Below the pieces are notes generated by a model. It was not told the DNA's origin. It saw nothing but the letters and a program-made list of their open reading frames with translations, and made no database searches. From Deltaproteobacteria bacterium (GTDB taxonomy: Bacteria; Desulfobacterota; Binatia; Binatales; Binataceae), in contig JAJYYI010000116.1 in NCBI GenBank assembly GCA_021801125.1, forward strand, positions 1 through 42,699: a stretch of DNA of 42,699 nt, read 5' to 3'. The position numbers were made by a program, and so were the translations under genes. Shown here piece after piece: positions 1 to 42,699 of this stretch (positions within the stretch are counted from its first letter, which is position 1; each line of letters starts with the position of its first letter).

Positions 1-2
1 GA

Positions 3-779
3 GCATTCCAAGGGCTTCGGACCAGCGATAATGACGTTTTCGTCTTTCGAGGCACGGAGCGCGTGTCCAAGGGAACCGTACGAGTCCGTTCGCGCGCAAC
101 GGGGAGCGCGCACGAGATCGAAGCCGCGCTCTTGAAGCCCCTTCTTTCCGGCGACGAGATCCGGGCATTTTCCCTGTCGCACAACGACCAGTGGATTTTG
201 TTTCCCTACGATCTTTCTGGCTCCGATCCGCGTTTGTTCACCGAGCGCGACTTGCGGACGGAGTTTCCCCGCGCTTGGCGATATTTGAAAGCCTGCGAGA
301 CACGGCTTCGCGCCCGCGAACAAGGCCGCATGGATCACTCGGGCTGGTGGGCGTTCGGCCGATCGCAAAACCTCGATCAATTCGAGCAGCCCAAGGTGAT
401 GTTGCCCGGTTATAATGACACCGTTTCTGCGGCGTTTGATGAAAAAGGTCAATTCTACCAAGTATCGGGATACGGTCTGACGCTCAAGGATCGAGCGCCG
501 CTAAGTCTAGCACTCTTGACGGTTCTACTTAACTCGCGGTTATGGTTCTGGGTGCTACAAAGAAAAGGAGTCGCACTCCAGCGTGGCTTCGTAGAATTTC
601 GGCCACAATATCTCTTGGCGCTTCCGATCGCGGTTCCTGATGACTTGCAGGTCACCGAGTTGGAAACGCTGTATAAACGCGCGGTTGAGCATGGTTACGG
701 CGCTGCAGCATCACAGTTGGACGCTGCAATATATCGGCTGTACGGGGTCACGGAGAGCGAGATGTCGCTAATCGGATGA
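3..779 (+). CDS. Eco57I/TaqI-type methyltransferase-specificity protein, C-terminal part (5' end outside window)
   Basis: The reading frame is open to the left edge, so this is the 3' part of a larger gene; the GTG at 63 is unlikely to be the true start. The first visible residues read AFQGLRTSDNDVFVFRG, the entry motif of the target-recognition region that follows the N6-adenine methyltransferase domain in type IIG and BREX/PglX-like enzymes. Near the end, LLNSRLWFW, then RGFVEFRPQYL and LALPI, match the closing part of TaqI-like specificity domains. The visible part therefore reads DNA sequence; the catalytic NPPY-type motif would lie upstream. The kinase gene starts 31 bases downstream on the same strand, suggesting one transcript. 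A complete type IIG enzyme, a PglX-like methylase or a stand-alone methyltransferase are all possible. Confidence 0.8.
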   Translation, partial: AFQGLRTSDNDVFVFRGTERVSKGTVRVRSRATGSAHEIEAALLKPLLSGDEIRAFSLSHNDQWILFPYDLSGSDPRLFTERDLRTEFPRAWRYLKACETRLRAREQGRMDHSGWWAFGRSQNLDQFEQPKVMLPGYNDTVSAAFDEKGQFYQVSGYGLTLKDRAPLSLALLTVLLNSRLWFWVLQRKGVALQRGFVEFRPQYLLALPIAVPDDLQVTELETLYKRAVEHGYGAAASQLDAAIYRLYGVTESEMSLIG

Positions 780-810
780 AAGTGGTGCGGTAGTCGGGCG
801 GATAACAGCT

Positions 811-1854
811 ATGCAATACGTTCGCTGGAAAATAGCGGGCAAAACGGTCGGAGGAGGCGGCCAGGGACAAGTCGAGCTGGTTACCGATGCCAGCGGCAAG
901 GAGTCGGGCAAGTTCGCCCTAAAGAAGCTCAAGGACGATCGTCGAATCGAGAGATTCAAACAAGAGATCGACGCTGTCACCAAATTAAACCATCCGAACA
1001 TCATTCGCGTCGTCGATCGCTGCGTTGGCCCCGTCGTCGATCGCTGCGTTGGCAAAACGCCTCGTTACTATGTGATGGAGTATTGCGAAGGCGGCTCGCT
1101 CGAAAAGATCGGCGGGCAGACCTTCAAGGGCGACATCGTCAAAGCGACCGAGATTCTCGATCCGATCTGCGATGCGCTCGGAGCCGCACATAAAGCGGGC
1201 ATTGTTCACCGGGACGTCAAGCCTGCGAACATCCTGATGCGCGAGGATGGCACTCCTGTCATTGCCGACTTCGGCATTTGCCATGTGGATGAAAACGAAT
1301 CCATCACGCTGCATGAGGAAGCGATGGGGCCGATAAATTACATCGCACCTGAGATGGAGTCGGGAAGGCGCCACTTGGGTGACCCTTCGGAAAAGACGGA
1401 CGTGTACGCGCTTGGTAAAGTTTTATACTGGATGCTCTCCGGGGGCTCCATATTTGGCCGTGAGGATCATCGGGCCACACCGCTCACCGCGGTGCTCAGC
1501 GACCAGCGTTGGGAACATGTGCACATGCTCCTGGATAAGGTGATCGTCGAGAAACCGTCAGACCGTCTCGGCCTCGATGACTTTCGTCAGGAATTACAAA
1601 AGGTGCGGGATCTCGTTATGGGCAACTATGCGCCGCTCAAGCCATCGATCGGCATCAAGTGCAGGTTCTGCGGTCTCGGGACCTACGCACGTGTAGGGCA
1701 GGCACAGGTCGGCTACACCGGCGGTCCCGTACAGGCAATTGATTCGAAGACGAACACGCGCTACATCGACGCAATGAATGTTCTGGCGTGCGACGACTGC
1801 GGCCACGTAGAGTTCTTCGACGCGCAGCGAACGAACCGTTGGTGGACACAGTGA
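811..1854 (+). CDS. Ser/Thr protein kinase with C-terminal zinc ribbon
   Basis: This is a complete eukaryote-type kinase: glycine loop VGGGGQGQV (13-21), ATP lysine K38 in FALKK, helix-C E52, catalytic loop HRDVKPAN (133-140), DFG (153-155) and APE (179-181). The Arg in HRD suggests activation-loop phosphorylation. After the kinase domain (about 1-265), C284-x2-C287 and C327-x2-C330 form a likely treble-clef or zinc-ribbon module. No membrane segment or PASTA repeat is visible, so it should be cytoplasmic, unlike PknB-type kinases. It sits 31 bases after a restriction-type methyltransferase and upstream of HicBA and a PLD-SNF2 protein. Kinases occur in defence systems (PglW in BREX type 2, Stk2), so a role in phosphorylating defence partners is inferred. 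A 24-bp tandem duplication lies in the helix-C to beta-5 segment. Confidence 0.85.
   Translation: MQYVRWKIAGKTVGGGGQGQVELVTDASGKESGKFALKKLKDDRRIERFKQEIDAVTKLNHPNIIRVVDRCVGPVVDRCVGKTPRYYVMEYCEGGSLEKIGGQTFKGDIVKATEILDPICDALGAAHKAGIVHRDVKPANILMREDGTPVIADFGICHVDENESITLHEEAMGPINYIAPEMESGRRHLGDPSEKTDVYALGKVLYWMLSGGSIFGREDHRATPLTAVLSDQRWEHVHMLLDKVIVEKPSDRLGLDDFRQELQKVRDLVMGNYAPLKPSIGIKCRFCGLGTYARVGQAQVGYTGGPVQAIDSKTNTRYIDAMNVLACDDCGHVEFFDAQRTNRWWTQ
1006..1053 (+). repeat. 24-bp in-frame tandem duplication inside the kinase gene
   Basis: Bases 1006-1029 and 1030-1053 match at 23 of 24 positions, so the protein reads VVDRCVG twice (about residues 67-81), separated by a Pro. The period is a multiple of three and the frame is kept. 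The repeat falls in the segment between helix C and the hinge strand, a surface loop in this fold. It looks like a recent slippage event. Confidence 0.9.
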
Positions 1855-1985
1855 CAAGTCGTCACGGCGAGAGTTCACCGGCATGATACGGCTTCTTCTG
1901 TCGTTTCCGCCATACCCGACGCGCCCAATTGCATAGATGTCCGACGACCCGGTTCGATGATAGCATGAAGATTGAAGGATGAACT

Positions 1986-2204
1986 ATGGAATTGACTGCC
2001 GTATTCCGCAAAGTCACGGAGGGTTACATCGGCTTCGTCGAGGAACTGCCGGGCGCGAACACCCAGGCCGCTACGCTCGAGGAAGCCAGGCAAAACCTCA
2101 AGGAGGCCGTCGCGCTGGTGCTTGAAGCCAACCGCGTTCTGGCCGAGGAGTCGCTCAAGGGCGAGACGGTAATAAGAGAGCCTATCTTAATTCAGGAGCG
2201 ATGA
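1986..2204 (+). CDS. hicB: HicB-family antitoxin
   Basis: This 72-residue protein has the HicB core: a short beta strand, then GYIGFVEELPGANTQAATLEEA, then an amphipathic helix (EARQNLKEAVALVLEANR), the partial RNase H-like fold that caps HicA. It is the short HicB form, with no C-terminal ribbon-helix-helix or HTH, so autoregulation by DNA binding is not evident. The start is supported by AAGGAT upstream. It overlaps hicA by four bases (ATGA), a sign of translational coupling, with the antitoxin first. The 131-base gap from the kinase could hold a separate promoter, but I see no clear one. The position between the kinase and the PLD-SNF2 gene is unusual and suggests a dormancy back-up to the restriction-like genes (inference). 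Confidence 0.87.
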   Translation: MELTAVFRKVTEGYIGFVEELPGANTQAATLEEARQNLKEAVALVLEANRVLAEESLKGETVIREPILIQER

Positions 2205-2389
2205 AGCGCCGCGACCTGCTCCGCCATCTGGAGCGTCATGGTTGCGTCTTGTTGCGCGAGGGAGGCAATCACACGGTCTACGTGAATCGCGCCAAGGGCA
2301 AATCCTCGACGATTCCGCGTCATCGTGAAATCAACGACTTTCTGGCGCGCAAGATTTGCCGCGACCTTGAAGTGCCCGAAGCCGAGTAG
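2201..2389 (+). CDS. hicA: HicA-family mRNA interferase toxin
   Basis: This 62-residue protein has the double-stranded-RNA-binding-like HicA fold: a first helix (RRDLLRHLERHGC), the GGNHTVYVN strand with catalytic His24, and the conserved STIPRHREIN segment before the last helix. HicA toxins cleave mRNA and are neutralised by HicB. All expected motifs are present, so the toxin looks intact. It starts inside the hicB stop region (ATGA overlap at 2201-2204) and ends 11 bases before the PLD-SNF2 gene, so all three are probably co-transcribed. Confidence 0.9.
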   Translation: MKRRDLLRHLERHGCVLLREGGNHTVYVNRAKGKSSTIPRHREINDFLARKICRDLEVPEAE

Positions 2390-2400
2390 ATTGCCGAACG

Positions 2401-5400
2401 ATGCGCGTACCATACGTCATAGACAACCAGTCCCATCGTTTGGCGGACATCCTCGGCGGGCTTTTGCGCGAGCATCAGGGGCGCTCGCTCGACGTGGCGA
2501 CCGCCTACTTCACGGTCGGCGGGTTCGGCCTGATCAAAGATGGCCTGCTCAAACTCGGCAATTTCCGGCTCCTGCTCGGTGCCGAGCCGGCAAGCGGCGA
2601 GCAGCTCGGCCTGCGTCCGGATTCGAGCGTCGTCGGCGGACTGTTGCGGGGCGACCTCGAAGCTCTGCCTTTCGCTGAAACCACGCTGCGCACGGTCGAA
2701 GACCTGATCGCCTTCCTGCGGCGCGACGCCGTCCAGGTTCGCCTGCATGACAAGGGCTTCCTCCACGCGAAATGCTGGCTCTTCTATTCCGATCGTCCGG
2801 GGCAGCAGATGCTGTTCGACCGCTTCCGCCCGATTCTCGCGATCGTCGGCTCTTCGAATTTTACCGCGCCGGGCCTTTCGTCGAATCGCGAGCTGAACCT
2901 CACGCACAAGGTTTTGATTGATCCAGAGGAGGTTGAAGACCCGGATGCGGCGCGGGCGGTGGCATGGCTCAGCGACACGCGGCCGAGCGAGCGCATCACG
3001 GCCGGTAATCGCCAATTGCTCAAGAGCGAAGTTGGCGCGCGGGCGATTATCGATCTCGAAGCGTGGTACGAGCGGAACTGGAACGACTCGCGCGACTTCA
3101 AGGACGACCTGATCGAGCTCCTCGACGCCTCGAAGTTCGGGCGCAAAGAGTACACGCCTTTTGAGATCTACATGAAGGCGCTTTACGAGTACTTCAAGGA
3201 CGAACTCGAAGACGAAGCGCCGCGCGCAACCAGATCGGCGGTCGAGCTTTCGGAATTTCAGGAAGACGCCGTGAAAAAGGCGCGCAAGATTCTGGCGCGC
3301 TATGACGGCGTGATAATCGCCGATTCCGTCGGGCTTGGAAAAACCTGGATCGGCAAGAAGCTGCTCGAAGACTTCGCCTATCATATGCGGCAGAAGGCGG
3401 TCGTGATCTGCCCGGCCAGCCTGCGCGAAATCTGGGAAGCGGAACTGGCGAACGCGACGATCTCGGCCAGCGTGCTTTCCCAGGAGGAACTTGGGCGCGA
3501 CGAATTCGATCCGCGGCCGTGGTCGGATGCCGATGTTGTCTTGATTGACGAATCGCACAATTTCCGCAATCCGAATGCGCAGCGCTACGCGAACATCGAG
3601 AGTATCCTGGGCGGTAACGGCAGGCGCGGTCGCGACGGCGCCCGCAAGAAGGTCATCCTGCTGACCGCCACCCCGATCAACAACGACCTGATGGACCTTT
3701 ACAATCAGCTTGCGCTGATTAGCGGCGGCGACCGCAGCTATTTCGCGGCCTGCGGAATCGGCGACGTGTACCGATACTTCCTTGCGGCCCGCCGCTCGAC
3801 GCGGGCGCAGGATGGAAGCTTCGCGCTCTTCAACCTGCTCGAAGAGGTCGTTATCCGAAGAACGCGAGCGTTTATCCGAAGCGCCTATCCGGAGGCAACC
3901 ATCGCGGGCAGAAAGGTTCACTTTCCCACCCGCAAGCTTAAAACCGTACGATACAACCTTGAGGCGACCTACGGCGGCATCTACGACGAGATCGTCTCGG
4001 GAATCGAGAGCCTGGCGCTGGCTCCGTACAATCTCGAATCCTACAAGAAAAAAGGCGTCGAGGTTGACGAATTCGAGGCCGGACGCGAACAGGCGCTGGT
4101 CGGGATCTTCAAGAGCCGGTATCTCAAGCGGTTCGAATCGAGCCTCGAGGCCTTCCGCATCAGCGTGCGTCGCGCGCTCGCGTTCCTCAAAACGTTCGAG
4201 TCGTACATTTTAGATGGCCGCGTACTGCGCAGCAGCGACTTCCATCGCGCGATGGGCTTCCTAAGCGCCGAAGATGAGGACGACGACGCCACGCCGCGCT
4301 CGCTGGCCGACGAGATGGACGCCAGTGAGGACGCTCGCCGCCTGCTCGAACGCATGGAGACGATCGATCAGAGCAAGTACGACCTCCGGCGGCTGCATGA
4401 GGCGCTCCAGCACGACATCGAGGCACTTTCCGCGATCTGGGAGCGCGTCAAAAGCATCGGTCCCAGGGACGACGTAAAGCTCGCGACGCTCAAGGAGCTT
4501 CTTACGGGCAAGCTTCGCGGGCAAAAGGTTCTGATCTTCACGTACTACAAGGACACCGCGCGTTATCTTTATTCTCAGCTCGGAAATTTCGAGAATCCTG
4601 ACGCCGCTTCATTTCAGAAGCGGCTCGGGGATGTTCACATCCGCCGCATGGACAGTGGTGCGGACGCAAAGGAGCGGATGCGAATGGTGCGGGCGTTTGC
4701 GCCGAGGGCGAATCGCGCGGCAGACATCGCCGGAACCGACAAAGAAATCGATATACTGATTTCGACCGACGTGCTTTCGGAGGGGCAGAACCTGCAGGAT
4801 TGCGGTTACCTGATCAACTACGATCTGCATTGGAATCCGACGCGGATGGTGCAGCGCGCCGGCCGCATCGATCGGATCGGAACGGGTTTCGATACGCTTT
4901 GGATCTACAACATGTTCCCGGATGAGGGCCTCGAACGGCTGTTGCGCCTGGTTGAAAGCCTGTCGGAAAAGATCGCTGCGATCGATGCGACCGGATTCCT
5001 CGACGCGAGCATTCTCGGCGAGACGGTTCATCCGCGCATCTTCAACACGCTGAAACGCATCCGCGATGAGGACGGATCGGTCATCGACGAAGAGGAGCAG
5101 TTCACGGAGTTGGCGACCGGCGAGTTCCTCATGCAGCAGCTTCGCAACCTGCTCGACAGCGGCGGCAAGGAGATGCTCGATTCTCTGCCTGATGGAATTT
5201 ATTCGGGCCTGGAGAAATCGGGCGCTAAAGGCGCGTTCTTCTACTTCCAGGCGCGCCCGAAGAACGGCGACAAGCTGCATTTCTGGGAATACGCGGACCT
5301 GAAGAGCGACGGCGTCATCGACAACCGCCATTTCATCGCGAATCTGATCGCGTGCAACCGTGAGACGCTGCGCGTCGTCGATCCTGATATGTTCGCGCGC

Positions 5401-5799
5401 GTCTTCGATCTGCAGGAGCGGGCGATCGAAAAAGTTCTGCAGTCTTCGCAGCAGCAAAGCGCCCTGGAAGCAGCGCCGCGCGCGGTGGAGCCGATTCAAC
5501 AGACCGTCGTAACCTTACTCCAGGGCTACTTGAATCATCCTGATATCAGCCGGCCGCGGATCATCGAGGCGATCAAATTCCTCAATCAACCGATGTGGCG
5601 CACACAAATCGCCGAGCTGCGGAGCGCCCATAGAGAATTTCAGCGCGATGGCAACGTCAATCGGCTACTGGAAACGGTCGAGGAAATCCGCACGCGCTTT
5701 GGCGAGCAGAGCAAAGTGCAGGCACCAAGCTCCGCCATGTCTGCTATCGGCCGCGACGACCTCCGGCTCATCTGCTTCGATCTCGTTTGCGGTGGATGA
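2401..5799 (+). CDS. PLD-nuclease / SNF2-type translocase fusion (restriction-like)
   Basis: This 1132-residue fusion begins with a phospholipase-D-type nuclease domain (about 1-175): H122-x-K124 in LHAKCWLF, N153 in VGSSNFT and E164 in NRELN, the H-K-N-E set seen in BfiI-like restriction nucleases. Superfamily-2 SNF2 motifs follow: motif I DSVGLGKT (about 307-314), II DESH (about 383-386), III TATP (about 422-425), V STDVLSEGQNLQ, and VI QRAGRIDR (about 818-825). A long, partly coiled insertion separates the two RecA lobes, as in RapA-like translocases. The C-terminal 250 residues have no fold I can name. The likely role is ATP-driven DNA translocation coupled to cleavage, comparable with the separate PLD and helicase subunits of NgoAVII and CglI. 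The upstream methyltransferase would mark self DNA. All catalytic motifs look intact. Confidence 0.88.
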   Translation: MRVPYVIDNQSHRLADILGGLLREHQGRSLDVATAYFTVGGFGLIKDGLLKLGNFRLLLGAEPASGEQLGLRPDSSVVGGLLRGDLEALPFAETTLRTVEDLIAFLRRDAVQVRLHDKGFLHAKCWLFYSDRPGQQMLFDRFRPILAIVGSSNFTAPGLSSNRELNLTHKVLIDPEEVEDPDAARAVAWLSDTRPSERITAGNRQLLKSEVGARAIIDLEAWYERNWNDSRDFKDDLIELLDASKFGRKEYTPFEIYMKALYEYFKDELEDEAPRATRSAVELSEFQEDAVKKARKILARYDGVIIADSVGLGKTWIGKKLLEDFAYHMRQKAVVICPASLREIWEAELANATISASVLSQEELGRDEFDPRPWSDADVVLIDESHNFRNPNAQRYANIESILGGNGRRGRDGARKKVILLTATPINNDLMDLYNQLALISGGDRSYFAACGIGDVYRYFLAARRSTRAQDGSFALFNLLEEVVIRRTRAFIRSAYPEATIAGRKVHFPTRKLKTVRYNLEATYGGIYDEIVSGIESLALAPYNLESYKKKGVEVDEFEAGREQALVGIFKSRYLKRFESSLEAFRISVRRALAFLKTFESYILDGRVLRSSDFHRAMGFLSAEDEDDDATPRSLADEMDASEDARRLLERMETIDQSKYDLRRLHEALQHDIEALSAIWERVKSIGPRDDVKLATLKELLTGKLRGQKVLIFTYYKDTARYLYSQLGNFENPDAASFQKRLGDVHIRRMDSGADAKERMRMVRAFAPRANRAADIAGTDKEIDILISTDVLSEGQNLQDCGYLINYDLHWNPTRMVQRAGRIDRIGTGFDTLWIYNMFPDEGLERLLRLVESLSEKIAAIDATGFLDASILGETVHPRIFNTLKRIRDEDGSVIDEEEQFTELATGEFLMQQLRNLLDSGGKEMLDSLPDGIYSGLEKSGAKGAFFYFQARPKNGDKLHFWEYADLKSDGVIDNRHFIANLIACNRETLRVVDPDMFARVFDLQERAIEKVLQSSQQQSALEAAPRAVEPIQQTVVTLLQGYLNHPDISRPRIIEAIKFLNQPMWRTQIAELRSAHREFQRDGNVNRLLETVEEIRTRFGEQSKVQAPSSAMSAIGRDDLRLICFDLVCGG

Positions 5800-5909
5800 G
5801 TAGCCGACCATCCCGACTCGCGGTATGGGAACAAGCAGCTACCGAATTGCCTTATGACACTGTGATTCTACTTTTCGAGAACCGAATCAGACATTACGTA
5901 AACGCGTGA
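5796..5909 (+). CDS. Possible 37-residue coupled small protein or gene remnant
   Basis: An ATG overlaps the stop of the PLD-SNF2 gene (ATGA) and opens a 37-codon frame ending at 5909. Its composition is protein-like rather than random (for example WEQAATELPYDTVILLF). No family is recognised. It may be a small partner protein translated by coupling, or the surviving start of a longer island gene cut by the deletion that also truncated the integrase. The stop-start overlap is the only positive evidence. Confidence 0.3.
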   Translation: MSSRPSRLAVWEQAATELPYDTVILLFENRIRHYVNA

Positions 5910-6252
5910 TCTACGATTCGCGCGACGATGCCGTTATGGCCGGATGAAAATCTGAAGCCCGGCCCGCCGTTGGTTTGCACGCTATGGGTTTCGAGGTCCG
6001 ATCTCGGCTCTACACCGCTACCTACACCGGCGCTTGCGCTTGGCGCATTTGCAGTGCGTTCGATTTGTTAAATCGGCTTGAACTCATACGAAGTTGTGTT
6101 ATGGCGAAGCGGGCAACGACGAAAGAGCGTTGGCTTCTTTTTCAAATCGACGAAGTCGAGACAAAGTCGCACTATTGAGTGCGAACGTAATAGATGTACA
6201 AAGCACTCCGCGACAAATAGGTAAGGCAGCGAATTGGTGGGGGGTCTTCGTA
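5910..6252. other. Decayed island DNA without a recognisable gene
   Basis: About 340 bases between the PLD-SNF2 gene and the integrase remnant. It looks less GC-rich than its flanks. Short open frames exist on the plus strand, but none has a family signature or a ribosome binding site. It is probably debris from loss of the rest of the integrase and neighbouring island genes. Confidence 0.5.
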
Positions 6253-6597
6253 CTATGCGGCGCGGTGGCGATGTTGCACTCGAATCGGGCGGATGAGCAC
6301 TTCCGCGGGAATACCGAAGCGCTGGTTGACCCGGCGGATCATCTCAAGCGACCGCCTGCGCTTGCGGGCGGTGATTTCCCGAGCGTATCGTTCGAGAACT
6401 TCGTCAAGGGTAGTACTTTTCGCATCGCGCCGATTAACGAACCGCCGAGCAGAGATTTCAGCCTCGCGCTCGGTAGCCCACCGCTCTGATTCGGCCTTGG
6501 TGTCGAACGTCGCGCTCTGCGGCGGGTATCCCCGCCGTCTCAACTGCGCCTGCCACGTTGTCCTCCGGCTCCTGCGCCTGCGCCGAATCGTTGCCAT
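6253..6597 (-). pseudogene. Tyrosine integrase, N-terminal remnant
   Basis: The 114-residue product begins like phage or island integrases: a basic N-terminal arm with WQAQLRRRGYPPQSATF, then FDTKAESERWATEREAEI (arm-type DNA-binding strand-helix) and the start of the core-binding domain (TTLDEVLERYAREITARKR). After about residue 95 the similarity stops, and the frame ends before any of the catalytic R-H-R-Y domain, so about 70% of a normal 350-400-residue integrase is missing. It starts 128 bases from the 3' end of tRNA-Leu, the usual arrangement for an integrase beside its attachment site. I infer the gene inserted the island and was later deleted. Confidence 0.72.
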
Positions 6598-6724
6598 TTG
6601 TACGCCCCGAAAGAAGGAGAGTTCACGTGTGAAGCAATTTTGACGAGTTCAGCGCAAAAGCCCAAGAGCAGCTTCGCCTCGACCGAGCCAACCCGAAAAG
6701 ACTTTATTTTATAGGCTCTTTTGC

Positions 6725-6810
6725 TGGTGCGAGAGGGGGGACTTGAACCCCCACGAGGTTGCCCTCACAAGGTCCTGAGCCTTGCGCGTCTGCCATTCCG
6801 CCACTCTCGC
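6725..6810 (-). tRNA. tRNA-Leu (anticodon CAG)
   Basis: Read on the minus strand, the 7-bp acceptor stem pairs GCGAGAG (6804-6810) with CTCTCGC (6729-6735). The discriminator A is at 6728 and CCA is encoded at 6725-6727. The anticodon stem is CAAGG/CCTTG with loop CTCAGGA, giving anticodon CAG. A long variable arm (TGAGGGCAACCTCG) marks a class II tRNA, and the T arm carries GGTTCAAGTCC. It is therefore tRNA-Leu for CUG. Its 3' end faces the integrase remnant, so it is probably the island attachment site. Confidence 0.96.
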
Positions 6811-6835
6811 ATCGTGTGGGTCGGCCGGTAAGCTT

Positions 6836-6864
6836 TAAGTAACTGGCCTCGCAGGACATTTCAA
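6836..6864 (-). promoter_or_regulatory. Possible promoter of tRNA-Leu
   Basis: On the minus strand, TTGAAA (6859-6864) is followed after 17 bases by TACTTA (6836-6841), 25 bases before the tRNA 5' end. The -35 fits sigma-70 well and the -10 poorly. Position is the main support. Confidence 0.3.
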
Positions 6865-6995
6865 GCGGTTTGCGCAGGCCGTGGGCTGCTTCAGCGCCTT
6901 AGGCGGCGACAAGCGATAGCCATCCATTGTTGCACTGCGCCTGGTCCACGACATTTCATAGCGCCGGCGGGGAGGAACAAGCTATTCTAAACGTG

Positions 6996-7874
6996 ATGCG
7001 CTTGTCCATAATCGTTAGTACCCACGACCGCCAAGCCAGCCTTAGGCGCTTGCTGGAAAGCCTCGCGCCTCAGCTGCACGCCAAGAAGCACCTGCTGTTG
7101 ATTGCGGAGAATGGAACACCGGTCAAGTCACCTCTACCTGACGGGCTACCCAATTTAGTTCACTTGCATGACCCGCGTCCAGGCAAATGCCGCGCGCAAA
7201 ACCAGGCGATTGCGCGGGCGCATGGCGACATTCTGGTCTTCCTGGACGACGACGTGGTTGCGGCTGCGGACTATCTTGCAGCGGTCGAGGCGTTCTTCGC
7301 GGGCAACCCGGAGTTTGCCGCGATGAAGGGGCGGATACTGCCGGAAGAGGACCCAGGGCGCAAGCTAGGCGAGGCGGCGTGCTATGCGGAACTGCCGCTG
7401 GTTGATCATGGCGAGTCTGTAATCGAAGTCAAGGGAGTTGTAGGGGCCAACATGGCCTTTCGCACCGAGGCGCTGGCCGCGCTCGACGGATTTGACGAAC
7501 GTCTTGGTCCTGGGGCCGCGGGGGATGAAGAGGAAACCGAGATGTCGGTGCGCTTGCGTCGAGCGGGCATGAAAATCGGGTACGCTCCCCGGGCGGTCGT
7601 CTATCATGAGGTTGACCCCGGTCGTGCTGAGCGCGAGAGATTCTTACGCCTTGCGCGCCGGCGCGGCTTCTCGCGCATGGTTCATGAGCACCACGCGCTA
7701 GCTAAGGTCGCACTCGACAACCTCGTAGCGCTTGCACGACTTGCGATCGCGCGCGGGTTAGCGGTTGCCCCCGAGCGGCTGGCGCGCGAAGAGCGGCGTG
7801 CGGCGATCGCGCGGGGGATGCTCGACGGTTCGCTGATGAACCTTGGGAAACGCGACAAGCGCAAGGCCGGCTAA
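6996..7874 (+). CDS. Family 2 glycosyltransferase
   Basis: The GT-A fold signature is clear: the N-terminal SIIVSTHDR strand-loop, PGKCRAQNQAIARAHGDI for nucleotide-sugar binding, and FLDDDV (acidic residues about 84-86) as the metal-binding DxD equivalent. NMAFRTEAL and a DEETEMSVRLRRAG acceptor-site segment follow. No transmembrane segment is visible, so it should act on the cytoplasmic face of the membrane, transferring a sugar to a lipid or polysaccharide precursor. The chosen ATG gives 292 residues beginning MRLSIIVS, as typical family members do; a frame open from 6927 would add 23 residues of no recognisable sequence. A GGAGG lies 18-20 bases upstream, which is long. It stands alone, convergent with bioB. 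Confidence 0.85.
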   Translation: MRLSIIVSTHDRQASLRRLLESLAPQLHAKKHLLLIAENGTPVKSPLPDGLPNLVHLHDPRPGKCRAQNQAIARAHGDILVFLDDDVVAAADYLAAVEAFFAGNPEFAAMKGRILPEEDPGRKLGEAACYAELPLVDHGESVIEVKGVVGANMAFRTEALAALDGFDERLGPGAAGDEEETEMSVRLRRAGMKIGYAPRAVVYHEVDPGRAERERFLRLARRRGFSRMVHEHHALAKVALDNLVALARLAIARGLAVAPERLAREERRAAIARGMLDGSLMNLGKRDKRKAG

Positions 7875-7920
7875 ACAGGGCCTGGGTTGCAAACGAGGGC
7901 ATCCCTGGTTCTGCCGCCCC

Positions 7921-7932
7921 TAGCGTACGCTA
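7921..7932. repeat. 12-bp perfect palindrome between convergent genes
   Basis: TAGCGTACGCTA is a perfect 12-base palindrome in the gap between the convergent glycosyltransferase and bioB genes. It has no spacer loop and no T-run, so it is a poor terminator. It could be chance. Confidence 0.3.
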
Positions 7933-8051
7933 AGTCAAAGCGCCAGCCGGATCAACGGCCAAGCCGAACGCGAGTTTCGCCACTCTCCATGGGAGCGAAT
8001 CTGCGCGACGGCACCTCTCAGCTTCGCAGGACCATTCCGGGGCAATGGCTG

Positions 8052-9047
8052 CTACGGGTTTTGCGGTTCCGGCTCGAAGCCTGCGCGTTCGATAAGCGTG
8101 AGAGTCTGCTCGTAACCGAGCCCCGGCGTTGTCAGATATCCGTTAACGAAAATTGAATTGACCGCGTTGAAAAGCTCGCCTTGGCACGGACCGAGGTTGA
8201 GTTCGCGTCCGCCGGCGGCGCGAATCTCGGCGGTCGGATTCAGCAGCCGAAACACGCAGGCTGCCTTGAGGCACTTCTGCGGGCTCAATGCCCTCATGTT
8301 ACCGAGCGGCGTGCCGCCGATCGGATGCAGGAAATTAATCGGCACGGAATCGACCTGCAGTCGGCGCGTAGCATACGCAAGGTCAAGGACATCGTCGTCC
8401 TCCTCGCCCATTCCGAGGATTCCTCCGCAGCATGTGGACAGGCCGGCTTTGCGCACGCTCTGTACCGTTTGCACTCGATCTTCGTAAGTGTGAGTGCTGC
8501 AAATCTTGGGATAGAAGCGCCGACTGGTGTTCAAGTTATGGTTGATCCAACCGGCTCCGGCTTCCTTTAAGGTTCGAGCCTGCGCCTCGTTCATGAGTCC
8601 CAGGGAAAGACAGATTTCCAGGGCTGGGAAGCGCTCTCGGATGCGCTCGCACGCCTCGCCCAGATGCTCCATCGTCGCTTCGTTTGGCCCGCGCATGCTG
8701 CACACGACGCAATAACGGCGAGCGCCGTTGCTGACCGCAACCTCGGCGCCTTCAACCAGCGCGCTCACGCTCTTGAGTTTGTAAACCGGGATATCGGCAC
8801 GGGAAATCTTCGATTGCGAGCAATAGGCGCAGTCTTCCGGGCAGATTCCGCTCTGCGCGTTGTTCAGCATGCAAATTTTCACGCGCCGCTGGAAGTTTCT
8901 CTCACGCACCCTCAGCGTGGCGTTCAACAATTCCGAGAGGCGCTCGTCCGGATAATTCAACAACGCGCGCGCGGCCTCTCGCCCAAGTTCTTTGCCCGCG
9001 ATGACGTCTTCGACTATTCGATCTAGATCCAAGTTTGCGCCTCCCAT
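8052..9047 (-). CDS. bioB: Biotin synthase
   Basis: This radical-SAM enzyme inserts sulfur into dethiobiotin. The [4Fe-4S] motif CPEDCAYC gives C69, C73 and C76. The [2Fe-2S] ligands correspond to C113 (RYCVV), C146 (EICLSLG), C206 (STCCGGILGMGE) and R260 region (EIRAAGGRE), all matching the E. coli pattern. Length (331) is normal for the family. The ATG at 9047 has no good ribosome binding site, whereas a TTG at 9032 lies 7 bases after GGGAGG, so translation may begin at 9032, giving a protein five residues shorter. No other bio gene is in the window. The gene is divergent from the regulator of a biotin-dependent carboxylase cluster, which would need biotin. Confidence 0.96.
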   Translation of the reverse strand: MGGANLDLDRIVEDVIAGKELGREAARALLNYPDERLSELLNATLRVRERNFQRRVKICMLNNAQSGICPEDCAYCSQSKISRADIPVYKLKSVSALVEGAEVAVSNGARRYCVVCSMRGPNEATMEHLGEACERIRERFPALEICLSLGLMNEAQARTLKEAGAGWINHNLNTSRRFYPKICSTHTYEDRVQTVQSVRKAGLSTCCGGILGMGEEDDDVLDLAYATRRLQVDSVPINFLHPIGGTPLGNMRALSPQKCLKAACVFRLLNPTAEIRAAGGRELNLGPCQGELFNAVNSIFVNGYLTTPGLGYEQTLTLIERAGFEPEPQNP

Positions 9048-9164
9048 TTAGATGGCCGCACCACGCTGCCCTTAAGCGTCAATGGTTACCGTGGCAAACG
9101 ACAATTAGCGGGTCAAGCCGAAGCAGCCCGCGGATCAATCTCCCCATCAACGCGGATGCCGAGG

Positions 9165-9193
9165 TTGACATAGGGTGCCCGCGCGTGTTTACT
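9165..9193 (+). promoter_or_regulatory. Sigma-70-like promoter of the MerR-XRE-cupin regulator
   Basis: TTGACA (9165-9170, a perfect -35) is followed by a 17-base spacer and TTTACT (9188-9193, 4 of 6 to the -10 consensus). Transcription would start near 9200, downstream of the alternative GTG at 9175, which supports the ATG at 9256 as the regulator's start. It lies in the divergent gap with bioB. Confidence 0.55.
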
Positions 9194-9255
9194 GTCCAAA
9201 GAAACTTACAGAACGAATAGAAGATTTCAAAGCCTCACGTCAGCCCGGAGAAGCG

Positions 9256-10062
9256 ATGGCGGGCGATCACGCCGCAGGTAATTCAATCAGTGCGGTTGCC
9301 AAAGCGACCGGCGTAAACGCTTCTACGCTGCGCTTGTGGGAACGACACGGCCTTCTGTCGCCTGCCAAGACCGCCCGAGGCCATCGCCGTTACGGTCTCG
9401 ACGACCTTCTGCGAATCCGGGATATCCGCCGTCTACGAGAAGTTCGCGGGTTTAATCTCGCCGCGATTCAAACTTTGATGGCTTCTCAGAACGGAGCTGC
9501 GGCCCATCAGGACCCGGGCGCGGGGTCGTTCGGCCAGCGTCTGCTCACCCTGCGTCGCAGCAAAGGCCTTACTTTGCGCGAGGTGCGCAAAAGGACCGGC
9601 CTTGCACCCTCCTTCGTCAGCTCGATCGAGCGCGGTGTGAGCGAGCCCACCGTGGCCACGTTGAAGAAGCTCACCGAATGCTACGGCACAACCGTGGCGG
9701 CGTTGACCGCGCGCCGCGTGACCCGCGACAACAAGATAATTCGCGCCGGCGAGTATCGGTTGCTGCCGCCGCTGGGTCCTGGGATTCAGGTCGAGCAACT
9801 CGCCGAGGGTGCGCTCATGATGGACTGCCAGCGGTGGACGCTCGATGCGGGTTCTGCAAGCCAGGGGCCGTACGCGCATGAGGGCGAAGAGTTCATTCAC
9901 GTGCTCGCTGGTCAATTTCTCATCACTCTGGATGGCCGCGGACGCTACGAGCTAAACGCCGGTGATAGCATGTACTTCAAAAGCACCATCATGCATTCGT
10001 GGAACAATCCCGGGCCGGAACAAACAACGTTATTGTGGATAAACACGCCGCCTACTTTCTAA
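9256..10062 (+). CDS. Three-domain regulator: MerR HTH + XRE HTH + cupin
   Basis: With the ATG at 9256 (GGAGAAGCG just upstream) the protein has 268 residues. Residues 8-75 form a MerR winged helix (TLRLWERHGLL, RRYGLDDLLRIRDIRRLRE). Residues 94-150 form an XRE-type HTH (RLLTLRRSKGLTLREV, then SFVSSIERGVSEPTVATLKKL). Residues 195-265 form a cupin_2 barrel (HEGEEFIHVLAGQF, GDSMYFKSTIMHSW). XRE-cupin regulators such as PuuR control amine and omega-amino-acid catabolism; the added MerR head is unusual and suggests two DNA contacts or sites. The aminotransferase gene follows 88 bases later. The cupin likely binds a pathway metabolite, making this the local sensor for the 10-20 kb block (inference). 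Confidence 0.9.
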   Translation: MAGDHAAGNSISAVAKATGVNASTLRLWERHGLLSPAKTARGHRRYGLDDLLRIRDIRRLREVRGFNLAAIQTLMASQNGAAAHQDPGAGSFGQRLLTLRRSKGLTLREVRKRTGLAPSFVSSIERGVSEPTVATLKKLTECYGTTVAALTARRVTRDNKIIRAGEYRLLPPLGPGIQVEQLAEGALMMDCQRWTLDAGSASQGPYAHEGEEFIHVLAGQFLITLDGRGRYELNAGDSMYFKSTIMHSWNNPGPEQTTLLWINTPPTF

Positions 10063-10150
10063 CAGAGCATCGCTGACGAACAGAATTTTTGGCTATGACT
10101 TCGAGTTGTCTACTTTCAGGTGCAAAGGCTAAACGAACGAGGGGGCTCTC

Positions 10151-11473
10151 TTGATCGACACGACATCAACCGCTGATAGCGTTACGGCTCGACTCACTGC
10201 CAGACGGCTTGCCTCGGTTCCGCGCGGGGTCTCTCAAGGTCTGCCGCTGGTTTTGAGCGAAGCACGTGGCGCCGTGCTGCGCGACGTCGATGGCCGTCGC
10301 GTGCTCGACTTTGCCGGCGGAATCGGCGTACTGAATGTCGGCCACTGCCATCCGCAAGTGGTTGCGGCAATCAAAACTCAAGTCGAACGGCTCACCCACT
10401 GCTGCTTTCAGGTAGCCACCTACGAGCCGTATGTGGCGCTGGCGGAACGGCTTAACCAGATCGTGCCCGGTCCCTGGCCGAAGAAAACATTGCTTCTCAA
10501 CAGCGGCGCGGAAGCGGTTGAAAACGCTGTCAAAATTGCGCGTGCAGCAACGGGCCGTCCGGCCGTGCTGGCATTCGAGCACGCATTTCACGGCCGTACG
10601 CTTTTCGGTCTGACGCTGACCGGCAAGGTGCATCCCTACAAGATTGGCTTTGGTCCTTTTGCACCGGAGGTTTATCGGCTGCCTTTTCCCTATTGTTTTC
10701 GCTGCAGCGAGAGTCGGCCACAAGGCGGATGCTGCCAGGCAAGCGACGAGTATTTCTCGTCGCGGATAGCAACGTTGGTCGCGCCCGAGGCTCTGGCGGC
10801 GGTGATTATCGAGCCGGTGGCGGGTGAAGGCGGTTTTATTCCGGTGCCACGCGATTTTCTCCACGCGCTTTCCCGGTGGTGTCGCCGTCACGGGGTGTTG
10901 CTGATCGCGGATGAGATTCAGACCGGATTCGGCCGGACGGGCAAGATGTTCGCGATGGAGCATTACGACGTGGCCGCCGACCTTACGACGACCGCCAAGT
11001 CGCTCGGCGGAGGGTTGCCGATTAGCGCGGTAACCGGTCGCCAGGAAGTGATGGACGCGCCCATCCCGGGCGGCTTGGGCGGCACGTTTGCGGGCAACCC
11101 GGTTGCCTGCGCCGCAGCGCTCGCGGTTCTCGACGTCTTCGAAAGGGAACGGCTGGTCGAGCGGGCGGAGTTGCTTGGCGACAAGGTGCGCGAGCGGCTG
11201 TCGCTGTGGCAGGCGACATATCCTTGGATTGGCGAGGCGCGGGGCCTAGGTGCGATGCAGGCGTTGGAACTCGTCGAAGACCGCGCTTCGAAGCGGCCCG
11301 ATTCGCGACGAACTGCTTTGGTGCAAAAACTGGCATTGGAACGAGGATTGCTGCTTCTTACCGCTGGAACTTGGGGCAACGTCCTGCGCACGCTGATGCC
11401 GCTGGTGATCTCGGACGCAGAGCTTGCTGAAGGACTGGACATTCTCGGCTCGGCTTTGGAGGCCGCGAATTGA
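10151..11473 (+). CDS. Class III omega-aminotransferase (GABA/5-aminovalerate type)
   Basis: This PLP enzyme of the GabT family has NSGAEAVENAVKIAR for phosphate binding, FEHAFHGRT, IADEIQTGFGRTG (D254 holds the pyridine nitrogen), the Schiff-base lysine K283 in TTAKSLGGG, and GGTFAGNP near the end. A Cys-rich PYCFRCSE to GGCC segment (180-195) is typical of bacterial GABA transaminases. It probably converts a terminal amino group to a semialdehyde with 2-oxoglutarate as acceptor. The start appears to be TTG, preceded by GAGGGGG at a spacing of 5; no Met lies near the N terminus. No semialdehyde dehydrogenase is present in the window. Its position between a PuuR-like regulator and an ABC/Pxp cluster suggests it acts on the product of lactam or amide opening (inference). 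Confidence 0.9.
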   Translation: MIDTTSTADSVTARLTARRLASVPRGVSQGLPLVLSEARGAVLRDVDGRRVLDFAGGIGVLNVGHCHPQVVAAIKTQVERLTHCCFQVATYEPYVALAERLNQIVPGPWPKKTLLLNSGAEAVENAVKIARAATGRPAVLAFEHAFHGRTLFGLTLTGKVHPYKIGFGPFAPEVYRLPFPYCFRCSESRPQGGCCQASDEYFSSRIATLVAPEALAAVIIEPVAGEGGFIPVPRDFLHALSRWCRRHGVLLIADEIQTGFGRTGKMFAMEHYDVAADLTTTAKSLGGGLPISAVTGRQEVMDAPIPGGLGGTFAGNPVACAAALAVLDVFERERLVERAELLGDKVRERLSLWQATYPWIGEARGLGAMQALELVEDRASKRPDSRRTALVQKLALERGLLLLTAGTWGNVLRTLMPLVISDAELAEGLDILGSALEAAN

Positions 11474-11595
11474 TTTGCTCGTTTGTTTCGAGGTGGACCA
11501 ACTGCTTCAACCGTACCCGTCATTCGTCTGTTTGGGGAATTACTTCGGCGCGCGGCAAGAGCAAGCCCCGGCGTCGGACCGTTTGAGGAAACGGC

Positions 11596-12750
11596 ATGAA
11601 AAGACTCATTAACCGCAGGGTTTGGTTAAACCGGCTTCTTAGCGCAGGTAGCGGCGTCGTCCTGGTTCTCGCCCTTTCGGTGATCGCGTGCGCCGCCGCC
11701 GGATGGAAGGTGCAAAGCTATTACGGAACCTATGACGTCAAGACAAAGAAGCCGGGCCAGCCGGCGCAAAGCTTGGTCGGTCCCAAGGACGAGGTGTGGA
11801 AGACGCCGACCGCCGCAAAGAAATATGTAATCGGTGTTTCCTTTCCCCATCTCAAGGACCCTTACTGGCTGGCAGTAGACTACGGCGTAATTGACGAGGC
11901 GAGAAAGCTCGGTGTCGGAGTTCAGCTCGTCGCGGCTGGAGGGTACACCGAGATCAACCAACAGATTAGCCAGGTCGAGAACTTGGCCAACCAGAAAGTG
12001 AATGGCATCGTGCTCGCCGCGATCAGCTACTCCGGTGAGGATCAACTCGTCGCTCAGACCGTTGACCGTGGAATTCCCGTGGTCGAGGTAATCAACGACA
12101 TCCAGGCCGCCAAGATCAGCGCCAAGGCCCTGGTGTCATTCTTCGACATGGGCTATAAGGCCGGCGTCTATCTGGCAGATCAGGCGAACAAGAGCAGTAG
12201 GCCCCTCAATGTCGTTTTTCTACCCGGCCCGGCTGGTTCGGGGTGGGCGCCGGACACTCTGGACGGCTTCAAGGCAGCCACTACCAAGCTTGCACCGGGC
12301 AAGGTCAATATCCTGGACGTTAAGTGGGGAGACACGGGCAAAAATGTGCAGCTCCAGTTGATCGAGAACGCACTCGCCACTTACTCCCAACTCGACTATC
12401 TGGTGGGCAACGCGGTCGCCGCCGACGCCGCGCCGGGCGCGCTTGAAACCGCCGGCCGCGTTGGCAAGGTCAAGGTCGTCTCCACCTATATAACGCCGCC
12501 CGTCTACCAAGATATCGTCAAAGCCAAGGTGGCCGCCGCGCCTACTGACTTTACCGCTCTGCAGGGAAAAATGGCCATCGATATGACGGTACAGATTTTA
12601 AATGGGAAAGCCGCCGGCAAGGACTTTCCATTCCGCAGCGGTCCCGTTATCCAGGTCGTCACACCAAGCAACTACCGGACCTTTTCGTACGACGCGATGT
12701 TCGGACCGCGCAACTGGCGACCGGTGTTTAGCGTCAAACCCAAAGAGTGA
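11596..12750 (+). CDS. TorT-like periplasmic substrate-binding protein
   Basis: This is a type I periplasmic binding fold. GVSFPHLKDPYWLAVDYG and EINQQISQVENLANQKVNGIVLAAISY match the signature regions of TorT, the TMAO sensor partner of TorS. Residues 1-35 form a signal peptide; VIAC ending at C32 fits a lipobox, so the mature protein may be membrane-anchored, although signal peptidase I cleavage is also possible. There is no TorS or TorR; instead an ABC ATPase and permease of the ribose type follow, so it likely delivers substrate to a transporter. The ligand is unknown: the TorT resemblance suggests a small polar nitrogenous compound. At 384 residues it is slightly longer than TorT. Confidence 0.83.
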   Translation: MKRLINRRVWLNRLLSAGSGVVLVLALSVIACAAAGWKVQSYYGTYDVKTKKPGQPAQSLVGPKDEVWKTPTAAKKYVIGVSFPHLKDPYWLAVDYGVIDEARKLGVGVQLVAAGGYTEINQQISQVENLANQKVNGIVLAAISYSGEDQLVAQTVDRGIPVVEVINDIQAAKISAKALVSFFDMGYKAGVYLADQANKSSRPLNVVFLPGPAGSGWAPDTLDGFKAATTKLAPGKVNILDVKWGDTGKNVQLQLIENALATYSQLDYLVGNAVAADAAPGALETAGRVGKVKVVSTYITPPVYQDIVKAKVAAAPTDFTALQGKMAIDMTVQILNGKAAGKDFPFRSGPVIQVVTPSNYRTFSYDAMFGPRNWRPVFSVKPKE

Positions 12751-12836
12751 AGTGCCGGCGGTGCGCGTGCTCTGATGCTGCGAAAAGAGAAGGTGCCCGC
12801 CGCGTCCTCGGGCCCGCGTCGAACAGGGAACGACCG

Positions 12837-14363
12837 ATGACTCCGAAGCCGCTTCTGCGTGCTGAAGAAATAAGCAAGCGCTTCCCCGGAGTGCAGGCGC
12901 TGGACCGCGTCGAGTTCGAGCTTCGCGCAGGCGAGGTCCACGCCGTGTTAGGCGAGAACGGAGCCGGCAAGTCGACCCTGGTAAAAGTGCTTGCCGGCTC
13001 CTTACAACCAGACAGCGGTCGTTTAACGCTCGGGGGAAGGGATGCGACGCTAAAAAGCGCGCATCACGCCGCTGAACTGGGAATACGTGCCGTCTTCCAA
13101 GAGCTATCCCTGGTGGGCCAGTTAACCGTGGCCGAGAACTTGTTTCTTGGCCGCGAGATGACGCGCGGCGGGCTCCTGCGCAAGCGCCGGATGCAGGAGT
13201 TGGCGAGGGCGGCGCTGGACCGGATAGGCGCCAAGGTCTCGCCGAACGCGCTCGTGGGCGAGCTTTCGCCCGCGCAGCGCCATATGGTCGAGATTGCCAA
13301 AGCCACCGCGCATGACGTGCGCGTGTTGATCCTAGACGAACCCACGGCGGCGCTCGCCTCCGAGGAGGCTCGCCACCTGTTCGAGCTTTGCGCCGACCTC
13401 AAGCGCCGGGGCGTCGGTATCATTTATATAACCCACCGCTTCGATGAGCTCTATCGCTTCGCCGATCGGATCACGATTCTTAGGGACGGCCGTTACGTAG
13501 GGACGTTCGACGCCGATCAAGTGGACCGTAGCCGGCTCATAACGCATATGACCGGCCGCGAATTTCGCGAAATTTTTCCCGCACTGCAGACTCCGCGAAA
13601 CAAGGTTCGCCTTCAGGCTAAGGACATCTCGGTGACTGGTCGTCTTGCCAAGACCAGTTTCGAGGTTCGGGAAGGTGAGATTTTCGGTATTGCCGGTCTG
13701 GACGGAAGCGGCAAGACGGACCTTGCGAGAGCACTGTTTGGAGTGCAATCCGGGGCTCAAGGCACTGTGACGCTAGACGGAGTTGAGATCAAACTGCAGC
13801 GCGTGAGCCCGCGAGCCATGATTAGAAGCGGTCTAATGTATCTACCTGGCGACCGCCGCAAAGAAGGTCTGGTGCTATGTAGATCGGTTGTGGAAAACAT
13901 GACCATCTCCTCGCTCAAGCATCTGTCTCGCGCCGGGTTTATTGCCAAAGCCGAAGAGCGTCGGCGCGTCCAGATTATGGTCGACCGGTTGCGCATCAAA
14001 ACCCCTAGCATTTTTGGACGCACTGGAGTTCTGTCTGGCGGAACTCAACAAAAAGTGATGGTGAGCAAGGCGCTGTTGGGAGCTATCAACGTTTTTATCT
14101 TCGACGAACTCACGCAAGGTATCGATGTCGCGGCCAAAGTCGACCTGTACCATTTCGTGCGCGATCTGGCCGCGTCAGGCGCAGCGGTAATTATGGTTTT
14201 GTCGGATATGGCCGAAATCCTCAACCTCTGTCATCGTGTTTTGGTCCTCTGCCGAGGCCAAACCACCGCGTTGTTAAGCGGCGGGGAGATATCCGAGGCT
14301 GCCGTGCTGCATCACTACTTCGGCGAAAAAATACCCAATACGGAGAATGCAATCGGTGCCTGA
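12837..14363 (+). CDS. ABC transporter ATP-binding protein (RbsA/MglA type, two NBDs)
   Basis: The protein has two fused nucleotide-binding domains (about 1-240 and 255-505). The first has Walker A GENGAGKST (39-47), signature LSPAQRHMVEIAKA and Walker B VLILDEPTAAL. The second has GLDGSGKTD, LSGGTQQKVMVSKAL and IFDELTQGID. At 508 residues the length is normal for the sugar/nucleoside subclass. The ATG at 12837 after AGGGAA is preferred; a frame open from 12747 would add 30 residues without homology. The first signature (LSPAQ) is slightly degenerate, as is usual in this subclass, where one site is weak. It overlaps the permease gene by 17 bases and belongs with the TorT-like protein upstream. 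Confidence 0.93.
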   Translation: MTPKPLLRAEEISKRFPGVQALDRVEFELRAGEVHAVLGENGAGKSTLVKVLAGSLQPDSGRLTLGGRDATLKSAHHAAELGIRAVFQELSLVGQLTVAENLFLGREMTRGGLLRKRRMQELARAALDRIGAKVSPNALVGELSPAQRHMVEIAKATAHDVRVLILDEPTAALASEEARHLFELCADLKRRGVGIIYITHRFDELYRFADRITILRDGRYVGTFDADQVDRSRLITHMTGREFREIFPALQTPRNKVRLQAKDISVTGRLAKTSFEVREGEIFGIAGLDGSGKTDLARALFGVQSGAQGTVTLDGVEIKLQRVSPRAMIRSGLMYLPGDRRKEGLVLCRSVVENMTISSLKHLSRAGFIAKAEERRRVQIMVDRLRIKTPSIFGRTGVLSGGTQQKVMVSKALLGAINVFIFDELTQGIDVAAKVDLYHFVRDLAASGAAVIMVLSDMAEILNLCHRVLVLCRGQTTALLSGGEISEAAVLHHYFGEKIPNTENAIGA

Positions 14364-15363
14364 ACAGACCGCGCCGCCGCTTGGCGCCGCCGAAATGCTT
14401 GCTGATTCGGGCGCGAGCGTACTGCATCGTATTCTGGCGCGCGTCGGGATTCTCCCGCTCCTGATGGTTGTGCTGATCGCCATCTTTGGGACGATCGAGC
14501 CGCGCTTTTTGGCTTGGCAGAACATCCGCACGGTCGGAATTCAGTCGGTATATCTGATCATTGTCTCGGTGGCTCAAACGATCGTGTTGCTGACCGGCGG
14601 CTTCGATTTATCGGTCGGCTCCTCTATAGCACTGACCAGCATCATCACCGGTTTGGTTTTGATCGCGGCGAATCCCGATTTCTTCGGTATCGCTCAGGCC
14701 GTCGTCGCCGGCGTAGTCACGGGAACGGTGATCGGCGCGGCGAACGGAGGAGTAGTGTCGGTTTTTGGGGTTTCGCCGTTCATCGCGACGCTGGCGATGA
14801 TGTCGATCGCATCGGGCGCCGCGCTGGTTATCTCGGGTGGGGTGCCGATATTCAACTTTCCTTCTGAATTCAGCGATACGCTGGCCACGGGAAGCGTGCT
14901 TGGCGTGCCGGCGCCTTGGATCGTCGTGGGCGTCGTGATTCTGCTGGTCTACTTGACGCTGTCATGGACGCGCTTCGGGCGTTATCTTTACGCCGTCGGC
15001 GGCAACGCTGACGCCGCGCATCTGTCGGGCGTTCCGGTCAAGCGTTCGTTGTTTTTCGCGTACCTTCTTGCCGGCGCATTGACCGGCGTTGCCGGCGTGA
15101 TGCTGACGGCGCGAGTCGGCTCGGGAGAACCGAATCTCGGAGCCACGGTGCCGCTTGAATCGATAGCTGCCGCGGTCTTGGGCGGGGTCTCGCTCGGTGG
15201 CGGCGAGGGCACGCTTCTCGGCGCTGTCTTGGGCGCCTTTTTCCTGGTTTTCCTGCGAAATGGGATGGACCTAATCCGCATCTCATCTTATGTACAGATG
15301 ATTGTGACAGGAGTTTTGTTGATTATCGCAATTGTTGCCGATCGATATATTCATGGTCGATAA
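14347..15363 (+). CDS. ABC transporter permease (RbsC type)
   Basis: This inner-membrane permease of the BPD_transp_2 family has about 9-10 hydrophobic segments. The EAA-like region is typical of ribose/xylose permeases: GFDLSVGSSIALTSIITG near 90, GRYLYAVGGNADAAHLSGV near 215, and LESIAAAVLGGVSLGGGEG near 280. It starts inside the ATPase gene (17-base overlap), so the two are translationally coupled. Only one permease gene is present, so the channel is presumably a homodimer. With the TorT-like binding protein and the ATPase it forms a complete importer placed directly upstream of pxpBCA. Confidence 0.93.
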   Translation: MQSVPEQTAPPLGAAEMLADSGASVLHRILARVGILPLLMVVLIAIFGTIEPRFLAWQNIRTVGIQSVYLIIVSVAQTIVLLTGGFDLSVGSSIALTSIITGLVLIAANPDFFGIAQAVVAGVVTGTVIGAANGGVVSVFGVSPFIATLAMMSIASGAALVISGGVPIFNFPSEFSDTLATGSVLGVPAPWIVVGVVILLVYLTLSWTRFGRYLYAVGGNADAAHLSGVPVKRSLFFAYLLAGALTGVAGVMLTARVGSGEPNLGATVPLESIAAAVLGGVSLGGGEGTLLGAVLGAFFLVFLRNGMDLIRISSYVQMIVTGVLLIIAIVADRYIHGR

Positions 15364-15393
15364 CGGAACCTGCCGAGCAATTGAGGTGATTTC

Positions 15394-16380
15394 ATGGTAG
15401 CGCCGAACGCGACGAACCGAGCGATCATAGATTGTCTCCCCGCAAGCGGAGAACGCCCGGAGGTGGTTTACCGATACGCCGGCGACAGATTCCTTCTGTT
15501 GGAGTATGGCGATATGGTGCTCGACCTGCGCATGAACTTCCGCATCTTCGGCCTCAACGACGCTATTGCGAAGGCCGAAATTAAAGGACTGGTCGAGACC
15601 GTTCCTGCATTGCGTAGCATGCTTATTCACTACGACAGCCTCGCGCTTTCGCCTAAGCGGTTGGTTGATACCCTCAAGAAGCTCGAGGAGAACCTGCCTT
15701 CGGTCGAAAACCTGACCATCCCGAGCCGGCGCGTGCAATTACCCCTGGCCTTCGAGGACCGGCACACCAAGGGGGATATCGAACGCTACGTCAAGTACAC
15801 TCGCCAGGACGCGCCCAATATCATCAACGGCCACAACATCGAATATATTGCTCAGTACAATGGCCTGAAGGACAAGGCCGAGGTAATCGAGTACATTTGC
15901 GCCACGCAATGGTGGAACGCGTGCATCGGGTTCTGGCCCGGCCTGCCGTTCATGTTCCCGCTCGATCCGCGCTACGCGATCGTCACTCCAAAATACAACC
16001 CCACGCGGCCTTGGACCGTCGAAGGCGCGGTCGGGATCGGCGGACCTTGCGTCGCGATTTATCCGGTTGCCTCCCCAGGCGGATACCAACTTTTCGGCAG
16101 AACCATCCCGATATTCGATCTGCAGCAGCGAAACCCCGTCTTTAAGGAAAATCCGATACTGCTGAAGGCGGCGGACCGCGTGGAGTGGGTTCCTGTCAGC
16201 GACGAAGAATTGGAAGACATTCGCGCGCGCGTGCATTCCGGGGTCTATCAGTACAAGGTCGTGGCGTATGAGGCCCTCAACGTTAAATCGTATCTGCAGT
16301 TTCTCGAATCGGTCAAAGACGAGGTTGCGACCTTTCAGAAAAGGCAGGCGGAGGCTACCAAACACGTGGCGGTACCGTGA
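15394..16380 (+). CDS. pxpB: PxpB-like carboxyltransferase subunit (AHS1/CT_C_D domain)
   Basis: The protein matches allophanate-hydrolase-subunit-1/KipI proteins and the CT domain of urea carboxylase. It has RYAGDRFLLLEYGD at the start, ALRSMLIHYDSLALSP, then WWNACIGFWPGLPFMFPLDP, and GIGGPCVAIYPVASPGGYQLFGRT, the conserved substrate-pocket segment. At 328 residues it is longer than E. coli PxpB; the extra C terminus (about 250-328) resembles the tail of urea carboxylase. The start is supported by GAGGTG five bases upstream. It heads the pxpB-pxpC-pxpA-BCCP-BC run. It likely pairs with PxpC to form the carboxyltransferase active site rather than acting as a plain 5-oxoprolinase, because biotin genes follow (inference). 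Confidence 0.88.
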   Translation: MVAPNATNRAIIDCLPASGERPEVVYRYAGDRFLLLEYGDMVLDLRMNFRIFGLNDAIAKAEIKGLVETVPALRSMLIHYDSLALSPKRLVDTLKKLEENLPSVENLTIPSRRVQLPLAFEDRHTKGDIERYVKYTRQDAPNIINGHNIEYIAQYNGLKDKAEVIEYICATQWWNACIGFWPGLPFMFPLDPRYAIVTPKYNPTRPWTVEGAVGIGGPCVAIYPVASPGGYQLFGRTIPIFDLQQRNPVFKENPILLKAADRVEWVPVSDEELEDIRARVHSGVYQYKVVAYEALNVKSYLQFLESVKDEVATFQKRQAEATKHVAVP

Positions 16381-16478
16381 TTTGCGCAATCCCGCGTGAT
16401 CAACTGCGAGCTGGGTTGGACCATGCGCTCGAATTGTTCGCTTGCAGACGGATTAAACGGTAACACGGAGAAAAGGGC

Positions 16479-17462
16479 ATGCTCGAGGTAATCGAAGGCG
16501 GCATCCAGACAACAGTGCAGGAGTATCCGGGGCGTGTGGGCTATCTCGACCTTGGCACCTATCCCGCGGGCCCGATGGACCATTTTGCTTTCCGCATCGC
16601 GAACCTCTTGGTCGGGAACAAGCCGGGCACGAGCGCACTCGAAGTGACACTGGGAGGTCTCAAGGTTCGTTTCGGCGATCGGCGCATCGTGTCGATCACC
16701 GGCGCGGCGATGCAGCCGACGGTGAACGGATCGCCGGTGCCGACGTGGCAGAGCTTCGAGGTCAGGCCCGGTGATCTGCTAGCCCTCGGAATGGTCAAGA
16801 TCGCAGGCGGCTTCCGGTCGTATATCGCGATCAACGGCGGCTTCGACGTGCCGGAATATATGGGAAGTCGGGCGACCTTTACGGTTGGCGGATTCGGCGG
16901 TTTTCAGGGTCGCGGCCTAAAAAAGGGAGATAAAGTTGCGCTTAACTTTGCCCCGTACGCGGACAAGCTCGCTGGCAGGCGCCTGCGCAACCAGCTTATT
17001 CCCACCTACGCCTCGGAATGGGAGATCGAAGTGATGCGCGGTCCCCAGGCCGATCCGGATTACCTAACCGCCGAAGATATGGAGACCTTTTTCAGCAAGA
17101 CCTGGAAGGTCGATCGCAATTCGAACCGCATGGGGATTCGCCTGGAGCCCCATAAATGGCATTGGGCGCGTACGACTGGCGGAATCGCCGGCGGTCATCC
17201 GTCGAACATCCTCGACAACGGCTACGCCGTTTGGACCGTCAACGTATGCGGCGATCAGCCGATTATACTGGTCGCGGACGGCCCCAGTCTCGGCGGGTTC
17301 ATATGCAACGCCACGCTCGTTCACGCCTCGACCTGGAAGGCTGGCCAACTGGTGCCTGGTCGTGATCAGGTGCGCTTCAAGGAAGTAACTATCGAAGAAG
17401 CCATCCGAATGGCGCGTGATTTAGATGCCAAGGTTTCGGAGGCAAGCGTCGAAAGGGAGTAA
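16479..17462 (+). CDS. pxpC: PxpC-like carboxyltransferase subunit (AHS2/CT_A_B domain)
   Basis: This is an allophanate-hydrolase-subunit-2/KipA family member. It has TTVQEYPGRVGYLDLGTYPAGPMD at the start (the family's QD.GR.G....G....GPMD pattern), NLLVGN, ALEVTLGGL, AINGGFDVPEYMGSRATF, SNRMGIRLE and LPGRDQ-like VPGRDQVRF near the end. Length (327) is standard. In urea carboxylase this domain and AHS1 together make up the carboxyltransferase half. The ATG follows GGAGAAAAGGG. It lies 98 bases after pxpB and 5 bases before pxpA. Confidence 0.92.
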   Translation: MLEVIEGGIQTTVQEYPGRVGYLDLGTYPAGPMDHFAFRIANLLVGNKPGTSALEVTLGGLKVRFGDRRIVSITGAAMQPTVNGSPVPTWQSFEVRPGDLLALGMVKIAGGFRSYIAINGGFDVPEYMGSRATFTVGGFGGFQGRGLKKGDKVALNFAPYADKLAGRRLRNQLIPTYASEWEIEVMRGPQADPDYLTAEDMETFFSKTWKVDRNSNRMGIRLEPHKWHWARTTGGIAGGHPSNILDNGYAVWTVNVCGDQPIILVADGPSLGGFICNATLVHASTWKAGQLVPGRDQVRFKEVTIEEAIRMARDLDAKVSEASVERE

Positions 17463-17467
17463 TAGCC

Positions 17468-18229
17468 ATGGCAACGCGGATGGATATCAACGCTGATATG
17501 GGAGAAAGCTTCGGCCGATGGACGCTAGGCAACGACGCGGAGCTCATGCCTTATCTGACCTCGGCCAACATTGCGTGCGGCTATCACGGCGGCGACCCTC
17601 ACGTAATGCGCGCCACGGTGAAGCTCGCCAAGCAACACGGTGTTGGCGTCGGGGCGCACGTCTCGCTGCCGGATCTTATGGGCTTCGGACGCAGGCGAAT
17701 GGCGATCCTGCCGCAGGAGCTAAAGGACTACGTGGTCTATCAGGTCGGGGCGCTGATGGGTTTCGCCAGGGCCGAGGGCGCCCAAATTCAGCATGTCAAG
17801 CCGCACGGCGCGATGTATGTAATGTGCTCGGACAACGACGACTACGCCGAAGCGGTAGTTAGCGCGATAAAGGAACTCGGCGGCGAGTTAATCCTGCTGC
17901 TTACCGGCCAACGCGTCGCGCGCGCGGCCCAAAGCATGGGTGTGCCGTTCGTAATGGAAGGATACGTCGACCTCGACTACGATAAGCGTGGCGAGCTTAT
18001 ACTGGAGCGCGCCAAAAAGCCGCGCGACCCGGAACACGTCGCCGGGCGAGCTGTGATGCTTGCGTGCGAGGGTAAAGTTCCGGTTCGCGATGGCGGTTCG
18101 TTGCCGCTGGCCGCGCGCAGCGTGTGCATTCACGGCGACGCTCCGAACGCTGCGGAGATAGCCAAAGCAACCAGGGAACATCTGATGCGGGCTGGGGTTG
18201 AGCCGGTAAGCCTGAGAGATCTGCTGTAA
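17468..18229 (+). CDS. pxpA: PxpA-like LamB/YcsF-family subunit
   Basis: The N-terminal DINADMGESFG and then SANIACGYHGGDP, HVKPHGAMY and the AA-SVCIHGD region are family hallmarks; the Asp, His and Glu residues line the metal-like pocket of the TIM-barrel fold. At 253 residues it has the normal length. In E. coli PxpA with PxpB and PxpC hydrolyses 5-oxoproline with ATP. Here it is followed within 21 bases by a biotin carrier and then biotin carboxylase, so the energy input is probably biotin carboxylation. PxpA would then open or hydrolyse the carboxylated intermediate (inference). Confidence 0.93.
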   Translation: MATRMDINADMGESFGRWTLGNDAELMPYLTSANIACGYHGGDPHVMRATVKLAKQHGVGVGAHVSLPDLMGFGRRRMAILPQELKDYVVYQVGALMGFARAEGAQIQHVKPHGAMYVMCSDNDDYAEAVVSAIKELGGELILLLTGQRVARAAQSMGVPFVMEGYVDLDYDKRGELILERAKKPRDPEHVAGRAVMLACEGKVPVRDGGSLPLAARSVCIHGDAPNAAEIAKATREHLMRAGVEPVSLRDLL

Positions 18230-18249
18230 CTTCACGCGCGAGGTAACCG

Positions 18250-18477
18250 ATGGCGAATAGCATTGAAATCGTGGCCCCGGTGGCGGGGGTTGTAGGGAGC
18301 TTGCCGGTGGCGGTGGGCGCCAGCGTGTCGGCCGGCGACCCGTTAGTTGTGCTGCAAGCGATGAAGACCGAATTCCCCGTGGAGGCGGAACAGGCGGGCA
18401 CGATCAAGGAGATTCTGGTTAGCGAGGGACAAGAAGTTGAAATGGGCGCCGTGATGGTTCGCCTCTTGCCGGCGTAA
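18250..18477 (+). CDS. Small stand-alone biotin carboxyl carrier protein
   Basis: The 75-residue protein is just the biotinyl domain: IVAPVAGVVGSLPVAVG, the biotin-accepting lysine K39 in LQAMKTEFPVEAE, and a symmetrical second half ending in GAVMVRLLPA. The usual AMKM reads AMKT here. It lacks the Pro/Ala linker and N-terminal domain of fatty-acid AccB, which argues for a dedicated carrier serving the neighbouring carboxylase. The start follows GAGGTAACCG. The biotin carboxylase gene begins 14 bases downstream. Confidence 0.92.
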   Translation: MANSIEIVAPVAGVVGSLPVAVGASVSAGDPLVVLQAMKTEFPVEAEQAGTIKEILVSEGQEVEMGAVMVRLLPA

Positions 18478-18491
18478 CACTTCTAAGACTG

Positions 18492-19868
18492 ATGAAGCGT
18501 CTACGCAAAGTGCTGGTGGCCAACCGTGGCGAGATCGCGGTGCGCGTGATGCGGGGTTGCCGCGAGCTGGGTATCTCCACGGTGGCGGTTTTCTCGGAAG
18601 CTGACCGCGAAGCCGCGCATGTGCGATTTGCCGATGAAACGCGAGAGATCGGACCCGCCAAACCCGCTGAGAGCTATCTTAACTTGGACCGCATTCTGGG
18701 CGCTGCGGCCGACTGCGGTGCCGACGCTATCCATCCGGGTTACGGTTTTTTTGCTGAAGATGGCGCCGCCGTCCAGCGGATTGAAGCGGCGGGGTTCACT
18801 TTTATTGGTCCGGGCAGCGAGCAAATCAGGCTTATGGGCGACAAACTCGAAGCCCGCGAGGTAGCCAAACGTTTGGGTGTGCCTCTTTTGCCCGCGGCCG
18901 GGCCCTTGGAAAGCGCCGAGGAAGTCGCGCAGGCGGCTGAGCGGCTGGGATTTCCGCTGATCGTAAAGCCCGTGGCCGGCGGTGGAGGTATCGGAACCGC
19001 GGTCGTCGCCGACCAAGCCGCGCTGGCTCGCGCTTTCACATTTGCCTCTCGATTGGGACAACAAGCCTTTGGCCGGGCCACTGTCTACCTGGAGCGCTAC
19101 ATGGACGATGCGCGCCACGTAGAGATACAGATCGCGGCCGACCATCACGGGCAGGTCGTTGCCCTGGGCGAACGCGAATGTTCTCTGCAAAGGCGCTACC
19201 AGAAACTGGTTGAAGAGAGCCCGTCGAGTGTTGTTGACGAGGAGCTTCGCCAGGAAATGGGCGCGGCTGCGGTACGAATCGCCAAGGCGATAGGCTATCG
19301 CAACGTCGGAACGGTGGAGTTTCTGCTCGACGCCGGAAAGCGGGAATTTTACTTCCTCGAAATGAACACGCGCATCCAGGTGGAACATCCCGTGACCGAA
19401 ATGATCACGGGAATCGACCTGGTGCGCGAGCAACTGCGCATCGCGGACGACCTCCCGCTGAGCTTCAGCGAGCGCAACGTTGAACGCCGCGGCCACGCTA
19501 TCGAATGCCGCATATGTTCGGAAGACCCGCTTAAGAACTTCATGCCTTCGACCGGCCAGATCTCCGCCCTGGCTTTCCCGGTCGGTCCAGGCGTTCGCGT
19601 CGATAGCGGTGTCGACGCGGGCTCAGCGGTGACGATGCACTACGATCCGTTGCTCTGCAAGGTGATCGTCTGGGACTCGGATCGAGCCCATGCGACGGCC
19701 AGGATGCGGCGCGCGCTGAGCGAATTGCGTGTCGAGGGAGTCCGCACCACTCGCGACTTCCTGCTTTGGATCATGGGCTCCTCGGAGTGGAACGAGGGCC
19801 GCATCCACACGCGTTTGTTAGAGCGAGACTTGGTGCCACGCTTCAAGTCTTTCATCGCAAAGGGCTAG
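18492..19868 (+). CDS. Biotin carboxylase subunit (AccC-like)
   Basis: An ATP-grasp enzyme that carboxylates biotin using ATP and bicarbonate. It opens with VLVANRGEIAVRVMRGCRELG, then has HPGYGFFAED, the glycine-rich lid KPVAGGGGIGT, GERECSLQRRYQKLVEESPS and MNTRIQVEHPVTE. The C-terminal biotin carboxylase domain (HAIECRICSEDP and GVRVDSGVDAG) is complete; 458 residues is normal for AccC. Its genetic partners are a private BCCP and PxpA, B and C, with no acetyl- or propionyl-CoA carboxyltransferase present, so the carboxyl acceptor is probably the Pxp substrate. It is the last gene of the plus-strand block and is convergent with etfD. Confidence 0.94.
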   Translation: MKRLRKVLVANRGEIAVRVMRGCRELGISTVAVFSEADREAAHVRFADETREIGPAKPAESYLNLDRILGAAADCGADAIHPGYGFFAEDGAAVQRIEAAGFTFIGPGSEQIRLMGDKLEAREVAKRLGVPLLPAAGPLESAEEVAQAAERLGFPLIVKPVAGGGGIGTAVVADQAALARAFTFASRLGQQAFGRATVYLERYMDDARHVEIQIAADHHGQVVALGERECSLQRRYQKLVEESPSSVVDEELRQEMGAAAVRIAKAIGYRNVGTVEFLLDAGKREFYFLEMNTRIQVEHPVTEMITGIDLVREQLRIADDLPLSFSERNVERRGHAIECRICSEDPLKNFMPSTGQISALAFPVGPGVRVDSGVDAGSAVTMHYDPLLCKVIVWDSDRAHATARMRRALSELRVEGVRTTRDFLLWIMGSSEWNEGRIHTRLLERDLVPRFKSFIAKG

Positions 19869-19931
19869 CGAGCTGGTTAACGCTCGTTTCGAAGCCGGGC
19901 CGCCACGTTCCGATTTCACCCTGACCTCGCC

Positions 19932-19970
19932 AAAAGCCCCGAGGCCGTCGCGGTCTCGCTCCCCCGGGCT
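19932..19970 (-). terminator. Candidate Rho-independent terminator after etfD
   Basis: On the minus strand, directly at the etfD stop, AGCCCGGGGG pairs with CCTCGGGGCT (5 + 4 pairs around one mismatch; loop 16-19 bases) and is followed by TTTT. The G-rich stem and T-run fit an intrinsic terminator, though the loop is long. Confidence 0.42.
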
Positions 19971-22063
19971 CATTTCGTCAGCGAGGCGCCGCACGACTGG
20001 CAAATCAGCTCTGCAAGGTCGCGCACGGCCATGTTGTCTTCAAGCGAGCGTGACTTAACCGCGTCCTCCATCATCGTCATGCAGAACGGACATCCGACGG
20101 CGAGCGTTTCCGGGTTGGCCTGGCTCAACTGTTCGAAGCGTTTCTGATTGATTCGCGTTCCTTCGTGCTCTTCTTTCCAGAACCCTCCACCGCCGGCGCC
20201 GCAACAGAATGTACGGTGGCGGCATTGGTCCACCTCGTTGAGCGTGACGCCGGGGATGGAGCCGAGCGCGCGACGGGCGCCCTGCCATTTTCCGTTATGC
20301 CGCGCCATATAGCATGGGTCGTGGTAGGTGATGCGGGAGCGCATCTCAGTGCTCGGCCGAAGCCGACCGGAATTTATGAGTTCGTCGAGAAATTCCGCTT
20401 CGTGGACAACTTCAAAGTTTCCGCCAAAATCGGGATATTCGTTCTTCAGATTGTGAAAGCAGTGCGGACACGTCGTAACGATGCGGCGCGGCTTGTACCG
20501 GTTCAGCGTCTCGACGTTCTGCGCGGCTACGGTCGCATATAGATACTCGTTGCCTAGTCGACGGGCTGGGTCGCCAGTACACGTTTCCTCGGGACCGAGG
20601 ATGGCGAAGCGCACCCCGGCTTGTTTCAGAACCGCCGCGAAGGCCCGCGAGACTTTTTGATTCCGCTCGTCGTAAGACCCTGCGCATCCTACCCAATAGA
20701 GGACGTCGATTTCTTCGAGCTTTTCCAGGTCGGCCATGATCGGGATATCGAGACCCTTCGCCCAATCGGCCCGCTTGGCCTGGTCAAGTCCCCACGGGTT
20801 GCCTTGAACCTCGATTCCGCGAAACGCGGAAGTTGCCTCCTGCGGAAATTTGCTTTCCATCAGCACGAGATGGCGGCGCATATCGACAATTCGCTGGATA
20901 TGCTCGATGCCCACCGGGCATCCCTCTTCGCACCATCCGCAGGTCGTGCATCCCCAAATAACCGGCTCGGTTGCGACCTGCGTTATCATGTCCTCGCTCT
21001 CGCTTGCGTCCGTCGAGCCGTTGGAGGACGCCGCGGCGAGGAGCGCCGGCGCTTGGCGCAGCAGATGTTCGCGTTGCGAGATAATGAGGTGTTTCGGGTT
21101 GAGCGCCTTGCCGGTGGCGACAGTGGGACAATTGATCGTGCATCGCCCGCATTCGAGGCAAGAAGCCATGTCCAGAAGCTGTTTCCAGGTGTATTGCTCG
21201 ACGCGGGAAATGCCGAAGGTTTCGGCATTTTCGAAGTCCTTGATCGGAGCAAGGCGGCCCCGCGGCTGAAGGTTTCTAAAGTAAAGGTTTACGGGAGCGA
21301 GGAAGATGTGCCGCAGCTTCGAGAATGCAAACGAAAACAGCAACAGATAGACCAAGAGCATGTGGACCAACCAGAGGTAGCGGTGAAAGGTTGGTCCGGC
21401 ACCGAGGGCTTTCTCGGCTCGCGCGAGTTGCCGCCCCAGGTAGGCGAATTCCGTAAAAGGCGGAGGATTCGCGTTGATGCGAGCGCCTTCGAGCATCAGG
21501 CCAGTCAACGCCACGAGGGCGAGCATCAAGGCGGCGAACCAATAGCCGAGCGCATTCTCAAGGTTTTCGTTAAGTTTTTCCTTGGCTGGTTGCGTCAACA
21601 CCTGCGGGCGGATGAAAAAGCGCCTTGCGGCAGCGGCAAACGTGCCGACGATCAAGAATATGAAAAACGTGTCCATCGCGACCTTGAAGAGGAGGTAGAA
21701 GTCGCCAAAGTAAAAGTAGAGGTCGAAGCCGAACAGACGGAAAAAGGCACGCACGTCGCTGTTGATCGCGACGATCGTCGTTCCGATCAAGAGGCCGATA
21801 AAGCCGACGTACATGACGTAATGCATCCAGCCCCAGGATTCGCGGATGACGTTGCCCTGACCTACCGCGTCGCGCAGCGCTAAAAAAAACCTGAACAGCG
21901 GGCGGTCGAAGCGATTTTCACTTGCTCCGAGCCGTATAAGCTTGTACCAGCGAATGGCGCTATAGACGTAGAACGCCGCAAGCGCGAGCAGCAAACCATA
22001 AAGTAATACTTGAAAACTTGCTGGCACGTTCCAAAGTATCGGCCTCGTAACCTCTTGGTTCAT
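19970..22063 (-). CDS. etfD: ETF:quinone oxidoreductase of the HdrD/NarI type (EtfD-like)
   Basis: The N-terminal third has about five membrane helices of the NarI-like cytochrome b type (residues about 10-270). Two 4Fe-4S motifs follow, SCLECGRCTINCP and GCTTCGWCEEGCP. Two CCG domains complete the protein: YWVGCAGSYDE with TTCPHCFHNL, and YHDPCYMARH with FCCGAGGGGFW and GCPFCMTMMEDA. This layout is that of membrane-bound EtfD/EMO proteins, which pass electrons from ETF, and so from acyl-CoA dehydrogenases, to menaquinone. The ATG at 22063, five bases after AAGGGGG, is preferred to 22081. The acyl-CoA dehydrogenase gene upstream on the same strand is a natural electron donor by way of ETF; no etfAB is in the window. 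Confidence 0.9.
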   Translation of the reverse strand: MNQEVTRPILWNVPASFQVLLYGLLLALAAFYVYSAIRWYKLIRLGASENRFDRPLFRFFLALRDAVGQGNVIRESWGWMHYVMYVGFIGLLIGTTIVAINSDVRAFFRLFGFDLYFYFGDFYLLFKVAMDTFFIFLIVGTFAAAARRFFIRPQVLTQPAKEKLNENLENALGYWFAALMLALVALTGLMLEGARINANPPPFTEFAYLGRQLARAEKALGAGPTFHRYLWLVHMLLVYLLLFSFAFSKLRHIFLAPVNLYFRNLQPRGRLAPIKDFENAETFGISRVEQYTWKQLLDMASCLECGRCTINCPTVATGKALNPKHLIISQREHLLRQAPALLAAASSNGSTDASESEDMITQVATEPVIWGCTTCGWCEEGCPVGIEHIQRIVDMRRHLVLMESKFPQEATSAFRGIEVQGNPWGLDQAKRADWAKGLDIPIMADLEKLEEIDVLYWVGCAGSYDERNQKVSRAFAAVLKQAGVRFAILGPEETCTGDPARRLGNEYLYATVAAQNVETLNRYKPRRIVTTCPHCFHNLKNEYPDFGGNFEVVHEAEFLDELINSGRLRPSTEMRSRITYHDPCYMARHNGKWQGARRALGSIPGVTLNEVDQCRHRTFCCGAGGGGFWKEEHEGTRINQKRFEQLSQANPETLAVGCPFCMTMMEDAVKSRSLEDNMAVRDLAELICQSCGASLTK

Positions 22064-22301
22064 AGATGCCCCCTTTCCCATTGGGCATTATGCTGCGCAA
22101 CGCATCCCGATCCAACAAACTCCAGGCTCGCAGGCGGGCTGTTCGAAAAAAGGGCAGGCAATCGCGGGTCTGCGGTTGCGCCAATCGTGTTTGCGGAGCA
22201 TACGCCAGCCCAGGGCTCCTGGCTGTATGGCGCATTCATGGCGCTGAGGCTGCTCCGCGCGGGTGCCCCCCATGCAGCTCTGCGCTAGGCCTTGCTTTTT
22301 G

Positions 22302-22330
22302 CGGGAGTAGCAGCTTTGCTGCCACTCCCG
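22302..22330. other. Strong intercistronic hairpin (12 bp, triloop)
   Basis: CGGGAGT-A-GCAGC, loop TTT, GCTGC-C-ACTCCCG: 12 pairs around one A/C mismatch. Neither strand has a T-run after it, so a textbook intrinsic terminator is unlikely. It may be a processing, attenuation or mRNA-stability element between the two genes. Confidence 0.6.
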
Positions 22331-22357
22331 GTATAGGTGATCTGAACTGGGGCGAAC

Positions 22358-22373
22358 TCGGCTAGAAAGCCGA
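22358..22373. other. Short perfect hairpin after the acyl-CoA dehydrogenase stop
   Basis: TCGGCT-AGAA-AGCCGA forms a 6-bp perfect stem with a 4-base loop, 34 bases downstream of the acyl-CoA dehydrogenase stop on the minus strand. With the larger hairpin nearby it may end or stabilise the first transcript. Confidence 0.4.
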
Positions 22374-22406
22374 TGGCCGCCGAAGCATTTGAAAAGCCGC
22401 GGCTGC

Positions 22407-23723
22407 TTACGCGGCCGCGTTAGCGGTGACGGTGCCCCACCCTTCCATGGACTTTTTGAATGGCACGAAACGGCAATCCATGAATGCTCGAGGGTCGAAA
22501 GACGGGTCCGCCATCACTCCCCAGACTTTCCTGCGCTGCATGCCCATAGTGCCGGCGTCGTAAAGTGGGAATATGACGGCTTCGCGCAGCAATTTTTCCA
22601 AGGGATGCTCCTTGTTGACGGCGTTGACCCCTACCACCTGCATACATTTGAACACGGTGTCGAACATCAACTCGGACGCGAAAATTTTGGACATCGCGCC
22701 GATGGCCTGCCCTTCGGAATCGTAAAGATCGAGGTAATGGGCCGCTTTCCAGGAAAGATAACGGCATGCCTCGATCCTCATCGCGATATCGGCGAGCATG
22801 TAGCCAACGGCCTGATGATGAATGATCGGCTTGTCGCCGGCGCCGGTGAAGCTTTTCGACCACTCGAGGGCGAACTCGTAGGCTGAGCGGGCAACGCCCA
22901 CCGCGGCGATCGCCGCGACCGGTCCTGACCAGGTAAAAGCCTTCGATACGATAAGGTCGCCGTTTCCCACCGCGAAGGCGTTCTCAGCCGGGACCCGGCA
23001 ATTCTCGAATTCAATCCAATTGTTCTGGTTGAGCCGATGACCGATCTTGTCGAGCGGCTTCTTAAAGGTCATGCCTGGCGTTCCGCGAGGAATCAGCAGA
23101 GCGCCGAGCCCCTCCTTTCCGCCCTTATTCTTGTCGGTTCGCACGAGAAACATGTTGACGTTGGCGCCTTTCATGTCCCATCCGGCGGAACTGCTTGGCC
23201 AATATTTTGTCCCGTTGAGAACGTATTCGCCTCGGCCCTTGTCATACTCGACCGTCACGCTCATCCCGACGGGATGACGTCCGGGGTTGTCAAAGTTCGC
23301 CGTACCCTGAGGCTCGCTGACGTTGTATCCGGCAATGTACAGGCCGGTCGGATCGCTCGTTGCCTCCCCAAGCCACTTTCGCTTCTGCTCCTCGGTCCCG
23401 TACCACGCCAGCGGCATCAACGCCAAGCCGTTTACGAGCAGGATACACGCGAAGCCGGGATCGACCGCGCACACCTCCTCGGCAACGATCTGAAGGTCAA
23501 CATTGGTGACCCCGCTCCCGCCGTACTTTTCCGGTAAAAACCCGAGAGCGAATCCAAGCTTGTATGCCTGAACATAGGCAGGTTTTACCATCTCGAAGGC
23601 CTTTTGCGGATCCGGTTCCGCGTCCGCCTTGGCCACGATGGGCTTCAGCACTTCCTGAGAAAATTCACGCGCTGTCTTTTGGAGATTCTTCTGTTCTGAA
23701 GTGAGCGTAAAATCGATTGCCAT
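22407..23723 (-). CDS. Acyl-CoA dehydrogenase (catalytic Glu region altered)
   Basis: The FAD-dependent acyl-CoA dehydrogenase fold is clear: an N-terminal helical domain (TSEQKNLQKTAREF), middle strand domain with YVLNGTKYWPSSS and VRTDKN, then KIGHRLNQNNWIEFENCRVP and C-terminal helices (YLSWKAAHYLDLYDSEGQAI, ASELMFDTVFKCMQVVG). At 438 residues it is longer than the typical 380; the extra length is mostly C-terminal. The usual catalytic segment YEGT reads YDAGT here, so the base would be Asp or displaced by one residue. The substrate is unknown. The start follows GGGGGA. The next gene on the strand, etfD, would take the electrons through ETF. Confidence 0.93.
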   Translation of the reverse strand: MAIDFTLTSEQKNLQKTAREFSQEVLKPIVAKADAEPDPQKAFEMVKPAYVQAYKLGFALGFLPEKYGGSGVTNVDLQIVAEEVCAVDPGFACILLVNGLALMPLAWYGTEEQKRKWLGEATSDPTGLYIAGYNVSEPQGTANFDNPGRHPVGMSVTVEYDKGRGEYVLNGTKYWPSSSAGWDMKGANVNMFLVRTDKNKGGKEGLGALLIPRGTPGMTFKKPLDKIGHRLNQNNWIEFENCRVPAENAFAVGNGDLIVSKAFTWSGPVAAIAAVGVARSAYEFALEWSKSFTGAGDKPIIHHQAVGYMLADIAMRIEACRYLSWKAAHYLDLYDSEGQAIGAMSKIFASELMFDTVFKCMQVVGVNAVNKEHPLEKLLREAVIFPLYDAGTMGMQRRKVWGVMADPSFDPRAFMDCRFVPFKKSMEGWGTVTANAAA

Positions 23724-24276
23724 CTTTTTCGTCCCCCAATGGTAGAACCGTGAAGCACGATTCGGCGACTTTCATCGTAGGTGTGGGCCATGAATCCGCC
23801 TCTCCCGTATCCGCCACGGGGGGTGCGCGAACTCGTCGCTTTGCGTCGCTGAATCTACAGCCGACGTCTCGAACGACGGGTGCACAGGCCTGCCCAAGGT
23901 AGGCGCGTGACCGGCGTTCCGGACGCTCCCATGGTGCGGTCGTACCGTGCGACATGGCTCCTCGCTCGTCGCGCCAACCCGGTGATGCGACCGCCGGATT
24001 AGCCTAAGCACTCTGTTCGGAAAAACCGAAAATAGAATACGACTTTTGCGGCGGACATGTAGACAACACCCCTCCCGCAGGTTATCTGAAAGATGAGCGT
24101 TACGGTAAGCCGCGTGTCACGGAGAAGGGCGCGCGAGGCTTTCGCGTGCGGCGCTTCAACGGGGAGGCCAAGTGATTGCCGCCTTCGCTTCTTGGCGGAA
24201 GATTTGGTTTGGTAGCCCTCTAAAGGCCTAGATTCGAGCGTTTTGGTTTGGAATTCAGGGCTGGTAGGATCGAGCC
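23724..24276. other. Intergenic region with no supported gene
   Basis: This 553-base divergent gap lies between the acyl-CoA dehydrogenase and the DUF1614 gene. It holds a small inverted repeat TTCGG-AAAAA-CCGAA (24016-24030). A short open frame ends at 24174 (VTEKGARGFRVRR near its end) but has no usable start codon and no family. Promoters for both flanking genes should lie here; I cannot place them with confidence. Confidence 0.5.
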
Positions 24277-24963
24277 GTGGTTTTTTCCCCGTTTTTCTTG
24301 ATCTACTTTGTCCTGCTCCTCGCTGCCCTATTCTTTTTCTTCGGTTTAATCCAGATTGGCCTTATCGCATACGGTTTGCAGCACGCCGGTCTCACGCCGC
24401 AGCAAGCCTTTGGGATGCTGCTTCTGAGTCTCGTGGGCAGCTTCATCAACATTCCGGTCTGGCGCTTCGAGCAACAGGATTTCGAGGTTCTCGACACTGT
24501 ATACTACTTCGGCATTCGGTACCGAGTGCCGCCGTTTCGCAGAAAGACCGCGACTGTGATCGCGGTGAACGTGGGCGGAGCGGTTCTGCCGACGCTGCTG
24601 AGTCTCTACCTATTACTGCGGGAACCCGCGGCGGTGATGCCGGGCGTCTTGGCGATTGCGGCCGTTTCGTTCATCACGCATCGTTTCGCCCGCCCGCTTA
24701 AGGGAGTCGGGATTGCGATGCCGATGTTCGTGGCTCCGCTGGCAGCCGTCGTCGCGGCGTATGTCTTCCATTGGCTTCTCGGGGGCGGTTGCGACGTGAG
24801 CGCAATCGCGTACGTCGGCGGCGCGATGGGGACGCTTGTAGGTGCTGACCTTCTCAATTTGGGAAAGGTGAAGCAGCTCGGAGCGCCAGTGGCGTCTATC
24901 GGCGGTGCTGGAACCTTCGACGGGATTTTTCTCGCGGGCCTAATCGCGGCGCTTTTAGCCTAA
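24277..24963 (+). CDS. DUF1614 family integral membrane protein
   Basis: The 228-residue protein has 5-6 hydrophobic helices. It begins FSPFFLIYFVLLLAALFFFFG, has the LVGSFINIPVWRFE segment and ends with SIGGAGTFDGIFLAGLIAALL, both hallmarks of DUF1614. The family's function is unknown; the Gly-rich C-terminal loop is the best-conserved part and may be a functional site. The start is GTG with AGGAT upstream. It stands alone on the plus strand. Confidence 0.88.
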   Translation: MVFSPFFLIYFVLLLAALFFFFGLIQIGLIAYGLQHAGLTPQQAFGMLLLSLVGSFINIPVWRFEQQDFEVLDTVYYFGIRYRVPPFRRKTATVIAVNVGGAVLPTLLSLYLLLREPAAVMPGVLAIAAVSFITHRFARPLKGVGIAMPMFVAPLAAVVAAYVFHWLLGGGCDVSAIAYVGGAMGTLVGADLLNLGKVKQLGAPVASIGGAGTFDGIFLAGLIAALLA

Positions 24964-25222
24964 AGACAAACGGATTGCCACGAACCGTTGCTACGGGGCT
25001 CGTACCATCCAGGCACGAGTCGCGCAACAAAAAGGTCTAACGCAAGCGTGGTCAGGACCTCGATCTCCCCCACCCATACAACCTAGACACCGCAGCTCTC
25101 TCGCTATGAAGCCCGCACCTTAAAAAGCGCGGGCAAAGCGCGGTTGAGGTAACGAAATAAATCGGTCAGCTTCGTGGCCGAGCCCTAGGCTTCCGATATT
25201 CCCGGTATTAAGCCCTTTTGAG

Positions 25223-25405
25223 CTAGTGCTTAGCCTCTATACGCTTGCCGTACGAGACCTCGCCTTTGTCGATGCGGAGGCTAAAGCCGCACTCCGGGTT
25301 CGTACACACCCACGCCTTGAAGATCACGGAGGCGCCGTCGGTGCCGTAATCTGAGAGGGGGATCAGGAGTCCATTCTTGCATTTAAGGCATTTAGGCAGC
25401 TCCAC
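25223..25405 (-). CDS. Zinc-ribbon micro-protein (60 residues)
   Basis: The product begins MELPKCLKCKNGLLIPLSDYG and has a second pair in VCTNPECGF, so CxxC and CxxxxC can bind one zinc. The start is GTG with an excellent GGAGGAG five bases upstream, which argues that it is a real gene. No family name is recognised. Such single-zinc-ribbon proteins often bind nucleic acid or act as protein adaptors. A palindrome lies about 40-50 bases upstream and could control it. Confidence 0.72.
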   Translation of the reverse strand: MELPKCLKCKNGLLIPLSDYGTDGASVIFKAWVCTNPECGFSLRIDKGEVSYGKRIEAKH

Positions 25406-25425
25406 TCCCGCTCCTCCTTTTCCTC

Positions 25426-25457
25426 TTACCTGCCTTGGTTCTTACCTGTTTAGGTAA
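25426..25457. promoter_or_regulatory. Operator-like palindrome with direct repeat
   Basis: TTACCT-GTTT-AGGTAA (25442-25457) is a perfect inverted repeat with 6-base arms, and TTACCTG occurs again exactly 16 bases earlier (25426). It sits 21-52 bases upstream of the zinc-ribbon start and 118 bases upstream of astA, so a repressor bound here could control either gene or both. This is seen in sequence; the regulator is unknown. Confidence 0.45.
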
Positions 25458-25574
25458 ATTATCGCAGCAGCCGCAAGGAATCAACGTCAGTTCTTCCGAG
25501 GTGCGCCGGGAGGCCGGATGCCGCTCGGCATGCAACGTGGTAACCTTAAGTGAGAAAGCTCGGCCGTTACCCAA

Positions 25575-26699
25575 ATGTTGCTTATCCGCGAGGCGCGTCC
25601 CGCCGATCTGGAACAACTGCTGGAGCTGGGGCGAATCCTGGACTCGGTCAACGTGCCGACCGAGGCGGAAGAAATCGCCCGTCTGATCGACCGCTCACGG
25701 CGGTCGTTTCGCGGCCTATTGAGGAATCGAGGCAACGCGGTCTATGTTTTCTGCGCTGAAGACACAAGCTCCGGCGGGCTCGGCGGCTGCTCGATGATCA
25801 TAGCCAAGCACGGCACCCCCCAGGCGCCTCACTATTACATGGAGATCGCTACCGAGGAGCGCTACTCTCATACCCTGCGTAGGATGCTGCGCCACACCTT
25901 CCTCCGTTTGCGTTACTCGATGGACGGCCCCACGGAGCTTGGCGGCCTTGTCGTGGCACCGTCCTACCGCGGTCATCGCGCGAAGGTAGGCAAGCAGCTT
26001 TCATGGGTTCGTTTCCTCTACATCGGCAAACATCCTGACCGCTTTCAGCCTCATTTAATTGCTGAGATAATGCCGCCGAGGACAGCCAGCGGTTCGCACC
26101 TGTTCTGGGACCATTACGGTCGGCGTGTAACGGGTCTTTCCTTCAAGGAAGCTGACCGCCTTTCAGCCCGGGACAAGGAGTTTATCAAGGCCCTCTTTCC
26201 CGACGCCCCGCTATACACGTTCCTCCTCCCGGAGGAGGTGCGCGCGTCGATCGGCGCAGTCAGCGACCAATCACGTCCGGCCGTGGCATTGTTAGAGCAG
26301 GCCGGCTTGCGTTTTCTTAACCAAATCGACCCCTTCGACGCGGGCCCTTATTACGGCGCGCCCGTGCGCGACTTGTTTGCTCTAAAGCACCTGCGCTTCA
26401 GGAAAATCGAGAGCGCCACTCTCGCGTGCGACACTGATGAACCGCGCTATCTCATCGCCGCGGAAGATCATGAACACGGATTTCGCGCCGCTGCGGCCGT
26501 TGCCGACTCCAACAACGGTCGCATCCTCGTCCATCCCAAAATCTTGGACGTACTCAAAGTGCGGCGGGGTGACCTCGTGGACGTGCTCGCGCTGCCTAAA
26601 ATTTCCGGTGCGGCTCGCCGGTCTGCCGCGTCAGCGGATTCACAAGCCACGCACCCCCGTACGGCGCAAAGAGGCGAAGCACAGGTGCGTTCCGATTGA
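25575..26699 (+). CDS. astA: Arginine/ornithine N-succinyltransferase family protein (AstA-like)
   Basis: The AstA fold is clear: LLIREARPADLEQLLELG, RNRGNAVYVFCAED, YYMEIATEERYS, ELGGLVVAPSYRGH, IAEIMPPRTASGSHLFWDHYG and QIDPFDAGPYYGAP, in the family order. AstA transfers succinyl from succinyl-CoA to the alpha-amino group of arginine or ornithine, the first step of the AST pathway. At 374 residues it is longer than the usual 340; the tail after about 345 is low-complexity and basic. astB, astD and astE are not present. An M20 deacylase and a class III aminotransferase lie convergently next to it and may replace AstE and AstC (inference). Confidence 0.88.
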   Translation: MLLIREARPADLEQLLELGRILDSVNVPTEAEEIARLIDRSRRSFRGLLRNRGNAVYVFCAEDTSSGGLGGCSMIIAKHGTPQAPHYYMEIATEERYSHTLRRMLRHTFLRLRYSMDGPTELGGLVVAPSYRGHRAKVGKQLSWVRFLYIGKHPDRFQPHLIAEIMPPRTASGSHLFWDHYGRRVTGLSFKEADRLSARDKEFIKALFPDAPLYTFLLPEEVRASIGAVSDQSRPAVALLEQAGLRFLNQIDPFDAGPYYGAPVRDLFALKHLRFRKIESATLACDTDEPRYLIAAEDHEHGFRAAAAVADSNNGRILVHPKILDVLKVRRGDLVDVLALPKISGAARRSAASADSQATHPRTAQRGEAQVRSD

Positions 26700-26992
26700 T
26701 CGCAGTCAGCGATCTTTCCCTGCGCTCGCTTTGCGCGCGAGCAACTCGCCTATGCGCGGCGACCACCAGATGGCTGCTCGAGCGCTTCGGGAAAACGTCG
26801 TATCAAACGGCAAATGCGCTACGAGGCCGCGTCGACCCGCTTGTGGCGCGGCGTCCAATGCCGGACACCGTGAGAAAGTGGGCCGCGACCGTCCTCGCAC
26901 ACGTTCGAACGGGATGGCGACCGGGTCCAGTATTGATAAATCGGTATTTATAAAAACGAGGATATCTGGCTAATCATCAGCTTGGCGGTCTG

Positions 26993-28483
26993 TTACGAGC
27001 GCAACAAGGCGCGGTAAAAGCGTGCCGCCGTTTCGACTTGACTAATGAAATTGTACTCATTGGGTGCGTGTATTACCCCGGTGGAGGGACCAGGGCCGAA
27101 CACGACAGGTTTGAGCCCCATCGCCGCGTAGACGCCGGCCTCCGTGCATCCCGCCTTGGTGTCCGTTCCCTGCTTTATCCCCGCTTCCGCCAAGGCGCGG
27201 GTGGCCAACGAGAGCGTCTCGCTCGTAGGCTCGGCGCGAAAACCCGGATTAGCCCTTACCTTGATCAGTTCGAAGCTGAGACCGCGAAACTCGTCGCGAA
27301 GCTCTTGCACGATCGTTGCAACCGCGTGGTGCACCGCCTGTGGTGAGATCTCCGGCGGCTGGCGTAATTCGAACTCGAGCAGCGAACGAGGTCCGCTACA
27401 CCGAAGCAAGCCGGCGTTCCACGTCAGACCCGCGTCGGTTGAATCAGACGTCGCGCCCCCTGTTCGCGCCACCTTTTGCGTTAAACGGTCGATGAACTTA
27501 AGAAGCGCACGCACCATCGCGGTTGGAATTGCCCATCGATCCCTGCCAACTCGCGTGCTGGCCTTGAAACCCTGCTCTTTTTCTCTACCGTGGGGCGCGG
27601 CCGTCCCGCCGCTCTCGTTGACCTCGCCTGAGTTCGCGATCTGACCGGGCGCTTCGGCGCCGAGCAGCGCACTCACGTCGGCGAGCGAGACGTCGCGGCT
27701 GACCGCTACCGCCGCGTGGCATAGCGCCGGAACCTTGTTTACCGCGTCACCGCCGTTTAGTTCGACGACTTTTAGTTCCGGGTGACCAGCGAGGCCGCGC
27801 AACGCCCGCTCGATAGCGTTGCGGCCCAGATGCGGCGTGCTCGAATGAGCCGCTTTGCCGACGGATGAGACCGCGTGAACCGTAGTCCTTTCGATGATCT
27901 GCTCGGCCGGTCCCTCGACGGCCAACTTAAATACGTTAAGGCCACGGTTGCCGATGACTAGCGCCAGACCTGAGGGTTCGCCCACGAAAGCCGGGGCATG
28001 CGGCGGCAGGAGGCGGGCGCTTGCTAATTCGTTAGCACCTCGAAGCCCGCTCTCTTCACCGAATGTCCCCACCAGATAGACAGCGCGACTAGGTTTGGGG
28101 GTGTTGATCAAGGCGATCGCCTTCGCGGCGAAATCCAGCTTCGTATCGGCGGCCCCAAGCCCGTAGATGCGCTCGCCGTCGAGGGACGGGTTGAACGGAT
28201 CCCCGCCGCACGCGCTCCATAGAGCGTGGTCGCCGGGCGCCACCGTGTCGAGATGAGTGTTCAGTACTAACGCGGGCGCGGTCAGTCTCTTCGCTTTGAC
28301 AACCGCGACCAGGTTGAGTTGGTCTGGACCGCACTCTGGCGAGGAAATCACCCGTGTTTCGATTCCGGCCGGAATTAACAGTTCATGGGCGCACAACTCG
28401 ACGATCTGGCGCGTGCCACGATCGGTCACGCTGGGACAGGCGATAAGCTTTTTCGACCATTCGAGAAGCGCTGAATCAGTCAC
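26993..28483 (-). CDS. M20 family metallo-deacylase (ArgE/DapE-like) with an internal insertion
   Basis: Metal ligands of the M20 family are present: H77 and D79 in NTHLDTVAPG, D113 in GAADTKLD, E143/E144 in GEESGLRG, E169 in GEPSGL, and H472 in GVIHAPNEYNF near the end. The family removes acyl groups from amino acids (ArgE, DapE) or cleaves dipeptides, with one or two zinc ions in the cytoplasm. At 496 residues it is about 80-100 longer than usual; a hydrophilic stretch around 275-325 looks like an insertion after the dimerisation domain. It starts 34 bases after the aminotransferase on the same strand, so the two probably form an operon. Convergent with AstA, it may remove succinyl from the pathway product (inference). 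Confidence 0.88.
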   Translation of the reverse strand: MTDSALLEWSKKLIACPSVTDRGTRQIVELCAHELLIPAGIETRVISSPECGPDQLNLVAVVKAKRLTAPALVLNTHLDTVAPGDHALWSACGGDPFNPSLDGERIYGLGAADTKLDFAAKAIALINTPKPSRAVYLVGTFGEESGLRGANELASARLLPPHAPAFVGEPSGLALVIGNRGLNVFKLAVEGPAEQIIERTTVHAVSSVGKAAHSSTPHLGRNAIERALRGLAGHPELKVVELNGGDAVNKVPALCHAAVAVSRDVSLADVSALLGAEAPGQIANSGEVNESGGTAAPHGREKEQGFKASTRVGRDRWAIPTAMVRALLKFIDRLTQKVARTGGATSDSTDAGLTWNAGLLRCSGPRSLLEFELRQPPEISPQAVHHAVATIVQELRDEFRGLSFELIKVRANPGFRAEPTSETLSLATRALAEAGIKQGTDTKAGCTEAGVYAAMGLKPVVFGPGPSTGVIHAPNEYNFISQVETAARFYRALLRS

Positions 28484-28517
28484 TACCGTTGGGACCTCAA
28501 CTTGCCGGGTGCGCGCC

Positions 28518-29855
28518 CTACTCTTTAAGGCAGCGCTCTATAATTGCAAAGGCCCGATCCATTTCAGCGTCGGTGATTGCCCCCGCCGGTAGAAACGCCC
28601 GTACCCACGTCGGCTGTCTTCCACCGCCGCCGTAATACAGCGCCAGTCCGGCCTTGAAGCATCGCTGCAGGAATCCCCGCGTCGCTTCATATGAGCCGGG
28701 TCCCAATTTAAACGCGATCATTGCGCCGACACCGCGAAACTCCGTCACGATTTGCGGATAGCGCCGATGGAGCCGCTCAAGACGCTCGAAGCATAGCAGT
28801 TCCAAACGTTTCTCGCGCCCGTGTGGACCAAAATAGCCTTCGCCAACCAGCTTCTCGACGATTCGACGACCGACCGCCATCGCGACCGTAGCACCGGAAA
28901 ACGTGCCGGATATTAGGCCGGGGTCAGGTGTCAGCTCGGCGCGGAAAAGAACGGCGCTGCCCTGAAGCATCTTGCCCACCGTGATAACGCTCACGTAATC
29001 AACCAGCCCGAGCATCTCCGTGGCGAAGAGTTCCGAGACGCGCCCGAAGGTCTGGACCTCGTCAACCCAGACCGGGACCCCTGCCCGCGCGCATTCTTCA
29101 AACAATGGGACGAAGAACTCGCGCGGTGCGGGTCTAAAACCGGCCTCTCCCTGGACCAACTCGACCACGAAGGCCGCCATTCTGTCACCCTCGCTGCGAA
29201 GTATCCGTCGCAGCGCCTTAAGCGACTTGTCGGGCGACTTTTTGTCGCCGCTATCGTAAAACGGAATGTAAGCGACCGGGAACGTGCGAGGCTGGCCGCG
29301 GCGATAGTCAGGGCGGTCGGTGATCTCGGCCATCGCAGTCGTCCGTCCATGAAAACATCCGCGAAACGCGATCACGCCAGGCCGCCCGTCACGCCACCTG
29401 CGCAGCAATTTCAACGCGTTCTCGTTGGCGTCGGCGCCTGATAGCGAAAGCCAGCAATGATTCATCACGGCCGGCGCATTGGCCAACAGCGTGCGCATCA
29501 GAGCTGCATACTCGCGGTTGAAAATCAGGTTCCCTTGCATCACGAGGTCGCTGCAGGCGGCCCGCACGGCGGTTTCGATTAGGTCGGGATTGCCGTGGCC
29601 GAAAAAATGAACGCCCACGCCGAGCGCGAGGTCGAGCACCCATCGGCCGTCGGCGGCCATCATGCTGGCGCCCTTGCCTAACCCGGCTCCCACGTAAGGA
29701 TAAAATGGCGGGCGGGCGCGAAACCGCGTCAGCTCATCGAGTTCTGCTTGCATCTGGGCCGGGCTATACGGTGCTTCGCCGCGCTGCTGCGCTGCCGCGA
29801 CCTCGCGCAGGATCAGTCGCAGACCGCGCTCGAAGCCGCTGCCGTAAGTTCCCAT
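28518..29855 (-). CDS. Class III aminotransferase (acetyl/succinylornithine-type relative)
   Basis: PLP fold type I: DLALGVGVHFFGHGNPDL, LSLSGADANENALKL, RGCFHGRTTAM, WVDEVQTFGR (Asp for the pyridine nitrogen), Schiff-base lysine in VITVGKMLQG, and SGTFSGATVAM. It is divergent from the GabT-like protein at 10151 and has an extra N-terminal region of about 60 residues. It is 34 bases upstream of the M20 gene on the same strand. With AstA nearby, it may transaminate succinylornithine or a related acylated diamine, the AstC step; a lysine or aspartate-family substrate is also possible. Length 445. Confidence 0.88.
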   Translation of the reverse strand: MGTYGSGFERGLRLILREVAAAQQRGEAPYSPAQMQAELDELTRFRARPPFYPYVGAGLGKGASMMAADGRWVLDLALGVGVHFFGHGNPDLIETAVRAACSDLVMQGNLIFNREYAALMRTLLANAPAVMNHCWLSLSGADANENALKLLRRWRDGRPGVIAFRGCFHGRTTAMAEITDRPDYRRGQPRTFPVAYIPFYDSGDKKSPDKSLKALRRILRSEGDRMAAFVVELVQGEAGFRPAPREFFVPLFEECARAGVPVWVDEVQTFGRVSELFATEMLGLVDYVSVITVGKMLQGSAVLFRAELTPDPGLISGTFSGATVAMAVGRRIVEKLVGEGYFGPHGREKRLELLCFERLERLHRRYPQIVTEFRGVGAMIAFKLGPGSYEATRGFLQRCFKAGLALYYGGGGRQPTWVRAFLPAGAITDAEMDRAFAIIERCLKE

Positions 29856-29914
29856 CGGCGAGGATAGAAGCGGGCCCGGTTAGCGGCCCGGAACTCTGGG
29901 ACGGCGGCGCCGCC

Positions 29915-31345
29915 CTATTTCATGGTTCGAGTGGAAAAGCCGCGATCGTTGTAGATCAACAAAATCCGTCGACCGCGCACCACCGTTTCCAGGGCGCACT
30001 CGCGTCCCCATAAGGAATAGACGTACCCCAGGGTCTTTTCGGCGTACTCCAGATGCAAGTCGCGCCCGTCGTGATAGTGGCGCAAATAGAGTGTCCGGTT
30101 TTGTCCAAAGTCGGCGTCCTCGACCTTGATCACGGGAATCGAGTTGGTGCCGACATTCTGCAGCAGGGTTTCCTTGACGCGCTCGAAGCCGTCTTCGTCG
30201 GAAACCTCGCTCACCACCAGGTCATTGCCGCGCGGCTCGAACTTGAACAGGTCCAGCTCCCGCGCCAACTCGGGGGTCAGATAACGGCGGATGAACGACG
30301 TGTCGCGCTCCACTTCCCGCACTTGGAAAAGCTTTGCTTCGCCGGTCCGGTCGGGCGCGCCGTATTGTTCAATTTCCTCGGCTGTGGGATTGGTCCAGCG
30401 CCGATAAATGTCTTCCCAGATTTTGAGCCCCAGATGGTACGGGTTAATCTGCCCCGGAATCGGGCGCACGACCTGGTTGTGCCGGACCAGAAATTCCAGA
30501 TAGAGCCCCTGGTCCAGGTCCATCGAATCGAGGATTCGCTTATGCCAGTAGCTGGCCCATCCCTCGTTCATGATTTTGGTCTCGATCATCGGAAGGAAAC
30601 TTCTCGCTTCCTCGTCGACAATCGTCAGCAGGTCTTTCTCCCATTCGGCAAGATAGGGGTTGTGGTCGCGGATAAAGAGAAGAATGTCCTGTTCCGGTTC
30701 GAGCGGAACCTTGTTGATGTCGGGTGGTTGAAACCCGACCGGCCGGTGAATCTTCCTATACTGGTCCGGCTTGGGTTGCGCCGACTCCATCGCCTGCTTT
30801 ATCTGCTCCTCGCGGCCCAGCTTGCGAATCGCGAGGTTGCGCCGGCGCTGAAACGAGAGGGCGTGCGCAGCGTCGAGCAGCCGCTCTACGGCGTCGATGC
30901 CGAGCGAAGGATCCTCGATATACTTGCGCACACGTATTGCGTGCGCCTTGAAGAGCTCCACGGTAAGCTCGGCGCGCGTCGCCTTAAAGGTGAAGTTGTT
31001 CTTGAAAAAGTCGTTGTGCCCATAGACGTGCGCGATCGTCAGAATCTGAAGCAAGAGCGAATTATCGCGCATCAGGTAAGCGATCGCCGGATTCGAGTTG
31101 ATCACCATCTCGTATGGCAGACCGCTTACGCCGTAATCGTAGAGAGTCTTTAGCTTTTCGTACTGCTTGCCGTAGGACCAGTGCGGATAATGGGACGGCA
31201 TGCCCGAGTACGCCATGTAACCAAGCATCTGGTAGTGGTCACAGAGTTCAAATTCCTGGTCGAAGCAATCGAGCCCCGCCTTAGCGACAGCTTCGCGAAT
31301 TCGCGCGTCCCACGCGAGCAGATCCTTTAACTCGTATCCTTTCAT
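29915..31345 (-). CDS. SpoVR family protein
   Basis: The N-terminal part has the family signature: YELKDLLAWDARI, EFELCDHYQMLGYMAYSGMP, HYPHWSYGKQYEKL, YEMVINSNPAIAYL, and ILTIAHVYGHNDFFKNN. At 476 residues it has normal length. SpoVR affects the spore cortex in Bacillus and is widespread in non-sporulating bacteria next to prkA and yeaH; the biochemical role is not settled. It is the last gene of prkA-yeaH-spoVR here, 86 bases after yeaH. Confidence 0.95.
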   Translation of the reverse strand: MKGYELKDLLAWDARIREAVAKAGLDCFDQEFELCDHYQMLGYMAYSGMPSHYPHWSYGKQYEKLKTLYDYGVSGLPYEMVINSNPAIAYLMRDNSLLLQILTIAHVYGHNDFFKNNFTFKATRAELTVELFKAHAIRVRKYIEDPSLGIDAVERLLDAAHALSFQRRRNLAIRKLGREEQIKQAMESAQPKPDQYRKIHRPVGFQPPDINKVPLEPEQDILLFIRDHNPYLAEWEKDLLTIVDEEARSFLPMIETKIMNEGWASYWHKRILDSMDLDQGLYLEFLVRHNQVVRPIPGQINPYHLGLKIWEDIYRRWTNPTAEEIEQYGAPDRTGEAKLFQVREVERDTSFIRRYLTPELARELDLFKFEPRGNDLVVSEVSDEDGFERVKETLLQNVGTNSIPVIKVEDADFGQNRTLYLRHYHDGRDLHLEYAEKTLGYVYSLWGRECALETVVRGRRILLIYNDRGFSTRTMK

Positions 31346-31431
31346 GCGACGCCGACTCTTTCTCCGCTATAGCCGCGCTGTTTTAACCACTGCGCTTCGC
31401 GCGGCCTGCGCGGGCTTATCAGCGGCGGTCT

Positions 31432-32628
31432 TTACGCCGCCCCCTCAGCTAAGCGTTCTTTGGCCAAAAACGTCTTGAACGAGGGCCAGATGTCCTCCTT
31501 ACGCTCGATTAGAACAGTGTGAAAGTTCGGCGCGCTCAGCCGCCGAAAAATGCTTAGCATCGAGGATTCGTAGTAGCGTGACCCGAGCGGTTTGATCTCG
31601 CCGTAGCCGAAAAGGTTGCACACCTCGGCTAGCTCTTGCGCGGCTCGCAGCGCGGCAGGGTTGTCCGAGTCGAAATTATCGCCGTCGGAGCAGTGAAAAG
31701 CGTACACATTCCAGATCGACGGATGGTATCGTTCATGAATTATCTCCAGGGCCTTGGCGTAGCCGGAGGAGATGAACGTGCCGCCGGATTCGCCCTTGTG
31801 AAAGAACTCTTCTTCGCCGACCTCTTTGGCCTCTGTGTGATGGGCGATAAAGACGATCTCGACATTGCGATAGCGCGTGGTAATGAATTGGTAGAGCAAG
31901 AAGAAGAAACTTCGCGCCAGATATTTCTTCATCGTGTCCATCGAGCCGGATGTGTCCATGATGCAGATAACCACGGCGTTGGACTCGCGCCGCATCTTTG
32001 GCTCGACGTGACGATAGCGCAGATCGTCGGTGTGAAACGGGAACCGCGGCTCTTCCTCGTCGGGCTCCAGCTCTTCGAGCGCCGCGTGGCGCGTAGCCAG
32101 CTTGCGCATGATGCGCTGCTTGGCGGTGCGCCGCTTGTCCAGGCGCGCGCGGATTCCCACCCGCCGATGGCCTTTCGGTTTGGAACTGCGCTCACTTTGA
32201 ATTTCGCGTAACGCTTTACGTTCGAGATCTGGCAGTTCGAGATCCTCGAACATTATGTCGATAAGCTCTTCGAGCGTGACGTCCGTCTCGTAGTAATCAA
32301 CGCCTGGCCGGTCGCCCGCGCGGTCGCCGGCCGTACCCTCCGTGCCGACTTTGCCGATTACCTGGCCAGCCTCGGTGTCGCCTTCACCCTGGCCAACACC
32401 CGGCGTATTGTCGCCGTATACGAACCGATATTCTTTAATTCCTCGCAAAGGAACCTTGATTATCTTGTCCTTGTCTTTGCCGATGATTGACTCTTCGGCA
32501 ATGATGTCAGCGATGTTCGTTCGGATTGACTCTCGAACCTTTTGCCGATGGCGCAGACGGTCGCCCGCCGAGCGGTCCGAGCGCTCCGCGTTGGAGCCAC
32601 GGTAATCACGAAAGATGCTATCAACCAT
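31432..32628 (-). CDS. yeaH: YeaH/YhbH family protein (DUF444, vWA-like)
   Basis: The N terminus has the family pattern (GSNAERSDRSAGDRLRHRQK, then IVPLRGIKEYRFVYGD). The second half has a von Willebrand A-like MIDAS motif CIMDTSGSMDTMKKYLARSFF and the family's YHPSIWNVYAFHCSDGDNF. Length (398) is normal. The gene is always found with prkA and often spoVR; in E. coli it belongs to the stationary-phase, nitrogen-starvation response. It follows prkA by 86 bases. Confidence 0.95.
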   Translation of the reverse strand: MVDSIFRDYRGSNAERSDRSAGDRLRHRQKVRESIRTNIADIIAEESIIGKDKDKIIKVPLRGIKEYRFVYGDNTPGVGQGEGDTEAGQVIGKVGTEGTAGDRAGDRPGVDYYETDVTLEELIDIMFEDLELPDLERKALREIQSERSSKPKGHRRVGIRARLDKRRTAKQRIMRKLATRHAALEELEPDEEEPRFPFHTDDLRYRHVEPKMRRESNAVVICIMDTSGSMDTMKKYLARSFFFLLYQFITTRYRNVEIVFIAHHTEAKEVGEEEFFHKGESGGTFISSGYAKALEIIHERYHPSIWNVYAFHCSDGDNFDSDNPAALRAAQELAEVCNLFGYGEIKPLGSRYYESSMLSIFRRLSAPNFHTVLIERKEDIWPSFKTFLAKERLAEGAA

Positions 32629-32714
32629 GATTATGCCCGACGCCGGATCCGACGCTGACCATCGCGCGCGGCGCGGGAAATCTTCACGGCTTGCTGCGCC
32701 GTGCGCGGAGACGG

Positions 32715-34649
32715 TCAGTCTCTCCAGAGGTTATTAGCGGCGTACTTCAAGACCACGTCAACGCATGACTCGCAATAGCCACTATCGAGTAAATTATGGA
32801 CCATCGCGTTGTACTTTTCAGTTTGTTCCTGGTCTCGGGTGCGCGCCTTGGTAATGATCCGCGAGATGTCGCGCACTGAAGTCATGAGCTTCTTCTCGAT
32901 CGCTTCCTTGAGCGGTTCGTAACTGCGGTAGCCGATTCGCTCGCCTCGCCGCGACGCTGCCCACAGATAGGCGATTACCTCTTGGCGAAAACCGTCGGCG
33001 GCCGAACCGATGATTGCGATCTGCTCCTCGATCGACTTCAAAAAGCTCTCGTCGGGAGGAAGCTCTTCCTTGGTGTTGCGATCCCGGACCTTGGTGCGAT
33101 TGACATAGGCCTCGGCGTGGTCGAGGTAATTCTGGAACAGCGCTTCGGCCTGCTCCTGATACGAATACACGAAGGCTCGCGTAATTTCCTTTTCGAGGAT
33201 CTCAAGGTAGGCCTTGTGCAGCGTGTCCTGGAGCATCTCGAGGTACTGCTTGCGCGTGTCGTCGGACAGGTCTGCCTCCCGCACCATCGAGATCAGAGCC
33301 TCACGCACATTGATCGGGTTGATACAGTTGCCCTGGACGTTGTCCGAGAGAGCGTTATCCAGCGCTTTCATGATGAAGCGGGTCGAGATGCCGAACATGC
33401 CTTCGCGCTTGGTGTCCTCGCGAAGCTCCTGAACGTCGACTTTCTTCGTGCGGCCCTTTTCGACCACTTCCTCGCCGTTGTAGAGCTTGAGCTTGGTCAT
33501 CAAGTCGCACTTCGACGTCGGCTCCAGGCGCGACAAAATCGCGAACATCGAGGCGAGTTCGAGCGTATGGGGTGCAACGTGAGCGCGGAAATTCGAGTTG
33601 CGTATGATCTTCTGGTAGATCTTGACCTCTTCGGACAAGCGCAGATTGTATGGCACCTTTACGACAACGATACGGTCGAGAATCGCCTCATTGGTGTGGT
33701 CGGCTTTAAACTTCTGCCACTCGGCCTCGTTGGAATGCGCCACGATGCAGGTATCAACGTAGACCATGCCGTGGCGCCCCGGCGCCGGGATGACTTTTTC
33801 CTGAGTGGCGGTGATCATCGCGTGCAGATACTCGGTCTCATTTTTAAAGACTTCGATGAACTCCACCATGCCACGATTGCCGACGTTGAGCGCACCGTTG
33901 AGTTCCAGCACTCGGGGATCGCCCTCGGAATATTGGTCGAGCTTTGAAATATCCGCCGAGCCGATCAGCACCGACGTGTCCTGGTTGTTGGGATCCACCG
34001 GCGGCACGACGCCGATCCCCACGCGGTTACGCTTGGAGAAGCTGCGCGTCACCACGGGAACCTTTTCATACTGCGCGTTCAATTCCTCGCGCAGCCGATA
34101 GCGGCATACCGGGCAGAGGTCGCCCTCAATTTGCACGCCGAGCATCTTTTCGAACTCTTTGCGCAAATGTCGGGGAATAAGATGAAGTGGCTCCTCGTTC
34201 ATCGGGCACCCTTCTACCACGTAGATGGGGTCGCTCTGTTCCAAGCCGCGCTGGATGCGCTCAACTAACGAGCTTTTGCCCGAGCCGACCGGTCCCATCA
34301 GGTAGAGCACCTGGCGACTCTCCTCACCGCGCAGCGACGCGGAGTGAAAATAACGAACTATCTGCGCGATGGTTCGCTCGATACCAAAAAACTCGTCGGC
34401 AAAAAAGTTATAAACCCTGACCGGGTCGTCCTTGTACAACCGTCTGGTGCGCGGATCATCGGTATCCAAGACACCCCGCACCCCGGTGGAGATGATAATG
34501 TCGTAAAGGCGAGCGTGGGAAAGTTTCGCTATGGTCGGGTTTTCTTTAACCTTTTCGAGGTAATCGAGCAGGGTCCCTCGCCATTGCTTGGATTCACGCG
34601 CGGCCCGGTCCTCCCGGATTACCTGTTCAAAAGAGTTGACCTCGCTCAT
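32715..34649 (-). CDS. prkA: PrkA family serine protein kinase / AAA ATPase
   Basis: Residues about 100-340 form an AAA-type P-loop domain, with Walker A GPVGSGKSS (119-127) after FFGIERTIAQIVRYFHSA. A CPVCRYR segment and the conserved ENLxALxFLxY-like C-terminal region follow. The length (644) and FGISTRFIMKALDNALSD are typical of PrkA. The protein was named for kinase activity, but the fold is AAA+, and protease-like activity has also been reported in Bacillus. It is the first gene of the stress trio; the start follows AGAGGAG. About 270 bases upstream hold no gene and should contain the promoter. Confidence 0.95.
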   Translation of the reverse strand: MSEVNSFEQVIREDRAARESKQWRGTLLDYLEKVKENPTIAKLSHARLYDIIISTGVRGVLDTDDPRTRRLYKDDPVRVYNFFADEFFGIERTIAQIVRYFHSASLRGEESRQVLYLMGPVGSGKSSLVERIQRGLEQSDPIYVVEGCPMNEEPLHLIPRHLRKEFEKMLGVQIEGDLCPVCRYRLREELNAQYEKVPVVTRSFSKRNRVGIGVVPPVDPNNQDTSVLIGSADISKLDQYSEGDPRVLELNGALNVGNRGMVEFIEVFKNETEYLHAMITATQEKVIPAPGRHGMVYVDTCIVAHSNEAEWQKFKADHTNEAILDRIVVVKVPYNLRLSEEVKIYQKIIRNSNFRAHVAPHTLELASMFAILSRLEPTSKCDLMTKLKLYNGEEVVEKGRTKKVDVQELREDTKREGMFGISTRFIMKALDNALSDNVQGNCINPINVREALISMVREADLSDDTRKQYLEMLQDTLHKAYLEILEKEITRAFVYSYQEQAEALFQNYLDHAEAYVNRTKVRDRNTKEELPPDESFLKSIEEQIAIIGSAADGFRQEVIAYLWAASRRGERIGYRSYEPLKEAIEKKLMTSVRDISRIITKARTRDQEQTEKYNAMVHNLLDSGYCESCVDVVLKYAANNLWRD

Positions 34650-34922
34650 TCCTGACTCCTCTTCGCGCCATGTCGGGATTGATCAGAGGGTGGTAGCACG
34701 CTGCGCGAGCAGCTTGCTTCTCGTACCGGATGGACTGTGTGTGCTGTTTTCAAGCACCGTCTCGGAGGTAGTATAGCTTCGCGACGCCATCCAAACAAGC
34801 CAACGGACAAATCGGATGTAGTGTCCGCGCGTTCGTAGATGGGGTTCGGCTATTTCGCTGGCGCCTCCATCGTTGGGCACACGGGCCGCGCGCTTCATGC
34901 GCTGCGCACAACTTAGGTTTTT

Positions 34923-35813
34923 CTAACCACTCTCGGCCGTCGCCACCGAGTCTGTGATCACTATCCTGTCTTTGGCCGCCTGCTCAATCCGCGCCGCCAG
35001 AAGTTTGTCGTCGTGGGCGAAGGTGATCCACCAGCGCGCCGCCGCAGCCTGCTCGAGCATGCGAGCCTTGGCCTCCATCGTTCGCAGCGGGTCGACGTCG
35101 TATGCCTGATTCCAGGCGGGCTTAATATGCGAACGAGTCGGTACGATGTCGGCTAGATGAGCAAAGCCGTGACCGTCGGCTGCTTTAACCGTGATGACCT
35201 GATGGTCCCGGGTGTGACCCGCGGTAACCACCGTTTCAACCCCAGGGATAATCTCGGTGTTCCCGTCGAGCAGTTCTAGCGAGTCGGCTAGCGGATCGAA
35301 ACATTCGGGCACATGGCGGTAAGCGGCGCGCAGCCGAACGTTTGTCGCGTTACGAGCGATCTCGTACTCACCACGCTGAACCAGATAGCGCGCCTTGGGA
35401 AAGGTCGGTGTAAGAGCGCCCGACGGTCCGCGCCGCACCACGCCGCCGCTGTGGTCAAAATGGAGATGGCTTAGCACCACGTGAGTGATCTCCTCCGGCT
35501 CGATCCCCAGGGCGCGAAGGTCGGCGACTAGCTTCCCCTCATCGCGATCGTAGGCCTTGCGCTCGTCTTGCCCCAGACGATTTCCGATTCCGGTGTCGGT
35601 GAGTATCGCCTCGCGCCCCTTAACCACCATCGGGCACGTGAGGCCAAGGCGAACCCGGTTCTGCTGATCCGCCGGATGGTCGCGTTCCCACAAGACGCGC
35701 GGCACGACGCCGAACATGCATCCTCCGTCATTGTGCCAGACACCGTCGGATAGCAGGAAAATTCTGAAATCTCCGATCTCAAGTTCAGGTAAGGCCATTG
35801 CGTTGGGTTGCAT
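34923..35813 (-). CDS. Metallo-beta-lactamase-fold hydrolase
   Basis: The zinc motif HVVLSHLHFDHSGG (H-x-H-x-D-H) lies near residue 115-125, with further ligands in AGHTRDHQVI, LADIVPT and AHDDKLLAA. It resembles AiiA/lactonase-type and general esterase MBL proteins. No signal peptide is visible. The substrate cannot be told. Met1 or Met6 may be the start; no strong ribosome binding site is seen for either. It is on the minus strand after (downstream of) the CopD-like gene, 111 bases apart. Confidence 0.88.
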   Translation of the reverse strand: MQPNAMALPELEIGDFRIFLLSDGVWHNDGGCMFGVVPRVLWERDHPADQQNRVRLGLTCPMVVKGREAILTDTGIGNRLGQDERKAYDRDEGKLVADLRALGIEPEEITHVVLSHLHFDHSGGVVRRGPSGALTPTFPKARYLVQRGEYEIARNATNVRLRAAYRHVPECFDPLADSLELLDGNTEIIPGVETVVTAGHTRDHQVITVKAADGHGFAHLADIVPTRSHIKPAWNQAYDVDPLRTMEAKARMLEQAAAARWWITFAHDDKLLAARIEQAAKDRIVITDSVATAESG

Positions 35814-35924
35814 CAGCGCGCCAAGGTTCTCGTTTCTCGAATTATCTGCGCTCGAATCGTGCGCGACAAAGGCCGGCGGTGCGTATAAAACTCCGCTGCG
35901 GTTGGAAGCGACTCATACCTATAT

Positions 35925-36383
35925 TTATAAGGATCCTGCGACCCACAAGCCGAGTGCCGCGGCCAAACCACCCATCACCACCGTGAATCCGGCGAGCAAA
36001 GCCGCCCGCTTGACGACCGTCGCCACGTCGCCCGCGTCGATCTCGCGTGCGCTCGTCGCGCCGAGCCGTGCACGTCGCATCTTGTACGACCAAGTCGTGG
36101 CGCCAGCCATTGCCCCGAACAAAGCTATCTTAAAACCGACCGCGTACAGGAATTTCGCCGGAAAATGATACCCGAGCGGCGCTCCCAGCCTTACCAGCCG
36201 GACCATTCCTGCACCAAACACGATGACCGCGGCGAAAAGGCCGAGGCGATTTATAGCGGGCAAGACACGCAGCACGAAAGGCTTTAATTCGGCGCTTTCC
36301 GGCCCTATCGCGGTTGCTGCAATCATCACGCAGGCGCTCGCGCCAATCCAAACCGCCGCTGCCACTACATGTAGCCAAACCAT
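35925..36383 (-). CDS. CopD-like integral membrane protein
   Basis: The 152-residue protein has four hydrophobic helices, beginning VWLHVVAAAVWIGA, which matches the first helix of copper-resistance D family and related haem-binding membrane proteins (His in helix 1). Helices follow near 40-60, 80-100 and 125-150. It is half the length of full CopD. Function in copper or haem handling is not shown. Between it and ppx (minus strand) are 184 bases without a gene. Confidence 0.7.
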   Translation of the reverse strand: MVWLHVVAAAVWIGASACVMIAATAIGPESAELKPFVLRVLPAINRLGLFAAVIVFGAGMVRLVRLGAPLGYHFPAKFLYAVGFKIALFGAMAGATTWSYKMRRARLGATSAREIDAGDVATVVKRAALLAGFTVVMGGLAAALGLWVAGSL

Positions 36384-36567
36384 CTTCTCGCTCTTGCGCC
36401 AGCCGCCGTTCTAAAGCGCCGATCGTTTCCGCTCAATTTCGCCTAAAGACTAATGCATCGCGATCAACATAAGTCACGTGTGCCACATTGCCCGTTTTCA
36501 GAGACCAACCTCCCTCTTGCATGGGCCCGAATTGCGCATGAGCCGATTGCGTCAATTTTTCTCATTT

Positions 36568-37686
36568 TCAACGTGCCGTCGGGCGGTTGTTGTGGGCGGC
36601 TCCCCGCCTACCCGCCGAGCGCGGCCTTCGATGTCGACGTGGTCCCGGCGATCGGCCATCTGGGGAGGCCCTGTGCAACTCGCTGTCCTGTGCCGCACGG
36701 CTCAATTCCATGAATTCAAGGATAACTCCTTCGCGCAACGCCCAGTCGCTGAGTCGTACAACACGCTGGCCGAAGCTGTCCATCAGCGCCTCGGCAAGCA
36801 GCGCACCCGCGACGATAACCCCGGCCCGCCGCGGGCTCAGGCCCGACGTGCGTTCGCGTTCTCCGGCGGTTTGGCCGCATAGCGCCGCCCGCAAGACGGT
36901 TAGCTCCCGCCGGCCCAACGTTTGCCCATGAAGCTGGCGAGGGCTTTCCCCGGTGCGCTTGGCATGCGCCATCGCGGCGAGCGAACGGAACGTGCCCGAG
37001 GTGGCGATCATCATGGCCGGCCGATGAGCGGCGGCTCTTAGCGCAAAGGGACGCAGTCGGCGATCCACGTAGGAGCGTAGCGCGCAGATCTCCATCGGCT
37101 CGGGCGGGTCTGACTCGATGAAGTGCTCAGTCATCCTCACCGCGCCAAGCTTAAGGCTCGTTTGCCACTCGATTTTGGAGCCAAGCGCTTGAACCAGTTC
37201 GACACTTCCGCCGCCGATATCTGCGACCAGCACCCGCTGATTGCGGATATCCATGGCTTGAGACACAGCGCGAAAAATCAACCGCGCCTCCTCATCACCG
37301 CTGATAACCTCGACCACGAGACCGAGCTCAACCCGGGCGCGGCGAATAAACTCCGCGCCATTTACCGCCTCGCGAATCGCGCTGGTCGCGACCGGCAGGA
37401 TTGCGTCCACTCCTTCGCGCGTCGCGATCTCGATCATCCCGGCCAGGGCGTCCATTCCGGCGGCCATCACGCTCGGTGACAGCCGCCCCTCAACCAGGGT
37501 GCCGTAACCCAGCCCCACTGGCTCGCGTATTCGTGAAGTAATCTTAAAGCGCTGGTCGCGAATCTTGGCTATGACCATGTGGATCGAGTGTGATCCGATA
37601 TCGATCACCGCGACCTTGGCCGGAGAGCGAAAACCGGCGCGCGGTCCACGGCCGTCAGGCGAGGTTAACCGCGTCAGTTGCGCCAT
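36568..37686 (-). CDS. Ppx/GppA family phosphatase (exopolyphosphatase-like)
   Basis: The actin-like ATPase fold shows VIDIGSHSIHMVIAK (phosphate-1), LPVATSAIREA, EVISGDEEARLIF and VADIGGGSVELV (phosphate-2). At 372 residues it has the short Ppx/GppA form, lacking the long C-terminal HD-like domain of E. coli Ppx. It would release phosphate from polyphosphate or act on pppGpp. The CHAD-domain gene is divergent from it, 274 bases away. The C-terminal tail (after about 330) is basic and low in complexity. Confidence 0.92.
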   Translation of the reverse strand: MAQLTRLTSPDGRGPRAGFRSPAKVAVIDIGSHSIHMVIAKIRDQRFKITSRIREPVGLGYGTLVEGRLSPSVMAAGMDALAGMIEIATREGVDAILPVATSAIREAVNGAEFIRRARVELGLVVEVISGDEEARLIFRAVSQAMDIRNQRVLVADIGGGSVELVQALGSKIEWQTSLKLGAVRMTEHFIESDPPEPMEICALRSYVDRRLRPFALRAAAHRPAMMIATSGTFRSLAAMAHAKRTGESPRQLHGQTLGRRELTVLRAALCGQTAGERERTSGLSPRRAGVIVAGALLAEALMDSFGQRVVRLSDWALREGVILEFMELSRAAQDSELHRASPDGRSPGPRRHRRPRSAGRRGAAHNNRPTAR

Positions 37687-37885
37687 AAGAATTACTATAT
37701 CAGCGCTGGTCCGAAATCGGAGAAGCGCGGCTCGCTTTCCGCTCTTTTTTGGCGGTAAGCGTCCGCGTCGAGTCGGAGACTAAAAACCCTGCGGCAAGCG
37801 CCCGTGTCTGAGTGGATGGGCTTTGTTTTAGGCCAAAACGATAGGCAGGCTACGCGTCGATGCCCGCGTCCGATTCAGGCTTAAT

Positions 37886-37914
37886 TTGATGCTCATCATT
37901 TTTGATGGCACAAT
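37886..37914 (+). promoter_or_regulatory. Possible promoter of the CHAD gene
   Basis: TTGATG (37886-37891) and CACAAT (37909-37914) with a 17-base spacer, each 4 of 6 to sigma-70. The distance to the GTG start is 46 bases. It is in the divergent gap with ppx. Confidence 0.35.
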
Positions 37915-37960
37915 CAGGTTACCGACCGCTAACCGGCCCTTTAAGGCGAGGTGAAATGCC

Positions 37961-39046
37961 GTGGAACGAAAAACAACGGCTTCGGAAGGCGCCGGATTAG
38001 GCAAGCCGATGGCCACCCCATCCGGCGAGCAGAGCGACCGGCCGGCCATCGGCTTACCTCACATTTCGAAAACCTCTTCCTTAGACAGCCTCCTGGCGAC
38101 GCGCCTTCGCAAATTCGTGAGCCAGCTCCCAAAAGTTCTTGGCGACGAAGACCCGGAGGCGATTCACGATTTACGCGTCTGGAGCCGCCGGCTTCAACAG
38201 GTCGTCTCCGCTATGTTCCCGAAACCGCGCAATCAACAGGCTCAGGCCGTGGTAGAAACGCTCAGGCAAGCGCGCCGTGCGGCCGGTACTTGGCGCGACT
38301 GCGACGTTCTAATCGAACTGGTACGGCGCAGGCTCAAGCGGGTGCGCCAAGCAGACGAACGCATAGCGTGGGAGGTCGTTTACAACTACTTGCTGGCCAG
38401 GCGGGAGCGGGCGATCTCGCGTGCGCGCCACAGGTTGGCCAATCGCCGGCTGTTCAGTTTGGCGCAGACCCTGAAGCACCTGGTTCAAAGCGCCACCGAC
38501 GGACCGACTGGAACGGCGCATCACGATCATCCAGAGTCGCTCACAGGCGCAGCTATAAAGGAAAGCTACGCGTTGTGGCGCAGCGCGCTGGGGCGCGCTT
38601 CCAAGAGTTTGAATCCGGCCGACGTGCACGCTTTTCGGGTTCAGAGCAAGCGTTTGCGCTACCGGTTGGAGCTTGCCCGCGACCTCGGTGCCCATGAGGC
38701 TAAGCCGGCCCTGGCTTGGCTGCGCAACCTGCAGGATGCGCTTGGGCGCCTGCAGGATAGCCGCGAGCTAGCGCGGATGGCCGCCAAGGCCATGGCAGAT
38801 CCCGACTTTTTACTCGAACAGCCGCGCGCAGCAAGCCGCCTGCTCGCGAGGCTCGCGGCGCACCGTAAGGCGGAGATTGCCGAGACGGAAAGGCTCCTCG
38901 AGCAGGTCAGGAATGCGCCGCAGCTCTCGGTGCTCGAAAGCCTACTGCCCCATCGCCCTCACAAGCCCGAACATCATGATGACACCGTGGCTCATGATCC
39001 GGCTCCGCCTCCGCTCAAAGTCGCCGGGGAAGTTGCGGGCCGCTAA
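37961..39046 (+). CDS. CHAD domain protein (polyphosphate-binding type)
   Basis: CHAD (conserved histidine alpha-helical domain) features: EAIHDLRVWSRRLQQV with His and Arg on the first helix, RQARRAAGTWRDCDVLIELV, ADVHAFRVQSKRLRYRLELA as the second helical repeat, and LRNLQDALGRLQDSRELARM. Basic residues on these helices bind polyphosphate in characterised members. The C terminus after about 330 is His/Pro-rich. The start is GTG after GAGGTG. Neighbours are Ppx, SixA and a polyphosphate-glucokinase-like gene, which supports a role in polyphosphate granules or storage (inference). Confidence 0.92.
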   Translation: MERKTTASEGAGLGKPMATPSGEQSDRPAIGLPHISKTSSLDSLLATRLRKFVSQLPKVLGDEDPEAIHDLRVWSRRLQQVVSAMFPKPRNQQAQAVVETLRQARRAAGTWRDCDVLIELVRRRLKRVRQADERIAWEVVYNYLLARRERAISRARHRLANRRLFSLAQTLKHLVQSATDGPTGTAHHDHPESLTGAAIKESYALWRSALGRASKSLNPADVHAFRVQSKRLRYRLELARDLGAHEAKPALAWLRNLQDALGRLQDSRELARMAAKAMADPDFLLEQPRAASRLLARLAAHRKAEIAETERLLEQVRNAPQLSVLESLLPHRPHKPEHHDDTVAHDPAPPPLKVAGEVAGR

Positions 39047-39204
39047 AGAACTCACCGTCCCACCGCAGCTCAGGCAAAAGCCGGCGCGAGCAAAGCAAGC
39101 CTTCGGTCGTTCGGTCGATTTGCCGGGCGCTCGGTGGTTCAAACAAGCTACAAATTACACGGATTTGTTTGACGAGTTCGGCGGCACGCCACGGCGAGCG
39201 ACGC

Positions 39205-39729
39205 TCACCTGTCGCGCACTCGCGATGATCGCTTGCCGATTCGACGCAGTTGCCGCTGTGTGAGCATCCACGAAAGCCGCGCCGTCCCGGTCTCAAAGCG
39301 GCGCGTAAGCTCCAACGCCACGCACGCGCCCTTCTTTAAGGACATCTGCAAACCCTCTCGGGTGCCGGTCAGCAACAGAGCGACGAGGGCGCTCAACTGC
39401 GGCTCGTGCCCTACCGCCAGCACATTCTCGTTGCGCGCAAACGGCGCCAATGCGGCGACCGCTTTGTCCGCGGGCACGCTGCCTACCAGAGCCTGAAGCT
39501 CTTGCGGTTTCGCGCCGTCAGGGTAGGCCTCGGCGACGATTTCAGCCGTTTCCTTGGCGCGCACCAGCGGGCTGGTCAAAATCGCGTCGAACTTGAGCCC
39601 CAATGCGACCAACCCAGCGGAGGCGGCGCGCATTCGAGCGCGTCCGCGCGGCGTCAATTTACGCGCCGCGTCCCCGCCGCGCTGGCCAGCAGGCTCAGCC
39701 TCCGCGTGGCGAAGGATGTAGAGCATCAT
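39205..39729 (-). CDS. sixA: SixA-like phosphohistidine phosphatase
   Basis: Histidine-phosphatase superfamily: RHAEAEP (catalytic His8), LTSPLVRAKETAEIVAEAY, and LAVGHEPQLSALVA with the second His. At 174 residues it has the SixA length. SixA removes phosphate from phosphohistidine; in E. coli it acts on HPr-type or PtsP proteins. The second Met (39726) is an equal start candidate. It is convergent with CHAD, 158 bases apart, a pairing seen in many genomes. Confidence 0.92.
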   Translation of the reverse strand: MMLYILRHAEAEPAGQRGGDAARKLTPRGRARMRAASAGLVALGLKFDAILTSPLVRAKETAEIVAEAYPDGAKPQELQALVGSVPADKAVAALAPFARNENVLAVGHEPQLSALVALLLTGTREGLQMSLKKGACVALELTRRFETGTARLSWMLTQRQLRRIGKRSSRVRDR

Positions 39730-39924
39730 CTGATGTTATGCCTCTCAGTGTGAAGCTCTCGTGCTGTACCGGTGGCTCCATAACTGAGAAACCGGCAGAG
39801 CGATGATATTGCCAGCCTAGGGAGGTTTCCACAGTCAAGTGTCGATAATGTGATAAACCCAAACGAGGCGGCGGAGGGTCAGATCATCCGCCGGCACTGA
39901 AACTTGCGCGCCACTTGGCGCCTT

Positions 39925-40710
39925 TCACTTCGAGTCGCCGAGCGGTTGAATGACCCCCGTCTCTTGCTCGCCGCTCGTTGAGCTTTCTTCGGGACGCAAG
40001 GCTCCGTGCGTCGACAAGTAGTCCAAGATATGCCGTCGCAGATCGTTTTGCACTTCGTCGATCGAGCGACGCGCGTCGACGGTAATAAAGTTAAACTCGT
40101 GAGCCAGGCGACGATATTCTTCGATAAGGCGGCCCTGATAACGGACGAAGGAGTCGAAGAGGTCGGTGCCAAGCGAAAGATGCATCCCCGATTCCCAGTG
40201 GTTCATTCCCTTGTTCTGCACCACGCGCGGAATGAGCGTCTCGACGTCGATATCCAGATGGAGCACCAAGTCCGGCACCAGCGCCATCCCGAACAGGTCG
40301 CGCGTCCACGCCGGGTCCGCCCCCATCGCGGTGTTGCGCGCGAACGCCGTGTACATGTAGCGGTCGGCGATCACGATAAAGCCGGCCTGCAACGCCGGCA
40401 AGATTTCATGTTCCAGGCGGTCGGCGAAATCCGCGGCGTAGAACAAGCTGAAGGTGGTGACGGTCAGCTGATGGCCGGCCTTCGCTTGGTTGATCGTTTC
40501 ATGAAGCAAGGGCGACCGTACCCAGCCTGTTTTGCTTACCGCGTAACCCTCCACCTCCAGCCACGGCCGCAGGAGTTGGATCTGCGTCGAGCGTCCCACG
40601 CCGTCGGTACCCTCGATGGCAATCAGATGTCCAGGCAACGGCTTTTCGGTCAGGTATGGCAGGCCATGGCCGTACCATGCCTTACCACGTCTCTTTAGCG
40701 GCGGCGACAT
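39925..40710 (-). CDS. Thymidylate-kinase-like P-loop kinase with Arg in Walker A
   Basis: dTMP kinase-like fold: IAIEGTDGVGRSTQIQLL (P-loop), FSLFYAADFADRLEHEILP, VIADRYMYTAFARN (DRY motif), and YQGRLIEEYRRLAHEF. The usual lysine of the P-loop (GSGKST) is Arg here (GVGRST), while the paralogue immediately upstream keeps Lys. The ATG at 40710, with AAGGGG upstream, is preferred over 40737; the gene then overlaps the upstream kinase by 29 bases. It may be a weak or regulatory kinase, or one that pairs with the paralogue. Length 261, with a hydrophilic tail. Confidence 0.85.
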   Translation of the reverse strand: MSPPLKRRGKAWYGHGLPYLTEKPLPGHLIAIEGTDGVGRSTQIQLLRPWLEVEGYAVSKTGWVRSPLLHETINQAKAGHQLTVTTFSLFYAADFADRLEHEILPALQAGFIVIADRYMYTAFARNTAMGADPAWTRDLFGMALVPDLVLHLDIDVETLIPRVVQNKGMNHWESGMHLSLGTDLFDSFVRYQGRLIEEYRRLAHEFNFITVDARRSIDEVQNDLRRHILDYLSTHGALRPEESSTSGEQETGVIQPLGDSK

Positions 40711-41611
40711 GATTCCCCTTCGCTCGTTCGCGATCATAGTCGCGCAGGATCTCGCGCATCATGCGGCGCACGACGCGCTGCTGATCCAGAATTTCGCCCG
40801 TAGCGTCGATTGTGCGCAAACCGAACTCAACGGTTAACTGGTCGTAGATTTCAAGCACCCGGGCCTGAAAGACCTCGAAGCTCTCCGCAGGATCGTTCGA
40901 CAGGCCGAGGTCCATTCCCGCCTCGTGGTACTTGAGCTTGGCGCGACCCGAGAGCAGCCGCTCCAATGACACCTTAATCGGAACGCGAAAGTAAAAAGTA
41001 AGATCGGGGCGCAGCGCGAAGCTGTAGACCTTGCGCACCCACTCAGGATGTACGCCGCGCGCGACATCACGCGCAAAAGCCGTGTAAGCGTACCGATCGG
41101 ACAATACAATCATTCCCGCTTTCAGCGGCGGCAAGATGTTGTAGGTCAGCCGATCGGCGAAATCCACGGCATGAAGCAGGCTGAACGTGGTGGGCGTCAG
41201 CAGATTTTTCCGCTTCCCACGCCGCAGCGATTCCCGCACCAGGCGCGAAGAGTTCCATTCGGTAAACCGCACGGGATAGCCGCGCGAGCGAAGCCATCGC
41301 TCAAGCAACGTCAACTGCGTCGACTTGCCTGACCCGTCGATGCCTTCAACGGCGACCAAGCGGCCCGGATAAGGATGGGGCGAACAAAGCAAGCTTTTGC
41401 GCTCGGCGGCGCTTGCTTTGTCGCGCCTTTGACTTTTCCCATCGACCGTCCCGTCCCCGTTCGATTCGGTGGCAGCCGATGCTTCTGGTGGAGCGAACTC
41501 GTCTAAGGGTGGTACCGCCATAAGCGCTGCATATGTCTTCTTGTTTGACTCCGCGGTAGCCCTAACGTCGCGTGCGCTGGCCCTGTCCTTGCCGCACCCT
41601 ATCGGGCACAC
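40682..41611 (-). CDS. Thymidylate-kinase-like P-loop kinase (Lys intact)
   Basis: Core motifs: VAVEGIDGSGKSTQLTLLERW (intact P-loop), FSLLHAVDFADRLTYNILPP, VLSDRYAYTAFARD and YHEAGMDLGLSNDP. It is about 100 residues longer than bacterial Tmk (309 versus about 210); the first 90 residues are hydrophilic and low-complexity. A start at 41521 (MAVPPLDEF) is possible. The paralogue follows with an overlap, so both are translated together. Close relatives beside polyphosphate genes may phosphorylate nucleotides using polyphosphate or ATP; dTMP as substrate is not certain. Confidence 0.85.
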   Translation of the reverse strand: MCPIGCGKDRASARDVRATAESNKKTYAALMAVPPLDEFAPPEASAATESNGDGTVDGKSQRRDKASAAERKSLLCSPHPYPGRLVAVEGIDGSGKSTQLTLLERWLRSRGYPVRFTEWNSSRLVRESLRRGKRKNLLTPTTFSLLHAVDFADRLTYNILPPLKAGMIVLSDRYAYTAFARDVARGVHPEWVRKVYSFALRPDLTFYFRVPIKVSLERLLSGRAKLKYHEAGMDLGLSNDPAESFEVFQARVLEIYDQLTVEFGLRTIDATGEILDQQRVVRRMMREILRDYDRERAKGNHVAAAKETW

Positions 41612-41837
41612 GCCGCTTCAAATCGCGGATCGTGCTCGATTCGATGCAGCGGGATTTAGTAAAGCTAATCGAAGCATAAGGAAACGCTTGGGTCTAGCCT
41701 GCGCGCAGCCTGCATCCCCGTGACGTAACCGCGGCCCTGCTTTAAGTTAGGCCTTCATTTTTCGCGACCAGCCAGCTGGACCGCGGCGGTCACGCCGGCT
41801 TGCCGCCTTGCAACTCCCTGTCCGCCAATTGACCGAC

Positions 41838-42656
41838 CTATTCAGTATCCGGATCAACCTGCGCAGCCTCCAATTCCTTCATCCCCTCGGGTTCGCTATT
41901 CGCTGCCCCCTTTGCTGCACGCAGGGGCGCCAGGCGGCGCCCACGCGGCGGCTTAGGCGCGCTGCGCGTGTCGGGCTCATTCCACAACGCGATACCGCCA
42001 AGAAGTCCATCGATGTTGCTTACCACCGTGACCCCATCCGGCAAGTCAAACCGGATAAACTTCGCGTTGCCTCCGCCGATGTATAGCCGGTCGTAATTAA
42101 ACGTTCGCTTGAGTTCATCGATTGCCTCGCGCAACAGAGCGTTCCACCGCTTCTTGCCCTTTCTTTTCAACGCGCGGGCGCCTAGTTCCTGCTCGTAAGT
42201 TTTTCCTTTATGGAACGGATGGTGTCCCAGTTCAAGCGGGATGCGCCGTCCTTCGGCAAAAAGCGCCGAACCGAAGCCGGTGCCCAAGGTGATAACCAAC
42301 TCCAGGCCGTGTCCGCTCACGGCGCCCGCACCTTGGACAGCCGCGTCGTTGGCCACCCGCACCGGATGTCCAAGCTTTTTTTGCAGCGTTTTCTGAAGGT
42401 CGAAGCTGGTCCATCCCGGGCCCAAGTTTGGCGCCGTGTAAATGACGCCGTCCTTCACCACTCCTGGAAAGCCAAGCGAAACCCGATCAAAGTCCGCCTG
42501 CAATTTGGCAAGCTTGGAAATGCTGCGAACGACCGCTCTTGGCGTCGCCGGCCTTGGCGTGGGCACGCGCACGCGTTCGGTTAACGGCTCGCCTTTCTCA
42601 TCCAGCGTGATTGCCTTAATGCCGCTGCCGCCAACATCGATTGCGAGCGTGCGCAC
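41838..42656 (-). CDS. ppgK: Polyphosphate-glucokinase-like ROK-family kinase
   Basis: ROK/PPGK motifs: AIDVGGSGIKAITLD (phosphate-1), the PTPRPATP and SLGFPGVV region, ANDAAVQGAGAVSG, TLGTGFGSALF and ELGHHPFHKGKTYEQELG, followed by YIGGGNAKFI. These match polyphosphate glucokinases, which phosphorylate glucose with polyphosphate or ATP; the HPFHKGKTYEQ segment is typical of that group rather than of ROK repressors. The frame remains open upstream of the GTG at 42656 to the window edge, so the true start could lie outside. The C terminus after about 235 is basic and variable. The neighbouring CHAD, Ppx and SixA support a polyphosphate context. Confidence 0.88.
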   Translation of the reverse strand: MRTLAIDVGGSGIKAITLDEKGEPLTERVRVPTPRPATPRAVVRSISKLAKLQADFDRVSLGFPGVVKDGVIYTAPNLGPGWTSFDLQKTLQKKLGHPVRVANDAAVQGAGAVSGHGLELVITLGTGFGSALFAEGRRIPLELGHHPFHKGKTYEQELGARALKRKGKKRWNALLREAIDELKRTFNYDRLYIGGGNAKFIRFDLPDGVTVVSNIDGLLGGIALWNEPDTRSAPKPPRGRRLAPLRAAKGAANSEPEGMKELEAAQVDPDTE

Positions 42657-42699
42657 TGATTTGGCGGCAGACTGTTTCGTGGCCGCAGGACTTCTTGCT

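Follow-up and report, generated by a model that had tools for sequence, protein, structure and literature searches.

What do carboxyltransferase (CT) genes that the databases label PxpB/PxpC-like, that is, ordinary 5-oxoprolinase, do beside a biotin carboxylase (BC) and a BCCP of their own? The question is raised by ten genes of a deltaproteobacterial contig (JAJYYI010000116.1, 42,699 nucleotides, hereafter the window). A biotin carboxylase study of 2011 could assign no function to the split urea-carboxylase-type CT genes that it found, and did not decide whether they use biotin or retain an older biotin-free function (PMC3199775). Our literature searches turned up no account of the split system of bacteria. 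Our analysis indicates that the operon probably encodes the uptake and biotin-dependent opening of a small cyclic amide, with 2-pyrrolidinone as the best candidate.

Gene content of the operon

Open reading frames and domain searches bore out the gene set that the first-pass annotation had read at this locus, ten genes all on the plus strand between 9256 and 19868 and running from a regulator to the BC (Table 1). The regulator is likelier to start at the ATG at 9256 than at the GTG at 9175, where the frame opens, and its C-terminal part was PuuR-like in a profile search (65 bits, below cutoff). For the ABC ATPase, the ATG at 12837 is the more likely start. The best solved relatives of the transaminase were GabT and PuuE of E. 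coli, and those of the substrate-binding protein (SBP), which stayed below the cutoff of TIGR02955, were 4yhs and TorT 3o1h. The biotinylation residue of the BCCP is Lys39 within AMKT, and the MK motif was present in every BCCP scanned; the BC carries the motif EMNTRIQVEHPVTEM at residue 290. The operon PxpA fell below the cut-offs of the PxpA equivalog models. Domain searches detected no Hydantoinase A/B domains in the operon proteins and, as the annotation had also claimed, no acyl-CoA carboxyltransferase (PF01039), the four matches of the genome being all on other contigs. The bioB gene, transcribed away from the operon and retained alongside it, is an addition to the earlier gene list. It was found at the same position in the related loci L037 and L038, and presumably supplies the cofactor to the biotin enzyme of the operon.

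Table 1. Genes of the operon and the divergent bioB, with the evidence for each assignment
Gene	Position	Strand	Basis
bioB, biotin synthase	8052..9047	-	Radical_SAM + BATS domains; divergent from operon
MerR-HTH_3-cupin regulator	9256..10062	+	MerR_1, HTH_3, Cupin_2
GABA-type omega-aminotransferase (class III)	10151..11473	+	TIGR00700 568.5 bits, cutoff 506.65
Periplasmic SBP, TorT/CUT2 type	11596..12750	+	NF008185 TorT 308.9 bits, cutoff 200
CUT2-type ABC transporter ATPase	12747..14363	+	two ABC_tran stretches; AraG/XylG/RbsA-like
CUT2-type ABC transporter permease	14347..15363	+	BPD_transp_2; ribose-permease-like
CTCD, carboxyltransferase domains C + D	15394..16380	+	PF02682 163 bits
CTAB, carboxyltransferase domains A + B	16479..17462	+	PF02626 289 bits
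PxpA (LamB/YcsF)	17468..18229	+	PF03746 295 bits; NF003814 301.8 bits, cutoff 226
BCCP, 75 aa	18250..18477	+	ORF; PF00364 59.6 bits, over cutoff
BC, biotin carboxylase subunit	18492..19868	+	all three BC domains over cutoff

Lineage of the carboxyltransferase genes

The names PxpB and PxpC, which the first-pass annotation had also given to these genes, did not hold. CTCD scored 290 bits with the urea carboxylase model TIGR02712 versus 77.7 with PxpB (cutoff 145.55), and CTAB 372 bits versus 180.2 with PxpC (equivalog cutoff 500). The cutoff of TIGR02712 itself (1303.85), which is that of a single BC-CT-BCCP polypeptide, was not reached by the four separate ORFs, each of which matched part of the model. 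The closest solved relatives of both halves were the urea carboxylase/amidolyase structures of K. lactis (3va7/5i8i), with E values against 3va7 of 1e-47 for CTCD and 7e-79 for CTAB. In the tree, true PxpB made up one side of a branch with support 100/99, a clade of 16 rows that excludes the CTCD of the window, while the fused urea carboxylases (9 rows, 100/100) were nested within the split forms. A separate ordinary PxpABC is located elsewhere in the same genome, near a D-glutamate cyclase. By score and by tree, both CT halves belong to the urea-carboxylase lineage and the PxpB/PxpC labels are wrong.

Lys200 of CTCD aligns with Lys1605 of KlUA, which is reported as most likely the essential general base; the K1605A change severely inhibits the enzyme (PMC5770610). 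The aligned residue was Lys in 81/81 split forms, 8/8 urea carboxylases and 6/6 members of the KYIRP group versus Arg in 11/11 PxpB, although within L046-L125 this conservation is partly selected, these loci having been fetched by a scan with the peptides GF[WF]PGLPF and KYNP[TP]R[PHT]W. The CT genes also retain a long list of residues that are invariant in urea carboxylase.

Biotin dependence

The linkage of BC and BCCP followed the lysine. In a sample of 40 loci from the family search of the phylum, drawn without selection on Lys, both genes were present in 4/4 Lys-type loci (3 split, 1 fused) and in 0/36 of the others (Fisher p=1.1e-5). Among the 52 related loci with flanks of at least 4.5 kb, BC was found in 46, BCCP in 51, PxpA in 50 and bioY/bioB in 13, whereas none of 25 PxpB-type loci had BC, BCCP, bioY/bioB or a GABA transaminase. 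Two CT types can now be separated, a Lys-bearing KYNP-type with BC and BCCP and an Arg-bearing one (PxpBC) without them, and PxpB/PxpC annotations beside BC/BCCP are misleading.

The lysine can occur without a linked BC: the KYIRP group, a K-bearing sister group, has PxpA and no adjacent BC. In some clostridial loci (L091, L097, L113, L115) the BCCP is present and the adjacent BC absent. In the tree, BC branches in several places mixed among other BCs; it may thus have been recruited repeatedly beside the same CT/PxpA, and the phylogeny of BC was discarded as a means of recognising the family.

That CTAB, CTCD, BC and BCCP together make up a single biotin-dependent carboxylase of the urea carboxylase type, as first proposed, is well supported by the CT lineage, the general-base Lys and the co-occurrence of BC/BCCP that follows it, and also by the nearby biotin supply genes and by the existence of other BCs in the genome for acyl-CoA carboxylases (three, with three other acyl-CoA CT sets). 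The gene set and the intact BC and BCCP motifs are likewise consistent with this assignment.

Substrate and proposed pathway

The neighbouring PxpA and GABA transaminase, together with a fungal precedent (lamA/lamB and gatA of Aspergillus nidulans), suggest that the substrate is a lactam yielding an omega-amino acid, most likely 2-pyrrolidinone. We take the stand-alone 'urea carboxylase' P38095 of A. nidulans to be LamA, and lamB presumably encodes a LamB/YcsF protein. P38095 occurs in a fungus where urease is present and allophanate hydrolase absent (PMC3073912), and lamA/lamB (lactam) and gatA/gabA (omega amino acids) have a common activator, AmdR (PMC8016842). The first-pass annotation, which knew of no established function for the set, had missed these genetically known lactam genes. 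In our reading, the fungus would combine a urea-carboxylase-like carboxylase, a LamB/YcsF protein and a GABA transaminase in a single regulatory unit, like the operon; the fungal LamA is one fused protein, whereas the bacterial parts are separate and come with a dedicated importer. Lactam catabolism was shown genetically in A. nidulans.

We infer the following order of reactions, with its substrate and product. The ABC importer would take up the lactam, and BC would consume ATP and bicarbonate in carboxylating the biotin of the small BCCP. CTAB/CTCD, with Lys200 as general base, would pass the carboxyl group on to the lactam, at its nitrogen (or at the lactim oxygen), as urea carboxylase does with urea, and this step would activate an otherwise very stable ring amide. 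It is plausible that PxpA then opens the lactam by hydrolysing it in its activated form, much as allophanate hydrolase cleaves allophanate. Loss of CO2 from the N-carboxy amino acid would give GABA or a close omega-amino acid, and the transaminase would convert it into a semialdehyde for central metabolism. A point against this route is that no succinate-semialdehyde dehydrogenase was detected in the genome over the TIGR01780 cutoff (best 431 vs 646).

Recurrence in other genomes

Two further genomes from the family show exactly this gene order, with protein identities of 63-89%, and across several phyla the parts reappear in other arrangements. Culturable carriers of the cluster include Streptomyces sp. 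Ru72, Thermomicrobium roseum and Desulfotruncus arcticus. The identical order in the two relatives and a core kept in 46-51 of the 52 loci indicate that the arrangement is more than chance. A GABA transaminase with at least 45% identity was found in 16/52 related loci, the TIGR00700 cutoff being exceeded by those of the window, L120, L088 and L078. Aldehyde oxidoreductases or dehydrogenases also recur near related loci. At other loci the neighbourhood holds a Mo-hydroxylase, HyuAB, a 3-hydroxyisobutyrate-dehydrogenase-like gene, or a PucR regulator together with an NCS1-like permease. With the transaminase in only 16 loci and other neighbours elsewhere, substrates may differ between lineages. 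In the PxpA tree, canonical PxpA falls on one side (aLRT 85).

A wider reading, which we offer tentatively, is that this is a widespread bacterial biotin-dependent gamma-lactamase opening 2-pyrrolidinone by N-carboxylation, and that its split PxpA-coupled form may be the more ancient one, from which the fused urea carboxylases would descend through gene fusion and the replacement of PxpA by allophanate hydrolase.

Alternative explanations

The strongest alternative, although an unlikely one, keeps the same carboxylase-hydrolase and changes the substrate to another cyclic amide, imide or ureide (dihydropyrimidine, hydantoin, succinimide or an N-heterocycle-derived lactam), with the transaminase acting on beta-alanine, beta-aminoisobutyrate or 5-aminovalerate. 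GABA transaminases do accept other omega-amino acids, and the actinobacterial loci have PucR regulators and permeases that look NCS1-like by eye (no Pfam match). HyuA-like genes were found at seven loci, one scoring CapA-like, and molybdenum hydroxylases in Thermomicrobia and L039. The Thermomicrobial enzyme was rejected as proof of an N-heterocycle substrate, since the best-scoring model for its large subunit was that of a glyceraldehyde dehydrogenase, with a score short of the cutoff; the enzyme may serve in semialdehyde oxidation. Against a different substrate are the transaminases, which in several lineages far apart exceed the cutoff of the GABA equivalog, the SBP identity of 59-66% across the window, Thermomicrobia and several Desulfobacterota loci, which suggests one ligand there, and the fungal precedent itself, which is a lactam.

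Improbable in our estimation, and rejected in its plain form, is a split urea carboxylase (or one for guanidine or a substituted urea) whose product is hydrolysed by PxpA or by an unlinked amidase. The common CT lineage and its many conserved invariant residues fit this, but urea yields no omega-amino acid, which leaves the transaminase unexplained, and the importer is of the CUT2 and not the urea Urt type. PxpA accompanies 50/52 of the related loci, while L145, the only fused urea carboxylase with complete flanks, lacks it. No allophanate hydrolase was over cutoff in the genome (TIGR02713 best 225.7 vs 511), which at 96% completeness is not proof of absence.

An ordinary PxpABC 5-oxoprolinase with a passenger BC-BCCP pair, suggested by the database labels and by a PxpA that is a true LamB/YcsF protein, was rejected as very improbable given the position of the CT genes outside the PxpB clade and under the equivalog cut-offs, the BC/BCCP linkage in 46-51/52 versus 0/25 loci, the canonical PxpABC already in the genome, and the fact that conversion of 5-oxoproline to glutamate would require no GABA transaminase. 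We give equally little credence to an acyl-CoA carboxylase, in which the pair would serve an acyl-CoA CT elsewhere: one such CT, on contig C64, does lack an adjacent BC, but contig C148 has a BC and BCCP without a CT of their own that can pair with it, and 46/52 loci have a BC beside the CT genes, so that, as far as sequence can say, the pairing elsewhere that the first-pass annotation had raised against its own proposal was not found.

Comparison with known systems

Among known systems, the operon resembles the fused (BC-CT-BCCP) urea carboxylases, for example that of the K. lactis urea amidolyase, with which it has in common the CT domains and their lineage, the general-base Lys, BC and BCCP, and, in the proposed reaction, N-carboxylation that activates an amide for hydrolysis. 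It differs in encoding four separate proteins, in having PxpA instead of allophanate hydrolase as partner, and in its linkage to a GABA transaminase and a CUT2 importer. The PxpABC 5-oxoprolinase of E. coli, B. subtilis and C. glutamicum also combines a PxpA homologue with split CT_A_B/CT_C_D in one operon, but its CT pair is of the other lineage (Arg instead of Lys at the base position) and BC and BCCP belong to the operon described here. CapAB (caprolactam), OplBA (valerolactam) and HyuAB likewise couple ATP-driven activation to the hydrolysis of a stable ring amide, with bicarbonate/carboxyphosphate proposed as activator; these are unrelated protein families and use no biotin. OplBA had only trace activity on gamma-butyrolactam, and the same 2023 paper stated that no mild enzymatic route to gamma- and delta-lactam opening was known before that work (PMC11033972). 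The operon is a concrete candidate for the enzymatic opening of such lactams.

Operon content

The ten forward-strand genes of the operon, separated by short gaps or overlapping, confirm the gene list and coordinates of the first-pass annotation. A biotin synthase gene lies upstream in divergent orientation. The transaminase scored above the GABA-transaminase equivalog cutoff (568 bits vs 507).

Features of the window and of two other loci
Feature	Position	Strand	Content
Operon	9256-19868	+	MerR/HTH/cupin regulator, class-III transaminase, substrate-binding protein, ABC ATPase, permease, CT_C_D, CT_A_B, LamB/YcsF (PxpA), biotin carrier (BCCP, 75 residues), biotin carboxylase (BC)
CT_C_D gene (CTCD)	15394-16380	+	
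CT_A_B gene (CTAB)	16479-17462	+	
Segment directly after operon	19970-23723	opposite	Heterodisulfide-reductase-like (CCG) iron-sulfur protein, acyl-CoA dehydrogenase
Stress-kinase trio (known)	29915-34649		SpoVR, DUF444, PrkA in series
Neighbouring overlapping genes	39925-41611		Two thymidylate-kinase-like domains (74 and 79 bits)
Divergent PxpABC, same genome (contig C11, L003)	3265-9231		
KYIRP/KYVRP locus L109	16598-17677		

Carboxyltransferases of the urea carboxylase type

CTCD and CTAB had been named PxpB and PxpC but are neither, the urea carboxylase model being far better. CTCD reached 290 bits against this model and 78 bits against PxpB (cutoff 146), and CTAB 372 bits and, against PxpC, 180 bits (cutoff 500). 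Among solved structures, both genes matched K. lactis urea carboxylase and urea amidolyase best (E=1e-47 for CTCD, 7e-79 for CTAB), with E. coli YbgJ/YbgK far behind. In an unrooted carboxyltransferase tree of 66 rows, a branch with 100/99 support set apart 16 PxpB; on its far side were 35 split forms (CT_C_D and CT_A_B as separate genes), nine urea carboxylases and a third group, KYIRP. The urea carboxylases formed a single clade (100/100), which lay within the split forms (support 93/80). As the root was not inferred, an order of split first and fused later would be a reading of this tree and not a result.

Lys1605 of the K. lactis enzyme, reported to be the most likely general base, with K1605A causing severe inhibition (PMC5770610), aligns to the K of KYNP, Lys200 of CTCD. 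This position holds Lys in 81/81 split forms, 8/8 urea carboxylases and 6/6 KYIRP, and Arg in 11/11 PxpB. Two Amycolatopsis loci (L100 and L107) lie inside the split clade yet have Arg. BC, BCCP and PxpA are all absent from L107, which has full flanks, and none of them was seen within the shorter flank of L100; loss of the biotin step would fit both loci. The KYIRP/KYVRP group (L040-L045 and L109) keeps the Lys with KYNP replaced, and has no BC adjacent. Its carboxyltransferase adjoins PxpA, in several loci also with a class III aminotransferase; the sole one scored (L043) was glutamate-1-semialdehyde-aminomutase-like (NF000818, 410.7 bits).

Since most split loci had been obtained by a pattern containing KYNP, we drew a second sample, every CT_C_D gene found by the Pfam model in 247 genomes of the phylum, and took 40 with flanks, spanning the low- and high-scoring ends. 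Lys was present in four, of which three are split clusters and the fourth is a fused urea carboxylase. BC and BCCP accompanied 4/4 of these vs 0/36 of the remaining loci (p=1.1e-5, related genomes not being independent, and gene absence being firm only where flanks are full, as some loci are on short contigs).

Distribution and gene order

A contig scan gave 80 loci in Rokubacteria, Thermomicrobia/Chloroflexi, Actinobacteria, Desulfobacterota/Deltaproteobacteria, Clostridia and two Thaumarchaeota MAGs (L061 and L062, where transfer or binning error is possible). In 52 loci with at least 4.5 kb on each side, a set that also counts the orphan L107 and L145, a fused urea carboxylase, CTAB was found in 52, BCCP in 51, PxpA in 50, BC in 46, the binding protein in 21, GABA transaminase in 16 (at least 45% identity), bioY or bioB in 13 and a Mo-hydroxylase in 10. 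None of 25 PxpB-type loci had BC, BCCP, binding protein, transaminase or a bio gene, and eight had D-glutamate cyclase; p-values for this contrast are uncorrected for kinship.

The window and two relatives share the order REG-GABT-SBP-ABC-ABC-CTCD-CTAB-PxpA-BCCP-BC (regulator, GABA transaminase and binding protein first). Two other loci (L120, L143) have SBP-ABC-ABC-PxpA-GABT-CTCD-CTAB-BCCP-BC, and a Thermomicrobium roseum plasmid XDH x3-SBP-ABC-ABC-BCCP-CTCD-CTAB-PxpA-bioY with accC adjacent. Content thus stays constant while order is reshuffled, which argues for a functional unit and not an inherited neighbourhood. In a quick tree the BCs of these loci branched at several points between other BCs, so that repeated recruitment of BC is possible.

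Probable biotin dependence and the rest of the genome

The operon BCCP keeps Lys39 in AMKT, MK is retained in all BCCPs scanned, and the BC motif EMNTRIQVEHPVTEM is intact. bioB and bioY adjoin the cluster in separate lineages. The operon carboxylase is very probably biotin dependent. In the PxpA tree, canonical-cluster PxpA fell on one side (aLRT 85), apart from those of split and KYIRP loci.

The same genome carries the separate PxpABC on C11, within a few kb of a D-glutamate cyclase gene; 5-oxoproline is thus already covered, this PxpABC being the predicted ordinary route. Three further BCs (C59 twice, C148) and three further acyl-CoA carboxyltransferase sets (C35/C59, C59, C64) were found. 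C35 and C59 each match PF01039 in part, which is read as putative AccA and AccD; C59 also has one full carboxyltransferase with a dedicated BC and BCCP next to it, and the BC and BCCP of C148, which lack a carboxyltransferase, could serve the one on C64. Neither allophanate hydrolase nor SSADH was found over cutoff in this genome, which has several SSADH-related aldehyde dehydrogenases.

We found no paper describing the bacterial gene set in the open-licence literature, and in 2011 whether split urea-type carboxyltransferases work with biotin was still an open question (PMC3199775). The parts and chemistry are of known kinds; their combination is a new variation on these.

Proposed substrate and mechanism

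A lactam is the somewhat favoured substrate class. P38095 of A. nidulans is presumably LamA, and we take LamB of this fungus to be the source of half of the LamB/YcsF family name. There, the activator AmdR governs the lactam genes lamA and lamB and the omega-amino-acid genes gatA and gabA (PMC8016842), and P38095 is a stand-alone 'urea carboxylase' occurring with urease and without allophanate hydrolase (PMC3073912). This precedent and the GABA transaminase favour 2-pyrrolidinone, itself a tentative choice. Binding proteins of the window, Thermomicrobium and several Desulfobacterota loci are 59-66% identical, which suggests a single ligand there. Actinobacterial clusters have PucR regulators and an NCS1-looking permease (no Pfam match), so other cyclic amides may be the substrates in that group.

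BC, with ATP and bicarbonate, would carboxylate biotin on BCCP, and CTAB/CTCD, using Lys200 as base, would pass the carboxyl group on to the nitrogen of the ring, a lactam to carboxylactam step inferred from urea carboxylase. Lactim O-carboxylation, among the options discussed for caprolactamase (PMC8453981), is an alternative to this N-carboxylation. Following N-carboxylation, PxpA would cleave the activated amide, CO2 would leave the resulting N-carboxy amino acid, and the transaminase would yield a semialdehyde, to be oxidised by aldehyde oxidoreductases or dehydrogenases, which are common cluster neighbours in other lineages. A three-subunit molybdenum hydroxylase is fixed beside the split carboxylase in Thermomicrobia (L034, L055, L056, L060, L063, L064, L068, L104); its role may be to oxidise the semialdehyde, or to produce the lactam starting from a heterocycle.

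A DUF1097 membrane protein, a candidate transporter, is near Clostridia clusters (L115, L093, L097, L103, L113, L116, L118). HyuA/HyuB-like genes adjoin the split carboxylase in L091, L067, L069, L082, L121 and L125, so that two ATP-dependent systems for ring opening, unrelated to each other, are apparently neighbours; HyuA of L091 is CapA-like (580 bits, under the cutoff of 1000).
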